A DNA stretch of 64,000 nucleotides, from the NCBI RefSeq assembly GCF_003386665.1, contig NZ_QTUB01000001.1, positions 744,001 to 808,000 on the forward strand. Reading direction: 5' to 3'. A program made the translations under genes and the position numbers. Under the pieces are notes generated by a model that searched no databases, was not told where the DNA came from, and saw only the letters and a program-made list of their open reading frames with translations. Numbering within the stretch: the first letter of the stretch is position 1; each line of letters opens with the position of its first letter. Below are positions 1 through 64,000 of the stretch, piece by piece. The DNA comes from Xenorhabdus cabanillasii. GTDB lineage: Bacteria; Pseudomonadota; Gammaproteobacteria; Enterobacterales; Enterobacteriaceae.

Positions 1-60
1 ATAAATACCGCTTGAAGCACGATCAGAAACAGATACGAGGCCAATGCGTAATACATCCAT
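1..60 (-). CDS. mogA: Molybdopterin adenylyltransferase MogA, N-terminal fragment
   Basis: Only the first 20 codons lie in the window; the gene runs off the left edge on the minus strand. The translation begins MDVLRIGLVSVSDRASSG, which matches the start of E. coli MogA (Mog). In that family the enzyme adenylylates molybdopterin before molybdate insertion in the cytoplasm. A GAGGTT ribosome binding site lies at about 64-69. The position downstream of tal, in the same direction, is the E. coli talB-mog order. Identification rests on 20 residues plus synteny. Confidence 0.85.
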   Translation of the reverse strand, partial: MDVLRIGLVSVSDRASSGIY

Positions 61-109
61 ACGAACCTCAATTAACAGTCAAAAAATAAAAACAGCAAAA
101 AACAGTGAA

Positions 110-135
110 AAAGGCGACACTATTATGTCGCCTTT
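110..135 (-). terminator. Rho-independent terminator after tal
   Basis: A perfect 10-bp stem (110-119 with 126-135, AAAGGCGACA and its complement) with a 6-nt loop. On the minus strand it is followed by a short T run, and it lies about 30 bp beyond the tal stop codon, between tal and mogA. Confidence 0.85.
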
Positions 136-165
136 ATAGAAGAAAAAATAGCGTACTGTCCAGGA

Positions 166-1119
166 TTACAGCAGGTCAGCGATCATGCTCTCAAGTTTAG
201 CCTGATCAATAGCGAACTTACGGATACCTTCCGCCAGTTTTTCGGTTGCCATCGCATCCTGATGGTGTTCCCAGTAGAACTCAGCTTCAGTCATTGGAGC
301 TGGACGAGGTTTAACTTCGCCCTCATAGCCCAGTTTACGTTCAACTTCGCCTTTTGTTTCAGATAGTTCTTTCAGTAATGCAGGAGAGATAGTCAGTCGG
401 TCACAGCCAGCCAGTTCCAGAATTTCACCGGAATTACGGAAGCTTGCTCCCATAACAACCGTGCTGTAACCATGTTCTTTGTAATACTGGTAAATTTCAG
501 AAACAGAAATGACACCCGGATCTTCGTGTGGTGCGAACTCTTTTTTATCGCCATTCGTTTTGTACCAATCAAGGATACGGCCAACAAATGGGGAGATCAG
601 GTAAACGCCCGCTTCTGCACAGGCACGCGCTTGTGCAAAAGAGAACAGCAGAGTCAGGTTACAGTTGATACCTTCTTTTTCCAGTTGCTCCGCAGCGCGG
701 ATACCTTGCCAGGTGGAAGCCAGTTTGATCAGGATGCGGTCATTGCCGATACCCGCTTCGTTGTACAGTTTGATCAGACGTTTTGCTTTCGCGACACTGG
801 CTTCGGTGTCATAAGAGAGACGGGCATCAACTTCAGTGGAAATGCGGCCAGGGATCAGTTTCAGAATTTCCAGACCGATGTTAATTGCCAATTTATCGCC
901 GGCATCAATAATTTGTTGCTCACGGGAATCGCTTTGACGACGTGCCCATTCAATGGCTTCATCAATCAGTTGGCGGTATTCAGGGATCTGTGCAGCATTC
1001 AAAATCAGGGAGGGGTTAGTTGTTGCATCTTGCGGCTGATACAATTTCATTGCCGCGATATCCCCGGTATCTGCTACTACTGTTGTCAGTTTACGCAGGG
1101 AAGTCAGTTTATCGGTCAT
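166..1119 (-). CDS. tal: Transaldolase
   Basis: The 317-residue product is full length for the TalB class of transaldolases. It starts [20 protein letters not shown] and contains the family's DATTNPSL segment and the active-site region with the Schiff-base lysine in [11 protein letters not shown]. Transaldolase moves a dihydroxyacetone unit between sugar phosphates in the non-oxidative pentose phosphate pathway, in the cytoplasm. It has its own terminator and precedes mogA, as in E. coli. The upstream 200 bp to yaaA presumably hold divergent promoters; I could not assign specific boxes. Confidence 0.97.
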
Positions 1120-1316
1120 GGTTAATATCTCATCGTTATACGTAAAATCTTTGGCACAGTTGCCTCGCCATCTTGTGATAATAGCATGGTCAAGCTCAGC
1201 TCGTCAGGTCGGAAAATTCTATCGCTGTTATTCCCCTTTATCAGGTTAATTTTGCTAAATTGAAGTGGAAAAACCTCGATTATTGAGAAAACCATTCAGA
1301 AACTTGGAACAGAATC

Positions 1317-2093
1317 ATGCTTATTACTATTTCACCAGCCAAAACGCTCGATTATGAAAGCCCGCTTGCAACAGAAAAGTATAGTCAACCAGCTTTGCTG
1401 GAGGAGTCAAAACAGTTAATCAACGTCTGCCGCACATTAACAACAGCACAAATCGGTAGCCTGATGGGTATCAGTGATAAACTCGCGGGATTGAACGCAG
1501 CCCGTTTTGGTGAATGGAAACCCGGTTTCACACCGGAAAATGCTCGTCAGGCGATCCTTGCTTTCAAAGGGGATGTCTATACTGGTATGCAGGCAGAAAC
1601 ATTCTCAGATGCCGATTTTGATTTTGCCCAAACTCATTTGAGAATTTTATCTGGATTGTATGGGGTCTTGCGTCCTCTTGATCTGATGCAGCCTTATCGT
1701 TTGGAAATGGGTATCAAACTGGAAAACCCCCGTGGTAAAGATTTATATAAATTCTGGGGGGATCGTATTACGGAAAATCTGAATGCTGCACTGGAGCAAC
1801 AAGGTGATGATGTTCTGATTAATTTGGCTTCTGATGAATATTTCAAATCGGTAAATACCAAAAAGCTGTCAGCCAACATGATCAAGCCGGTTTTTCTGGA
1901 TGAAAAAAATGGTAAATATAAAGTTATTAGTTTCTATGCCAAGAAAGCTCGTGGATTAATGAGTCGCTTTATTATTCAGAACCAACTGACCGATCCAGCA
2001 CGGTTGGTGGAGTTTAATCTGGAAGGATATGCTTTTGATGAATCTCTTTCCAGACGCAATGAATTGGTGTTTAAACGCTCTGAACAGCCTTGA
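1317..2093 (+). CDS. yaaA: Peroxide stress protein YaaA (DUF328)
   Basis: The 258-residue protein begins [16 protein letters not shown], the signature start of the YaaA/DUF328 family, and ends with the usual ...RRNELVFKR tail. In E. coli YaaA is induced by OxyR and lowers intracellular free iron during hydrogen peroxide stress, and it has DNA-binding activity. It lies between tal and thrC as in E. coli (without yaaJ and yaaX). It is convergent with thrC and shares a terminator with it. Confidence 0.95.
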
Positions 2094-2098
2094 TAAAG

Positions 2099-2125
2099 GT
2101 CACTCCACAGTCATTGTGGAGTGAC
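2099..2125. terminator. Bidirectional terminator between yaaA and thrC
   Basis: A perfect 11-bp inverted repeat, GTCACTCCACA (2099-2109) with its complement (2115-2125) around a 5-nt loop. It sits 6 bp after the yaaA stop and 10 bp after the thrC stop, so it can serve both convergent transcripts. Neither side has a long T run. Confidence 0.7.
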
Positions 2126-2134
2126 AAATGCTAC

Positions 2135-3427
2135 TTATTTCGGTGCTCTTTCCATCAGAAATTCGCGTAAGGCGGCAAAATCAGCGGGCAGGACGTAGGA
2201 TAACAATGCCATATCTGCGCGTTCTGCCAGTTCTTGTGGTAACGGCAATGGCTGGCCGAGGATAGCTTCCACACTTTCTTTGAATTTGGCTGGATGAGCC
2301 GTTCCCAAAAACAGTCCGTACTCGCCTTTCTGCAATTGATCCCGTAATACCCGGTAAGCAACGGCAGCATGAGGTTCAGAAATATAGCCTTTGGCGGCTA
2401 ATTCCTGAATTGTGCTTTGGGTGATATTGTCATCTACAACGCCATTGCCCAGTTTACTGAATGACCAGCCTTTGCGACAGAAAAGTTCTTCAATACGCGG
2501 CCAGTTATTTGGCTGACTGACATCCATCGCATTGGAGAGAGTGGCAACGGTCTGGTTTGGTTGCCATGTGCCTTCTGCCAGATAACGGGGAACGGTGTCG
2601 TTAACATTGGTTGCTGCGATAAAACGTTTTACCGGCAATCCCATTGATTTTGCCAGTAAGCCCGCGGTCAGATTGCCGAAGTTGCCGCTAGGCACGGAAA
2701 TTACCAACTGTTCGCGTTTTTCTGCCGGGATTTGTGCAACGGCTTCAAAGTAATAGCAAATTTGTGCCAGTAGGCGGCTGATATTAATTGAGTTTGCAGA
2801 GTTGAGGTGTAAAGCTTTTTTCAGTTCTTCATCATCAAAAGATTGTTTAACCAGCGCCTGACAAGCATCAAAATCGCCTTGAACAGCGACAGTGTGAATA
2901 TTGCCACCCAATGTGCAGAACAGTTTTTCCTGTAATGGGCTGATTTTTCCTTCTGGATAGAGGATAACTACCTGTACGTTGTCTAAACCATAAAAGGCAT
3001 GAGCGACAGCCGCTCCGGTATCACCGGAAGTCGCAGTCAAAATAGTGACCGGTTGTTCTCCTGCAATTTGTGCAAGGATCTGAGCCATAAAACGGCCGCC
3101 AAAGTCTTTGAAAGCCAGTGTCGGGCCGTGATAAAGCTCCAGTGAAGCGATGTCATCTTCGACAGTTGATACGGGAGCAGGAAAAGCAAAAGCATTTTTA
3201 ACGCGTTCAGCCAGTTGTTCAGTGGGAATTTCATCGCCAATAAACGCAGAAAGAATACGCAGACTGCGGCTGACAAAATCCAGTTTTAATAATTCATCAA
3301 TTTCGGTACGACTGAATTCAGGTAAATCCTGCGGGAAGAACAATCCTTGTTGTTTCCCCAATCCTTGTTTAACTGCCTGTGAAAAACTGACCTGTTCGTG
3401 ATTGTCTTTTAAGTTATATAATTTCAT
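2135..3427 (-). CDS. thrC: Threonine synthase
   Basis: A PLP enzyme that converts O-phospho-L-homoserine to L-threonine, the last step of threonine synthesis. The start chosen is MKLYNLKDN (3427), which matches E. coli ThrC and gives 430 residues; the frame is open 14 codons further upstream, but that extension runs into thrB. The PLP-lysine region reads HGPTLAFKDFGGRF, and the phosphate-binding loop includes SGNFGNLTAG. The gap to thrB is 2 bp, so thrB and thrC are probably translationally coupled in the thrABC operon. The shared terminator is at 2099-2125. Confidence 0.98.
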   Translation of the reverse strand: MKLYNLKDNHEQVSFSQAVKQGLGKQQGLFFPQDLPEFSRTEIDELLKLDFVSRSLRILSAFIGDEIPTEQLAERVKNAFAFPAPVSTVEDDIASLELYHGPTLAFKDFGGRFMAQILAQIAGEQPVTILTATSGDTGAAVAHAFYGLDNVQVVILYPEGKISPLQEKLFCTLGGNIHTVAVQGDFDACQALVKQSFDDEELKKALHLNSANSINISRLLAQICYYFEAVAQIPAEKREQLVISVPSGNFGNLTAGLLAKSMGLPVKRFIAATNVNDTVPRYLAEGTWQPNQTVATLSNAMDVSQPNNWPRIEELFCRKGWSFSKLGNGVVDDNITQSTIQELAAKGYISEPHAAVAYRVLRDQLQKGEYGLFLGTAHPAKFKESVEAILGQPLPLPQELAERADMALLSYVLPADFAALREFLMERAPK

Positions 3428-3429
3428 TG

Positions 3430-4362
3430 TTACCCTACCTGTCGTGCGCCTGCGAGATCCAGACGGCAAATATGAACAAAACCTTCGTCATTCTGTACGT
3501 AATGTTGTTGCAGCCACTGGGCCACTTGTTTCGCTATCGCCATCTCATTGCAAATCGCAAATAATGTCGGGCCGGAGCCAGAGATGCTACATGCCAGAGC
3601 ACCCAGTTTTTTTACTCCGTCACGTGCGCTGGCAAAACCGGGTAAAAGCTGTGTGCGATAAGGTTCGGCAATAACATCATTCATCAATCTGGCCGCTAAA
3701 TCAGATTGTTGGGTGTAGCAGGCGTGAATAAATCCTGCAAAATAACGGCCATGGTTAATGATATCGCTGCGGGAATAGTGAGCAGGCAAAATTGCGCGTG
3801 CTTCTGATGTCGAAACCTTGATGCCGGGGTATGCCATCACCCACAACCAATCATCAAAAGCGGGGATTGACTGACAAACGCTATCTTCCTGAGCCAGGAT
3901 TAATTGCAGCCCACCTAAATAGCACGGTGCAACATTGTCATAATGCACACTACCGGAAATTCGTCCTTCTAATTCTCCCATCATGTTCAATAATTGGCTG
4001 CGCTCAAAAGGACGACCTGCATACTCATTTAATGCCACTAATGCGGCAACTACTGAGCAGGCACTGGAACCTAATCCAGAGCCAATCGGCATGTTTTTTT
4101 CCAGTGTCATGGTAACAGGAAGTTTTTTACCCAGTCGCTGGCAAAAGAGCTGCCAACATTGGTAGACAATATTGTGTTTGGGATTTTCAGGTAGTTTGCC
4201 GATAAATTTCCCTTCGTTATTTAAAGTAAAACTTTCTGCTGCACTTACAGAGACACAATCCCCAAGCAGTGAACCATCAGCAGGAGAAACTGCCGCGCCA
4301 AGCACATCAAACCCAACCCCAACGTTACCGATAGAGGCAGGCGCATAAACCTTGACCACCAT
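3430..4362 (-). CDS. thrB: Homoserine kinase
   Basis: A GHMP-family kinase that phosphorylates L-homoserine with ATP. The start [13 protein letters not shown] at 4362 matches the family; the open frame extends six codons upstream into thrA. The ATP-binding GHMP motif is visible as [12 protein letters not shown], and the C-terminal GHMP motif as [11 protein letters not shown]. The A of the start codon is the last base of the thrA stop codon (a TAATG overlap), a strong sign of translational coupling. The length of 310 residues is normal. Confidence 0.98.
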
Positions 4363-6821
4363 TAAACCCCCAGTTTCCATGACAGAGTGCGTAATATATC
4401 AGCAAAAACTCCTGCTGCCGTCACATCGTTCCCTGCCCCGTAGCCACGCAGCACCAGTGGGATTGGTTGATAATAACGGGTATAGAAAGCCAGTGCGTTT
4501 TCGCCATTTTTGACTTTATAAAGCGGATCATTGCTATCGACTGCGGCAATTTTCACCATACAACGGCCTTGTTCAATGATACCGACATAGCGCAACACTT
4601 TTTCTTGCGCTGCGGCATCTGCAACCCGGCGATTAAATTCCAGATCCAGCTGTGGTAAACGTTGCAGAAAATCGTTGACATCACCACTGGCATTAAATGA
4701 TGGTGGTAAAACGGGCTCGACGTGAATGTCTTCCAACTCCAGTTCATAGCCGGATTCACGGGCCAGAATTAATAGCTTACGTGCAACATCCATGCCTGAT
4801 AGATCATCTCGTGGATCGGGTTCCGTAAAGCCTTTTTCTTTTGCCAGCGACGTTGCTTGTGAAAGTGTCATTCCTTCATCCAGCATACCGAAAATATAAG
4901 ACAGAGAGCCTGACAGGATACCGTTGAACTGAACTAACTCATCCCCGGCATTCAGCAAATTCTGCAAGTTTTCGATGACAGGCAATCCTGCGCCTACGTT
5001 GGTGTCATACAGGAACTTGCGTTTCGACTTTTCCGCAGCCTGACGGATTTCTCGGTAATAGGCCATTGAAAGTGTATTGGCTTTTTTATTCGGTGTGACA
5101 ACGTTGAAGCCATCGCTCAGGAAGCTGGCATATTGTTCGGCAATGGATTGATTTGATGTACAGTCCACAATCACCGGGTTCAGGAGATGATACTCTTTTT
5201 CAAGCCGGATCAACCGGCTCAGGCTGAAAGGCTCACTGGCTTCTGACAGAGTCTGTTGCCAGTTATCTAAACTGATTCCCTGCATATCTGTCAGCATAGC
5301 CCGCGAGTTGGCAATACCGCATACGCGTAGATCAATATGTTTTTGTTTCAGCCATGATTGCTGGCGGCGGATTTGCTCAATTAACGCGCTGCCCACACCA
5401 CCCACACCGACAACAAACACTTCAACCACTTGAGCGGTATTAAACAGCATTTGGTGACAGAGACGAACCGCCGTTGTCGCAGCATCATTGTCAATGACTG
5501 CGGAGATGGAGCGTTCCGATGAACCCTGAGCAAGAGCGATGATGTTAATATTGGCACGGGTCAATGCTGAGAAGAAACGGGCAGAGATGCCGCGTTGTGT
5601 ACGCATTCCATCACCAACCACAGAAATGATGGCGAGGTTATCTATCACATCAATGGGATCAAACACACCATCTTTTAATTCCAGATAAAATTCTTCTGTC
5701 AGTGCTTTTTGTGCTCTGTTCAACTCTTTTTGTGGTACGCAGAAACTGATGCTGTATTCCGATGAAGACTGTGTAATCAGTACAACAGAAATGCCTGAGC
5801 GGGACATAACGGCAAATACTCTTGCTGCCATGCCGACCATACCTTTCATGCCGGGGCCTGAAACGTTGATCATTGCCATATGATTCAGGTTAGTAATGCC
5901 CTTGATAAGCATACTTTCGTCTTTTTGCCCTTCACCAATGAACGTTCCAGCTGCATCAGGGTTGGCGGTATTTTTAATCAGGCAAGGGATTTGGAATTGA
6001 GCGATAGGCGCAATAGTGCGGGGATGAAGGACTTTAGCACCAAAATAGGAAAGTTCCATTGCTTCCTGATAGGACAGGCTTTTCAATAGACGGGCATCAG
6101 AGACAGACCGCGGGTCACAGGTATAAACACCATCTACGTCAGTCCAGATTTCACAGCAATCCGCACGTAAGCATGCTGCCAGCACTGCGGCCGAATAATC
6201 GGAACCATTACGCCCAAGAACAACCAGTTCACCATTATCATTACCCGCAGTGAAGCCTGCCATCAGGATAATATGGTCAGCAGGAATGTTCAGTGCTGCA
6301 ATACGTTTGGTGGATTCGTGGATATCAACAGTGGACTCGAGATAGTGTCCGTGAGCAAGAAGGTTTTTAACCGGATCGATAACAAATACTTTATGTCCAC
6401 GAGCTTGTAGTACGGCAGACATAATAGCAATGGATAATTTTTCACCACAGCAAATCAGGGCTGCATTAATGCTGTCCGGGCACTGTTTTAACAGAGAAAT
6501 ACCATGCAGGATTTGCTTTAGATTAGCAAGCTCACGCTCCATAACACCTTTCAGATGTCCATAATAGAAATTTGGCTGATGTTCTTTTAATCCCGACAAC
6601 AAATCAGTAAAGATTTGGGTGGTATCGCTCATATTAGAAACAATGTCTTGTCCTGCAACCGTTTTGGCTATCATTGCTACCAAATGGTTTGTAATTTTAG
6701 CGGGTGCAGAAAGAACTAGGGCGACTTGCCCAAGGGATAGTTCACTTTCAGCGATATCGGCCACACTCAGTACGCGTTGGTAGTTTGCGACTGAAGTGCC
6801 CCCAAATTTTAGTACTCGCAT
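4362..6821 (-). CDS. thrA: Bifunctional aspartokinase I / homoserine dehydrogenase I
   Basis: The 819-residue fusion has an N-terminal aspartate kinase ([17 protein letters not shown]), two central ACT-type regulatory segments at about 300-460, and a C-terminal homoserine dehydrogenase with the NAD(P) fingerprint [13 protein letters not shown] at about residues 470-485. It catalyses the first and third steps from aspartate towards threonine and is feedback-inhibited by threonine in the E. coli family. It is the first structural gene of thrLABC and lies downstream of the leader and attenuator at 6862-7016. Length and domain order are as in E. coli. Confidence 0.98.
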
Positions 6822-6861
6822 TGGTATTTCTCTCCTGACTTTCTGTTAAAAAAGCGTCAAA

Positions 6862-6895
6862 AAAAAGCCCGTATCTTGTGGGATACGGGCTTTTT
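6862..6895 (-). terminator. thr operon attenuator terminator
   Basis: A 14-bp perfect stem (6862-6875 with 6882-6895) with GC-rich GCCCGTATC core, a 6-nt loop and a T run on the minus strand. It lies between the leader peptide stop (6915) and the thrA start (6821), exactly where the thr attenuator is expected. Stalled translation over Thr/Ile codons would favour an antiterminator; I did not resolve that alternative pairing. Confidence 0.92.
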
Positions 6896-6914
6896 ACTAT
6901 TTTATTTGTACGCG

Positions 6915-7016
6915 TCAGCCCGCACCGTAACTCGTGGTTCCGGTGGTAATCGTAGTGATTGTTTTAGCCGTAACTGTGTTTGCAGTAATTGTATTTTTCG
7001 GGCTGATGTAGCGCAT
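6915..7016 (-). CDS. thrL: thr operon leader peptide
   Basis: A 33-residue open frame starting MRYISPKNTITANTVTAKTI, preceded by an AGGAAA ribosome binding site. It contains 11 threonine and 4 isoleucine codons, clustered from residue 9 to 28. That composition is what attenuation by charged tRNA-Thr and tRNA-Ile needs, and the attenuator hairpin begins 20 bp after the stop codon. It is longer than the 21-residue E. coli ThrL but similar in make-up. Confidence 0.93.
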   Translation of the reverse strand: MRYISPKNTITANTVTAKTITTITTGTTSYGAG

Positions 7017-7675
7017 GGTTTCCTGTCTGTCTTTTTATTCTGTTCGCCCCCTATTGGTTAAAGGAAACTGTGGTTGAAGTCAAATAATTTTTAAAATCAT
7101 CGTGGAAAAAGGCATCATTTTCTGTGTTGTAATCGTTCAAAATATGATTCGAAAATTGAGCCATTATCTGGTTTGAAATATTTTTATTAGCATTTAATTT
7201 TATGAAAAACATATTTTGTAATTATTTAATCTTTATGATAAAACACGCTAATTTTAACATTTAAGTGTTGGGTTGATCTCTCTAAGCATTAGAGGCAATA
7301 TAGCAAATTGTTAACATAAATTTTCCAATGCAATAACAAATTGGTTAATTTTAAATTAACAATTACAAATAATGTTGACGTGCTACAATTGATTTTGATA
7401 TGTATCAACAAAAGTTGGTTTTTTTAGAGGGCAAATGCATTACTAGCTGTTATATTGCTGTTAATAGACTAATATAGCCCCTGCTGAGATGGGTTTTTCG
7501 GGTATGTACCCTCAGAGAGAAGCAACAAATGCTTTTAGCGTAAAACATATCAACAACATTTTTTAGACATGAGCTGCGTTTTCTGTGATCTAGAGCGAGA
7601 ATAGGGTTTTTTCTTTTAATAATAGCAGCTTATGTCATACAGGTTCTGTTTTTTTAGCGATTTTAGGTAGCAACC
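7017..7675. other. Intergenic region between divergent thrL and arcA
   Basis: This 659-bp AT-rich stretch has no convincing gene. It must contain the thr promoter on the left and the arcA promoter and a long arcA leader on the right. An FNR consensus is at 7395-7408. A TGTTATATT sequence at 7449-7457 looks like an extended -10 element for arcA and would put the FNR site roughly 60 bp upstream of the start of transcription. The small E. coli gene yjjY was not found. Confidence 0.6.
7395..7408. promoter_or_regulatory. FNR binding site upstream of arcA
   Basis: TTGATATGTATCAA is a perfect match to the FNR consensus TTGAT-N4-ATCAA and is fully symmetric in its half sites. In E. coli arcA transcription is raised anaerobically by FNR. 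The site is about 270 bp upstream of the arcA start codon, so a long 5' leader or a further downstream promoter is implied. Confidence 0.8.
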
Positions 7676-8392
7676 ATGCAAACCCCGCACATTTTGATTG
7701 TTGAAGACGAAATTGTCACACGCAATACCTTAAAGAGTATTTTTGAAGCTGAAGGGTATATTGTTTATGAAGCCAATGATGGCTTAGAAATGCACAATAT
7801 TTTGTCAGATAACGATATCAACTTAGTGATTATGGATATCAATCTGCCAGGCAAAAATGGGCTGCTTCTTGCCCGTGAATTACGTGAGCAGGCAAATGTT
7901 GCCCTGATGTTCTTAACTGGGCGTGATAATGAGGTGGATAAGATACTTGGGCTTGAAATTGGTGCTGATGACTACATCACCAAACCTTTCAATCCGCGGG
8001 AGTTAACTATTCGTGCGCGGAACCTGCTTTCCCGTACTATGAATCTGAGCCATTCAGGTGAAGAACGCCGTCAAGTTGAAAGTTATAAGTTCAATGGCTG
8101 GGAATTGGATATCAATAGTCGCTCACTGGTCAATCCAATGGGAGATCACTATAAGCTGCCACGCAGTGAGTTTCGTGCGATGCTCCACTTCTGTGAGAAT
8201 CCGGGAAAAATTCAGACTCGTGCAGATCTGTTGAAAAAAATGACCGGGCGTGAACTGAAGCCACATGATCGTACTGTGGATGTCACTATTCGTCGAATTC
8301 GTAAACACTTCGAATCGACACCGGATACCCCAGAAATTATTGCCACCATTCATGGTGAAGGCTATCGTTTCTGTGGCGATCTGGAAGACTAA
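7676..8392 (+). CDS. arcA: Aerobic respiration control response regulator ArcA
   Basis: The 238-residue protein has an N-terminal receiver domain (phosphoacceptor Asp in VIMDINLPG at about residue 54, Lys in ITKPF at about 103) and a C-terminal OmpR-type winged helix ([14 protein letters not shown]). Length equals E. coli ArcA. With sensor kinase ArcB it represses aerobic respiratory genes under low oxygen. The cognate arcB is not in this window. A terminator follows at 8488-8525. Confidence 0.98.
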
Positions 8393-8487
8393 TCAATTTG
8401 TTCCTGCTGGTTATTGTTTTTTGATTTATTATATTTTTAATTTATTGTATTTGTAAAAATCTTTATCTTAAAAATACAATATCAATA

Positions 8488-8525
8488 AAAAAGCCCTGAA
8501 TACTTAAGGGAGTTCAGGGCTTTTT
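8488..8525. terminator. Bidirectional terminator between arcA and creA
   Basis: A 13-bp perfect inverted repeat (8488-8500 with 8513-8525) with core AAGCCCTGAA, flanked by A runs on the left and T runs on the right. It can therefore end arcA on the plus strand and creA on the minus strand. Confidence 0.9.
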
Positions 8526-8566
8526 AATAACTATTCTTTTTTTAGGCTGCGGTTTTGTCGGTTGTT

Positions 8567-9043
8567 CTACTCTTTCCACGGCATAATTGGTACGGCACTG
8601 ATAGCATTTTTAGGTGAACCATCGATGACTTTGTCGGAATAGGTTAAGTAGATCAAAGTATTACGTTTTTGATCGTAAAAACGGACAACCTGAAGTTTTT
8701 TAAATACCAAAGATGTTCTTTTCTGGAAAACGATTTGCCCTTTTTTCGGTGAATTAAGGATCTTATCTGCCAGTTCGATTGGCCCGACCTGCTGACAGGA
8801 GATCGCGGCATCAGAAGTATCTTCTGCTAATCCTAAACCGCCTTTAATTCCACCTGTTTTAGCTCTGCTTAAATAGCAAGTTACATTTTTAACATCGGGA
8901 TCATCAAAGGCCTCTATCACTATTTTGTTATCTGGCCCAAAAAGTTTGAACACCGTATCAACAGATCCGATCTCTTCGGCGTGCAGGATCACCGGAGAAC
9001 AGAGTAGGGCAACAGCAAACACTATTTTCTTAATTGTTACCAT
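8567..9043 (-). CDS. creA: CreA family periplasmic protein
   Basis: The 158-residue protein has a clear signal peptide ([20 protein letters not shown], cleavage after HA) followed by the conserved CreA sequence [19 protein letters not shown]. It has two cysteines in the mature part (CYLSRAK and ISCQQVG). Its function is not established. In E. coli it heads creABCD next to rob and arcA; here creA keeps the location but creB, creC and creD are absent between arcA and rob. Confidence 0.93.
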
Positions 9044-9770
9044 ATTTAGTCCACTTTAATTAAATAAACACGGTGAAAATATCTATCATTGACATATAAT
9101 GCGAATCAATGGTTTTTGTAAAGGCATTTTCAAAGTTAATGTATCTATGAAGAAAAACATGGCATTATAGCTAAATATACATTTAAAACGAGTAAAGAGC
9201 GGGTTTTAAATCTGCTTTTACGGATGCTCATACTTTCTCAAAGATATACAAAACATGCATTCTTTATAGAAAACTTCATGGTGTATAACTGTTGGTTATC
9301 ATCCATCAATATAAATTGATAGAGGCAAATTGTTTAATAATTTTTCCAACCATTATTGGTAATGGAACCTAAAGGTAAGCTTGACAAATGATCAGATTTG
9401 CCATTAGCTTATTCCAAGATTTGTCTTGTTTTATTTGGTGTTAGGTTTTATCTGTTGTGATTGTGTCACAATATCCTGTTTTTACTATGTCAGAAAGAAT
9501 GTTTGTCAATTTAGGAATTGCAATGAAAGTAGCTGCTGTGGGTAGTCACAATAGGTGTTGCTGTCATGACAGAGCAAAGGACTGTGTTGTGAAAGCTACA
9601 GTATGCCTGGTGAATTAAAAAAATTAGGTAGTTTAAGCCATCTTAGAGTTTTGGAATGATAGATGCTAATTATCAATCTATATAATATTTTCATTCTGAA
9701 AATTTATTAAACATTTAGTTATCTTAAGATTGTATGGTTTTCTTTTTGTCTTGATGAATTAGGGAGATGT
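9044..9770. other. Intergenic region between divergent creA and rob
   Basis: This 727-bp AT-rich stretch has no open frame that resembles a known protein and no RNA gene that I recognise. It is unusually long for two divergent promoters. In E. coli creBCD lie on the other side of creA, so this is not an obvious place where they were lost. Confidence 0.5.
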
Positions 9771-10652
9771 ATGGATCAAACCAACATCATTCGGGATCTG
9801 CTGCATTGGTTGGATAATAATCTGGATCGTCCACTATCCCTCGATAATGTTGCAGCAAAAGCAGGTTATTCCAAGTGGCACTTACAGCGCATGTTTAAAG
9901 ATGTTACGGGACAGGCTATTGGTTCCTACATTCGTGCCAGGCGGTTGTCCAAGGCTGCCGTTGCATTGCGTGTAACCGGTCGCCCCATTCTGGACATCGC
10001 TCTGCAATATCGTTTTGATTCTCAACAAACTTTTACCAGAGCTTTCAAAAAGCAGTTCAACCGGACACCAGCCTCTTATCGCCGAAGTGAAGAGTGGTGT
10101 GCTACCGGGATTTGTCCTCCGATTATGTTGAATAACAAACCGTTACCTGAACATAAGTTTGTGACGTTGGAAGATAAGTTACTTATCGGTACTGAACATA
10201 CCTGCTCCTATACACTGGAACAATGGTCGAAAGCCTGTACAGAGATGCGCAATAACTTTTGGGTTTTCTATCTGCAACATGCTGAAATTTTACCTCCTAA
10301 ATTGTATGGATTGTATCATTCCACTATCAGTACAGATCATGAAGATGAGCAGACCGTTTTTTATACCACTGCAATAGAGCCGGAATATGCGACTTTTGAC
10401 ACCAAAGATAGTCAGCCGGTTGTTTTGCCTGGAGGGGAGTACATTTCATTCAGTTATTTTGGTAAAGAAGATCATCTCGATGAGTTTCTCTTCAATATCT
10501 ATACTGTTTGTTTACCCCAACTGAATATCACTCGCAGGAAGGGATACGATGTCGAGCGATACTATCTTACTAATCTTGAAAGGAAGAAGCTGGAGGATGA
10601 GTCTCAAAGCCATGTTGTGGAGTTTGAGTACCTCATCCCAATTCAGCGTTAG
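9771..10652 (+). CDS. rob: Transcriptional regulator Rob
   Basis: The 293-residue protein has an N-terminal AraC/XylS DNA-binding domain with two helix-turn-helices (LDNVAAKAGYSKWHLQRMFK at about 23-42 and DIALQYRFDSQQTFTRAFKK at about 73-92) and a C-terminal GyrI-like ligand domain. Rob activates the mar/sox/rob regulon for antibiotic, solvent and oxidant tolerance. The start MDQTNIIRDLL follows an AGGGAG ribosome binding site. Its stop codon overlaps the convergent gpmB stop by 3-4 bases. Confidence 0.96.
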   Translation: MDQTNIIRDLLHWLDNNLDRPLSLDNVAAKAGYSKWHLQRMFKDVTGQAIGSYIRARRLSKAAVALRVTGRPILDIALQYRFDSQQTFTRAFKKQFNRTPASYRRSEEWCATGICPPIMLNNKPLPEHKFVTLEDKLLIGTEHTCSYTLEQWSKACTEMRNNFWVFYLQHAEILPPKLYGLYHSTISTDHEDEQTVFYTTAIEPEYATFDTKDSQPVVLPGGEYISFSYFGKEDHLDEFLFNIYTVCLPQLNITRRKGYDVERYYLTNLERKKLEDESQSHVVEFEYLIPIQR

Positions 10653-11296
10653 CCTTGTAGTTCATCTAATGCGGGCATATTCAGATGTGTGATATCGCCC
10701 GCAGTTTCAACAATCCAACCAGAAGCCAGCCATGGGCTATCCTGATAATCCACCCTTGAGATAGAGCAGTTTCTCAGCCGCAGCCGACGTTCAGAATTGG
10801 CTGGTAATCCCAAAATAGAGAAAATCAGACTGACTAACGCCATGCCATGACTCACCAGCAAAGGGCGACTTCCAGTTGGCAGGTCAAGGCAGCTTTCCAG
10901 TGCTGCACGCATACGACTGCATACCTCGTTCATTGATTCACCTTCTGGTATCCGTCCGTTTGGTGTTCCATCAACAAGACTTTTGCGCCAGGACTCTTCT
11001 TCCTGTGTCAGGGAACTCAGTTCACGGTTTTCCAGAATGCCCATGTTTATTTCCCGCAAGCGCGGCTCTAATATCACCTCACAACCACAGGCTTTTGCAA
11101 TAATTTCTGCGGTTTCGCGTGTTCGACCAAGGTCACTAGTGATAACATGTGTAATGTTCTCTGACTGTATTCTTTGTGCTACCAAGAGTGCCTGACGCCG
11201 CCCAATTTCAGTCAATGGGCTGTCAGATTGCCCTTGAATACGACGAGCCACGTTCCATTCTGTTTCGCCATGACGGACAAGATATACCTGTAACAT
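10649..11296 (-). CDS. gpmB: GpmB-family phosphatase (histidine phosphatase superfamily)
   Basis: The 215-residue protein carries the phosphoglycerate mutase-type motif VRHGETEWN with the catalytic histidine near residue 9, and the second histidine in LLVSHGMALV. It matches E. coli GpmB (YtjC), annotated as a probable phosphoglycerate mutase but more likely a phosphatase. It is convergent with rob (overlapping 3' ends) and divergent from yjjX, as in E. coli. Confidence 0.93.
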   Translation of the reverse strand: MLQVYLVRHGETEWNVARRIQGQSDSPLTEIGRRQALLVAQRIQSENITHVITSDLGRTRETAEIIAKACGCEVILEPRLREINMGILENRELSSLTQEEESWRKSLVDGTPNGRIPEGESMNEVCSRMRAALESCLDLPTGSRPLLVSHGMALVSLIFSILGLPANSERRLRLRNCSISRVDYQDSPWLASGWIVETAGDITHLNMPALDELQG

Positions 11297-11351
11297 AGTT
11301 ATTTTCCGTTATACTGCATCATGAAATAGTTCAAAGGATTACTTATTTATT

Positions 11352-11885
11352 ATGTATCATGTTATTGCTGCAACAACTAACCCTGCGAAAATAAAAGCGA
11401 TTAGCCTTGCATTTGATGATGTTTTTGGACCGGGAACATACCGTATAGAAGATGTCAATGTAGACAGTAGTGTCCCTCAACAGCCAATTGGTAATACCGA
11501 AACTCGTACTGGCGCTCGTCATCGGGTTATGGCAGCTCGTCAGGTTCGGCCGGAAGCCGATTTCTGGGTCGGTGTTGAAGCCGGAATCGAAGATGACATG
11601 ACTTTTGCCTGGATGGTTATCGAGTATAAGCAAATCCGGGGTGAATCGCGTTCTGCCAGTCTGATGCTGCCTGAAAAGGTACTGGAAGGCATTCGTGAGG
11701 GACGTGAGCTTGGTCACGAAATGGCTTATCTGACCGGTGTTGATAACATCAAACAGAAAGGTGGGGCAATTGGCTTTTTTACCAATGGCATCCTGACTCG
11801 CACTAGTGTTTACCATCAGGCACTGATATTGGCTCTCGTTCCTATCCATCATGAAATTTATAAAGAATTGAACAATCAACCTTAA
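11352..11885 (+). CDS. yjjX: Inosine/xanthosine triphosphatase YjjX
   Basis: The 177-residue protein begins [17 protein letters not shown] and has the YjjX signature [10 protein letters not shown]. The family hydrolyses ITP and XTP and is proposed to keep non-canonical purines from nucleic acids. Location between gpmB and trpR equals E. coli. Length is normal. Confidence 0.95.
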
Positions 11886-12001
11886 TGGCGTAATGACAAT
11901 AGCATAACTGCGGGAGGCCATAATGATATGGCCTCTGTTATTGATTATTTAACCGCCATTGCCAAAACAGATATCGTCAGAACAGCTATTATCATAACTG
12001 T

Positions 12002-12322
12002 TTACTTCAGTAACTGCGTTTCCAACCACTCTTTGACGTGGGCTGGTGCTGATTTCAAGCTATTTGAGCCACGAGTGATTGTTGCAATCCCAACACTAAG
12101 TTCGTTTTTGAGTTCGCGTTGACTCATTTGCCCACGCATTAATTCTTGAATAATCCGAACTCTGGTTGATAACGCCGTACGTTCATCGGGTGTCAATAAT
12201 AACTGTAAAATTTGATGTTGCAAATTTTGTTTAAATGCCGTTTGTAATAACTCGACAAAAGCAAGCCAGTCATCGCCATCTTCCGGGGAAAGTGCCGGGT
12301 CAATCAAATGATTTTGTGTCAT
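12002..12322 (-). CDS. trpR: Trp operon repressor
   Basis: The 106-residue protein shows the TrpR helix-turn-helix ([20 protein letters not shown], about residues 67-86) and the preceding [16 protein letters not shown] segment. With bound L-tryptophan it represses trp, aroH, mtr and its own gene. It follows slt on the same strand with 56 bp between them. A trp operator lies just upstream at 12334-12351, showing autoregulation. Confidence 0.97.
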
Positions 12323-12333
12323 AATCTATAGCC

Positions 12334-12351
12334 ATACTATTTAACTAGTAC
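12334..12351 (-). promoter_or_regulatory. TrpR operator upstream of trpR
   Basis: On the minus strand the site reads GTACTAGTTAAATAGTAT, close to the trp operator consensus GNACTAGTTAACTAGTNC. The two 9-bp halves pair at 7 of 9 positions. It lies 12 bp upstream of the trpR start codon, as expected for autorepression. Confidence 0.85.
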
Positions 12352-12378
12352 AAAATCATATCACAATTAGATCTGAAA

Positions 12379-14301
12379 TTAGTAACGTCTTTGCCATTCA
12401 GCATCAGTCAACACATTAGATAATTTCCCCATAAAATTATGATAGAACACATCATAAGCCAGCACATTTTTGACATAAGAGCGTGTTTCAGAAAAAGGAA
12501 TACTTTCAATAAAAGCGATAGCGTCAATGTTTCCCGCACTACTGGTTAACCAACGTTCGACATTTCTGGGGCCTGCATTATAAGCAGCACTGGCGAGAAT
12601 ACGGTTATTACCAAAACTCTGATATATCGATTCCAGATATGCGGTTCCAATTTTGATATTTATGGTCGGGTTCATTAATTGGCTGCTGCTGACATAGCCA
12701 TCAATTTTTTGGCTCTTTGCCGTATGTTCTGCCGTGTTGGGCATCAGTTGCATTAATCCGCTCGCTCCTTTTGAAGAGCGGGCTTGTGGATACCATGCGC
12801 TTTCCTGTCGCGCAATAGCCATTGCATAACTTTGTGAAATACTTTTATCTGAAGTGAAGTGAGCAAATTCATTTTGCCACGCTAAAGGAAAACGTTCTTC
12901 AAGATGATCCCACATCTTGCCGGCGATAGTCGCCTGAACACTCAGCGCAGGCCAATTCTGCTCAAAAGCATAACGAGCCAGTTGTTCTTGTTTGGCGCTG
13001 TCTCGTGAAGAAACTAAATTAATCCATTCTGAGCGGGCCAGATCATCCATATGCCAATACATCAATTCACGGATCCGCTTAATCTGCGGTAACTCCGCAA
13101 TGGAAGCATCAGGTCTTTCTGACTTATTGATCATCAAAGGATAGGACAGATGTAATTTCTGCGCTGCTACCATGGGGTAGAAACCACGATGTTCCATCAA
13201 ATTACGTAATATGGCATCTCCTTCCTTTTTTTTACCCGTATTCAACAGGACAATCGCACGCCAATATTGCCATTCATCTTTTTGCAGGACATTTTTAGGT
13301 AACAAGCTTAACCATTCCGCCAGCCCTTTTTCATCAGCATCCTGTAGCGCCAAACGAATACGGCGTTCAATCAGGGCGCTGGAGTGTGAGCCTTGTATTG
13401 CATTATCCCGCCATTTTGCTTGCTCTGGAGTAATATCACTCATTAATTGCCATGCCACTATGTCTTTTAATCTCTGTCTTTCCTGGTCATTCATTTTTTG
13501 TGCCCGTGCAATGGAGGAGAGACTGAGTCTGGCTTGCTCAGCATTTTTACGGGCAAAATGGGAAAAGGCATTGATGATCATAGAACGGGTGAAGTCAGTC
13601 GGCCTTATTGTTCTGGCAAGGTGTTCAACAGATGCAGGATCACTTTGCAATTTCAGTAAATGAGTTCTCAAGCTGCGATAATTTAAGGGCAGGCGCTTGA
13701 TAAGATAACTAGCGAGGGTTGTATTATTCTCCTCTACTGCTAACTCGATACGCTGCAATATTAAATTTACGGATAAGTGCCCGGAGCGTTCCCAGACATT
13801 GAACAAATTATCGCAATCATCGGGCAATGAGTTGCCACGTAACCAAATTTCCTTAGCGCCTTTCCAGGCAGCTTGCTGCTTTCCTACTGCCCATTTAGCA
13901 AAGTAATAATTACAACGTGCTGCCATGGTATTGGGTGCATTAGGACTGAATGCCAGAATGCCATACCAATCTCCGTCACTTGCCAGAGAGTTGATGTATA
14001 GGGATGACAGGGAATGAGTGGGTGGCAGGGTCGGGTAAGTAGTCATGAAGTGACGAACTTGCCGGGGAGAAGCAATTTTCAGGTTACGAACTAATTGGCG
14101 ATACTCCAGATAAGGATACAGAGGGTAATCCTTTAATGTTGGCATCAACCGATCAACTTCTGCTATATTTTTCGCATCCCACGCGAGTTTTATTGCCTGA
14201 TAGCGCTCCCGTTGAGCGTCCAGAGAGTCTGCATGCGCCATTCCGACAACAGAAGCCAGACTAACAGTCATTATAAAATGCTGCCATTTACTTATAGTCA
14301 C
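12379..14301 (-). CDS. slt: Soluble lytic murein transglycosylase
   Basis: The 640-residue protein has a signal peptide (to about residue 25), a long alpha-superhelical U-domain, and a C-terminal lysozyme-like SLT domain with the catalytic Glu in ARQESAWYP (about residue 498) and the SGLMQLMP motif. It cleaves peptidoglycan in the periplasm with formation of 1,6-anhydro ends. It is divergent from ettA and precedes trpR, as in E. coli. Confidence 0.96.
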   Translation of the reverse strand: MTISKWQHFIMTVSLASVVGMAHADSLDAQRERYQAIKLAWDAKNIAEVDRLMPTLKDYPLYPYLEYRQLVRNLKIASPRQVRHFMTTYPTLPPTHSLSSLYINSLASDGDWYGILAFSPNAPNTMAARCNYYFAKWAVGKQQAAWKGAKEIWLRGNSLPDDCDNLFNVWERSGHLSVNLILQRIELAVEENNTTLASYLIKRLPLNYRSLRTHLLKLQSDPASVEHLARTIRPTDFTRSMIINAFSHFARKNAEQARLSLSSIARAQKMNDQERQRLKDIVAWQLMSDITPEQAKWRDNAIQGSHSSALIERRIRLALQDADEKGLAEWLSLLPKNVLQKDEWQYWRAIVLLNTGKKKEGDAILRNLMEHRGFYPMVAAQKLHLSYPLMINKSERPDASIAELPQIKRIRELMYWHMDDLARSEWINLVSSRDSAKQEQLARYAFEQNWPALSVQATIAGKMWDHLEERFPLAWQNEFAHFTSDKSISQSYAMAIARQESAWYPQARSSKGASGLMQLMPNTAEHTAKSQKIDGYVSSSQLMNPTINIKIGTAYLESIYQSFGNNRILASAAYNAGPRNVERWLTSSAGNIDAIAFIESIPFSETRSYVKNVLAYDVFYHNFMGKLSNVLTDAEWQRRY

Positions 14302-14518
14302 ATACTCCTCCAGAAGATTGACCGGTAGTGAACGAAATATAAATTGTTTTAATTATAATAATATTGATGTGATTTATCACAACGATGAACGTAATTGAAC
14401 ATAATGCTAAACAGGTAGCAACACGATCAGCTAAATTTAGGGTAAAATACCCCATCCAAGCCCCACAAGCGTAAATCAATATTAAATATTTCCTTAATTA
14501 TCAAAAAGGTACATTACT

Positions 14519-16186
14519 TTGGCTCAATATGTTTATAGTATGCACCGGGTTGGAAAAATTGTTCCCCCGAAAAGGCATATTCTGAAAAATATTTCCTTGA
14601 GTTTTTTCCCTGGAGCAAAAATCGGTGTTCTTGGCCTGAATGGTGCCGGTAAATCGACCTTACTGCGTATCATGGCAGGGATCGATAAAGATATTGAGGG
14701 GGAAGCGCGTCCACAACCGGGTATCAAAATTGGCTATTTGCCGCAGGAGCCTAAACTCAATCCTGAACATACCGTTCGTGAAGCGGTGGAAGAAGCCGTC
14801 AGCGAAGTTAAAAATGCACTGACACGCCTTGATGAAGTTTACGCCGCGTATGCTGATCCAGATGCGGATTTTGACAAACTGGCTAAAGAACAAGGTGAAC
14901 TGGAAGCGATTATCCAGTCTCATGACGGTCATAATCTGGATAACCAACTTGAACGAGCGGCTGACGCCCTGCGTTTGCCAGCATGGGATGCTAAAATTGA
15001 GCACCTGTCCGGGGGGGAACGTCGCCGTGTTGCGATTTGCCGCCTGTTGCTGGAAAAACCGGACATGCTGTTGCTTGATGAACCGACTAACCACCTTGAT
15101 GCTGAATCTGTAGCATGGCTGGAGCGCTTCCTGCACGATTATGAAGGTACTGTCGTTGCTATTACCCACGACCGTTACTTCCTCGATAACGTTGCCGGCT
15201 GGATCCTGGAGCTTGACCGTGGCGAAGGTATTCCATGGGAAGGTAATTATTCTTCGTGGCTGGAGCAGAAAGATGCTCGTCTGGCACAAGAAGCCGCAAC
15301 CGAAGCTGCTCGTCGTAAATCCATTGAGAAAGAGCTGGAATGGGTTCGTCAGAATCCGAAAGGACGTCAGGCCAAAGGTAAGGCTCGTCTGGCTCGCTTT
15401 GAAGAACTCAATAACGTTGAGTACCAGAAACGTAACGAAACCAGTGAATTGTTCATTCCGCCTGGGCCAAGGATGGGGGACAAGGTACTGGAAGTGAGTA
15501 ATCTGACTAAATCTTATGGTGATCGGGTTCTGATTGATAACCTGAATTTCTCTCTGCCAAAAGGTGCTATTGTCGGGATTATCGGCCCGAACGGTGCGGG
15601 TAAATCAACTCTGTTCCGTATGTTGTCTGGTCAGGAACAACCGGATTCCGGCTCAATCACTTTGGGTGAGACCGTGAAACTGGCTTCCGTTGATCAGTTC
15701 CGCGATAACATGGATGACAAGAAGACAGTATGGGAAGAAGTGTCCGGCGGGCAGGATATTATGCGCATCGGTAGCTTTGAGATCCCAAGCCGTGCCTATG
15801 TAGGCCGCTTTAACTTTAAAGGCGTGGATCAAGGCAAGCGTGTTGGTGAATTGTCCGGTGGTGAACGTGGCCGTCTGCATCTGGCGAAACTTCTGCAAGT
15901 GGGCGGTAATATGTTGTTGCTGGACGAACCAACCAATGACCTGGATATCGAAACTCTGCGCGCACTGGAAAATGCTCTGTTGGAATTCCCGGGTTGTGCA
16001 ATGGTTATTTCCCATGACCGTTGGTTCCTTGACCGTATTGCAACACACATCATTGATTATCAAGATGAAGGTAAAGTGAGTTTCTTTGAAGGAAACTTCA
16101 GCGAATACGAAGATTATAAGAAGCGGACACTGGGCGCTGAAGCGTTGGAGCCTCATCGCATTAAGTATAAGAAAATCAGTAAATAA
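14519..16186 (+). CDS. ettA: Energy-dependent translational throttle protein EttA
   Basis: The 555-residue ABC-F protein has two complete ABC domains: Walker A GLNGAGKST and GPNGAGKST, signatures LSGGERRR and LSGGERGR, Walker B LLLLDEPTNHLD and LLLLDEPTNDLD. EttA binds the ribosomal E site and senses the ATP/ADP ratio at the first elongation step. The start codon is TTG (14519), giving MAQYVYSMHRVGK; E. coli ettA also uses TTG, and an AAGGT ribosome binding site lies about 9 bp upstream. No membrane domains are present. Confidence 0.97.
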   Translation: MAQYVYSMHRVGKIVPPKRHILKNISLSFFPGAKIGVLGLNGAGKSTLLRIMAGIDKDIEGEARPQPGIKIGYLPQEPKLNPEHTVREAVEEAVSEVKNALTRLDEVYAAYADPDADFDKLAKEQGELEAIIQSHDGHNLDNQLERAADALRLPAWDAKIEHLSGGERRRVAICRLLLEKPDMLLLDEPTNHLDAESVAWLERFLHDYEGTVVAITHDRYFLDNVAGWILELDRGEGIPWEGNYSSWLEQKDARLAQEAATEAARRKSIEKELEWVRQNPKGRQAKGKARLARFEELNNVEYQKRNETSELFIPPGPRMGDKVLEVSNLTKSYGDRVLIDNLNFSLPKGAIVGIIGPNGAGKSTLFRMLSGQEQPDSGSITLGETVKLASVDQFRDNMDDKKTVWEEVSGGQDIMRIGSFEIPSRAYVGRFNFKGVDQGKRVGELSGGERGRLHLAKLLQVGGNMLLLDEPTNDLDIETLRALENALLEFPGCAMVISHDRWFLDRIATHIIDYQDEGKVSFFEGNFSEYEDYKKRTLGAEALEPHRIKYKKISK

Positions 16187-16207
16187 GATTTATTCAGTTA
16201 AGATAAG

Positions 16208-16232
16208 AAACGGCCTGATATCAGGCCGTTTT
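16208..16232 (+). terminator. Terminator after ettA
   Basis: The perfect palindrome AAACGGCCTG-ATAT-CAGGCCGTTT (16208-16231) is followed by a pyrimidine-rich tail, 21 bp after the ettA stop. It lies in the gap to the convergent gene at 16256 and could act in both directions. Confidence 0.88.
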
Positions 16233-16255
16233 CGTTCTTTTAAGAAAACATACGG

Positions 16256-16984
16256 TTATGACACCATAACCCTTTGCTCCTGGAAGGATTCATAAGTCTT
16301 AATGACTTTACCTCTTTCTAGAGTAATCATACTATCAGCGTACTGAATCAGGCGTTTATCTTGAGAGGCGATCACTACTGTGCCTTTCTGCTCATGTGCG
16401 ATAAATTTAAAGATATCAACAAACATCTTTAATTCCTGATGGCTTAAGTGACGAGTCGGTTCATCTGCAAATAGATATTCAGGTCTTCTTACGAGTGCTT
16501 TTGCCATAGCAGCCCGCTGTCTTTCATTTTCAGAAAGCTCTCCTGGATAGTAACGGCCCTTGTCACTTAATTTCACAATATCTAACGATTTCTGTGCAAT
16601 TCTTACTGCTTGTTCTTGAGAAAGAGATAACCCGTAAGAGTTGGATAATAACAAATTATCTAACAGCGTAAGCTCACTGGATAAATTAAAACCCTGAAAA
16701 ATAAATCCACTATTTTTCGAATGAAACTGATCTAACTCGGAATCACTCATTAGTTTTAGCTTGTTATTATTAATTAATACATCTCCTTGATCTGGTTGTA
16801 ACATACCCGAAGCAATCGATAGCAATATGCTGTTGGTTGATGTCTTCGGCCCTGTTATCAAAGTAATTTCACCTGGTATAATAGAAAATGTGATGTCTGA
16901 AATCATTTCATAATTAACTGTATTATCAGTTAGACCATATGAAATATTGATAACTTCAATCGATTTAAATTGATTTAAGTTCAT
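16256..16984 (-). CDS. ABC transporter ATP-binding-like protein with degenerate catalytic motifs
   Basis: The 242-residue protein has the length and fold order of a LolD/MacB-type ABC ATPase but several catalytic positions are changed. Walker A (residues 45-52) reads GPKTSTNS: both glycines of the loop and the lysine are lost (Asn at the Lys position). The signature (150-154) is LSENE rather than LSGGQ, and the H-loop histidine is Gln208 (ASQD). The Q-loop Gln97 and Walker B (YLFADEPT, 170-177) are kept. There is no permease or periplasmic partner beside it. It stands between ettA and nadR, where E. coli has none. It probably does not hydrolyse ATP and may have a regulatory or structural role; function unknown. 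Confidence 0.8.
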   Translation of the reverse strand: MNLNQFKSIEVINISYGLTDNTVNYEMISDITFSIIPGEITLITGPKTSTNSILLSIASGMLQPDQGDVLINNNKLKLMSDSELDQFHSKNSGFIFQGFNLSSELTLLDNLLLSNSYGLSLSQEQAVRIAQKSLDIVKLSDKGRYYPGELSENERQRAAMAKALVRRPEYLFADEPTRHLSHQELKMFVDIFKFIAHEQKGTVVIASQDKRLIQYADSMITLERGKVIKTYESFQEQRVMVS

Positions 16985-17735
16985 ATTCTCAACACAATTA
17001 GGTTAAAAAGTTAAAGCTTTTTCCTTAAATATGTTATCTAAATTTATTGGCGGCTTATTAATATCAATAAGACATTGTACAAATTTAAATAGTTCACGCA
17101 TGAAATATCTCGACAATACTAAACTTATGTCAATTATTATTTACAATTATTATATAATAAATGAGATATTTCTTAGTCTTAGAATCAAATGTTAAAGATA
17201 TCCGCTATTACTGAGAAGAAGATAACATAAATAAAAAGGTATAAATTATTCTGTTTTTATTCCAATTTTATAATAAGGAAAAAAGTCATTTTACTCATGT
17301 CAAAAGGCTAATATTTTTTACATCACCTCCATCCTTAATAAAAATCACACGGAAATTATGTGGTTTTTGTTGATAATAAACGAATTTTATATAGATAAAT
17401 CAATAGGTCCGTTAATTAAATGACTTATTTCTCGACAATTCAAGCCTAAACAGTAAAACCTAAGCATCAAAAAATATTATTATCACAATTTATTTTGTTA
17501 CTTATGAAAAAATAACACAATGAAATATTTAATTATAGAGTGTTTTAGAATAAAACATGAAATAACAAAAATTACTATAGAAAATAAATCATCTTAATTA
17601 ATCATTATATAGTAAACCATTCAGGCTATTAGTATATATGTCCTAAACTTTCAAGTTGCCGCCTGTTATCTGCGCTTATTTAACTGCTTTATCTGCCATT
17701 GCGGCTACTTGAAATCTATTGATATAAAAAATGAG
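16985..17735. other. AT-rich intergenic region upstream of the degenerate ABC gene
   Basis: This 750-bp stretch is very AT-rich. The only notable structure is a long inverted repeat at 17649-17714. A 31-codon frame at about 17100-17195 has no recognisable ribosome binding site or similarity and is not called. Confidence 0.5.
17649..17714. repeat. Intergenic inverted-repeat element (TTTCAAG type), copy 1
   Basis: TTTCAAGTTGCCGC at 17649-17662 pairs with GCGGCTACTTGAAA at 17701-17714 (13 of 14 positions) around a 38-nt loop. The ends resemble those of the hairpin at 62492-62536: both have TTTCAAG arms and a TATA-containing left flank. This suggests a dispersed palindromic intergenic repeat; here it ends about 20 bp past the nadR stop codon and could form a 3' RNA hairpin. 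Confidence 0.6.
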
Positions 17736-18962
17736 TTATGCCATTAACATTTCCTGAACAAGTTCAACACAGCGAAGAAAACGTTGATCATAATCAGGTG
17801 AATTAATACATACATAATCAATGTTATTTTTCTTCAACAAGCTTTTAAGCAATTGCTGAAACTCTTTACGCTCTTGTTCATTGCCCAGACTTCTCAGTCC
17901 ATCCGCCACCCAGGGAGTGTTATTTTCTAAGAGAATGACCAGATCAAATCGATATTCATCAATCATTGCCTGAACAAAGGGATGTTCTTTCCCTTCGTAA
18001 CGTTTGCAAAATGCCTGTGTTGTTACAAAGTCAGTATCAATAAAGGCGACTTTGTTGGCATATTTTATTGAAAAATCAATATATTGAGCGTGACCTAAAG
18101 CTATTTTATCGTAATCGGAGTATTGCAGAGCCATCTCATCTCCCCCTAAATGGGAAAATACATACTCACGCCCATACTCCCACGCACTCGTTGTGTTAAA
18201 CATATTCGCCAGTTTGTTTACCAACGTAGATTTCCCACTTGATTCACCACCAAGGATAGCAACAGTACGCACAAAAAACGGCTTCACTTCTGTCGGAATA
18301 TATTCCCAATAGTGGAAAGGAGCCTGTCGTATCTGACTTCCACTGATATTCATGAATGAGCGTTGTGGGTCGATAAGGATAGTTTCAATTCCAAAATGCG
18401 CTTTATAGCATGGGACATCCTGTGCTTCACTGGAATAGATATAGTCAGGACTGATACCTTTTGTGGCCATGAATCGTTTCGTACTTTGGCCCCAGGCTTC
18501 CCAACCGTGTGGATAGGGTTCCATACCTTGTTCATCAAAAGCATGGATGTGGATATTTTTTTGATATTTAAACGTTTGCAGCAGCCATCTCAGGCGGTCA
18601 CTGACAGTAGGCTGTTGAGACATTGAGCTATTGATAAACAGTTCCCGATCCCGTAATTCGTCATAGCAGAGAATAACGTGCAATTCATCGACTTGGCTGG
18701 ATGCTCGTTGGATCAAATAAATATGCCCAGTATGTAACGGGTAAAATTTACCAAACACGACACCGATAGTTTTCTTTTCCATAGGGTACGCCAATCCTAA
18801 ATGTTGATGAAGAGATGCTAATTTCTGTGCACTTGGACTTTTTATCTTGCCGTTAATAAGTTGGCTTAAGTAGCCTTTTGTCATACCGCATACATCAGCG
18901 ACTTGCTGTAGTGTGTGATTCGCTTCTTTGATTGCCTCTTTTAAATAGTCAAACTGTCCCAT
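17736..18962 (-). CDS. nadR: Trifunctional NAD biosynthesis regulator / NMN adenylyltransferase / ribosylnicotinamide kinase
   Basis: The 408-residue protein has an N-terminal helix-turn-helix (LQQVADVCGMTKGYLSQLIN), a central NMN adenylyltransferase domain (GVVFGKFYPLHTGHIYLIQR) and a C-terminal kinase domain with a P-loop GGESSGKST. The start MGQFDYLKEAI at 18962 matches E. coli NadR and follows GGGGGA; the frame is open 11 codons upstream, but that would run through the operator-like palindrome. NadR represses NAD synthesis and salvage genes. In E. coli it is adjacent to radA; here the island at 19297-39239 separates them. Confidence 0.97.
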   Translation of the reverse strand: MGQFDYLKEAIKEANHTLQQVADVCGMTKGYLSQLINGKIKSPSAQKLASLHQHLGLAYPMEKKTIGVVFGKFYPLHTGHIYLIQRASSQVDELHVILCYDELRDRELFINSSMSQQPTVSDRLRWLLQTFKYQKNIHIHAFDEQGMEPYPHGWEAWGQSTKRFMATKGISPDYIYSSEAQDVPCYKAHFGIETILIDPQRSFMNISGSQIRQAPFHYWEYIPTEVKPFFVRTVAILGGESSGKSTLVNKLANMFNTTSAWEYGREYVFSHLGGDEMALQYSDYDKIALGHAQYIDFSIKYANKVAFIDTDFVTTQAFCKRYEGKEHPFVQAMIDEYRFDLVILLENNTPWVADGLRSLGNEQERKEFQQLLKSLLKKNNIDYVCINSPDYDQRFLRCVELVQEMLMA

Positions 18963-18973
18963 ACATCCCCCTT

Positions 18974-18991
18974 TGTTTAGTATACTAAACA
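18974..18991. promoter_or_regulatory. NadR-type operator upstream of nadR
   Basis: TGTTTAGTATACTAAACA is a perfect 18-bp palindrome that matches the enteric NadR box TGTTTA-N6-TAAACA. It lies 11 bp before the nadR start codon, so autoregulation by NadR is the likely role. Confidence 0.82.
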
Positions 18992-19179
18992 ACATAACAT
19001 GCTTATTGTGAAAGGTAAAAACAAAATTAGTGGGTTATTAGAAGCAAATCCTGCAATGTTATACATTGATAGAAGTTAAAATTTAATAGTTACAATTATT
19101 GACAGAATAAAATTAGTAATAATTAAATTTTTAGCTAAATCCCGGAATTAAGCAAATAGACGGTTATTAAATAAAAATT

Positions 19180-19219
19180 ATATCGCCTGTTTTCTCATAT
19201 GAGTGAGAGCAGGCGATAA
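19180..19219 (-). terminator. Hairpin upstream of nadR, possible terminator for radA-side transcripts
   Basis: TTATCGCCTG (19180-19189) pairs with CAGGCGATAA (19210-19219), with an inner TCTCA/TGAGA pairing. On the minus strand the hairpin is followed by ATAATTTTTATTT. Before island insertion it would have lain between radA and nadR and could have ended the serB-radA transcript. Confidence 0.55.
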
Positions 19220-19296
19220 CATAGAAAGTGGTACTTCAAATAATTAAAGTATATTAAATATAAATTGCCTTGCCGTTTGCTAATCAAGGCATCAAC

Positions 19297-20553
19297 CAGG
19301 GTGAGATCACGAACGTTATTTAATCAAGATTAATCCATTTGACCCATGAATTAAGTTGTGATCTTATACTCCTTTTTTCGGGAACCCTCTAATGGAACTT
19401 GATGCCTTTTCTCAGTATTTCGGTGATATTAACGATCCTCGCCAGTCTGCCAAAATCAGCTATCCCCTGTTTGATGTCCTTTTTTTGACAATGTGTGCCG
19501 TCCTGACGGGGGCTGAAGGTTGGGAAGATATCGAAGACTTCGGCAATATGCGCTGCAACTGGCTTCAGGAAAAGGGATTTTTTCAAACCGGCTTACCCGT
19601 ACATGACACAATAGCACGTATCATTTCCCGCCTTGATCCTGCCCAGTTTCAACGCTGCTTTATTCGCTGGACTCAGGCGGTCAGTGAACACACCGACGGT
19701 GAAATCATCGCGATTGATGGCAAAGCCTTACGGAGTACCGGGAATTGGCATCAGCGATTATCGCCTATCTATATGGTGAGCGCATTTGCTACGGCCAATG
19801 GCGTTGTCATGGGGCAGTTAAAAACCGAAAAAAAATCGAATGAAATCACAGCAATTCCTAAATTAATTGATTTGCTGGACATCAATAGCTGTTTGGTCAC
19901 CCTTGATGCGATGGGATGCCAGACCCAAATTGCCCAAAAAATTATCGCCCAAGGCGGGGATTACCTGCTGGCCGTAAAAGATAATCAGGCAACATTACAC
20001 CGCGAGCTTAAACAAGCGCTGTCAACCCACGTCACTGCCGTCAGTCAGTCAGTCAGAAAATGTCATTATAGAACAATGACATGGTCGAATTAAATTACGT
20101 GAATATCATGTCTTACCGGCAGGGAAGCTTGCCTTGCAATTGCCGGAATGGAAAGACTTAAAAAGTATTGGCGTGGCAATACGATATCGCCTTGATAAAA
20201 CGAGAAAAAAAGAATCACTGGATTATCATTATTACATCAGCTCAGCGGAACTTGACCCCGATCGTTTTAAGGCGGCAGTGCGTGGTCATTGGGGGGATTG
20301 AAAACCGCGTTCATTGGGTGCTCGATGTTTCCATGAATGAAGATGCGTGCGCCATTCGTCGCGGTAACGGTGCCGAGATATTAGCGGGTATGCGACACCT
20401 CTCACTGAATATGTTGCGTGCAGAAACCAGCATAAAAGCCAGTATCCGACGAAAAACGAATATGGCTAATATGAGCAGTGAGTATTTGGACAAGGTATTA
20501 ATTGCAGGTTTTCAGGTGTTGGTCAAGAAATAAACATTCATGCTCTTGCCCTG
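19297..20553 (+). mobile_element. ISAs1-family insertion sequence, copy 1
   Basis: The 1257-bp element begins CAGGGTGAGATCACGAACG and its right end, read inwards, is CAGGGCAAGAGCATGAATG (14 of 19 matches), giving imperfect terminal inverted repeats. It is about 98% identical by eye to copy 2 at 37986-39239. Left flank AGGCATCAAC recurs only outside copy 2, not on the right of this copy. The transposase is frameshifted. Confidence 0.88.
19392..20533 (+). pseudogene. ISAs1-family transposase, frameshifted
   Basis: The translation begins MELDAFSQYFGDINDPRQSA and resembles ISAs1-type DDE transposases (the H-repeat-associated protein family). The first frame runs to 20093 and ends after a GTCAGTCAGTCAG tetranucleotide run; removal of one GTCA unit would restore the frame into GRIKLREYHVLPAGK. 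A second lesion is an extra G in the run at about 20291-20296 (six Gs, five in copy 2), breaking the HWGIEN motif. The final frame continues to 20533. Non-functional as it stands unless frameshifting is used. Confidence 0.88.
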
Positions 20554-21063
20554 ATATCCACTACATTGTGAAGCGATATCTAACTGCCAAATAACAAAGA
20601 CATTTTATCAAGGTGCCCGCCTGTTTGAAGAGTAGTTCAGTTATGATGCCAATATAAGCATGATGCCTTTTTCATTGGCATTTAATGCGAATAAAAAAGA
20701 GTGATGATTGCAAGCATGACGATTTTCGAATTCAAGCGGCTACACCTATGAGTCGGATTGGTTAATTTAGCATGCAGCAAACAGTCCTTTTATAAAAGCA
20801 AGGGGCTATTGTTGAGGTTTTTTTTAAATTGCTGCTAAATGTAGTGACCTACAATTATTTATCATCCATACGTTGACTATCCGAAGATAGTCCTTATAGT
20901 GCTTTATTTTCCTAATTCAGGAAAGAAGAAATAAAGTAATGATTCACATAATTAATTAAAACCATGATCATGATAAAGTTCCTGTATAACAAGAATAACA
21001 ATTTTTCCCTGAAAACAACCTTGCAGAAGGTTATATATCTATACGGTTATTATTAATAAAATA
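20554..21063. other. Non-coding stretch between IS copy 1 and IS30
   Basis: No complete gene is visible. If the left flank of IS copy 2 is joined to the right flank of copy 1 (sharing ATATC), the truncated frame at 37445-37985 would continue open for about 25 codons into this region, ending near 20632. That is weak support for the two having once been contiguous. The rest may hold the old promoter region of the TpsB gene. Confidence 0.4.
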
Positions 21064-22146
21064 CTTGGATTCGCATAATAAGTGCAATTTCTGAGAAAGG
21101 CGGTCAGTTGCTATAGTAGGCATCTTTCTCGCCAAAGGAAAATGCGCTATGACCTATACACAACTGACCGAAACAGAAAGATATCAGATTTCTAGCCTGA
21201 AAGAAGCGGGTTTTTCACAACGGGCGATTTCAAAGTCACTCAATCGAAGCCCCTCAACGATTAGCCGGGAATTGAGACGAAATCGGGAAGCAAAGAAATA
21301 TTCTCCTGAACAGGCTCAGTTTAAGGCCGTAGCACGCCGGCATTTTGCTATAAAAGCAGTCAAAGTGAATCCAGAGATAGAAATGTGGATCAAACAGTTA
21401 ATTTGGCAAGATTTAAGTCCCGAACAGATTGTGGGTTATCTTAAACGGGAAGCCAAAATATCTTTACATCATGAGACGATTTATCGATTGATTTATAAAG
21501 ATAAAAAGAATGGTGGTGATTTATGGCAACATCTCAGAATGGCGAAAAAACCGTATCGTAAACGCTATGGAAATTATGAGCGCAGAGGCAAAATTAAAAA
21601 TAGAGTCAGCATTGATAAACGCCCAAAATTTGTTGATAAAAAGCAGCGTATTGGTGATTGGGAAGGCGATACTATCGTTGGCCAAGATCATAAAAGTGCA
21701 TTATTGACACTCGTTGAACGAAAATCATTATTTACTATTATTATTAAACTTGAAGATAAAACAGCAGAAGGGGTCGCCAAAGCGGCAACAAGACACTTAT
21801 CACTGATAAAACATAAAGTTAAAACAATTACCTTTGACAATGGCCTCGAATTTGCCGAACACGAGCGGATCAGTAAAAATTTAGAGGCAAGAATTTATTT
21901 TGCTCACCCGCATTCCCCTTGGGAAAGAGGGATAAATGAGAACATAAATGGATTAATTAGAGATTACTTCCCAAAAGGAACCGATTTTAATAAGGTATCA
22001 GAGCGGGAGATTAACCTTGTGGCAAACCGATTAAATAATCGTCCTCGTAAAACACGAGATTACAAAACACCGAATGAGTTATTTAAAGGAGTCCCCACTC
22101 AATTACTTCGCTCATTACGGTGTTGCGCTTAATATGTGAATCCAAG
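21064..22146 (+). mobile_element. IS30-family insertion sequence
   Basis: A 1083-bp element whose ends are CTTGGATTCGCATAATAAG (left) and CTTGGATTCACATATTAAG (right, read inwards), so inverted repeats with two differences in the first 19 bases. It is flanked by ATA on both sides (21061-21063 and 22147-22149), consistent with the short target duplications of IS30-type elements. It sits upstream of the TpsB gene and probably split its promoter region. Confidence 0.9.
21149..22132 (+). CDS. IS30-family transposase
   Basis: The 327-residue protein starts MTYTQLTETERYQISSLKEA and has an N-terminal helix-turn-helix (FSQRAISKSLNRSPSTISRE) followed by an rve-type DDE integrase core: GDWEGDTIVG with the first Asp, TFDNGLEF with the second Asp, and HSPWERGINENINGLIR with the catalytic Glu. 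The IS30 signature is complete and the gene is intact, so the element could be active. Confidence 0.95.
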   Translation: MTYTQLTETERYQISSLKEAGFSQRAISKSLNRSPSTISRELRRNREAKKYSPEQAQFKAVARRHFAIKAVKVNPEIEMWIKQLIWQDLSPEQIVGYLKREAKISLHHETIYRLIYKDKKNGGDLWQHLRMAKKPYRKRYGNYERRGKIKNRVSIDKRPKFVDKKQRIGDWEGDTIVGQDHKSALLTLVERKSLFTIIIKLEDKTAEGVAKAATRHLSLIKHKVKTITFDNGLEFAEHERISKNLEARIYFAHPHSPWERGINENINGLIRDYFPKGTDFNKVSEREINLVANRLNNRPRKTRDYKTPNELFKGVPTQLLRSLRCCA

Positions 22147-22344
22147 ATATCAATATATTATGGTTCCATTATTATCTCTTTTAGAAATGAAATTTTATTA
22201 CCAATTGAAAAAATTTGTGATTTAATCATCAAAAAACACATTAACTTGACATATTTTATAAATATTTCCATTATCCCAGATTGACCCTCCTATTTTTCTG
22301 TATTACGCTCGATTAAACTTTAATAAATAAAACTTATTCATAAA

Positions 22345-24033
22345 ATGAAAAATAAGAAAATCATTTATTTACTCTTATATGTTGTATCTTTAATATTTTC
22401 AGATAATTTATCTGCATCTTCCACTCTTTCTTCAAATATCAGCCCGCTGGATCAAGAAGTTCTTAACCAAAAGCAAAAAAACATATTGGAAGAAGCGCAG
22501 AAACAAGAAGATATGGGCGCAGAAATTGTGATCCCTCAATCTATAGCCCCCACAGCAACTTCCGACGATGAATTATCCTGTCAGATAATTAATCATATTG
22601 ATATTGAAAACGCTGAAAAGATACCAAAATCCAAACAGGAATCATTAACCCTACCTTATATTGATAAATGTTTAACAATTAATAATTTTTAATTCTTTAG
22701 TGAAAGAGATTTCAAATTATTATCTAAAGCAGGGTTATATTACTTCTGTTGCATTTATCAAACCATAAAGTTTGTCTCAAGGTCATCTCACTATCAGTGT
22801 TGTTGAGGGAAAGATAAACAGTATCACGATTGATGATGAATATTTATTAGCATTAAAATTGGCTTTTCCCAATATGACAGGAAAAGTCCTTAATCTTCGG
22901 GATATTGAGCAAGGTTTTGATCAATTAAATCGCTTGTCTTCGTACCAGGTGAATATTGATATTCATCCCGCAAAAAAAGCGGGATATTTTGATGTTGTTT
23001 TAAAACGGCTCTCGTCTAAAAAACCCATACATGCCAGTATAGGTCTGGGTAATAGTGGGCAGAAAAGTTATGGCAAAAATCAACTAAGCACGACAGTAGA
23101 AGTCGATAATCCCTTACGTATAGCCGATTTATGGACCATTTCTGTTAACAGGAACAGTGATTTTCGCAATAGTTATAAAACCTGGTATGTAACGTCTGGA
23201 TTAAGTATACCTTACGGTTATTGGTTATTCAGTTATCAATATTCATGGCATAAATCCTTTCAGGATATTCTGTTCGATGATAAAAAATTGCGTTATGAGG
23301 GGAAAGGACAATCGCACAATTTAAAAGCAGTCAGAACATTATACCGTGATGGAAAACAAAAACTGGCTTTAAACATGAATTTCACCCGACGTAACACAGA
23401 AAATGGAATTGGTGATGTTAAGTTTTCTATTAATAGCCCGACATTAAGCACTCTTAACGTCGGCCTGAATTACAGTTCAACACTACTGGGAGGATATTTT
23501 ACGCTTAATCCCGCCATAACAAAAGGTTTAAATATTTTAGGTGCAACTAAAGATAACCATATTCGTGATGCCCCTAAAAGTCAATTTTACAAAGTCAGTA
23601 TGAGTGCTAATTATTTCAAACCGTTAACCCGTAATATCTATTATTTAACGTCTGTTTATGGACAATATAGCCCAAAAAACCTTTATGCTAGTGAGAAACT
23701 TTCATTAGGCGGTCAGTATTCCATCAGGGGATTTAAAGAGCAAATATCATCGGCAATCGTGGCGGGTATTGGCGAAATGAACTGGACTGGAAAGTGGCAA
23801 CACTGCCTGTATTGGGTGAACTTTCTTTAAAAGGATCATTAGATACGGGCTGGATAAAAAATGAGGAAAACCGATTTTTAGGAGGAGGAAATATAACGGG
23901 AACATCACTTGGCATATTTTTGAACAATGATATTAGTAACCATTCATTAATTGTCGGAAAGCCATTAAATTACCCTAAAGATCTCAAACCAGATGATTGG
24001 GTTGTTTACTGGTCCACTTCTCTCAATTTTTAA
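22345..24033 (+). pseudogene. TpsB-type outer membrane transporter (ShlB/CdiB family), inactivated
   Basis: Three open segments together make one ShlB/FhaC-type transporter. Segment one (22345-22692) has a signal peptide and a region up to the POTRA domain (LPYIDKCLTI). Segment two carries the POTRA/VEGKI sequence (LTISVVEGKINSITID) and the beta-barrel with the conserved GGQYSIRGFKE motif. Segment three (to 24033) ends ...VVYWSTSLNF with a terminal aromatic residue. Lesions: a frameshift near 22690 in AATAATTTTTAA, a TAA nonsense codon at 22766-22768 in the restored frame, and a one-base deletion near 23780. TpsB proteins export the TpsA partner encoded just downstream; this copy cannot make a full barrel. 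Confidence 0.88.
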
Positions 24034-24088
24034 ATAAAGGTTGTTTTTATCTTAAAAATTGAGATTATCAGATGAAGGAAATAAAAAT

Positions 24089-27000
24089 ATGAATACATCT
24101 AATAATCCCGGCCAGTTTGTAAGAAAAACATCTTATTTATTAGTTTATTTGATAGGTATACACCCAATAAACTCAGCTCTTGCTAATACGTTAATCCCTG
24201 ATAACCCCCAAATACAAATCAAAGAAGTGAACCATGTTCCTGTGATTAACATAGCATCTCCTAATGAGGCTGGTATCTCTCATAACACTTATAAAGATTT
24301 TAATATTGATAAACAAGGTGCCGTATTAAACAATTCAATAAAAGACGTAACCTCTCAACTCGCGGGTCAATTAGATAAAAACGCCAATTTTAGTGATAAA
24401 TCTGCAAAAGTGATTATTAATGAAGTCATTACAGGTAATAAATCCGAACTTCAAGGAATGCTGGAAGTTGCAGGAGATAAAGCCAGTGTCATGATTGCTA
24501 ATCCTAACGGAATTACTTGTGATGGGTGTGGTTTTATTAATGTGGATAATGCAGTGATTACTACAGGCCGTCCTGCTTTTGATGAAAAAGGAGCGCTAGA
24601 ATCCTTAAGTGTAACACCAGGCCCAATTGTAAGTTTAGAAGATGGCCTAATCTCTATTGGCGAAAAAGGTTTAAATGGCCAGGAAGCAAATTCTGTTGAT
24701 ATTGTAAGCAGGAGATTAGAATTAAATGGAAAAATCAGGGCAAATAATCTTGCAATAATACAAGGACTTAATAGAATTAACTATAAAGAGGGGACTATCA
24801 CTGCTGATACCAATACCAGAAATAAGGCTGTTTATATTTATAAACCTAATGGCGCTATTTATGCAGATCCATATCTTGCAATAGACACTAAGGATCTTGG
24901 TGGAATGTATGCGGGTAAAATTCGCATATTATCAACAGAAAGAGGTGCTAATATTATTGCAAGAAACTTAGAAAGCACAAAAGAGGATATTACAATAAAT
25001 GGGACTTTATTTGTAGGTCTAAATGGGAATATCAAAGCCAAAACTGATCTTAATGTAACAGCAGAAAAAACCATTGCCGGCGGGCCTGAAAAAAATATAG
25101 AAGCTGGAAATAATATTGTGTTAGCAAGTAATCAGTCTATAGATTCAGCCAGCATAATAAAAGCCGGTAATGATATACGAATATTGTCGCCTAAGTTTTA
25201 TAATACATTATGGGGGATAGCAGTGGGTTAATTCAAGCCGGACATAATGTATGGATTCAAAAAAATGTTCAAGGCGATAAAAGTGACTTAGTGACAAATA
25301 TAAGTGGCAATATTAAAACAATTAATGGTGATTTAATAATCAGAACTAAAAACTTTAATAATGTCATTAATGGTGATGGAATTCATAAATATTTTAAACA
25401 ACGCAGACCTGAAAATGATGAAAATCTAGTACAAGGAAATATTGAATCAGGTAAGAGCTTATATATTTATAGTGATGAACTTATTAATGATACGTCTAAA
25501 ATAAAAGCCAAAAGTGATTTAATTCTTACCGGGCAAAAATTAGATCAGCCTTGGGATGAAAAATATAAAATTAAATTTGGCTCTATTACAGCAGAAAATA
25601 ATCTGGTTGCTGATTTTAAAGATTCAATTAATATAGGAAGCAATAATTTAAAAGCTAATGAAAAAGTGGTCTGTCAGTGGCGAAAATGTTTTACTACAGG
25701 CTAATCATATTAATCTCTTTAATAAGGTAGAAGCGAAAAATGATCTTACCCTTGCTGCAAACGAATCTATTAACCTTCCCAGTAAATTAGATTTAAAGAC
25801 AAAAAATAGCATTTCAATAATAGCCAAAGGTATTGACTTATATGGCAGAAAATTATCCAGTAATAACATTTCGATAATATCTCCTAATGATATCAATTTA
25901 TACTGGAGTAAGTTTTCTGGTCATAACTTAAATTTGATTAGTAAAGAAGGAAATATTAGAACATATACTAATACTCAAGGGGATTCGGCTTCCAGGATTA
26001 ATGAATTGTACGCCACTGATGATTTGACCATTTCTGCTGGAAAGAATATTTATATTGAAAATACAAAATTTGCCAAAGGTCAAAATGTATCGTTTATTGC
26101 AAATAAAAATATTACCGTAGAAACCAATGATAATATATTCAAAAATAACCCATTACAACACAATGTCAGAGATCTATTGCTGGAAAGTGGAGGTCAATTA
26201 GATACTTACAATTCGGTTTCCATGACCAGTGGTAATGATATCATTTTAAAACGGTGTAAGATTTAATTGTGAGTTTGGTTTTAGTCAGGAGACAGGATTA
26301 AGTTGTAATACAACCCCGTTAGCCTCTAATCACAGTATTAATTTACAGGCTGGACGAGACATTAAAATAGGTTATCGTAAAATTCGCAGAACAATACAGA
26401 AAATATATTGAGTGGGGTAAGTATGCAGAATTAGCGACCAGAATTAAATCTGGTGACTTAATAATGAATGCCGGGCGTAATCTTGAATTAGAAGCTGTCA
26501 TAGCTTTGCCTAAAGGTAATGCTGCTTTATTTGCGGGAAACACACTGTTATTGCCGGCGTATTTTTTTACAGTTCACGATAAAAAAAACACTGTCCATGC
26601 CCGCAATAGAGTCTATATTGAAGGTGATAAAAATATTACATTAACATCTAATGGTGAAATTATCACTCAGGCTTCAATTTTATCAGCAAAAGGAGGTCAT
26701 CTTACAATAAATGCCTTGGGAAATGTCAAATTAGATTCAGCACCCCATGTAGAAATCTCGAAAAATGGTGCCTTTGAGTTCGAAAGAAGATTACATTCTG
26801 GAAGTGAGTTATCGGCTAAAGGACTATTAACAATAATCTCTAATGGAAGCCTTTTATTTAGGGCCACGAAATTAATGGTTAATGGATTGGGGAACAGTTG
26901 GGAGCCTGCATCTAAAATAGATTCAAGATTAAAAGACGCAATGCGTATAGGCACTATGGATATTGCCGCAAAGGGGGGCTATCTGTATGCAGAAGCTCCA

Positions 27001-29047
27001 GAAGAATCTGCTTATTATCAGGTAACAAACACAGGGAGGAATTTTTGGGGCAGAAAAAAAGAATATAAAGATACTCACCGTCACACAACAAGCAAAATTA
27101 CTGAATTTACCTCTACAGGTGATATAAACATATTAAGCCGGGATGACAGTACTTATGAAGCCAGTAAAATAAATGCGGGAAGAAATGCTAAATTAACCAG
27201 TACTCACGGTTCTGTTAACTTTAAGGCAATAAAAAACTCAGAATTTCATCAAGAAACCAGTTTATCGAAAGGGTTCTTTATCAAGCAATCCGATAAAGGT
27301 TATACCGCTGATACGTGGGTACTTCCCCGAATTTATACCGGAGGAACACTGACTATAGATTCAGCTAAAGGAGTTAATGCTGATATCAAGGTCGCGAATA
27401 CTCAAGATTTACAAAATGCTATCGATATATTAGGCAATATGCCGGGCACTGCCTGGATTAAAGATCTGAACAAGCGCGATGATGTTCAGTGGAATATTGT
27501 TAAAGATGCTTATGACGACTGGGATTACAGTAGTCAGCGTCTAAGCCCGCTGGGGGCCTCTTTAATTGCGATAGTTGTTACTGCGGTTACCGCCGGAAAA
27601 GGCGCTCCGTTCGCCGCAAAAATAGCGGGCGGGAGTGCCGTTGCTCAAGGGGCTATAACTGCCGGAATGTCAGCTTTAGCTTCTCAAGCAGCGGTTTCAG
27701 TCGTTAATAATCAAGGGAATTTGTCCAGCACCCTTAAAGAATTGGGAAAAAGCGATACGGTTAAATCTATAATTACTTCAATGGCAATTGGGGGAGCCTT
27801 AGCCGGATTTGATAAGTTCATGGGTTGGAGTAAACCGGATGCCAGTGGTGCTACCGGTACTGGAATAGACCCGTCAAAAGCAGACTTACCTTTATTAAGT
27901 AATCATGACTGGGTTAAAGTTGCCCAGAGGGTTACTGGTCAATCAGTTATAAAATCCAGTTTAAATACTGCAATTAGTGGGGGCAGTTTTAAAGACAATT
28001 TCACTACAGCGTTACTTTCTACTGTTGCGAATCAAGTTCATGCAGAGGGTGCAAATTACCTGGGCGGGTATGCAAATGTTTTAAATGATCTGGGAATATC
28101 AATTGGTCATGCCGGAATATCTGCTCTTGCCGCTGAAATTGGAGGAGGAGACCCTAAAGCAGCCGCTGCTGGAGCGTTGGCTGCTTCTCTCGCATATGCG
28201 ACTTTAGATGATATATTTGAAGATCCAGTTGCTCAGGAAGCAGGCGGTAAAATCATTGGAGGTTTAGCGGGAGCTTTTATATCAGGAACTTCTGAAGGTA
28301 CTAACAGTGGAGCCGATGCGGGAGAAATAACGATTATATATAATCATTTATATCATGCTTTACCGGAGGAACAAAAAGAAAAATATAGAAAAATTCAAGC
28401 AGAAAATTTGAAAAAAGCCTGTACTGAAAATCCCAAAATTTGTAAATATACTCAAACTTCTCTGTCAATAATAGCAGATAATATATGGGGAATTTCAACC
28501 ATTAAAGGGTATGCCGAAGCTGAAAAAACCGGTGATTATTTAATAGCAACAGCCGAACTTATCCCATTGATTAAATATGGTAAAACGGCTTTTAAAACTG
28601 CTAAAGAGGTTTCTGATGCTCTTATAAATGCTATTAATTTAGGAAAACAGGCAGCGAAAAAAGGTGATTTTGAAACAGCTTCAAAAATATTTAAGCACGT
28701 TGATAAAGAAATAAAGCATATCAATAGTACAGGCTCTCTTCCTGATATAAAGATACCTCTTAATGCAAAGCTAGACTCATTGGTAAATTTTTCTGATAAA
28801 CAGCTCCAGAAAAAATTTAAACATGGTGGAGATTTTGGAATAAAAGTGACTAAGCCAAATACAGAAGCTCTTCGCCAGTTTGAAAAAGCAATTAGAGATC
28901 ATGTAAAAAGATTCAAGAGTTCTCTTTAATAATAATACAAACAATGCTGTTGTCGTTGATAAATTTGGCAATTTTGTAACTGGTTTTAAGCTTAAACCAG
29001 GAACACCACAATATGAAAATTATATGAAAAATGGGGCATTACAATGA
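24089..29047 (+). pseudogene. TpsA/CdiA-like exoprotein with colicin D-type C-terminal tRNase domain, inactivated
   Basis: The reading begins MNTSNNPGQFVRKTSYLLVY (start 24089, after GAAGGAA), with a signal peptide and a TPS secretion domain carrying NPNGITCDGCGFIN (about 24500-24541). Filamentous haemagglutinin-type repeats follow, then a pretoxin region and a C-terminal toxin. Frames break near 25215 (G run), 25670, and between 26240 and 26460 (several). The C-terminus (from about 28768) has KKFKHGGDFGI and, after a one-base shift in an A run near 28905, SRVLFNNNTNNAVVVDKFG and ...GFKLKPGTPQYENYM; both resemble colicin D tRNase. The restored frame stops at 29047, overlapping the immunity start by ATGA. 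Part of the catalytic core between HVK and SRVLF appears deleted. Confidence 0.87.
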
Positions 29048-29316
29048 GTTTATTACTTTTAGAGTTTTCTAAATCGTTTGTTAAAGGAAAAACATGTGCG
29101 CAGGTTTTTGCAGATGCATATATAGAGCTTTGGCGTATAGAAAGGGATAATAATAACATTCTCAATTACAATGATAAGTTAAGTGAGTGTTTATCAAGTA
29201 TATTTTGTCTTGCCGATATGTATAATCCAGAACAGGATGACAGGCTGAGTTATGAATTAAATGATGAGCAATTACGTGAAAAGGTTTCTGAACTAATAAA
29301 ACAGTTAGATAGTTAG
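29044..29316 (+). CDS. Colicin D-type immunity protein (CdiI-like)
   Basis: The 90-residue acidic protein (MSLLLLEFSKSFVKGKTCAQ...) aligns by eye along its length with the colicin D immunity protein family: FxxxKxxAxxFxxxYIELWRxER, then LSECLSSIFCLADMYNP and a YELNDEQLREKVSELI end. It would bind and mask the adjacent colicin D-type tRNase domain. Its start codon overlaps the stop of the restored toxin frame by four bases, the usual toxin-immunity arrangement. The frame is intact although the toxin gene is broken, so it may persist as an orphan immunity gene. Confidence 0.82.
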   Translation: MSLLLLEFSKSFVKGKTCAQVFADAYIELWRIERDNNNILNYNDKLSECLSSIFCLADMYNPEQDDRLSYELNDEQLREKVSELIKQLDS

Positions 29317-29327
29317 ATAGTAAAAAG

Positions 29328-29350
29328 CCACCTGTTATACAGGTGGTTTT
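29328..29350 (+). terminator. Terminator after the immunity gene
   Basis: CCACCTGT (29328-29335) pairs with ACAGGTGG (29339-29346) around a 3-nt loop, followed by TTTT, 11 bp past the stop codon of the immunity gene. Confidence 0.8.
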
Positions 29351-29504
29351 GACACAGCCTCTTATATAGGGCTAACGCATGAACATTTTTCATCCATATG
29401 ATGGTGAATTAATCCGGTAAGCTGACTTATTATTTATTTTTATTGCAATTCCATGTCGCTAGTAAAGGTATATCAATTTGAGAGATTAATGGAAAGGTTT
29501 ACAA

Positions 29505-29999
29505 ATGAGTCAATCTTATTTCTATTGTGAAACGTGGTCGCTAGGCTACCAAAAAGCGCATAACTTATTGAGTGAAGAGGAGGCTTATCAAAGGCACCTG
29601 AAAGGTAAACCATATACTGTTCTTGTTGGCTCGAACAGCAGACCTTCATGTGTTATATCGATAATCAAAACCAAAGATTTCGTGAGTGTTGAGTTTTTAG
29701 ATGATAATTTAAAAGAATATCTATCTTATCAGTTTCACGTATTAGAAAATGAAAAGCTGTTTCTGGCTATGGTGGTATATCGAGAGTTTGCAGAAAAAGA
29801 AGGAGAGGGAGAAGGACTCTTAAACGTCAGTAAAGGCACTTGTTTTTTTTATAAAAAAGATGGCACATATACAATCAGGGAAGAAACCTTTAAACCTCAT
29901 ACTGTTATAGAAAAAGAGGGCTTTTCTGATTTAAAAGAGAATTATGATACCTTTCCAGAATTTGGTTGTTATGAATCATTAATACAAAAGGAAAGATAG
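29505..29999 (+). CDS. Uncharacterised cytoplasmic protein, candidate orphan immunity protein
   Basis: The 164-residue protein (MSQSYFYCETWSLGYQKAHN...) has no signal peptide or membrane segment and is acidic and rich in aromatic residues. I do not recognise a named family with confidence. It starts after a GGAAAGG-type ribosome binding site and has its own terminator at 30034-30062. It lies between the CDI immunity gene and a 38-bp fragment homologous to the TpsA gene, a position typical of orphan immunity modules left by toxin-tip replacement. That role is inference from location. Confidence 0.7.
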   Translation: MSQSYFYCETWSLGYQKAHNLLSEEEAYQRHLKGKPYTVLVGSNSRPSCVISIIKTKDFVSVEFLDDNLKEYLSYQFHVLENEKLFLAMVVYREFAEKEGEGEGLLNVSKGTCFFYKKDGTYTIREETFKPHTVIEKEGFSDLKENYDTFPEFGCYESLIQKER

Positions 30000-30033
30000 T
30001 CAACCCAATAGAAGCCCCCTCATTAAGTAATAC

Positions 30034-30062
30034 CGCTCGCTTAAACGCGAGCGGCTTTTTTG
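30034..30062 (+). terminator. Terminator after the candidate orphan immunity gene
   Basis: CCGCTCGC (30034-30041) pairs with GCGAGCGG (30048-30055) around a 6-nt loop, followed by C and a run of seven Ts. Confidence 0.92.
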
Positions 30063-30120
30063 TCGGGATAATGGTGTGTATTATCACGAAAAAGATCGGT
30101 CAATAACTTGAAAAACAGCG

Positions 30121-30158
30121 ATGGATATTGCCACAAAAGGCGGCTATCTGTATGCAGA
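30121..30158 (+). pseudogene. 38-bp remnant of a TpsA/CdiA gene
   Basis: Bases 30121-30158 match 26956-26993 inside the TpsA pseudogene with three differences; both encode MDIA-KGGYLYA. The similarity stops on both sides. This indicates a second, almost wholly deleted TpsA copy or toxin cassette downstream of the immunity genes. Confidence 0.75.
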
Positions 30159-30250
30159 CGTATTTGTCAGGCCCTTCACCATAAAAGCCTATGTGGGAGT
30201 ATTAGAAATTCTGTGTCATTCCAGTAAAATACCTCAAAAAGGAATGACAA

Positions 30251-31290
30251 ATGACTCAACCTTTCGATTTTGATAAAGCGCTAAAGGCACTTCAGGAAGG
30301 TCACGCTCTGACAGGTAAAGATAACTCCTGAACCCACTGATTAAACAACTCACCGAAGCGGCTTTGGCCGCTGAACTTGATTCCCATCTGGCTCAGGATA
30401 TTGAAGTCAACCGAAAGAACGGCTCGACTAAAAAACAGATTAAAGCCTCGACCGGGGGTTTCGAACTGGCGACACCACGGGATCACAACGGGTGAAGAAG
30501 CATCAGACGACATTCTCGAATGAGATTGAACAAAAAATTATCCGCCTGTTTGCTTTGGGGATGAGCTATGCCGAACTCAGTCGAGAAATCGAAGATCTGT
30601 ATGCCTTCAGTGTCTCCAGTGCCACAATCAGTGCCACCACTGACAAGGTCATTCCCGAACTTAAACAGTGGCAACAGCGTCCGCTGGAAGCCCTTTATCC
30701 CTTTATCTGGCTGGATGCGCTCCACTACAAGATCCGTGAAGAAGGCCGCTATGTGAGCAAGGCTGTCTATACCGTATTGGCCCTCAATCTTGAGGGGAAA
30801 AAGAAGTTCTCGGGTTATACTTATCTGAAAGCGAAAGCGCTAACTTCTGGCTGTCTGTACTGTCAGACTTGCAAAACCGGGGGGCTAAAAGACATCCTGA
30901 TCGCCTGCGTCGATGGACTAACGGGGTTCCCTGAAGCGATAAACAGCATCTACCCACAAACAGAAGTACAGTTGTGCATCATTCACCAAATCCGCAACTC
31001 CCTCAAATATGTCGCCTCAAAACATCACCAGTCCTTCATGGCCGATTAAAACCCGTCTATCGGCGGTCTCAAAAGACGCGGCAGAAACGGCGCCTGATGA
31101 ACTGGAAGCCAGATGGGGTCAACAATATTCCGTTGTCATCCAAATTTGGCGTCGTAAGTGGAATAACTTATCCGGTTACTTCCGTTATCCGGCAAGTATC
31201 CGTCAGGTTATCTATACGACTAACACCATCGAATCAGTGTACCGACAGTTCCGCAAACTGACAAAAACCAAAGGCGCGTTCCTGAATAAA
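30251..31290 (+). pseudogene. IS256-family (Mutator) transposase, multiply broken and 3' truncated
   Basis: Segments read in order MTQPFDFDKALKALQ, EAALAAELDSHL, VKKHQTTFSNEIEQKIIRL, ELSREIEDLYAFSVSSATIS, PFIWLDALHYKIREEGRYVS, ILIACVDGLTGFPEAI, and TNTIESVYRQFRKLTKTKGA, which is the order of an IS256-type transposase. There is a frameshift near 30325, an apparent small deletion at about 30494, another shift near 30810, and one near 31025. The last 50 or so residues are missing. No terminal inverted repeats could be fixed. Confidence 0.88.
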
Positions 31291-31315
31291 AAGTGTTTGG
31301 TGCTATCAGAGGTTA

Positions 31316-31525
31316 GAAATCGCCCAGGTATCAGGGAAAATTTGTGAAAGCGAAGTCATTTCAGAGATAGAGCGTAACCCGGTTGAAATGTTGCATCTTA
31401 GCGTAGATGCCGGTTGTGACTCAGTTATCATTGAAAACTCTACACGAGCAGTTGTAAATCTTCAGAAAGATTTCGTGCCGATATACAGGCTGCGGCAGTT
31501 ATTAATGGCAATATCAAAAAGCTAA
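31316..31525 (+). pseudogene. Unidentified coding remnant next to the IS256 remnant
   Basis: An open stretch reads EIAQVSGKICESEVISEIER, then NPVEMLHLSVDAGCDSVIIE and a tail ending MAISKS before a stop at 31523. It has no start codon of its own and begins where the IS256 similarity ends. I do not recognise the family. It is likely the 3' part of a gene cut by the IS256 element or by a deletion. Confidence 0.4.
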
Positions 31526-32124
31526 GTATTACCAGCGACTACTGCAAACGCAGGATATTGGTTTCTACAAACTTCCTCTTCAATGGGAGAGAATGAAATA
31601 GGTTCGTTGCTTCTGGAGATGTCAAGTGACCTTGCAGTTTATTTCACTGGTAGAAGTAATATATTAACCAATTAAAAGTACTCATAGTAACGACATGACC
31701 AAACAAATTTAACAGTATAATAAAAAGTATTATTTAATATAAAAAAGTTTACACCGTAATAAAATTGTGAAGTTATATATTACATTAGTTAAAATGTGTT
31801 AAATATCACATTTTAATGTAATTAGAAATCCCCTATTTCATTTGAGATATGAAATTAAAACAGAAGAAAAGACAAATGTTAAAAATAACACAATCATAAT
31901 ATAACAATTTGTTTTTAATGATAAAAAATCAGAATAAAATATGGTTACTACGCTAAGTTTTTTAAAATCCCGTTAATTCGTTATTTTTCAGAACAAAATT
32001 TAAGAGTAAAATCACATTTTTAATGATAAATAATATATCATCAAGTTTACGATCTCTTTCTCACTACAGGCATAATGTATAAAAATACGCTTTACTATCA
32101 TTAATCAATGGAATAAAAACAACT
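31526..32124. other. AT-rich intergenic region upstream of the HTH-PfkB kinase gene
   Basis: About 600 bp without a gene that I can support. The stretch 31690-32110 is extremely AT-rich and presumably includes the promoter of the kinase gene; several TATAAT-like sequences occur but none can be singled out. Confidence 0.5.
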
Positions 32125-33258
32125 ATGTTTAAAAACAATAAAGGGCATAATATGAGAAAAATGGATAATCTGGAGTTTAGAATATTACAACTTCTCAGAA
32201 AAAATCCTTTTCTCGCCCAACAAGAAATCGCTGATATTATTGGAGTCAGCCGTTCAAGTGTCGCAGGTCATATCCTGAATCTACAAAAAAAGGGGCATAT
32301 AAGAGGTAAGGGTTACATTTTTTCCAGTGGAAATTATGCTGTAACGGTGGGTGCTTCCAACATGGATATTACCAGCTTCGCTTCGACTGAATTATTAAAG
32401 AAAGATTCCAACCCAGGGAAAACAAAATATACGTTAGGTGGTGTTGCCCGAAATGTTGCGCATAACATTGCCGCATTAAAGCATGATAGTTATTTAATTT
32501 CTGTTTTTGGTGATGATTCATATGGAAAAAGACTGTTTAGAGAAACCAAGTTAGCAGGTGTGGATCTTAGCCATTCTCATAAACTAAATGATGAAAGAAC
32601 TTCGATTTATCATTCAATAGTTGATAGCAATGGTGAACCACACACATCCGTTAGTGATATGGATATTTTGAAAAAACTCACTCCTGAGCTACTAAATAAA
32701 TCTAAACCTCTCATTGAGCGGGCAGGAATACTGATTATCGACTGTAATTTGACAGAAGAGGCTCTGGAATGGTTATTTAAAAACTCAGGTAATGTGCCAA
32801 TATTTGTTAATCCGGTTTCTTCATATAAGGCGGGTATTGTACGTAACTGGTTATCATATATTCATACTATTAGACCCAATCGGCTGGAAGCAGAAAAAAT
32901 CAGTGGCATTAAAATTAACTCAATAAATGAGGCTAAATTGGTAACATCATGGTTTCATGAACAAGGGGTTCAACGAGTAATTTTAAGTATGGGAGCAGAC
33001 GGTGTGTACTACAGTGAACTAGATTATGTATCAGGCCACTCTCCGGCATTTCCTGTTAATATTGTCAATAACACGGGTTCCGGTGATGCAATGATGGCGG
33101 GATTAGTTCATTGTGCGTTAGCAGGTATGGATTTTCAGGAAAGTGTCTATTTCGCACAACGCTGTGCCGCTCTTGTACTGTCTACTGAATTGACTTATTC
33201 ATTAACCCTGTCGCCCTTCGATGTTGAAAGGTTGCTGGTATTGGATTCATATAGTTAA
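32125..33258 (+). CDS. PfkB-family sugar/nucleoside kinase with N-terminal winged helix-turn-helix (YeiI/PsuK-like)
   Basis: The 377-residue protein combines an N-terminal DNA-binding domain (ILQLLRKNPFLAQQEIADII ... GVSRSSVAGHILNLQKKG) with a ribokinase-like domain: first PfkB motif in LGGVARNVAHNIAAL and second in NNTGSGDAMMAGL, which keeps the catalytic Asp. The domain order and much of the sequence resemble E. coli YeiI; pseudouridine kinases belong to the same family. Substrate unknown. The start could be 32125 or MRKMDN at 32152. It has no operon partner and a strong terminator at 33333-33358. Confidence 0.87.
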   Translation: MFKNNKGHNMRKMDNLEFRILQLLRKNPFLAQQEIADIIGVSRSSVAGHILNLQKKGHIRGKGYIFSSGNYAVTVGASNMDITSFASTELLKKDSNPGKTKYTLGGVARNVAHNIAALKHDSYLISVFGDDSYGKRLFRETKLAGVDLSHSHKLNDERTSIYHSIVDSNGEPHTSVSDMDILKKLTPELLNKSKPLIERAGILIIDCNLTEEALEWLFKNSGNVPIFVNPVSSYKAGIVRNWLSYIHTIRPNRLEAEKISGIKINSINEAKLVTSWFHEQGVQRVILSMGADGVYYSELDYVSGHSPAFPVNIVNNTGSGDAMMAGLVHCALAGMDFQESVYFAQRCAALVLSTELTYSLTLSPFDVERLLVLDSYS

Positions 33259-33332
33259 TAACCATTGTGAAATAACATGACTCATTCCACCGACATAATA
33301 AAAATAAAAAAGTTTTAGAATATTTGGCTAAA

Positions 33333-33358
33333 GCCGGGTTTCAACCCGGCAGTTTTTT
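33333..33358 (+). terminator. Terminator after the HTH-PfkB kinase gene
   Basis: GCCGGGTT (33333-33340) pairs with AACCCGGC (33343-33350) across a 2-nt spacer (effectively a 4-nt or larger loop), followed by AGTTTTTT. Confidence 0.88.
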
Positions 33359-33464
33359 CAGTTCTTCCCATATAAAAAATTATTCACGAATCGAATCGGA
33401 AAAATAGGAAGAGCTTATGTTCGATGAAATATAATCACAAATGCGGAGATAATGGACAGCGAAC

Positions 33465-34202
33465 CTAAAACTGACAAATAAGTCCGGTATGAATACAATT
33501 TTGCAAATAAACATCCCAAAAACCTTGAGGATAACTTTCTAAGTCGCTTTTTAAGACAGTTGGTTTTTGCCAGCTAAAACTCTTGAATCCTGCTTTATTA
33601 ATTGCATCTTCGTAGCTTTCACGGCTCCAGCGATAAAATGTGAAAGGACTTGGTGGCGTTGTCAGAAATTCTGCCTGATAACAGAAACCATTTTGCCAAG
33701 GTTCTTCGCTTAAGATTTTGAAACCATAATTATCACAGTTTCCATTTTCTAATCGATAATCAGGGGATGCCATGTAAGCTACGAGTTTACCAGAAGGTTT
33801 GAGGTGATTGGCCGCTGCTTGAAACATGGCTTCAAGTTCCTTGGTTGATTCTGAATAGTGGAATAAAAAAGCGGCAATGATGATATCAAATTTTTCATAT
33901 AATTGCATTTCACATACGTTTTGTACGCAGAACTCAATATCATCACCATACAATTTAGATTTTGCTTTGGCGAGTTCAATCATTTTCTCAGAGATATCAA
34001 CGCCGACCACTTTTGACGCTCCCCGGCGGTGTAATTCCCGCCCAAAATAACCATATCCGCAAGCTAAATCTAGGACTGATTTTCCCTGTATATCACCGAC
34101 CATGTTGAGTATATCTCGAAGCTCAGACTGTCGTTGAGCGACAGTATTGGAGAACTTTTCATAATATTCACCAATAAAATCATAGTTTGCTTGCTCTTCC
34201 AT
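33465..34202 (-). CDS. Class I SAM-dependent methyltransferase
   Basis: The 245-residue protein has motif I VLDLACGYGYFGREL (about residues 42-56), an acidic residue at the end of beta-2 (VVGVDISEKMIE), and motif IV FDIIIAAFLFHY. This is the standard Rossmann methyltransferase fold; the C-terminal half (FTFYRWSRESYEDAINKAGF) resembles ToxA/small-molecule methyltransferases, so a small-molecule substrate is more likely than DNA or RNA. ATG at 34202 is preferred, with AGGAG eight bases upstream; the GTG at 34211 overlaps that site. It is monocistronic within the island. Confidence 0.88.
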   Translation of the reverse strand: MEEQANYDFIGEYYEKFSNTVAQRQSELRDILNMVGDIQGKSVLDLACGYGYFGRELHRRGASKVVGVDISEKMIELAKAKSKLYGDDIEFCVQNVCEMQLYEKFDIIIAAFLFHYSESTKELEAMFQAAANHLKPSGKLVAYMASPDYRLENGNCDNYGFKILSEEPWQNGFCYQAEFLTTPPSPFTFYRWSRESYEDAINKAGFKSFSWQKPTVLKSDLESYPQGFWDVYLQNCIHTGLICQF

Positions 34203-34920
34203 TATTATCACTCCTGATAAAAAGACATGTTCTCATAAAAAATATCTAATGAGGGTACTATATAAAAAGATAAAATATCGCGAAATAATTAGATATAATT
34301 ATTTTTATAACGTGAGTAACTTTCCACGATAAATCGTGTTTGAATTCAGTTAAAAATAACTAAATGTTGCCATATGCTGGTAATCATCACTTCCAAACAG
34401 TGATTTCGATTTAATCCGAATACTCGGCTAATGGAATGGTCAGTGCGCTGGGCAAAGCTGCCCTGTTTCTTGCGGGTGAAAGTCCAGTCGTAGAAGGTAA
34501 ACCAGACCACTACGTAGCGAGTCTTGCATTTCCGGCGGTAACAAAGGATATGAAGCGTAGACAGCGAAACATTCGAGCCGAAACCAATAGGTGAACGTGA
34601 TAGCGCCGAAATTCATTAAGTCGTGTGTGCCGATAGTTTTGTCCAGCTAGCAGGCAACAGCTTCTGAATGGTCATACTGGTGAATTTCCCAGCCAGAAGC
34701 ACACACCGGAGCCGCAGGCGTCGGCGAGCTTGTAGAGAACAGTGTGGAACCCAGGAGATCCTGATACTTCTCAAGGAAATGAGTATTTCGGGCACAAGTG
34801 CCAAAACACAAGGCCTGAGAAATGGGTATCAGGAAGTCGGAGCCAGTCATAGTAGTGATGAAACGAGTAATGATCGCGGAGCGAAGGGCTGGCAGACAGA
34901 TCGAACGTGAGAGGGCAACA

Positions 34921-36255
34921 ATGACCGTACACAGCAACGACGGAGTATCATGGTTAACAAAACTTGAGCGTATAAGCAAGAAATCAGCAGATAACAAGCA
35001 GCGGGTGTTCAACAACTTAGGACATTTGCTGAATGTTGACATGCTGAAAGAGCAATTCTTGCGGCTTGACGGGAGTAAAGCTGTGGGTATTGATCGCATG
35101 ACTAAGGCCACTTACGGTGAACACCTTGATGATAATATTAACAATCTTATCATGCGGATACGCAGAGGAACGTATCACCCGAAAGCAGCCAGAATCACGG
35201 AGATCCCGAAGGAGGATGGCAGTAAACGACCACGGGCTATTTCGTGCATAGAGGATAAACTGGTGCAAGTTGCGGTCAGTGATATTCTCAACCGAATTTA
35301 TGAGCCGCTGTTTATGCCCTGCTCATACGGCTTTCGACCGGGATTAAACGGTCATGCGGCGTTGAAGGCTCTGCAACAGCAAACATACTGTAACTGGAAT
35401 GGCGCGGTTGTGGAAATCGACATCCGAAAGTACTTCAACACAATACCCCATATTGAGCTGATGAGTTTACTGCGGAAGAAGATATCAGATCGCCGTTTTC
35501 TCAGACTGATTGAGCTCTTAATAACGGCCCCTGTTATCGAGGGCAAACAGGTATCCGAGAACGCGTGCGGATGCCCCCAAGGGTCAATCCTATCGCCGGT
35601 ACTTGCCAATATCTACCTGCACCATGTGATAGACGAATGGTTTGATGAAATCAGCCGTTCACACATTCGCGGTCGGGCGGAGATGGTGAGATATGCGGAT
35701 GATATGGTGTTTACCTTTGAGTTCAGGAGTGAGGCAGAACGCTTCTACAAGGTATTACCTAAACGACTGAGTAAATACGGACTGGAGTTGCACGATGACA
35801 AATCGCAGCTAATTCCTGCGGGACACATCGCAGCACTGAGAGCCAATCAGTCGGGCAGACGCCTGCCAACGTTTAACTTTCTGGGGTTTACCTGCTATTG
35901 GGGAAAATCGCGAAAAGGTTTATGGCGACTGAAATTAACCAGTCGCAAAGACCGTTTCGCGGCCAAATTGAAGGGACTCAGGGACTTTCTCTGGAAGAAC
36001 CTGAATACACCTGACAAAAGGCTTGTCCTGACTATCGTCATCAGAGTAATCAGAGGCTGGATAAATTATCACGGTATATCTGATAACCAGAGACGAGTCG
36101 GGCAGTTTATCTACCAAAGTGCGCGAATACTCTACAGAGGGTTCAACCGTAAAGGTGGGCGTCGCCGACTGACGTGGAAAAAGCTGAATCTGATCCTGAA
36201 GATGCTGGGTTATCCATTTCGTTGGAAAACGCATTCAATGTTCATTTCTTGCTGA
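34921..36255 (+). CDS. ltrA: Group II intron reverse transcriptase/maturase
   Basis: The 444-residue protein (start MTVHSNDGVSWL, preceded by GAGAGGG) has the RT0-RT7 blocks: AVGIDRMT, IPKEDGSKRPRAI, YGFRPGLNGHAAL, EIDIRKYFNTI, CPQGSILSPVLANIYLH and the catalytic MVRYADDMVF. A maturase (domain X) region follows (RVIRGWINYHGI). There is no C-terminal HNH endonuclease domain, so retrohoming would not rely on second-strand cleavage by this protein. The open frame extends 33 codons further upstream, without a good ribosome binding site. The gene is intact. Confidence 0.94.
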   Translation: MTVHSNDGVSWLTKLERISKKSADNKQRVFNNLGHLLNVDMLKEQFLRLDGSKAVGIDRMTKATYGEHLDDNINNLIMRIRRGTYHPKAARITEIPKEDGSKRPRAISCIEDKLVQVAVSDILNRIYEPLFMPCSYGFRPGLNGHAALKALQQQTYCNWNGAVVEIDIRKYFNTIPHIELMSLLRKKISDRRFLRLIELLITAPVIEGKQVSENACGCPQGSILSPVLANIYLHHVIDEWFDEISRSHIRGRAEMVRYADDMVFTFEFRSEAERFYKVLPKRLSKYGLELHDDKSQLIPAGHIAALRANQSGRRLPTFNFLGFTCYWGKSRKGLWRLKLTSRKDRFAAKLKGLRDFLWKNLNTPDKRLVLTIVIRVIRGWINYHGISDNQRRVGQFIYQSARILYRGFNRKGGRRRLTWKKLNLILKMLGYPFRWKTHSMFISC

Positions 36256-36282
36256 ATATGTGTGGGGACACGGATCTGTCGG

Positions 36283-36316
36283 GAGCCGGATGCGGTAGTT
36301 CCGCACGTCCGGTTCT
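36283..36316 (+). ncRNA. Group II intron domain V
   Basis: The 34-nt element GAGCCGGATGCGG...CCGCACGTCCGGTTC folds into the standard domain V: a lower helix with the AGC triad, a two-base bulge (CG) and an upper helix with a TAGT-type loop. This is the catalytic core of the ribozyme. Confidence 0.9.
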
Positions 36317-36343
36317 GAGGAGCAACTGTCTTGAACGCAATTT

Positions 36344-37444
<1,101 letters not shown>

Positions 37445-37993
37445 GTGCCAAATCATTTTTATGATAGTCGAATTTCAAGATACAAGGGGTCTGCTTGGGT
37501 GACCGGGCAGATCTACTCACCCAAGAAAAATCAATTAATAAAAAATAATTTTGGCTTAGATTTTGAAGCCGCAAATCAGTTTTTAACAGTGTCTGATGAA
37601 AAAGAGATTGGCTATTGCATTTTAAGAGAAAAAATAAAAATGAATGCAGGCCAGTCATGGAGTGTACCATTAGGATTACCAAATCCTGAAAATCATGTGG
37701 TATTTGTCCGAAGTGATAATCCGAATTGCGCTGTTTCTACTGATAGAATATACAATAAAATTACGGTATCTCACGATTGTAATTTATATGTGGTTGTTTT
37801 TTCTTCTGGATTTTCTCCACAGAGGGATGATGGTGGATTACATATTTGGAATGAACGGGGAGAATTAACTTATTCCAGTAAATATATTCCTTTTTTCCAA
37901 GGTGAGAATATTACTTTCGATAACCATACTGATGTGATTACTACAAAATTACAATTCCCAATGATTAGAGCAACAGACTTATATCCAGGGTGA
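37445..37993 (+). pseudogene. Phage-type protein truncated between IS110 and ISAs1 copy 2
   Basis: A 182-codon frame (GTG at 37445) includes YDSRISRYKGSAWVTGQIYS and LHIWNERGELTYSSKYIPF, reminiscent of small phage tail-associated proteins (DUF6453 type). Its 5' side runs into IS110 non-coding sequence and its 3' side into the ISAs1 left end at 37986, so the last codons and the stop belong to the IS. Interpreted as a gene cut at both ends; identity is tentative. Confidence 0.55.
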
Positions 37994-39239
37994 GATCACG
38001 AACGTTATTTAATCAAAAGTAATCCATTTGACCCATGAATTAAGTTGTGATCTTATACTCCTTTTTTCGGGAGCCCTCTAATGGAACTTGATGCCTTTTC
38101 TCAGTATTTCGGTGATATTAACGATCCTCGCCAGTCTGCCAAAATCAGCTATCCCCTGTTTGATGTCCTTTTTTTGACAATGTGTGCCGTCCTGACGGGG
38201 GCTGAAGGTTGGGAAGATATCGAAGACTTCGGCAATATGCGCTGCAAATGGCTTCAGGAAAAGGGATTTTTCAAACCGGCTTACCCGTACATGACACAAT
38301 AGCACGTATCATTTCCCGCCTTGATCCTGCCCAGTTTCAACGCTGCTTTATTCGCTGGACTCAGGCGGTCAGTGAACGCACCGACGGTGAAATCATCGCG
38401 ATTGATGGCAAAGCCTTACGGAGTATCGGGAATTGGCATCAGCGATTATCGCCTATCTATATGGTGAGCGCATTTGCTACGGCCAATGGGGTTGTCATGG
38501 GGCAGCTAAAAACCGAAAAAAATCGAATGAAATCAAAGAAATTCCTAAATTAATTGATTTGCTGGACATCAATAGCTGTTTGGTCACCCTTGATGCGATG
38601 GGATGCCAGACCCAAATTGCCCAAAAAATTATCGCCCAAGGCGGGGATTACCTGCTGGCCGTAAAAGATAATCAGGCAACATTACACCGCGAGCTTAAAC
38701 AAGCGCTGTCAACCCACGTCACTGCCGTCAGTCAGTCAGCCAGAAAATGTCAGTATAGAACAAGGACATGGTCGAATTGAATTACGTGAATATCATGTCT
38801 TACCGGCAGGGAAGCTTGCCTTGCAATTGCCGGAATGGAAAGGCTTAAAAAGTATTGGCGTGGCAATACGATATCGCCTTGATAAAACGAGAAAAAAAGA
38901 ATCACTGGATTATCATTATTACATCAGCTCAGCGGAACTTGACCCCGATCGTTTTAAGGCGGCAGTGCGTGGTCATTGGGGGATTGAAAACCGCGTTCAC
39001 TGGGTGCTCAATGTTTCCATGAATGAAGATACGTGCGCCATTCGTCGCGGTAACGGTGCCGAGATATTAGCCGGTATGCGACCCCTCTCACTGAATATGT
39101 TGCGTGCAGAAACCCGCATAAAAGCCAGTATCCGACGAAAAACGAATATGGCTAATATGAGCAGTGAGTATTTGGATAAGGTCTTAATTGCAGGTTTTCA
39201 GGTGTTGGGCAAGAAATAAACATTCATGCTCTTGCCCTG
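37986..39239 (+). mobile_element. ISAs1-family insertion sequence, copy 2
   Basis: The 1254-bp element begins CAGGGTGAGATCACGAACG and ends ...CATGCTCTTGCCCTG, the same ends and orientation as copy 1. It is followed at once by AGGCATCAAC (39240-39249), which is also the sequence before copy 1. The transposase has three frame lesions. Confidence 0.88.
38081..39219 (+). pseudogene. ISAs1-family transposase, frameshifted (copy 2)
   Basis: The protein is the same as in copy 1 but broken at three places: one T missing in a T run near 38271 (frame ends PAYPYMTQ), one A missing in the A run near 38517-38522, and the GTCAGTCAGTCAG tetranucleotide expansion near 38730 that is also in copy 1. The HWGIEN motif is intact here (five Gs). 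The shared GTCA lesion implies that one copy derived from the other, or both from an already frameshifted parent. Confidence 0.88.
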
Positions 39240-39282
39240 AGGCATCAACCACGATACATCATCAACGATGTATCATTCATGA

Positions 39283-40671
39283 TTAGTCATCCAATTCATC
39301 AAGAACAGATAAAGCATCTGTCAGTTTTTTGACCCCGAAGACTTTCATTCCCGGTAATGCTTTTTTCGGCATATTAGCATAAGGGACAATTGCCCGTTTA
39401 AAACCGTGTTTGGCGGCTTCTGAAATACGCTCCTGGCCACTGGGAACAGGGCGAATTTCCCCGGCCAGCCCAACTTCACCGAATACCACTAAATCACGGG
39501 GCAAAGGGCGATCACGAAAGCTGGAAACCAAAGAGAGCAGTAATGCAAGGTCAGCACTGGTTTCGGTGACTTTTACCCCGCCGACCACATTAACGAAGAC
39601 ATCCTGATCTGCCATTTGCAAACCACCATGCTTGTGTAATATCGCCAACAGAATTGCCAGACGGTTTTGCTCAAGCCCCACGGCTACCCGACGAGGATTC
39701 GACATCATGGAGTGATCAACCAAAGCCTGAATTTCCACCAGTAAAGGACGAGTGCCTTCCCAGACAATCATAACGGAGCTGCCTGAGGTGATCTCATCAC
39801 CACGACTCAAGAAGATGGCGGAGGGATTATTCACTTCCCGCAATCCCTGTTCGGTCATAGCGAATACCCCCAATTCATTGACTGCACCGAAACGGTTTTT
39901 ATGACTACGGAGAGTACGGAAACGAGAATCGGCTTCACCATCCAGCATCACCGAACAGTCTATACAGTGCTCCAATACTTTCGGGCCAGCCAGAGAACCA
40001 TCTTTTGTCACATGGCCAACCATGATGATCGCAACACCGTGGGTTTTAGCAAATCGGGTTAGGTAAGCCGCCGTTTCTCTGACTTGTGCCACACTGCCGG
40101 GTGAAGATTGAATATCTGCTATATGCATAACCTGAATGGAGTCAATAACCATCAGTTTAGGTTGTTCCTGCTCGGCAATCAGACAAATCTGTTCAATGCT
40201 TGTTTCCGACAACATGTTCAGTTTATCCGTCGGCAATCCTAGCCGATGTGCTCTCATTGCCACTTGCTGTAACGATTCTTCACCCGTTACATATAAGGTT
40301 TTCATCTGCTCAGATAGTTGACACATGGTTTGCAGTAACAGGGTACTTTTGCCTGCGCCTGGGTTACCACCTATCAAAATGGCACTGCCGGGCACGACTC
40401 CACCGCCGAGTACACGGTCAAACTCTTTAAACCCAGAGGAAAAACGAGGCAGCTCTTCCAAACTGATTTCGGAAAGTTTTTGTACTTTACTGACTCCGGC
40501 ATCTCCTGCATAACCGCTGAAACGATCATTGCGAGAAGAAGATGAAGTTGCGGCCAAACGCACTTCTGTAATGGTATTCCATGCCTGGCATGCAGTGCAT
40601 TGCCCCTGCCAGCGGGGATAATCCGCACCACACTCGTTACAGACGAACGCCCGTTTTGCTGCTTTTGCCAC
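39283..40671 (-). CDS. radA: DNA repair protein RadA
   Basis: The 462-residue protein has an N-terminal C4 zinc finger (CNECG...CTACQ), a RecA-like ATPase with Walker A GGNPGAGKS (about 97-105), the RadA-specific KNRFG motif, and a C-terminal Lon-like domain. RadA is a hexameric helicase that aids branch migration in recombination repair. It lies 45 bp downstream of serB on the same strand, as in E. coli. Its usual downstream neighbour nadR is now 20 kb away because of the island. Confidence 0.97.
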   Translation of the reverse strand: MAKAAKRAFVCNECGADYPRWQGQCTACQAWNTITEVRLAATSSSSRNDRFSGYAGDAGVSKVQKLSEISLEELPRFSSGFKEFDRVLGGGVVPGSAILIGGNPGAGKSTLLLQTMCQLSEQMKTLYVTGEESLQQVAMRAHRLGLPTDKLNMLSETSIEQICLIAEQEQPKLMVIDSIQVMHIADIQSSPGSVAQVRETAAYLTRFAKTHGVAIIMVGHVTKDGSLAGPKVLEHCIDCSVMLDGEADSRFRTLRSHKNRFGAVNELGVFAMTEQGLREVNNPSAIFLSRGDEITSGSSVMIVWEGTRPLLVEIQALVDHSMMSNPRRVAVGLEQNRLAILLAILHKHGGLQMADQDVFVNVVGGVKVTETSADLALLLSLVSSFRDRPLPRDLVVFGEVGLAGEIRPVPSGQERISEAAKHGFKRAIVPYANMPKKALPGMKVFGVKKLTDALSVLDELDD

Positions 40672-40716
40672 TGTATACTCCCTGATATGACTGCTCTGGG
40701 CAGCTAAAAAATGACT

Positions 40717-41694
40717 CTAACGCTCTTCGTGTTTTAAGCCGCCGCTCAAAATACACAAAACACCCATCAAATCCGCATGGCGAATACCCACTTTAGCGTG
40801 TGTATATACTTTCGGTTTCGCATGATAGGCAATTCCCAGTCCTGCCTTGCGGATCATTTTCAAATCGTTGGCACCATCCCCGATTGCCACAGTTTGGCTG
40901 AGTGGAATATCCAACTCTTTTGCCAGCCGTAACAACGTGGTCGCTTTATATTTTGCGTCAACAATTGGCCCTTTGATTTTGCCTGTCAATTTGCCATTTT
41001 TTATTTCGAGCTGATTGGCAACTGCGGCAAAAAGGCGTAATTGCTGGCGAAGATTATCGGCAAAGAAGGTAAAACCCCCGGATGCAATAGCGACATGCCA
41101 GTCCAGAGATTGTAGTTTGCGGACAAGGCTGGTCAAACCCGGCATGAGAGGGAGTGTATCCATGACTTGCTGTAATATAGCGGCATCAGCACCAGCCAGT
41201 TGGGCAACCCGCTGGTGTAAGCTTTCTGAGAAATCTAATTCTCCCTGCATTGCCCGTTCTGTAATCTCAGCGACTTTGTCACCAACACCAGCCAGTCGTG
41301 CGATTTCATCAATACATTCAATCTGAATGGCGGTTGAGTCCATATCCATGACTAACAACCCTGGCGAACGCAAGCGTGGGATTTGTCCCAATGGAACAAC
41401 ATCCAGATGACATTCATCTGCTAATCGTTTTATGCGTGGAGAAAGGCTTCCTGCGATGCGAACAACTTGATAGTCATCAATGCGCCATGAGGAAACGACA
41501 ACGATGGCGGCTCCCAGACGATGCTGAAAATCACTGATGCGTTGTTTATCCAGATTGCGACCATATAGTAACCAGCCACTGTCTCCGGCTCGGTAATCCA
41601 GTGGCATAACTTCATCCCCACTGAGGGATAACGGCAATCCCGGCCATTTATGGATTTCATCGGGTAAGTAACGATAGGCCAGATTGTTAGACAT
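40717..41694 (-). CDS. serB: Phosphoserine phosphatase
   Basis: A HAD-superfamily enzyme for the last step of L-serine synthesis. The motifs are MDMDSTAIQIECIDE (nucleophile Asp), IASGGFTFF, and AIGDGANDLKMI. The start MSNNLAYRYLP at 41694 follows AGGAG and gives 325 residues, near E. coli SerB (322); eight codons upstream are open but unlikely. It heads serB-radA and is divergent from ytjB. Confidence 0.96.
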   Translation of the reverse strand: MSNNLAYRYLPDEIHKWPGLPLSLSGDEVMPLDYRAGDSGWLLYGRNLDKQRISDFQHRLGAAIVVVSSWRIDDYQVVRIAGSLSPRIKRLADECHLDVVPLGQIPRLRSPGLLVMDMDSTAIQIECIDEIARLAGVGDKVAEITERAMQGELDFSESLHQRVAQLAGADAAILQQVMDTLPLMPGLTSLVRKLQSLDWHVAIASGGFTFFADNLRQQLRLFAAVANQLEIKNGKLTGKIKGPIVDAKYKATTLLRLAKELDIPLSQTVAIGDGANDLKMIRKAGLGIAYHAKPKVYTHAKVGIRHADLMGVLCILSGGLKHEER

Positions 41695-41811
41695 GAATAT
41701 CGGCTCCTGTAATTCCATGTAATTTTGGCAGGTAAAAAATGCTTTTCAAACTATCCTATCATTACTGCATCTGGCAACATGGAATGTTACGAGTTTGGGG
41801 GTAGGATAATT

Positions 41812-42468
41812 ATGAGTAAAGCAAAACTGAAATTTCGACTGCACAAGACGGCAATTATTTTAATATGTATAGCACTGCTGGTATTGCTGATGCAGGGTGT
41901 TTCCTATTTTAGCCGTTCACAGCAACAAGCTCATATGGATCAGTTTGAAAATTTAGCTAAGACGCTGGCAAAACAGGTTGCATTCAGTCTGTCTGATTAT
42001 ATGGATAACGGCAGCAAAGATCTTAATAATAAGAAGATCATGGACAATCTGAACTATTTGACTAACAAAAGCCGCATTCTGGATGCCAGTGTTTATCTGG
42101 AAAATGGAACACAGGTCGCACGAAGTGGTGAACTTGTCTCTGTTCGTGAGCGGTTATCTTTGGATGGTAAAAAAGCAGGCAGCTATTTTAACCAACAAAT
42201 TGTTGTTCCCATACCGGGTAAAAATAAACCCAAAGGTTTTCTCCGTTTGACGTTGGATACCCACAGATTAGCAACAGAAGCCAAGCAAGTAGATAACACG
42301 ACTAATTTGCTCAGGGTCATGCTGCTGTTAGCGTTGGCGATTGGGTTTATTCTTGCTCATAGCTTACTACAGCTTGCTCCCAGCCGCTGGCAGCAATCAC
42401 CTTATTTGCTGACCGCTAATACCAAATCATCGGACGGCGAAGACAGAGTAGACAATTCCACCCGCTAG
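41812..42468 (+). CDS. ytjB: YtjB/Smp family membrane protein
   Basis: The 218-residue protein starts MSKAKLKFRLHKTAIIL, after GGGGGTAGGA; the longer open frame from 41725 lacks a ribosome binding site. It has an N-terminal membrane helix (about 13-35), a periplasmic segment, and a second helix (about 168-186), the layout of E. coli Smp (YtjB). It is next to and divergent from serB, as in E. coli. The function is not established. Confidence 0.92.
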   Translation: MSKAKLKFRLHKTAIILICIALLVLLMQGVSYFSRSQQQAHMDQFENLAKTLAKQVAFSLSDYMDNGSKDLNNKKIMDNLNYLTNKSRILDASVYLENGTQVARSGELVSVRERLSLDGKKAGSYFNQQIVVPIPGKNKPKGFLRLTLDTHRLATEAKQVDNTTNLLRVMLLLALAIGFILAHSLLQLAPSRWQQSPYLLTANTKSSDGEDRVDNSTR

Positions 42469-42516
42469 CCGGGTTGAATACCAAAACAGAAAATAATTCG
42501 GGGTGAAGGGAATGGG

Positions 42517-42553
42517 GCCATCTGAGCAAAATGACTCAGGATGGCACTGTTTT
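42517..42553 (+). terminator. Terminator after ytjB
   Basis: GCCATCTGAG (42517-42526) pairs with CTCAGGATGGC (42535-42545) with one bulged base, followed by a T run at 42550-42554. Confidence 0.7.
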
Positions 42554-42855
42554 TAGTGATCATCGTAAAAATCCTTATCATCGTAATACAGCTTAAAGCA
42601 GATGGAATAGATCAGACAATGTAATAGTGCTGCTGCGATGGAGCCATAAAAAATGATGGAATGATGCGGAAGCTCCGAATGAACAAGAGGAGGATGCCCA
42701 AAACGGAAAACATACATATGAAAAGAGATAGCTAATATCGTTAGTATAATTCCGAAAACATTGTAATGGACATAGCTTGATAATAGGAACCGTTTTACTA
42801 TAAAGAAAAAAGGAATCAACATTAATAGAGAAATTATTATGTAAGTCATTATCAT
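42553..42855 (-). CDS. Small hydrophobic membrane protein, unknown function
   Basis: A 100-residue protein with three probable membrane helices (about 4-22, 32-50 and 68-88) and a charged, Asp-rich C-terminus (YYDDKDFYDDH). AGGAT lies five bases upstream of the ATG. I do not recognise the family. It is on the same strand as the DUF2007 gene upstream but 250 bp apart. Confidence 0.6.
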   Translation of the reverse strand: MIMTYIIISLLMLIPFFFIVKRFLLSSYVHYNVFGIILTILAISFHMYVFRFGHPPLVHSELPHHSIIFYGSIAAALLHCLIYSICFKLYYDDKDFYDDH

Positions 42856-43110
42856 TTATCCTGATATTATTTGGAATTTCACTATGAAAATATTTATGAC
42901 GATTATCACTATAAATAACATTTTCGCTGATCAGTTTATTTTTGCTGTTATTTAAAGTAATAAAGCAAGAGTAGACCGTGATTTGTATATAGATAGTAAA
43001 CATGGTTATTATTTATATTTCTTGTAAGTTTGATTAGTTTTTTAATTATTGGTGTAGCAGCGGATTATACAGGGATGTTTTATATTTAACTCAGTTTTGA
43101 TAACTGGTAA

Positions 43111-43494
43111 TTAAATTTTTAATGGTAATGCAATACCAATTATCAGAAATAATAATATAACCAAAAACGAGTTTGCTAATACAGAAAATGGACGTTTTGA
43201 TAGTGTTGAAACAGGAATTTCAAGGTCAGGCTTTTTTTCATCTAATAAATATTCGTTATCGTCAATCTTGGAAAGTATTTCTTCAGCACGTTTCCGGTCA
43301 GAACGATGTACCAGTAGTTTTACCCCGCCAAGCGCATGGGAATACATATAATTATTCCATACTACGCCTTCATCGATTATTCTTGCACGGATACCCTCAG
43401 ATAACATTCTGCCAAGGATAATATTAGCCTCTATAGGTGACATAAAATTAGCTAAGAATTGCATATGTCCTCTTTGCGGAGATATGTTCCACAT
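43111..43494 (-). CDS. DUF2007 domain-containing protein with C-terminal membrane anchor
   Basis: The 127-residue protein has a DUF2007-type domain (PIEANIILGRMLSEGIRARIID ... YSHALGGVKLLVHRSDRKRAEEIL split here for length), about residues 20-75, and one C-terminal membrane helix (SVLANSFLVILLFLIIGIAL). DUF2007 proteins are described as putative signal-transducing proteins. ATG at 43494 follows GAGAGGT; GTG at 43500 is the alternative. Function unknown. Confidence 0.75.
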   Translation of the reverse strand: MWNISPQRGHMQFLANFMSPIEANIILGRMLSEGIRARIIDEGVVWNNYMYSHALGGVKLLVHRSDRKRAEEILSKIDDNEYLLDEKKPDLEIPVSTLSKRPFSVLANSFLVILLFLIIGIALPLKI

Positions 43495-43679
43495 AAGCAC
43501 CTCTCAATATCATATGGTTTATCACTTAGATAACTTATCAATAAATCTACTGAGTATAGTTAAAGTATAATTTAATATCGGATACAAACACTAACTTATA
43601 CAAATAGATTTAAAACCGTAGTTTAAGAAACGAAAACCTATTACAAAAAGTCATTAATAAAAAACTTTTCATTTAAACT

Positions 43680-43710
43680 GCCTGAACTCTGTAGGGAGTA
43701 GAATTCAGGC
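43680..43710. terminator. Hairpin downstream of dkgA
   Basis: GCCTGAACTCT (43680-43690) pairs with AGAATTCAGGC (43700-43710) with one mismatch and a 9-nt loop, about 50 bp after the dkgA stop. The T run (TTTTT) is on the plus-strand side; on the minus strand only GTTT follows, so its direction is uncertain. Confidence 0.6.
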
Positions 43711-43760
43711 ATGATTTTTCAGTTTATTGTGATAGATTATCATTAAGTTTTATATGAATT

Positions 43761-44606
43761 CTATCCTAAATTGAGCACAGTCAGATTATAAGAATCGGGA
43801 TTGGGGCCGAGACGTTTACCTATATCCAACCCTGCCATGGTAGCCAGATCTTCTTTCTCTAATTTGAAATCAAAAACGGCAAAATTTTCTTTAATACGGT
43901 GAGGTGTTACTGATTTGGGAATAACAATCATGCCAGAATCAAGATGCCAGCGAATAACAATTTGAGCCGGTGTTTTTTCGTATTTAGCAGCCAGTCTTTC
44001 AACAATTGGGTGATCAAAAACGCCTTTTCCACCGCGAGACAATGGGCTCCAGGATTCAGTTGTAATATGGTGGGTAGCATTCCATGAATGAAGTTGTCGC
44101 TGTTGCATCAGTGGATGCAGTTCGATTTGATTGATTACAGGTGCGACACCTGTTTCTGATATTAATTTCTGTAAATGTTCAATGTGAAAATTACATACAC
44201 CAATACTGCGCACCAGTCCCGATTCTTTCAACCCAATGAATTGTTTCCATATTTCAACATACTTATCTTGCAGGGGCACGGGCCAGTGAATTAGGTAGAG
44301 ATCGACGTAATCCAGTTTTAGCCGATCCAGGCTTTCTTGCAATGCAATTTGTGCATCCTGATGGCGATCATTCCACAGTTTGGTTGTGATAAAAATCTCT
44401 TCGCGTGGAATATTGCTTTCTTGTAATGCTTTCCCTACGCCTTTTTCATTGTGATAAATTGCCGCAGTGTCAATAGAACGATAGCCTACTTCCAATGCGG
44501 TGTGGATAGCGTTAACAACCTGCTCATTACTCGCTTGCCAAACCCCAAGCCCTAATTGTGGCATGAGGTTTCCATCTGCGAGTTTAATTATTGTCTGCTG
44601 ACCCAT
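43761..44606 (-). CDS. dkgA: Aldo/keto reductase, 2,5-diketo-D-gluconate reductase A
   Basis: The 281-residue AKR protein has the family signatures GYRSIDTAAIYHNEKGVG (active-site Asp and Tyr), IHWPVP (His), and IPKSVTPHRIKENFAVFDF for the NADPH site. The DkgA class reduces methylglyoxal and 2,5-diketogluconate. The start MGQQTIIKLADG at 44606 has a GGAGGT ribosome binding site; 28 extra codons upstream are open but overlap an unrelated remnant. It lies near yghB and metC as in E. coli, but yqhC and yqhD are missing. Confidence 0.93.
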   Translation of the reverse strand: MGQQTIIKLADGNLMPQLGLGVWQASNEQVVNAIHTALEVGYRSIDTAAIYHNEKGVGKALQESNIPREEIFITTKLWNDRHQDAQIALQESLDRLKLDYVDLYLIHWPVPLQDKYVEIWKQFIGLKESGLVRSIGVCNFHIEHLQKLISETGVAPVINQIELHPLMQQRQLHSWNATHHITTESWSPLSRGGKGVFDHPIVERLAAKYEKTPAQIVIRWHLDSGMIVIPKSVTPHRIKENFAVFDFKLEKEDLATMAGLDIGKRLGPNPDSYNLTVLNLG

Positions 44607-44631
44607 TTTTACCTCCTTCAGATTTGGCATA

Positions 44632-44990
44632 TCAGATGGACGCTTCGTAAATTCGCTTACTGGCAGCAAGCGTAATATCCTGGTGTTCACCTAACACAAT
44701 CAAACCTTGCTGTTTTAGTTTTCTGAGCATACTCGGTATTGGACTGCCATCAAGCTGAAATATCCGAATACGTTCAGCATATTGCAGGAGTTTTTTACGT
44801 TTGGCATCCTATTTTTCTTGCAGTAACAGAGTCCACTCTATTCAAGGTTACTTAATTTTTCTGTCAAAACTTGGTCAGAATTCAAATCATTGACAATCAT
44901 GATACCTGTCGGAGCGGACTCTAATTGTTTAACTTTTAGGATTGATGAGTTAATAACCAGAGAAAGCAAAGAGTTTTGCAATAGCGGTGA
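44632..44990 (-). pseudogene. Degraded gene remnant between yghB and dkgA
   Basis: Two open stretches in different frames suggest a decayed gene: SILKVKQLESAPTGIMIVND ending in a stop near 44848, and, after an internal TAG, DAKRKKLLQYAERIRIFQLD ... LAASKRIYEASI ending at 44632. I do not recognise the family. In E. coli this interval holds yqhC and yqhD, but the remnant does not look like either. Confidence 0.4.
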
Positions 44991-45003
44991 ATAACCAATA
45001 TAT

Positions 45004-45675
45004 TCATTTACGTTTTCTTGATGACGCTTGTTTGTGACGCCAATACATCAATAAAGATGCGATAAGACCGCTGATCAACAAAATGACAGGCAAGATCATC
45101 AAAATATTCATGACCAAATCCTGATGCGCTTTGATGAAGGGGATTTGATTCAAGATATAGCCAAAACTCACGATTATGATGACCCATAAGAAGCCACTTA
45201 ACCAATTAAAAAATTGAAAGCGTTTATTATTCAGTCCAGAAATACCTGCAAAAGTTGGCAGGAGAGTACGGACAAAGGCGAGAAAACGCCCGATGAGCAA
45301 CGCCGCCAGGCCATGTTTGGCAAATAAGGTATTGGCACGTTGGCGATACTGTAGAGGAAGTTGAGCCAACCAGTTCTTGACGATCCGGGTATGACCTAAC
45401 CAACGTCCTTGCAAATAACCTAACCAACATCCGAGACTTGCTGCAATAGTCAGTAAAATGATGGTTGGAAAGAACCCCATAACACCTTTAGCTATTAACG
45501 CACCAGCAAGGACCAGAAGAGTATCACCGGGCAAAAATGCGGCGGGTAACAAACCGTTTTCTAACACCAGCGTGACAAAGATGACACCATAAATAATCCA
45601 GATGACATCGGGATTGGCGAGTTGGGTAAAATCATGCTGCCAAAGTGCATGCACGATCCCGCTTAACGTTTCCAT
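45004..45675 (-). CDS. yghB: DedA-family inner membrane protein YghB
   Basis: The 223-residue protein has the DedA features: [32 protein letters not shown] and [19 protein letters not shown] with the essential Arg residues, and four or more membrane helices. E. coli YghB and YqjA are redundant DedA proteins needed for proton-motive-force homeostasis, cell division and Tat export. It lies next to metC, as in E. coli. Confidence 0.95.
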
Positions 45676-45908
45676 TATTTATCCTGTAATTTTTACACGA
45701 TACTTTTACACAACAGTTTTTGAACAATAGCTTTTGAACAACAACAAAAAGTATCAAATAAGCACATGTGTCCCAGTGTACCGCAAAATTGCCGCAGGCG
45801 AGTTGATTTGAAGAGAATCAATGGAAGATAAGGAAAGAAAACAGTGGCCATCTGTAGTGGGAAGATAGCCATTCAGGGGCACGATCATTATGTATTTAGT
45901 TATTTATG

Positions 45909-47105
45909 TTAACGCACAGCAATGCGGGTAAAAGCGGCATCCAAGTCAGCAATCAGATCCTGGGGATTTTCGAGTCCGATATGTACACGGATTAATGTTC
46001 TTGTTTTTTTAGGGAAATGATAGTTGCGTAAAGTCGCGAGTGATTCAGGTGATATGCCCAAAATTAACGATTCAAATCCTCCCCAGGAAAACGCCATTTT
46101 AAAATGTTGTAAATTATCAAGATAATCAGAAAGCTGAGTGGGAGTCAGGTTAATATTCAGGAGGAAAGAGAACAACCCGCTGGAGCCGGTGAAGTCACGT
46201 TGAAAGTAGTGATGTCCGGGACAAGAAGGTAGAGCGGGGTGATAAACCTCAGCGACTTCAGGCCGTTGGGATAGCCATTTAGCAATTTCAAGACTGCTTT
46301 CTTCATGTTGTTTTAAGCGGACAGCCAGCGTATGTAATCCACGGGTTGCGGAATAAACTGTATCGGGGTCGGCAATTTGTCCCATCAGATAAGAATTTTC
46401 CCGCAATTGATCCCAACAGCGCTTATTGGCGACAGCCGTGCCCAACATGCCATCCGAATGGCCGATGATATATTTTGTGGCGGATTGAATAGAAATATCG
46501 ACGCCAAAATCCAGTGCCTTGAAGAGAATACCGGCAGCCCATGTATTATCGAGCATAATGACAATTTCAGGATTAATCTGCCGGGCAGCCTGCACGATAG
46601 CAGGGACATCCTGAACCTCCATCGTGAGGGAACCGGGGGATTCCAGAAAGATGACCTTTGTATTTGGTTGAATAAGTGTGGCAATCTCTTTTCCGATCAT
46701 TGGGTCAAAGTAATTTGTGGAAATATTCAGCTTCTTGAGAACATGATTGCAAAACTCTTGTGTAGGCTCATAGGCTGTCCCTGCTACTAAAATATGATCA
46801 CCTGTCTCTACAAATGACAGAATGCTGTTGGTAATAGCGGCTGTACCGGATGGATACAGGGCACACCCCACGCCACCTTCCAGCTCTGCCATTGCTTCCT
46901 GAAAAGCAAAATGCGTTAATGTGCCACGACGCCCATAGAATAGTTCACCGTTAGCACGGTGTTTTATGGCATATCTCAGATCTTCAACCGTTTTGAAAAT
47001 GACGGATGAAGTTCGTTGGATAATAGGGTTGACAGCATTAAGCGTGAATTTATGCTTTCTTCCGACATCAACCAGTCTGGTCTCCAGTTTCTTTTCTTCT
47101 GCCAT
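45909..47105 (-). CDS. metC: Cystathionine beta-lyase
   Basis: The 398-residue Cys/Met-metabolism PLP enzyme has the substrate-site [13 protein letters not shown], the PLP Asp in MLDNTWAAG, and the PLP lysine in [11 protein letters not shown]. It splits cystathionine to homocysteine, pyruvate and ammonia in methionine synthesis. It is divergent from exbB with a 407-bp gap, the order seen in E. coli. I did not find a clear MetJ box array in that gap. Confidence 0.96.
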
Positions 47106-47217
47106 ATAATTTTCCCCTCAATTAACGTTGATTACTCAAATAATCATTGCAAGTTAAAAGATTTGTCACGTTTTTTACAAAGGGATTCTTGCAACTTGAC
47201 GAAAATTCAAGGTGATC

Positions 47218-47266
47218 GGTGATAGTGAAAAGGAGGGTGATAGTGAAAAGGAGGGTGGTAGTGAAA
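47218..47266 (+). repeat. 18-bp tandem repeat in the metC-exbB gap
   Basis: GGTGATAGTGAAAAGGAG occurs at 47218-47235 and exactly again at 47236-47253, followed by a partial third unit GGTGGTAGTGAAA (47254-47266). It may have arisen by slippage and could vary between strains. Confidence 0.9.
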
Positions 47267-47299
47267 TCGCGCCTTTTCATTACCACTTTTTTATTAAAT

Positions 47300-47318
47300 A
47301 GTAATGATAATTACTATC
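47300..47318. promoter_or_regulatory. Fur box upstream of exbB
   Basis: AGTAATGATAATTACTATC matches the 19-bp Fur consensus GATAATGATAATCATTATC at 15 positions and is nearly palindromic. exbB and exbD are iron-regulated by Fur in related bacteria. The site is about 195 bp before the exbB start codon. Confidence 0.8.
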
Positions 47319-47512
47319 AAATCGCTCAATGTCTGATATCATTTGGAATGGACTTTTCCCTCACGTGATGAAAAGCATGAAATAGGGTTAAACGGAACCT
47401 TATCAGTTGGAAAAGCGAGCTCTGGCTCAGGATATATTAGGATTAGCAAGATGAGTAAACGCGATTCATTGCTAAGTAACAGAATCTATAAAAAAGAGAG
47501 TAAGGCTAACTG

Positions 47513-48550
47513 ATGCGTAATTTGACAGCTTCTATTCTATTGGCACTCGGGTTAACAGGTTCAGCGTGGGCTAATACCGCACCAGCTAATACCGTACCAG
47601 CTCATACCGTACCAACAACAGCGGCTGCTGCGCCAGAAAATCAGGCTGCCCCTCAGCCGGCAACATCGGTATCTTCTGCGGCTGCGCAAGCAGAGGCGGC
47701 GAAAGCAGATACACCGCAAGGCGAAGCTCAGAAAACGGATGCGTCAGCGACGGCTGAACAGCAAACAGTAACTACCGAGGTAACTGAAATAACAGAAACA
47801 GACGCAGCGGAATCAACGGTTGTGGAAGGTTCTGAAAACTTATCCAGTGGTTTTGCAACAGATCTGTCCGTTTGGGGGATGTATCAGAATGCGGATGTCG
47901 TGGTAAAAAGCGTCATGGTAGGTTTGGTGATTGCTTCTGTTATTACATGGGCACTTTTCTTCTCCAAAGGAAGCGAATTATTCATGGCTCGTCGCCGTTT
48001 ACGCAGAGAGCAACTGGCATTGGCAGACACTGCTAATCTGGATGCAGCCGTGAAAATTGCCGCTGATTTCGGTAAGAATAGTATCAGCCGCCTGTTATTG
48101 AACGAAGCACAGTCTGAACGCAACTTATCTGCTGAAAGCATTGATAAAGATGGAACCAAAGAGCGTACCTCATTCCGCATGGAGCGTGCTGTTGCGGCAA
48201 TCAGCCGTCATATGGGGCGTGGAAACGGTTATCTGGCGACTATCGGCGCGATTTCACCGTTTGTCGGCCTGTTTGGTACTGTCTGGGGGATCATGAACAG
48301 CTTCATTGGTATCGCACATTCACAAACTACTAACCTGGCGGTTGTTGCTCCGGGTATTGCAGAAGCACTCTTGGCGACAGCCTTGGGTCTGGTCGCTGCA
48401 ATTCCGGCGGTAGTTATCTATAACGTTTTTGCCCGTGTGATTTCATCATACCGTGGGCAAGTGGGCGATATGGCAGCACAGGCAATTCTGTTGCTTGGCC
48501 GTGATCTTGATTTGGCTGACAGAGAAACTGAGAAAGCAGAAGCAAGGTAA
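47513..48550 (+). CDS. exbB: TonB-system energiser ExbB with extended N-terminus
   Basis: The 345-residue protein has a signal peptide (MRNLTASILLALGLTGSAWA), then an Ala/Pro/Thr-rich low-complexity stretch to about residue 110 with short NT-x-P-A repeats, and then the ExbB core with three membrane helices and the conserved GLFGTVWGIMNSF and EALLATALGLVAAIPAVV segments. E. coli ExbB is 244 residues, so about 100 residues are extra, as in some other gamma-proteobacteria. With ExbD it uses the proton motive force to drive TonB. A Fur box lies upstream. Confidence 0.95.
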   Translation: MRNLTASILLALGLTGSAWANTAPANTVPAHTVPTTAAAAPENQAAPQPATSVSSAAAQAEAAKADTPQGEAQKTDASATAEQQTVTTEVTEITETDAAESTVVEGSENLSSGFATDLSVWGMYQNADVVVKSVMVGLVIASVITWALFFSKGSELFMARRRLRREQLALADTANLDAAVKIAADFGKNSISRLLLNEAQSERNLSAESIDKDGTKERTSFRMERAVAAISRHMGRGNGYLATIGAISPFVGLFGTVWGIMNSFIGIAHSQTTNLAVVAPGIAEALLATALGLVAAIPAVVIYNVFARVISSYRGQVGDMAAQAILLLGRDLDLADRETEKAEAR

Positions 48551-48556
48551 TCAATT

Positions 48557-48982
48557 ATGGCAATACGTCTTAATGAGAATTTGGACGATAACGGTGAATT
48601 ACACGAGATTAACGTCACACCATTTATTGATGTGATGTTGGTACTGTTGATCATCTTCATGGTGGCAGCACCACTGGCGACCGTCGATATCAAAGTCGAT
48701 TTACCTGCATCATCAGCCAAACCACAACCGCGACCAGAGAAACCGGTCTTTCTGACGGTGAAAGCTGATCAGCAGCTATATGTCGGTGATCAGTTGGTTG
48801 ACCATAGTACGCTCTCTTCGGTACTGGATCAAACAACCCAATCTAATAAAGAAACCACGATTTTCTTCCAGGCGGATAAAACCGTAGATTATGAAACGTT
48901 AATGAGCGTGATGGATTCTCTGCGCAAGGCTGGCTACCTGAAAGTGGGTCTGGTTGGCATGGAAGCGGTAGAGGCCAAATAA
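48557..48982 (+). CDS. exbD: TonB-system protein ExbD
   Basis: The 141-residue protein has one N-terminal membrane helix with the essential Asp in NVTPFIDVMLVLLIIFMV and a periplasmic C-terminal domain. It starts 6 bp after exbB, so the two form an operon. Length equals E. coli ExbD. A terminator follows at 49014-49060. Confidence 0.97.
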   Translation: MAIRLNENLDDNGELHEINVTPFIDVMLVLLIIFMVAAPLATVDIKVDLPASSAKPQPRPEKPVFLTVKADQQLYVGDQLVDHSTLSSVLDQTTQSNKETTIFFQADKTVDYETLMSVMDSLRKAGYLKVGLVGMEAVEAK

Positions 48983-49013
48983 TCTGATCAGTGGTTAATC
49001 CAATCTGAATAAT

Positions 49014-49060
49014 AAAAACTGCCCGAATAGTTAACCAGAATAGTTAAATCGGGTAGTTTT
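49014..49060 (+). terminator. Terminator after exbD
   Basis: AAAACTGCCCGA (49015-49026) pairs with TCGGGTAGTTTT (49049-49060) with one G-U pair and a 22-nt loop. It is part of a 58-bp direct repeat whose second copy is at 50371-50428. Confidence 0.75.
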
Positions 49061-49071
49061 AATCAAAATTG
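49014..49071. repeat. 58-bp direct repeat, left copy (exbD terminator region)
   Basis: This segment and 50371-50428 match at 52 of 58 positions in the same orientation, 1357 bp apart, and bracket a hypothetical gene and two gene remnants. Both contain GAATAGTTAACCAGAATA unchanged. Confidence 0.85.
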
Positions 49072-49240
49072 AGTCATGGCGTTCATTTATTGATAATGTT
49101 AAATGTTTAAATAATACCCAATGACTTTATCATGCATTTCAATGAATTTTAGACTCGCGCAGTGGTTAGCGGTGTCTGTGTTATTTCTGACCAAGTCTGT
49201 ATATACTATGCTTATAAACTGTCCAATATGAGGGAACATT

Positions 49241-49882
49241 ATGGAAAATATGTCATTAGCACAGGCTCACAAGAAAATGCCAAGACTAATCTCTGATGCG
49301 GATTTCAACAAAAAATTAAAAATGCCTTCTAAAAATATTGCTCATACAAAACAGTTCATTGAAGAAGGCGTGGCTGATTATGTTTTGCCGGGGTTTGCCG
49401 TTCAGCATGGCTATCGTCTGGTTAAGCCTCTAAAAAAAGACCAATACCGCCTTATCGCCACGGGTGATGAGCCTGAAACAGTTTACCTCGTTGAGTTAAG
49501 ATTCCGTAAAGACATTGTTTTTAACAAAACAACCTGTACTCAAATAAAAGTCTGGCGTAGCACCTCCATTGAGCATAAAGGTGCTGTTAATGATCTGCCG
49601 AGAACATTCTTTTTCAATCTATTAGAGCAGCATAACATTGTGGTTACTGACGAGGAACAAACCGGAGACGGCAGGCGTTTTTGGGAAACCATGCTCTCAT
49701 GGGCATTTGGTACAGGGTTCCATGTTTATGCCTCTGATGGTCCACAAATGGACAGTCCGCTAACCGCAATTGCAAATATGAGAGAGTTTCACGAAGAATG
49801 GGGTGATTTTTATTGGGGGGAAGATCCCGACGTTCACACTCACCGTTTAGTTGTTATTAGCAAGGCGCTGTTATCACAGTAA
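49241..49882 (+). CDS. Hypothetical protein
   Basis: The 213-residue protein (MENMSLAQAHKKMPRLISDA...) has no signal peptide or membrane helix. It is basic near the N-terminus and rich in aromatic residues at the C-terminus (WAFGTGFHVYASDG, EEWGDFYWGEDPDVHTHR). I do not recognise a domain. GAGGGAA precedes the start, and TATACTATG about 45 bp upstream may be part of a promoter. It lies alone in a pocket bounded by the duplicated exbD terminator and beside IS1634 and DUF4265 remnants, so it is probably acquired. Confidence 0.7.
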   Translation: MENMSLAQAHKKMPRLISDADFNKKLKMPSKNIAHTKQFIEEGVADYVLPGFAVQHGYRLVKPLKKDQYRLIATGDEPETVYLVELRFRKDIVFNKTTCTQIKVWRSTSIEHKGAVNDLPRTFFFNLLEQHNIVVTDEEQTGDGRRFWETMLSWAFGTGFHVYASDGPQMDSPLTAIANMREFHEEWGDFYWGEDPDVHTHRLVVISKALLSQ

Positions 49883-49937
49883 CTTTTGTGTTTAGAAAGT
49901 TGTTTCACGAGGCCTTCACTGCTCAAAATGTACCAGC

Positions 49938-50097
49938 TTAGACAACGTCATCTGACAGTTTAGAACGATAATTACGGCTATAACCAACCGCGAACAAGGA
50001 AAATGCGCTTCATTTCGTCATCGTCGGGTAGTTTATATTCACCATCCACGTGGAAACTCGTGATATCCAGATTAAACAAAGACTCACATTCAGACAT
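49938..50097 (-). pseudogene. IS1634-family transposase remnant
   Basis: The minus-strand reading MSECESLFNLDITSFHVDGE, then YKLPDDDEMKRIFLVRG, and after a one-base shift GYSRNYRSKLSD, resembles the segment LDTTSFHVDG...HLTKGYSRDHRPDLNQ of IS1634-type (DUF4277-linked) transposases. Only about 50 codons remain. Confidence 0.6.
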
Positions 50098-50108
50098 TCT
50101 TTGAGTAT

Positions 50109-50365
50109 CTAATCGGTATGTTGTAAACATGCATCTTCATAGTCAAGTATTTCACTGTTTGACAGACTAGATAAATATTCATCTATGATCTTGAAAGAAA
50201 TATTTGGTGCAATATCAATAGAGAAATACGTTGATGTAAATGAAGAGGACGTCACTGCACCAAATTCTTGTACTTTTCTAATAACATCATTCAGATTGCT
50301 CTTATCGTATTAATCCAGCTTCGTCCTTTATTCAAAGTATGGATTTTAAAACCACGCTCCTTACC
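50109..50365 (-). pseudogene. DUF4265-like gene remnant
   Basis: The minus-strand frame reads RKVQEFGAVTSSSFTSTYFS, IDIAPNISFKIIDEYLSS and ends YEDACLQHTD at 50109. This looks like the C-terminal half of DUF4265 proteins. Upstream in a shifted frame ERGFKIHTLNKGRSWINTIR may be the preceding part. No start codon is left. Confidence 0.5.
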
Positions 50366-50370
50366 CTGTT

Positions 50371-50428
50371 AAAAACTGCCAGAATAGTTAACCAGAATAA
50401 TTAAACCGGTCAGTTTTAATCAAAATCG
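50371..50428. repeat. 58-bp direct repeat, right copy
   Basis: About 90% identical to 49014-49071. The hairpin arms here have diverged (CCGGTCAGTTTT against AAAAACTGCC) so it is a weaker terminator. It marks the right limit of the small accessory pocket after exbD. From 50429 to 50737 the DNA is AT-rich without a gene. Confidence 0.85.
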
Positions 50429-50737
50429 CTCTTTCTGCCTTATCAATTAATAGGTGCGTTATATTTATTAAGAGGAAGTGATTATCATATCGTTTGATAT
50501 TGGTTTTATATTTTTATTCTTACACCTGTCAGGATTAATTGTAATTGTTTTGTCCGAATTTTTAATAGGATGATTTTTTATTTAGCACGTGTTTTTTATC
50601 ATGATATTATTAGCGTCTCTCGTTAAATTACAGAGAGATAATAGTATAACTGTAGTTGCTCCATTTTTATTTCTTGTGTTGATATTTTAATACGAAATCT
50701 ATTTAGGTCAGTATTCTTATTTATCCAAGGAGAAGAT

Positions 50738-51331
50738 ATGAGTAACCAGAATGATTTTAAAGCATTTGCTATTGGCGGAAATGCGAACGTTGTTTCTCAG
50801 GAAGATTATCAAAATAATTCTAATCTGGATATTGGGCTACCTCCCAATAAACTTGAAATTGATTTGTTAAACAAAATATTACGTCAAACGTCAACAATGT
50901 CTTCCGTTATGGCTAATTTTATGTCTACCCAATGTGAGCAGAATGTCTTAGATGACGGAGATGTTTCTGGTCTGTCTCAGAAATTTTCTGATTCGTTGAA
51001 GTGTCATGAGGAAAAGCAATTTCCTAATCAGTTAATGCAAAATGGTTATCAGGAATTCCCTAATGGACTAATGATTCAATGGGGTATGCATAAATTTGAG
51101 TTTTTTGTTGAAAACACAGTAGAATTACCAAAACCTTTTAAAAACTCTATTTTTAATATTCAGTTTATAGATACAGGTTCTTGGATAATTCCTATGGCTG
51201 GATATACCAATGGTACTTTAAACAGTTTTAGAGCCTGGATCGCTGGTAAGTTTTTTGATTATATGGGCAATGAGGATGTATTAAAGCCTGATATGGGTGT
51301 TGTTGGTCAATATGTTGTCATTGGATGTTAA
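50738..51331 (+). CDS. Orphan phage tail-fibre-type protein (gp53-like C-terminal domain)
   Basis: The 197-residue protein begins MSNQNDFKAFAIGGNANVVS with DIGLPPNKLEIDLLNKILRQ, the N-terminal pattern of phage tail-fibre assembly units, and contains NGYQEFPNGLMIQWG, the signature of the gp53-like tail-fibre C-terminal domain. No other phage genes adjoin it. AAGGAGA precedes the start. It may be a relic of a prophage or tailocin, or a recruited receptor-binding domain. Confidence 0.75.
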   Translation: MSNQNDFKAFAIGGNANVVSQEDYQNNSNLDIGLPPNKLEIDLLNKILRQTSTMSSVMANFMSTQCEQNVLDDGDVSGLSQKFSDSLKCHEEKQFPNQLMQNGYQEFPNGLMIQWGMHKFEFFVENTVELPKPFKNSIFNIQFIDTGSWIIPMAGYTNGTLNSFRAWIAGKFFDYMGNEDVLKPDMGVVGQYVVIGC

Positions 51332-51397
51332 TGTATATTTCAGATGATATGTTTTATATTGTTATAATATTAATAATATAATTTATTCATTGATAAT

Positions 51398-51432
51398 AAA
51401 AACTGTCCGAATGGAATAATCGGGCAGTTTTT
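51398..51432. terminator. Bidirectional terminator between tail-fibre gene and deaminase operon
   Basis: AAAAACTGTCCGA (51398-51410) pairs with TCGGGCAGTTTTT (51420-51432) with one G-T position and a 9-nt loop, with A and T runs on the two sides. It is related in sequence to the exbD terminator at 49014. Confidence 0.88.
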
Positions 51433-51459
51433 CTATCAAATACCAGCTAATAATAAAAC

Positions 51460-51846
51460 CTACGCGTTTTTCCAATCAAATGGCAGTAGCTCACCAAGTG
51501 ATAAAATCTGCTCTTTGGTAACTTTCACTTCGGCATGGATATTTTCCTTATTTATCTGGCTGATAAATTCCCGACAACGCCCACATGGAGGAATAATGTT
51601 TCCATATTGGTTGACTGCGATAATTTTAACTATCCGGGTTTCTCTATGTTTTATCATATCGGCAATGGCACCATGTTCTGCACAAAAACCCATTGAACAG
51701 GCGGTGTCAATATTAATACCGGTATAAATATGCCCTGATCCACTCTGAATAACCGCAGCTACATGACCATATTTAATATATTTATTTAATTGTGTCGGAG
51801 AAATAAGCTGATGGGCAGTATTTTCCATTTCATCAAAAGAAAACAT
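51460..51846 (-). CDS. Cytidine deaminase-like protein
   Basis: The 128-residue protein has the zinc deaminase motifs: CAEHGAIADM (zinc Cys and catalytic Glu) and PPCGRCREFI (two zinc Cys). This is the tetrameric Cdd/blasticidin-S deaminase type, shorter than E. coli Cdd (294 residues). It is the last gene of the PTS operon, 33 bp after the HPr-like gene. Its link to sugar uptake is unclear; nucleoside or nucleoside-like glycoside use is one possibility (inference). Confidence 0.85.
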   Translation of the reverse strand: MFSFDEMENTAHQLISPTQLNKYIKYGHVAAVIQSGSGHIYTGINIDTACSMGFCAEHGAIADMIKHRETRIVKIIAVNQYGNIIPPCGRCREFISQINKENIHAEVKVTKEQILSLGELLPFDWKNA

Positions 51847-51879
51847 GATAAATATTCCTGACGAGATAACATATAGAGC

Positions 51880-52140
51880 TTACTCTTTAATATTACGAAT
51901 AAGCTCCACAACCGATTGTGCCATTTCCTCTTCATTTTCTCCTTCAACCCGAATAGTGACTTCCATGCCACTTTTTATTCCCATCGACATAATTTTGAAC
52001 ATGCTTTTTAAATTAGCACTTTTATCTCCGCTGATAATTTCTATTGTGCCATTATAAGTTTTGGCTAAATTACAAAGTTGGGCAGAAGGCCGGGTATGTA
52101 GCCCCGAAGGAGCTGTGACTACTACGGAATATTCGATCAT
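51880..52140 (-). CDS. HPr-family phosphocarrier protein
   Basis: The 86-residue protein has the HPr active site with His15 in PSGLHTRPSAQL and a serine at position 46 (LKSMFKIMSMG), as in HPr of Gram-positive bacteria and E. coli. It would carry phosphate from enzyme I to the IIA of this operon. It lies 20 bp after the glucosidase gene. A dedicated HPr in a sugar operon is unusual because ptsH normally serves all systems. Confidence 0.92.
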   Translation of the reverse strand: MIEYSVVVTAPSGLHTRPSAQLCNLAKTYNGTIEIISGDKSANLKSMFKIMSMGIKSGMEVTIRVEGENEEEMAQSVVELIRNIKE

Positions 52141-52160
52141 AAATTTACCTAAAAAGAAAA

Positions 52161-53600
52161 TCAGGATTCAGTTAATGAACCACCACGTGTCTGGATAACT
52201 TTCTGATACCAATAAAACGAATCCTTCTTATAACGGCTGAGGTCTTTTAAATCGTCGTCAGTGCGATTGACATAAACAAAACCATACCGTTTCTTGTAAC
52301 CATTGCTGGTGGAAAGAAGGTCAATAAAACTCCACGGATTATAGGAGAGAACTACAACACCCGAATCTATCGCCCGTTTAATGGCCTGAAGGTGTTTTTC
52401 CAGATAATCAATGCGGTAACTGTCATGAATGGTGCCGTCAGATTCCAGTACATCATCGGCACCGAAGCCATTCTCAGTGATCATCAACGGCTTCTGATAA
52501 CGGGTATATAAATCGCGTAATAGATATTCAAGCCCAAGCGGGTCAATCGCCCAATCCCAGTCTGTGGTATCAAGTTGTGGGTTTTTATGGATCTGATAGT
52601 AATCGGGTTGGATCTCATAGCCGTCAATTTGTCCTTTGACACCTGTTGGATTAAAACCATCCATTCGTCTCTGAGCATTTGCCGGCGCTGCGGCAGCGGT
52701 ATGGCTGCAATAATAATTGAGTGCCAGAAAATCAGAATAGCCCTCTCTGATTAATTCCATATCGCCGTCTTCAATATTGGGAGCCAGCCCATGATTTTTC
52801 AGGTAAGTTAACGCGGATTGATTATATTGCCCTTTCAGATAGATATCGGTGAAATAGTAATTGCGTAGATCATTGGCATTTTGGGCAGCCAGATTATCTT
52901 CCGGTTTACTGGTCAGTGGATAAATAGCGGAATACCCTAATGCGGCACCAACCTGACCACCAGGCACCCATTGATGAACCAACTTACAGGCAATCGCATG
53001 AGCCAGATTCATATGGTGATTGATCTGATACTTAATCTGCTCATTGTGGAGATATTGCTCAGGGATAAAGCACTTTTTCGTCCAGAATTGCACGATAATG
53101 CTTTGTTCATTGATCGTCAGCCAATATTTAACTTTCCCGCCATATTCTCTGATGACAAATTCAGCATAACAGGCAAAATCATTCACACTTTGTCTGTCGA
53201 TCCAACCATGATATTTTTCCACCAATGCCATAGGCATATCATAATGATAAAGTGTCGGGATTGGCGTAATACCGTTTTCCAATAGTTCATCGATAAGATT
53301 GTGGTAAAACTGCACGCCTTTGTCATTAGGCTTGCCGATCCCGTCAGGGAAAATGCGTGACCATGCGATGGAGAAACGATAGGCTTTCAACCCCAGTTCT
53401 TTCATTAATGCAATATCTTCTTTATAGCGGTGATAATGATCACTGGTAATATGAGTATCAGCTAATCCGGGTTTATTATTGAGAATATCTTGCTGTGATA
53501 ATTTTTTGCCATATTCTTCCGCTGCTCCTTCAACCTGATAGGCACTGGTTGCAGCTCCCCAAAGAAAGTTTTCAGGAAACAGAGTATTATTTTTCGTCAT
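52161..53600 (-). CDS. GH1 family 6-phospho-beta-glucosidase
   Basis: The 479-residue protein has the GH1 N-terminal signature FLWGAATSAYQVEGA, the acid/base Glu165 in TINEQ and the nucleophile Glu376 in ITENGFG. Tight linkage to a Lac-family PTS means its substrate is a phosphorylated disaccharide or aryl glycoside; 6-phospho-beta-glucosidase is more likely than 6-phospho-beta-galactosidase but this is not settled by sequence alone. The start overlaps the end of the IIA gene by 14 bp. Confidence 0.9.
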   Translation of the reverse strand: MTKNNTLFPENFLWGAATSAYQVEGAAEEYGKKLSQQDILNNKPGLADTHITSDHYHRYKEDIALMKELGLKAYRFSIAWSRIFPDGIGKPNDKGVQFYHNLIDELLENGITPIPTLYHYDMPMALVEKYHGWIDRQSVNDFACYAEFVIREYGGKVKYWLTINEQSIIVQFWTKKCFIPEQYLHNEQIKYQINHHMNLAHAIACKLVHQWVPGGQVGAALGYSAIYPLTSKPEDNLAAQNANDLRNYYFTDIYLKGQYNQSALTYLKNHGLAPNIEDGDMELIREGYSDFLALNYYCSHTAAAAPANAQRRMDGFNPTGVKGQIDGYEIQPDYYQIHKNPQLDTTDWDWAIDPLGLEYLLRDLYTRYQKPLMITENGFGADDVLESDGTIHDSYRIDYLEKHLQAIKRAIDSGVVVLSYNPWSFIDLLSTSNGYKKRYGFVYVNRTDDDLKDLSRYKKDSFYWYQKVIQTRGGSLTES

Positions 53601-53949
53601 GCTGTTTTTCCTCTTTATTATTACTCGTAGTGTGAAGATGTTTATATAAACTAATAATTTCTTCTCTCAGAATTAACTCACTGCGTATTGTCATTAATGT
53701 ATCCTGAGCATGAATAAACAGTAGGCTTAAATTAAAGTTATCTCCCTGAGTTTCTTTCTGAATAACTTCAGTCTGTGTCTGATGGGCAGACAACACCATT
53801 TTGCGTGCTTTTTCCATATATAAGCGGGCATTGTCAAAATCACCGTCACGGGCATATTTCATGGCCTTTTCACTTTTTTCTCTGGCATTACCTGCATCGA
53901 GAATTATTTCCATGGAAATAGGAATTAAGATATTTTCCTCACTGTTCAT
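53587..53949 (-). CDS. PTS lactose/cellobiose-family IIA component
   Basis: The 120-residue helical protein matches the Lac-family IIA: ILDAGNAREKSEKAM near the N-terminus, and the phosphorylated His80 in FIHAQDTLMT. It passes phosphate from HPr to IIB. It is between the IIC and glucosidase genes, 35 bp after IIC and overlapping the glucosidase start. Confidence 0.93.
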   Translation of the reverse strand: MNSEENILIPISMEIILDAGNAREKSEKAMKYARDGDFDNARLYMEKARKMVLSAHQTQTEVIQKETQGDNFNLSLLFIHAQDTLMTIRSELILREEIISLYKHLHTTSNNKEEKQHDEK

Positions 53950-53984
53950 TGCTATTTTCCTTGTAATGGAGTTGGATATATAAC

Positions 53985-55220
53985 TTATGCTGCATTGGTG
54001 CTCTCTTCCTCAATCCGTTTTTTCTCATACACCTTAAAGAAGGGATACCAGGTAATCAGGAACACGGCCATTAGTACGATGTAACAGATGATAGCCCGCC
54101 AGTCTTCCGTAATCATGACACTGGAGAACGGGGCAGGTATTTGACCGACCTGAATCATTTTAGCGGGAATATTCAGCCAGTCTGAACGCATGAATACCCA
54201 GACGATAATGGGACTGGTGATTGCGTTAATCCACATGGGGAGCATTAACAGTGGGTTGAGGACAATCGGTGTACCAAACACCAGCGGTTCGTTGATATTG
54301 AAGAAAGAAGGCCCTATGCAGATATAGCCCGTGGCTTTAAGCTCTCTGGATTTAGAAAACAGCATTAAAAGATTTAATGCGAGAGTGGCGCCGGTTCCTC
54401 CCATGGTAATCAAAGCTGCTGTATACATGGTTTCATAGGTCACAATATTGGTAGGGGACTGCCCTGCTGCCACCAGAGTCATATTGGTACTGATACCAAG
54501 CATAAAGATAGGCATTTGCAGGCCGGTAAATGTCCAGACTGAAATTCCCATCGACATTGCAATAGCAGGGATTAATGCCATGAGTATAAATCCCGGCAAT
54601 GTTTGCCCGAATGCAGCAATAGGCGAAAAGAGAGAAAGTAGCCGGGAGAAGACATCAACTTCAAAGGTGAATACCAACAATGTCCCTGCCCCGATGGAAA
54701 TCAGAATCGGGATAATGGCATGTATCCAGCCGACAACAAAATCAGGCAGGGAACTTTCTTTCAGCAAACCGATTTTGGTATAGAGATGAAACAGATAGGA
54801 AACAAATAAGCCGGTGACAATACCCAATAAAATGCCTGCGGGGCCGAATCGTTCAAAACTGACAATCATATTGCCGTCAGCGAACTCCGGTTTAATGAAC
54901 ATCATATAGACACAAATAGAAGTCAGCCCGGCAATTAGGGTATAGCGAAAATGATGAAGTTTTTCCATCATCTGATTAGCTATCATAAACGCGGTAATTA
55001 AACCGAGCATGCCAAAAGAGTATTCGGCAATCCGGCCAAGATTGGGTAAAAAAGGAAGGTAAGCACGAAATACATTATAAAAAAATATAAGTGATCCCGC
55101 TAAGATAAAAGGAATATTTTTCTGCATGGAGCCAGAAATAGCGGCTACCCACGGTCGCTTAGTAAAATTTTGCATCGCGGGTGCAAATGAGTCAGATAAC
55201 CACGACATAAATGCTTTCAT
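53985..55220 (-). CDS. PTS lactose/cellobiose-family IIC permease
   Basis: The 411-residue protein has about ten hydrophobic segments and the CelB-type features: N-terminal AISGSMQKNIPFILAGSLIF and the NINEPLVFGTPIVLNP motif near residue 295 where sugar binds. It is the membrane channel of the PTS; IIA and IIB are separate proteins in the same operon. Confidence 0.94.
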   Translation of the reverse strand: MKAFMSWLSDSFAPAMQNFTKRPWVAAISGSMQKNIPFILAGSLIFFYNVFRAYLPFLPNLGRIAEYSFGMLGLITAFMIANQMMEKLHHFRYTLIAGLTSICVYMMFIKPEFADGNMIVSFERFGPAGILLGIVTGLFVSYLFHLYTKIGLLKESSLPDFVVGWIHAIIPILISIGAGTLLVFTFEVDVFSRLLSLFSPIAAFGQTLPGFILMALIPAIAMSMGISVWTFTGLQMPIFMLGISTNMTLVAAGQSPTNIVTYETMYTAALITMGGTGATLALNLLMLFSKSRELKATGYICIGPSFFNINEPLVFGTPIVLNPLLMLPMWINAITSPIIVWVFMRSDWLNIPAKMIQVGQIPAPFSSVMITEDWRAIICYIVLMAVFLITWYPFFKVYEKKRIEEESTNAA

Positions 55221-55292
55221 TTCGCATCTCTCTTTATTATTGTCTTTGTCTATTCTGAGTAAGTGAAATCCCTGGTATTGTAAAGAATAAAA

Positions 55293-55607
55293 TTAACGAT
55301 TTAATGTACTTATAGCTAATTCCAGTAATGCTTCTCCGTCTAATTTTCCATAAATATTTTGTGGTACGACAAGCACAGGAATATTGTAAATATCAGCATG
55401 TTTTTGGAACTCATCTTTTTGCGAAGCATAGTGAGGTCCAAGAAACAGGATATCGATAACTGAAAAGTATTCTGCTACCTCGCTTTCACTTCTGGCTTCA
55501 ACAGTAGCTGATACCCCTTTTTGTCTGGCGGCATTTCTGGTTTTTGTTGCTAACATGCCACTGGAAATACCTGCTCCACAACACAACATAATAAAAATAT
55601 TTTTCAT
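55293..55607 (-). CDS. PTS lactose/cellobiose-family IIB component
   Basis: The 104-residue protein begins MKNIFIMLCCGAGISSGMLA; Cys9 or Cys10 in the P-loop-like CCGAGISSG is the phosphorylation site of Lac-family IIB. It is the first gene of the operon (IIB, IIC, IIA, glucosidase, HPr, deaminase) and is divergent from the activator gene at 55790. Confidence 0.92.
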   Translation of the reverse strand: MKNIFIMLCCGAGISSGMLATKTRNAARQKGVSATVEARSESEVAEYFSVIDILFLGPHYASQKDEFQKHADIYNIPVLVVPQNIYGKLDGEALLELAISTLNR

Positions 55608-55789
55608 ATAAATTCCTCATTATTTTGCTGCTAATTGATTTTTGTTTTTTGATATATAAACTACTATCTTGAATTTTGATTTTATATTCAATTATGTGTT
55701 TTCACTTTAAGAGGGAAAAATTATATTTTTCTAAATTGATTATCTCAGTAAGTTTAAGTTGTTATTTGTTAATTTAACAGGGGGTTATA

Positions 55790-57712
55790 ATGCTAAGGCC
55801 TAAGCAGAAAGAATTATTGGACTATTTACTGAATAAAAATACCCCGACGTTGGCAATAAAATTATCTCAGGTCTTAAACGTCTCCACTAGAACGATAAAA
55901 AATTATGTAGCGGAAATTAATGAATCCTATGGCGAGAAAATTATTCTTTCTGGTCGAAACGGGTATTCTTTATCACATGATACAAATATAAAATTACACC
56001 AACAACCCAGTAATCAGCCGAAAACCTATCAGGAAAGGGCTTGTTTTTTGATTAAGTCCATCCTGTTATTTAAGCAAAGTAATAATATTTATGATCTCAG
56101 TGCTGATTTGTATATCAGTGACTCAACGTTAAAATCATTGATATATAAAATGAATAGTTCATTTGAACAATTTAATGTCAGGTTTTTATGCAGGAATAAC
56201 CATATTGAAATTTTGGGGGAAGAACAAAAGTTAAGGGAGTTAGTTTACTATACCATCATTGAAAAAACAGATTATCGTTTCAGTGAGTTAAAAACATTGG
56301 AAACAATATTTGGTACTCAACAGGTAGAAATGGTATCCAATCTTATTAAGAAAATATTTTATAAATGGGGCTATTCTTTTTATGATCTCTCTTATGACAA
56401 TCTTGTCTTACATTTTCTGATACTGATAAATCGGTTAAAGCATGACAAGTATTTAGATACTCAGCTAACTTTTGTCGGGAATAATAAATTACACGCTATA
56501 ACTGATGAGTTATGTGATAATCTGCAACATAAATTTGATGTTTCAATATCAGAGAATGAAAGGAACGCCTGTTATACTTTGTTGAAAATCAATATCAATT
56601 CTAATCATACTAAAAGTAGTGAATCAATTGATTTGGTGGATGCGGGTTTATACCAGTTTACCAAACAAATTACTGAATCTGTACAGGAACACTATCTGGT
56701 TGATTTTGGCACAGATGATTTTATCTCATTATTTTCTCAGCATATATCAGGGCTGAGAACACGGCTGGAATATAATATTTATACTAAAAACCCTATGTTG
56801 GAGGTAATAAAAAAGGAGTGTCGTATAATTTTTGATATCGCTGTTTTTATCTCTTTACAATTAAATGAATCTTTAGGTAAGAAACTGAATGAAGATGAGA
56901 TCTCTTTTATTGCCCTGCATGTTGGTGCTGAATTTGAACGGCAAAAAAGTCATGATAATAAAGTACGGGCAGTGCTTTTATGCCCCGGCTACCGGGGAAT
57001 TGAAAATAAAATCTATCATCAATTATTGTGTGATTTTGGTAATGAAATAAGTGTGATTAAGAGGATTTCGCAGCCTTCTGAATTGGAGACTCTGGAATTC
57101 GAATTATTGATTACAACAATAAATCTTCCTGCCAGCCATAATTATGAAACAGTGTATATTTCTCCTTTTCAATTACGGAATAAGCGTACTCAGTTGATTA
57201 GCAAAATTGATATTGCTAATGCAAACCGGAAGAAGAGAACGCTACAACGTAATTTTGATCTATTTTTTGAACAAGGTCTGTTTTGGTTTGAACCCGGCTT
57301 TCAGCACAGAGATGCACTTCTTGATGATCTTTGCCAGACAATGTTTGCCAAAGGTTATGTTGAGTCTGATTTTGTCAGATATGTTCATCAGCGTGAAAGT
57401 GCTTCCTCAACGGCTTTTGGCATTCTGGCATTACCTCATTCAGTAAAGATGGATGCGATAAAAACGGGTGTTGCTGTTGTTATCAGTCCAAAAGGGATAC
57501 GTTGGGGGAAATATGAACGTGTGCATGTTATTTTTTTAATAGCAATAAACAAGATAGACAAGGTATGTTTTGCAGAGTGTTATGATGCGTTATTAGATGT
57601 TTTTAGCCATGATAAGATTATTAATCAGCTGCATAAAATAACTTGTTTTGAAAGCTTTCGGGAAATGTTGATCAGAGCGAATAAATCTCAATTTATGGAT
57701 GATAATGCTTAA
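55790..57712 (+). CDS. PRD-containing PTS-responsive transcriptional activator (LicR/MtlR-like)
   Basis: The 640-residue regulator has an N-terminal HTH (AIKLSQVLNVSTRTIKNYVA), a second HTH-like segment (LYISDSTLKSLIYKMN), two PTS regulation domains with LHFLILINRLKH and FIALHVGAEFERQ, a IIB-like domain with Cys in AVLLCPGYRGIENKIY, and a C-terminal IIA-like domain with His in GILALPHSVKMDA. Phosphorylation by HPr and IIB would tune activity. It is divergent from the PTS operon and presumably activates it. Confidence 0.9.
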   Translation: MLRPKQKELLDYLLNKNTPTLAIKLSQVLNVSTRTIKNYVAEINESYGEKIILSGRNGYSLSHDTNIKLHQQPSNQPKTYQERACFLIKSILLFKQSNNIYDLSADLYISDSTLKSLIYKMNSSFEQFNVRFLCRNNHIEILGEEQKLRELVYYTIIEKTDYRFSELKTLETIFGTQQVEMVSNLIKKIFYKWGYSFYDLSYDNLVLHFLILINRLKHDKYLDTQLTFVGNNKLHAITDELCDNLQHKFDVSISENERNACYTLLKININSNHTKSSESIDLVDAGLYQFTKQITESVQEHYLVDFGTDDFISLFSQHISGLRTRLEYNIYTKNPMLEVIKKECRIIFDIAVFISLQLNESLGKKLNEDEISFIALHVGAEFERQKSHDNKVRAVLLCPGYRGIENKIYHQLLCDFGNEISVIKRISQPSELETLEFELLITTINLPASHNYETVYISPFQLRNKRTQLISKIDIANANRKKRTLQRNFDLFFEQGLFWFEPGFQHRDALLDDLCQTMFAKGYVESDFVRYVHQRESASSTAFGILALPHSVKMDAIKTGVAVVISPKGIRWGKYERVHVIFLIAINKIDKVCFAECYDALLDVFSHDKIINQLHKITCFESFREMLIRANKSQFMDDNA

Positions 57713-57737
57713 AATTTGGTTGTCTATTATAAAATAG

Positions 57738-57780
57738 AAATAAGGCGCTGAGTGGTTATCATGAACTCAACGCCTTATTT
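57738..57780. terminator. Bidirectional terminator between PTS activator and TetR genes
   Basis: AAATAAGGCGCTGAG (57738-57752) pairs with CTCAACGCCTTATTT (57766-57780) with one mismatch and a 13-nt loop, between convergent genes. Confidence 0.85.
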
Positions 57781-57800
57781 ATTGCTGTGAGAAAAAATTC

Positions 57801-58439
57801 TTATTTCTCAGGTAATCCAGACTTAAGTAAATTTATTATTGCTGTAATGCGATGGGAAATATCAGTTTCTGGTAAAGGTGGCGTTTGCCCTAGCACCATT
57901 TGTCTGAGCGGCTCTGCAATCACCATAGAGATAGCTAATTCACTGAATATTTTATAATTAAATTCTTTTAATAATCCTTGTTTATATTGCTGTTCTAGCC
58001 AATTTGCTAAAATAATTTTGTTTTTTTCAAGACCGCCTTGTTGATATTTTTCTAAGAAGGCATCCCGGTGAGGAAAATCAGACTGTAATAATTTAAATAA
58101 TCCGACTGCATCTTTAGATAAGGATTTTTCAGCGATTCCCATTAAATAATTTCCCAATGAAATTATCACTTGTTGGTAGTTATTGGCATTCTTAGTCAGG
58201 GGAAGGACTGCGTTATCTGTCCAGTTTAATATAACTTGCTCAATCAAATCTTCTCTATTTTTAACGAAACGATAGAGTGTCTTTTTGGCGATCTTGGCTT
58301 GTTGGGCAATAACATCCATGGTGGTTGCGCTATAGCCCTGATTTAACAGCAGAGAAAGAGTAATATCATGGATTTTCTCACGTATTTCTTGTTCGGGAAT
58401 TGACGGGCGACCTCGTGGGCGTGGATGATTTTCTGCCAT
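57801..58439 (-). CDS. TetR-family transcriptional regulator
   Basis: The 212-residue protein has a basic N-terminus (RPRGRPSIPEQEIREKI) and a TetR HTH (TTMDVIAQQAKIAKKTLYRF, about residues 37-56), then a helical ligand domain I cannot assign. It is divergent from the porin gene with a 548-bp gap; whether it controls the porin cannot be told from the sequence. Confidence 0.9.
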   Translation of the reverse strand: MAENHPRPRGRPSIPEQEIREKIHDITLSLLLNQGYSATTMDVIAQQAKIAKKTLYRFVKNREDLIEQVILNWTDNAVLPLTKNANNYQQVIISLGNYLMGIAEKSLSKDAVGLFKLLQSDFPHRDAFLEKYQQGGLEKNKIILANWLEQQYKQGLLKEFNYKIFSELAISMVIAEPLRQMVLGQTPPLPETDISHRITAIINLLKSGLPEK

Positions 58440-58987
58440 TTTAGCACCTTATAAGTTGTCGATATTTAATGTACCGCATTGGCTTTATTCCATTAAAAGG
58501 AAGAAATGTTTACTTGCAATAAATGGAAATTTATCAATTTCCACCAAATACAGAACTTACAGTCACTTGTCAATATTTACAATAAGTAATTATCACATTA
58601 TCTATGGTAATTAGCAGTGAAAGATGCTGCTCAGAACACTTCGGTTATTTTTTATCAACTCTCTTATTATTTATAACTTACTGTTTTTAATAACTAATAA
58701 TCATAATTGATGTTATTCAATTATTGAAAATATGCTTACTATGTGATCTGTCTCACAGGATAGCACTTTTGGTTAAATTTTGTTAGCAAAACGTTAATTT
58801 GAACCTTAGTATCGCTATTATTGATCACAAAATTAACTATAAAGTAACAAGGATTGCGGAATGTTAATCCGCCTGACTATTTCTTAGGAAATTTTTTGAA
58901 TTAATGGTTTCTTAGAAAATGTATTTCCTGGCGGTGGAAAAAGGTAGGTGACAAAAGGTAATAACAACACTAGTGAGGACCATAATA
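58440..58987. other. Intergenic region between tetR-type gene and porin
   Basis: This 548-bp AT-rich gap has no gene. A long porin leader and several upstream regulatory sites (OmpR-type) are expected from the family, but I could not define them. In E. coli the ompC upstream region encodes MicF; I see no convincing match here. Confidence 0.5.
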
Positions 58988-60139
58988 ATGATAAAACACA
59001 ACGTAATAGCAATGACGATTCCGGTTTTCCTTATCGCTGGGGCTGCAAATGCGGCCGAAGTTTATAATAAGGATGGTAATAAGATTGATTTATATGGAAA
59101 GGCTGAAGTTCAACATTACTTTGCTAAATCAAAAAGCAAAGAAGCGGGTGATAACTCCAGCGGCCGTATCGGTGTGAGAGGGACAACCCAACTTACAGAC
59201 ACAATTTCAGGATTCGGGCGCTGGGAATTCAATCTGGGTGCCAACAGAACCGAAGTTGAAAGCAGCAAATTTGCAAGAACACGTCTGGCTTATGTCGGCT
59301 TTAAACTGGGTAATTATGGCACCCTGGATTATGGTCGTAACTTCGGCGTGGTATATGATGCCAACACGTTTACAGATATGCTTCCCGTGTTTGGTGGCGA
59401 TAGCATGGCTGCAACTGATAATTTCATGATGGGGCGTTCGACAGGGTTATTAACTTATCGTAACACTGACTTTTTTGGCCTGGTGAACGGGTTGAATTTC
59501 GCCCTGCAATATCAGGCCAAAAATGATGGTGATACTAAAAATGCCCGTGATGATGTTTCGCGGCAGAATGGTGATGGTTTTGGCCTTTCCAGCTCTTACG
59601 ATTTTGGCAATGGTGTGACTGTTGCCGCTTCTTATGGCAATTCTAATCGTACTCAGGCACAAAAACAGGGTACGGAATCAGCTAAGACACTGGCGAAAGG
59701 GAACAAAGCTGAAGCATGGTTGGTATCAGCTAAGTACGATAGAAATAATGTCTATCTGGCAGCTATATACGGTGAGGCTCGTAATTTGACCCGATTCGGC
59801 AGCGCTGTAGATAATCATGCGATGTTTGCGAATAAAACGGAAAACATTGAGTTAACTGCCCAATATCTATTTGATTTTGGCTTGCGTCCGTCTATTGGTT
59901 ATGTCTATTCCAGAGGTAAAGACTTAGGTAACGATTTGGGCGAGAACAATTTATTGAGAACCAAAGGGTCTGAAGATCTGGTAAAGTATATCTCTATCGG
60001 AGCATCTTATAATTTCAATAAAAATATGGGTACTTATGCTGAATACAAAATCAACTTGCTGAAAAATAATGACTTTACTAAAACAACTAAGATTAAAACA
60101 GATAATGTAATGGGTGTTGGCTTGGTATATCGCTTCTAA
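58988..60139 (+). CDS. OmpC/OmpF-type general porin
   Basis: The 383-residue protein has a signal peptide (MIKHNVIAMTIPVFLIAG..ANA) and a mature start AEVYNKDGNKIDLYGKAEV, typical of enteric trimeric porins, and ends with an aromatic residue (MGVGLVYRF) for outer membrane assembly. The eyelet-loop region includes DMLPVFGGDS. ATG at 58988 is preferred; GTGAGGACC lies upstream. In Xenorhabdus the main porin is called OpnP; this may be its orthologue. A terminator is at 60172-60202. Confidence 0.93.
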   Translation: MIKHNVIAMTIPVFLIAGAANAAEVYNKDGNKIDLYGKAEVQHYFAKSKSKEAGDNSSGRIGVRGTTQLTDTISGFGRWEFNLGANRTEVESSKFARTRLAYVGFKLGNYGTLDYGRNFGVVYDANTFTDMLPVFGGDSMAATDNFMMGRSTGLLTYRNTDFFGLVNGLNFALQYQAKNDGDTKNARDDVSRQNGDGFGLSSSYDFGNGVTVAASYGNSNRTQAQKQGTESAKTLAKGNKAEAWLVSAKYDRNNVYLAAIYGEARNLTRFGSAVDNHAMFANKTENIELTAQYLFDFGLRPSIGYVYSRGKDLGNDLGENNLLRTKGSEDLVKYISIGASYNFNKNMGTYAEYKINLLKNNDFTKTTKIKTDNVMGVGLVYRF

Positions 60140-60171
60140 TTTGTATGAAGTATCAGTTTATGTGAATTAAA

Positions 60172-60202
60172 ACAGCCTCAATGGGAATACTATTGAGGCT
60201 GT
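60172..60202 (+). terminator. Terminator after the porin gene
   Basis: ACAGCCTCAAT (60172-60182) pairs perfectly with ATTGAGGCTGT (60192-60202) around a 9-nt loop, followed by ATCTTTTC. Confidence 0.88.
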
Positions 60203-60267
60203 ATCTTTTCTGTATTAAGCCACAGCGTTGTTAGTTGCTTTTTGAAATCGATTGGGTGGATAAAAAA

Positions 60268-61179
60268 TTATCTTTCTGCCTCACCACCTAATGCATCAAT
60301 GGTATTTTTTATCAGCGCACTTAATTCACCAGTCATCAGCGTGAAATCAGCATCGAATCGTTGAGCAACATCTTCACGATCAATATCATCATTTTGCTCA
60401 CGCAATGTTTCACTGAATTTAATACGTTTGTAAGAACCATCATCTGACAGCATGAATTGGATACGCTCTTCCCAGTCCAGTGCCAGTTTGGTGACGTATT
60501 TCCCGGACTCAATGTGTGCCGCGATTTCGTCAGACACTAGCTCTTGTTTCTTGCAGCGAATAACTCCGCCTTCCTCCAGAATGGCTTTTAATTCAGCTTC
60601 ATCCATCAGAGCATAACCGGCAGGTAAATTACCTGAACGTACCCACTCAGTTAATGTCAGCTCAATGGGATCTTTGAAAGTCAGGGGAACAACAGGCAAT
60701 GAGCCAAGTGTTTTTCTTAATAAAGCCAGATTATCTTCGGCACGTTTGGCACTGGCTGAATCAACAATAATCAGATTGTGAACGGTATCTATCCAGATAT
60801 AAGTCTGGCTGAAGCGGCTAAATGCTCTTGGTAATAAAGTGTGGATCACTTCATCTTTCAGTGAATCTTTCTCGGTTTTTTTCAGTTTCCGCTGCTGTTC
60901 TCCTTCCAGACGGGCGATTTTGGTTTGTAGTTCCTGTTTAATGACCGGAGAAGGCAGCATTTTTTCTTCCTTGCGTGCACAAATCAGGATCTGATTACCG
61001 GCAGCATGAGTTAATGCTTCACCATGTGCGCCTATTGGTGGAACCCAACCCGTTTTCATCATGTCCTGACTGCCGCATGGGGTGAATGCCAATGGGCTTA
61101 ATTGTTTTTCCAGTTCATCCGCAGAAAGTGAAATTTCCCGGTTTAAACGGTAAATCATTAAATTTTTGAACCATAACAT
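60268..61179 (-). CDS. rdgC: Recombination-associated protein RdgC
   Basis: The 303-residue protein starts [20 protein letters not shown], as E. coli RdgC; the open frame extends 28 codons upstream without similarity. RdgC forms a ring-shaped dimer that binds DNA and restrains RecA. It is divergent from mak, as in E. coli. Confidence 0.95.
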
Positions 61180-61457
61180 GCGGTTACCCCATATTTGTGC
61201 ATTGTGACAAATGTCATATGAAACGTTATTTGAAAAGCATAGCTGCGCATGATAACGAATCATGCGGCGAAGCCCTAGAACTTCATCTATTTCCTGTCTG
61301 GAATTTCATTCATTATCTAAAACGCCCATTTCCTAAAACAAAGTGACGTTATAGTTCTTGATTGTTAATGCTGCTCAGGCAATGATCTTACGACAACACG
61401 ATTCAGTTAGTCTGAAAAAATTCAGCTAACAGTAGACCACAGAGAAAAAGGTAAGCT

Positions 61458-62366
61458 ATGCGTATAGGTATTGATCTTGGCGGAACCAAGATTGAAGTGA
61501 TCGCATTGGGTGATCAGGGTGAAGAACTGTTTCGGAAACGGGTGGATACGCCCCGCAATGATTATCAACAAACACTGGCCGCCATTGCCGGTTTGATAGC
61601 GGATGCGGAACAGGCAACCGGACAGAAAGGCACAATAGGAATTGGCATTCCGGGAGCGATTTCACCTTTTACCGGAAAAGTGAAAAATGCCAATTCGGTC
61701 TGGCTGAATGGTCAGGTTTTGGATAAAGACATTTCTGCTTTTCTGGGGCGTGAAGTACGGGTTGCCAATGACGCAAACTGTCTGGCTGTCTCGGAAGCGA
61801 CTGATGGTGCAGCAGCAGGTATGCCAATGGTGTTTGCCGTTATTATCGGGACTGGTTGTGGTTCAGGTCTGGCATTTGATGGCAAGGTACATGCAGGTGG
61901 TAATGGTCTGGCTGGAGAGTGGGGACATAACCCATTACCGTGGATGGATGACGAAGATCGGGCATATCAGGAAGAGGTCCGTTGTTTCTGCGGTAAACCA
62001 GGCTGTACCGAAATGTTCGTATCGGGAACCGGTTTTATGAAAGATTATTTCCGTTTGAGTGGCGTGCACAAAAAAGGCCATGAAATTATGGAGGCTGTAG
62101 CTCAGGGAGATAAAATTGCGGAACTGGCCATCCAGCGTTACGAAAGGCGTCTGGCACGGGCATTAGCACAGGTCGTTAACTTACTTGATCCTGATGTTAT
62201 TGTGCTGGGTGGCGGTATGAGTAATGTTGATCGCCTTTATCAGACCTTGCCGGGCTTAGTGAGTAAGTGGGTCTTTGGTGGCGAGTGTACAACGCCGATT
62301 AGAAAAGCACTGCATGGTGATTCCAGTGGAGTGCGTGGTGCGGCGTGGTTGTGGCCTAATAAATAA
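61458..62366 (+). CDS. mak: Fructokinase (ROK family)
   Basis: The 302-residue ROK protein has the ATP-phosphate motif [12 protein letters not shown], the catalytic Asp in [12 protein letters not shown], and the ROK zinc-binding [12 protein letters not shown] motif. It matches E. coli Mak (YajF), which phosphorylates fructose and mannose. GAGAAAAAGG lies upstream of the ATG. The rdgC-mak divergent pair is conserved. Confidence 0.95.
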
Positions 62367-62382
62367 CGATCCTCTCCATTTT

Positions 62383-62415
62383 TGCCCTTCATTTTTCGAA
62401 TAAAAATGAAGGGCA
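62383..62415. terminator. Hairpin downstream of mak
   Basis: TGCCCTTCATTTTT (62383-62396) pairs perfectly with its complement (62402-62415) around CGAAT. There is no long T run after the hairpin on the plus strand, so efficiency is uncertain. Confidence 0.7.
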
Positions 62416-62491
62416 TATCTATCTGACAGATGAACAAATATAATATATAAGCTTCTCATTTCTTAATCTTTAGCCATCTATACCCGGCGTC

Positions 62492-62536
62492 TTTCAAGAT
62501 GCAGTTTTGTTGGATACGCTTCGCTGCATCTTGAAA
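62492..62536. repeat. Intergenic inverted-repeat element (TTTCAAG type), copy 2
   Basis: TTTCAAGATGCAG (62492-62504) pairs perfectly with CTGCATCTTGAAA (62524-62536) around a 19-nt loop, with TATACCC upstream and TCCATAGG downstream. It has the same layout as the element at 17649-17714 and is probably the same dispersed repeat family. Confidence 0.75.
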
Positions 62537-62655
62537 TCCATAGGATTTTCTTTGAGAAGATAAAAATTTTATCTTAGCCTGATTTAAGTTAATTTTCTGA
62601 TTACAGAGATAAGACACAAACCATTCTGGAAACTCTATCTATAGAAGGGGATAAC

Positions 62656-64000
62656 ATGTTGAAGCATGGCTTGAAAATTTCGACGTTGGCGATGTTGGTG
62701 GCATTTAATATCAGTGCGGCAACCGTTGATTTACGGATTATGGAAACATCAGATGTTCACAGCAACCTGATTGATTTCGATTACTTTAAGGATAAACCGA
62801 CTGAGCAGTTTGGTCTGGTTCGTACTGCGAGTTTAATTAAAGCAGCCAAAGCTGAAGCGACTAACGTAATTCTGGTTGATAATGGTGACCTGATCCAGGG
62901 AAGCCCGATGGCAGATTACATAGTGGCAAAAGGACTCAAACAAGGTGAAGTCCATCCGGCCCACCAACTGATGAACACAATGGGTTATACCGTGGGTAAC
63001 TTCGGTAATCATGAATTTAACTTTGGTCTGAGTTATCTGAAACAGGTGATAGCAGGAGCTAAGTTCCCTTACATTAACGCCAACATTATGGATGCCAAAA
63101 CCGGCAAAAACTACTTCACACCTTATATTATCGTTGATACTCCCGTTAAAGATCGTGCAGGTAAAGAGCACACAATTAAGATCGGTTATATCGGTTTTGT
63201 TCCACCGCAGATCAGTATTTGGGATAAGGTCAATCTGGATGGCAAAGTCGTTGTCAACGATATCACTGAGACAGCAAAAAAATTTGTACCTGAAATGAAG
63301 AAAGCGGGGGCTGATCTGATTATCGCTATTCCGCATTCCGGTTTCTCTCAAGAGCCTTATAAAGCGATGGCAGAAAACTCTGTTTATTATTTGAGTGAAG
63401 TTCCCGGTATTAATGCCATCATGTTTGGCCATGCGCACGGGGTTTTCCCAAGTAAGGAGTATAACGGTATTAAAGGTGTTGATGTTACTAATGGCACCGT
63501 CAATGGCATTCCTGCTGTGATGCCGGGCCAATGGGGAGACCATTTGGGGGTTGTTGATATGATTATCAACAATGGCAGCGGTGAATGGAAAGTGGAATCT
63601 GCTAAAGCTGAAGCGCGTCCTATCTATGATAAAACGCATAAGAAAGCATTGGCTGAACGTGATAACAAACTGGCAGCGATTATTGCAGAAGCCGATCAGG
63701 GAACCCGTGATTTCGTCGGCAAGTTCATTGGTAAAGCCTCTGCCAATATGTACAGTTATCTTGCTCTGATCCAGAGTGATCCAACGGTTCAGATCGTTAA
63801 TGATGCCCAGGTTGATTACACCAGGCGTTTTATTCAGGGTGATCCTGATTTGGCAGATCTGCCAGTTCTGGGGGCTGCTGCACCGTTCAAAGTGGGTGGA
63901 CGTAAAAATGCACCGGCTGATTTTGTGGAAGTAGAGAAAGGTGATCTGACATTCCGTAATGCGGCTGATTTGTATCTCTACCCGAACACGTTGGTTGTGG
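62656..64000 (+). CDS. cpdB: 2',3'-cyclic-nucleotide 2'-phosphodiesterase / 3'-nucleotidase, N-terminal part
   Basis: The frame is open from ATG 62656 to the right edge (448 codons) and continues beyond the window; E. coli CpdB is about 647 residues. It has a signal peptide ([20 protein letters not shown]), and the metallophosphoesterase motifs [36 protein letters not shown] and FGHAHGVF. The enzyme works in the periplasm to recycle 2',3'-cyclic nucleotides and 3'-nucleotides. A weak GGGG ribosome binding site precedes the start. Confidence 0.96.

Follow-up and report, generated by a model that had tools for sequence, protein, structure and literature searches.

The window analysed here, i.e. 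the whole stretch of 64 kb to which all coordinates refer, carries nadR and radA on either side of a 19.9-kb block, with serB beside radA; the open reading frames thereby agree with the gene order proposed in a preliminary description of this DNA. The block begins and ends with an ISAs1-type element, and the passenger DNA between these two copies amounts to 17.4 kb. The features of the locus are the following.

17736..18995, minus strand: nadR, left flank gene (ORF; matched in 29 of the 30 genomes of the genus, own genome included, with no match in G015)
19287..19296, plus strand: left copy of the 10-bp target duplication AGGCATCAAC (sequence match)
19297..20553, plus strand: left ISAs1-type element, its transposase frameshifted by a 4-bp duplication shared with the right element (PF13808, PF01609; ends and indels)
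20580..20653, plus strand: rhs gene remnant of 74 bp, separated from the left IS by 26 bp (86% identity to part of L055)
21064..22146, plus strand: IS30 element, transposase at 21149-22132 (NF033563, E 5.7e-100)
22345..23830, plus strand: tpsB/cdiB-type transporter gene, broken into two ORFs (ShlB PF03865 and POTRA_3 PF17287 on 22772-23830)
24059..28929, plus strand: tpsA/cdiA-type exoprotein gene, broken into several ORFs (TPS PF05860, Fil_haemagg_2 PF13332, DUF637 PF04830)
29044..29316, plus strand: colicin-D-type immunity gene (Colicin_immun PF09204, E 5.2e-24)
29505..29999, plus strand: ORF of 164 aa (no Pfam or NCBIfam match)
30492..31347, plus strand: Mutator/IS256-type transposase, broken (Transposase_mut PF00872 on 30492-31049; remainder by position)
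32125..33258, plus strand: HTH-PfkB sugar kinase, left gene of a 2.7-kb module at 31640-34374 (PF00294)
33465..34211, minus strand: SAM-dependent methyltransferase, right gene of the same kinase-methyltransferase module (PF13649)
34479..36377, plus strand: group II intron, reverse transcriptase at 34822-36255 (RF02005, RF00029, PF00078)
36344..37330, minus strand: IS110 transposase (PF01548, PF02371, NF033542)
37508..37985, plus strand: fragment of a DUF6453 (tail-fibre-like) gene (PF20051; longer homologues at L039-L041)
37986..39239, plus strand: right ISAs1-type element, with the frameshift and mosaic of the left copy (alignment to the left copy)
39240..39249, plus strand: right copy of the 10-bp target duplication AGGCATCAAC (sequence match)
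39251..39276, no strand assigned: hairpin directly 3' of radA, adjoining the insertion point (fold compared with shuffles)
39283..40671, minus strand: radA, right flank gene (ORF; adjoins nadR in all 80 named loci)

The two copies of AGGCATCAAC (19287-19296 and 39240-39249) are the only ones in the window. They are both on the forward strand and abut the outer ends of the two elements, as the preliminary description had stated. The chance expectation for this sequence in the window is 0.12, and none of 100 shuffles contained it twice. By chance alone, two prescribed places would match exactly over 10 bp with a probability of about 4^-10, or 1e-6 (an estimate that assumes equal base use). The elements themselves (1257 bp on the left, 1254 bp on the right) were confirmed to be direct repeats. 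Both start with CAGGGTGA and finish with TTGCCCTG, which places the duplication at the element ends; its right copy ends 33 bp from the radA stop. This is the arrangement of a compound transposon: two direct copies of one IS, 98.1% identical, enclose passenger DNA, and the target duplication lies outside the pair and is absent around each single IS. The inner flanks, ATATCCACTA and GACTTATATC, are not target duplicates of each other and share only ATATC. Hence, the two ISs did not arrive as separate simple insertions. The shared ATATC has a chance of about 1 in 1024 and is not accounted for by the compound-element reading.

Among the named nadR loci, of which the best 80 of 191 were kept for the neighbour survey, radA is always a near neighbour (gaps of -25 to 1356 bp). 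Within the genus, it lies at most 1.5 kb from nadR in 28 of the 29 nadR loci other than the window's own. The sole exception (L022 of G020) is rearranged: radA is absent from the 13 kb beside nadR, and other operons occupy that stretch. The radA-nadR interval has therefore been broken more than once. In X. budapestensis (G006; L111/L002), radA and nadR are adjacent and lack the block. Positions 14960-19298 and 39247-44696 of the window are collinear with adjoining stretches of L111, at 96.0 and 95.4% identity respectively, and a further stretch aligns to it at 93.3%. The preliminary description had reconstructed the ancestral junction by removing 19297-39249 and had proposed an alignment of this interval across relatives. 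When the flanks are joined in that way, they align to X. budapestensis without a gap at the predicted join, where the relative has a single, diverged copy of the 10-mer, identical at 7 of 10 positions (3 of 10 bases differ). In X. indica (G011), radA and nadR are adjacent too, but that part of the spacer is missing. Taken together, the outer duplication, the lack of an inner one, the matching direct ends and the empty site identify the 20-kb block as one insertion at radA-nadR.

The same comparison bears on the age of the insertion. Over 1254 aligned bases, the two end copies show 24 differences, besides 3 gap columns, a divergence of 1.9%. By comparison, 9.8 kb of flank differs from X. budapestensis by 4.4%, and in the radA-nadR spacer, where 334 window bases align over 348 columns, 33 positions are mismatched (86.5% identity when gaps are counted). 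Judged by these divergences, the IS pair is younger than the split from X. budapestensis, in agreement with the empty site, and so is the block. The hairpin next to the insertion point was matched in folding by 13 of 200 dinucleotide shuffles of its stretch; when a longer stretch was shuffled by single bases, none of the 300 results folded as well. A literature search, which does not prove the absence of such work, returned no report on this radA-nadR locus, and the main text of PMC3091717 contains none of the names nadR, radA and serB.

The interior of the block is a mosaic in which four or more additional mobile elements were recognised. Among the interior ORFs scanned with Pfam, there was no tyrosine or serine integrase gene of the kind that an integrative element would carry. 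At the left inner junction, the L055 stretch that matches the rhs remnant belongs to an extended open frame that matches RHS_repeat (PF05593, E 2.9e-58). The IS30 element is flanked on either side by a 3-bp direct repeat, ATA (repeat and right end were read by eye). In the two-partner-secretion part, ORF 22345-22692 has no Pfam match and was placed in the tpsB/cdiB-type gene by position; ORF 25210-25704, in the tpsA/cdiA-type region, has no Pfam match either. The C-terminal piece of the tpsA/cdiA-type gene is weakly colicin D-like (Colicin_D PF11429, below its cut-off), and the 164-aa ORF at 29505..29999 is possibly an orphan immunity gene. This part has matches (E up to 1e-30) in 13 of the 30 genomes, own included, with 64 to 72% identity outside the window. 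Further right, the intron scores 293.4 bits with TIGR04416, just under the cut-off of 300, and the L104 copy of the IS110 matches 36326-37487. The DUF6453 fragment is truncated at its 3' end by the right IS and was probably truncated at its 5' end by the IS110. The kinase-methyltransferase stretch occurs elsewhere in eight other genomes over at least 2.5 kb, with 91% identity in G004 and 84% in X. budapestensis, compared with 96% for the core genes of the latter at this locus. Since the module recurs elsewhere and is less alike than the core genes, it has a horizontal history of its own. The block is made up of decayed accessory genes; its CDI-type genes and both end ISs are broken.

Elements of the ISAs1 family have terminal inverted repeats beginning with CAGGG and make target duplications of 8-10 bp. 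We take the end elements, for which the name ISAs1 was adopted from the preliminary description, to be members of this family, given their termini (CAGGGTGA...TTGCCCTG) and the 10-bp duplications found at the pair and at three other copies in the genus. In the left copy, the first ORF matches PF13808 (E 2.4e-31) and PF01609 (E 1.9e-10), i.e. a DDE transposase with a DDE_Tnp_1-associated N-terminal domain, in a broken frame; the Pfam scan was of this copy, and the right one was placed by its identity to it. We examined the flanks of nine further copies, two of them from the own genome, and eight allowed both flanks to be assessed (L199 has no left flank). A 10-bp direct repeat surrounds three of these eight (L194, L198 and L204), and 10 bp is thus a normal duplication size for these ISs. 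The other five (L195, L196, L202, L205 and L206) have no flanking duplication, which suggests that IS-IS recombination is active in these genomes and that many copies probably lost their original flanks in this way. We also considered hairpins as preferred targets and rejected the idea: a hairpin is present at the window site and at the X. nematophila copy L194, but none was seen by eye at L198 and L204, i.e. two of four.

Both ends carry the 4-bp duplication that shifts the transposase frame, as well as five private substitutions. Neither the duplication nor these substitutions are found in the other six aligned copies (two from the own genome and four from other species). The longest open frames in the ends have 243 and 184 codons, compared with 390 in the open-frame relative at G000:C1:648495 of the own genome, where the two ends are the only ones of seven matches to be of the chimeric, frameshifted type. 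The pair therefore lacks the functional transposase of a typical compound transposon, so the element is either a remnant or was moved in trans.

The ends are also mosaics, of X. nematophila type, own type and X. nematophila type again. In columns 0-497, they are 96.6 to 97.4% identical to the X. nematophila copies (98.8% to each other); in columns 505-996, the match is to the own-genome copies (96.5 to 98.3%); in columns 998-1258, they are again X. nematophila-like (95.0 to 98.1%). The middle conversion tract thus spans about 490 bp. Subtype calls of the two ends agree at 158 of the 165 informative sites scored in both. Their subtype strings break into 25 and 23 runs, where the lowest value in 2000 shuffles was 62, whereas two other copies have 67 and 79, above their own shuffle minima of 52 and 56. 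We asked whether the reference copies could be the recombinants instead. The own-genome copy own_1429 is 86.9-87.3, 84.1-84.3 and 85.0-85.4% identical to two X. nematophila copies in the three tracts, and distances among the reference types and the X. lircayensis and X. budapestensis copies are fairly even in all of them. Recombination is therefore most likely to have occurred in the end copies. In tract trees, the ends are sisters in the middle tract only (support 0.78); the outer two did not resolve (0.66 and 0.67), and there the left end is nearer to X. nematophila than the right end is. Six of the seven sites at which the ends differ in subtype are clustered, at columns 31-33, 505-522 and 1195-1201, which suggests later short conversions. 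These patterns indicate that one chimeric, already broken IS probably gave rise to both ends, or else that the ends were homogenised later by conversion; the gene conversion that is visible could by itself have made them alike.

How did such a block enter? The preliminary description had left two routes, entry of the whole block as one unit or growth by IS-IS recombination inside a single original IS. That there was one insertion stands, and between the two routes the data lean towards entry as one unit. With moderate confidence, we propose that the block is a (pseudo-)compound element that entered whole, with transposase acting in trans. Two direct copies of one ISAs1-type IS would have enclosed the 17.4 kb of accessory DNA, and the entire unit would have transposed to just downstream of radA, producing the 10-bp target duplication. 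The common ancestor of the ends would have been chimeric and frameshifted before the insertion, and for this reason the transposase was probably supplied by another copy, for example the one with an open frame at G000:C1:648495 or one related to it. Both ends may have been derived from one IS earlier, in the style of a classical compound transposon, or during the insertion itself, by replicative integration of a circle with one IS. A circle carrying a dead chimeric ISAs1 copy, integrated by a related transposase in trans, would have duplicated the IS and the 10-bp target in a single step, and would thereby account at once for the matching ends and the outer duplication. We regard this specific version as doubtful; we know of no test of replicative transposition in the ISAs1 family and, to our knowledge, a pseudo-compound mechanism of the IS26 kind is not established for it. 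A single simple insertion of the IS on a circle was rejected, as it predicts a 10-bp inner repeat and continuation of the DUF6453 gene in the left flank, neither of which is seen: three DUF6453 homologues continue in a manner unlike the left inner flank, which holds the rhs remnant instead.

The chief alternative, possible but in our view the less probable one, is that a single IS inserted between radA and nadR with its 10-bp duplication and decayed, and that a circle with a matching IS later recombined homologously with it, adding the 17.4 kb. This would yield the same final structure of direct copies and outer duplication without a functional transposase at entry, and IS-IS exchange is evident from the conversion tract and from the five of eight copies that lack a duplication. 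However, the incoming circle would have had to carry another copy of the chimeric, frameshifted IS, and only the two ends qualify in the own genome. Moreover, the interior ORFs scanned include no recognisable replication gene, and the inner flanks do not fit together as the left and right sides of a single simple insertion would. A plasmid origin was rejected, since none of the 934 plasmid records matching by megablast, the one search used, covers 80% of the interior; the 15 listed among them all fall on the intron stretch (11% of the query). We also searched for a donor. The left inner junction was found here only, among the matches listed from the genus (30 genomes, a single one for each species), and no second instance of the IS-interior-IS unit or donor site was seen in them. 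In X. budapestensis, the kinase-methyltransferase module sits in a region that resembles a conjugative element and also holds cdiA/cdiB-type and VgrG-like genes (named by eye). Remnants of that region lie near 632-636 kb and 1086-1093 kb of the own genome, but no donor scar fitting the interior was recognised.

We think it improbable that two different ISs bounded a self-moving unit, that conversion later made them sister-like and that the transposase broke after entry. The clustered subtype differences are what short later conversions leave, and tree support for sister ends is weak, but the 24 differences occur all along the elements (6 of 496, 9 of 488 and 9 of 260 positions in the three tracts), as for one ancestor of entire copies. 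Assembly in place through several independent insertions and deletions, with a coincidental 10-mer, would suit the mosaic interior but is hardly credible given the minute chance of an exact match at the prescribed ends, its agreement with the measured duplication size of these ISs, and the frameshift and mosaic common to both ends.

This is a well-documented case, with an empty site and a base-exact duplication, of an ordered housekeeping locus gaining 20 kb of accessory DNA, and the block illustrates an ordinary route of DNA gain in bacteria. It raises the small question of how a broken, recombinant IS came to bound an inserted unit at both ends. The matching broken ends are relevant to two matters, the possible replicative movement of cargo by ISAs1-type elements and the frequency with which dead ISs are moved in trans.

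Several known systems resemble the block in part. The Rhs-associated H-repeats of E. coli belong to the ISAs1 family, and here 26 bp separate an ISAs1-type element from an rhs remnant; in contrast to the E. coli case, only 74 bp of rhs are left, and the association may be due to chance. Tn6097 of Paracoccus is described as a compound transposon of 17,759 bp with IS1634-family ends and a 6-bp duplication (PMC3281130). It shares with the block the passenger DNA between copies of one IS, the outer target duplication and a similar size, whereas the block has ISAs1-type ends, a 10-bp duplication and two frameshifted transposases, and is known from its sequence alone. The pseudo-compound transposons and translocatable units of the IS26 type, as described in PMC7986276, also have direct IS copies around passenger DNA, and replicative integration of a one-IS circle duplicates IS and target, giving sister ends. 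They belong, however, to the IS6 family and make 8-bp duplications, compared with the ISAs1 family and 10 bp here. In Burkholderia thailandensis, a 210-kb composite transposon with IS2-like ends carries the bcpAIOB CDI genes and has been shown to move as a circle containing one IS (PMC6350997). Both elements are IS-bounded and hold CDI or CDI-type genes, a parallel in cargo and shape only: the CDI genes of the 210-kb element are functional, whereas those of the block, and both of its ISs, are broken. The kind of insertion found at radA-nadR is already known from such systems, and its only unusual point is that the broken, chimeric ends match.

On the inner flanks of the island, the same pentamer, ATATC, abuts the IS end on both sides (20554-20558 and 37981-37985 of the window), a match expected by chance about once in 1024. 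None of the proposed readings accounts for this shared sequence. Two other full copies of the IS in the same genome (L205 and L206), which lie 780 kb apart, both have GGTTT immediately beyond their right end; a target duplication was looked for in their flanks and none was found. Intact 10-bp duplications accompany the ISAs1-type group at four sites. Terminator-like hairpins occur at two of these, the X. nematophila copy (L194) and the island, where the hairpin lies just 3' of radA (39251-39276), while none was found by eye at the other two (L198 and L204).

The interval between nadR and radA has been a breakpoint twice in the genus, since the two genes are also separated in G020, probably X. 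nematophila (G020:C2:575000-592000). There, nadR is adjoined by a transposase-like fragment, assigned by eye to the IS630 type, and a liv/rpoH/ftsEX region, named by eye from translations, also lies beside it.

Of the 2.7-kb module of the island encoding an HTH-PfkB kinase and a methyltransferase (31640-34374), at least 2.5 kb is present in eight other Xenorhabdus genomes, and further genomes hold partial copies. Its left neighbour is the same in four of the seven compared. In X. budapestensis (G006:C92:1-36658), the module sits within a region resembling a conjugative element, with cdiA/cdiB-type and VgrG-like genes recognized by eye. Remnants of this region persist in the X. cabanillasii genome (G000:C1, 632-636 kb and 1086-1093 kb).
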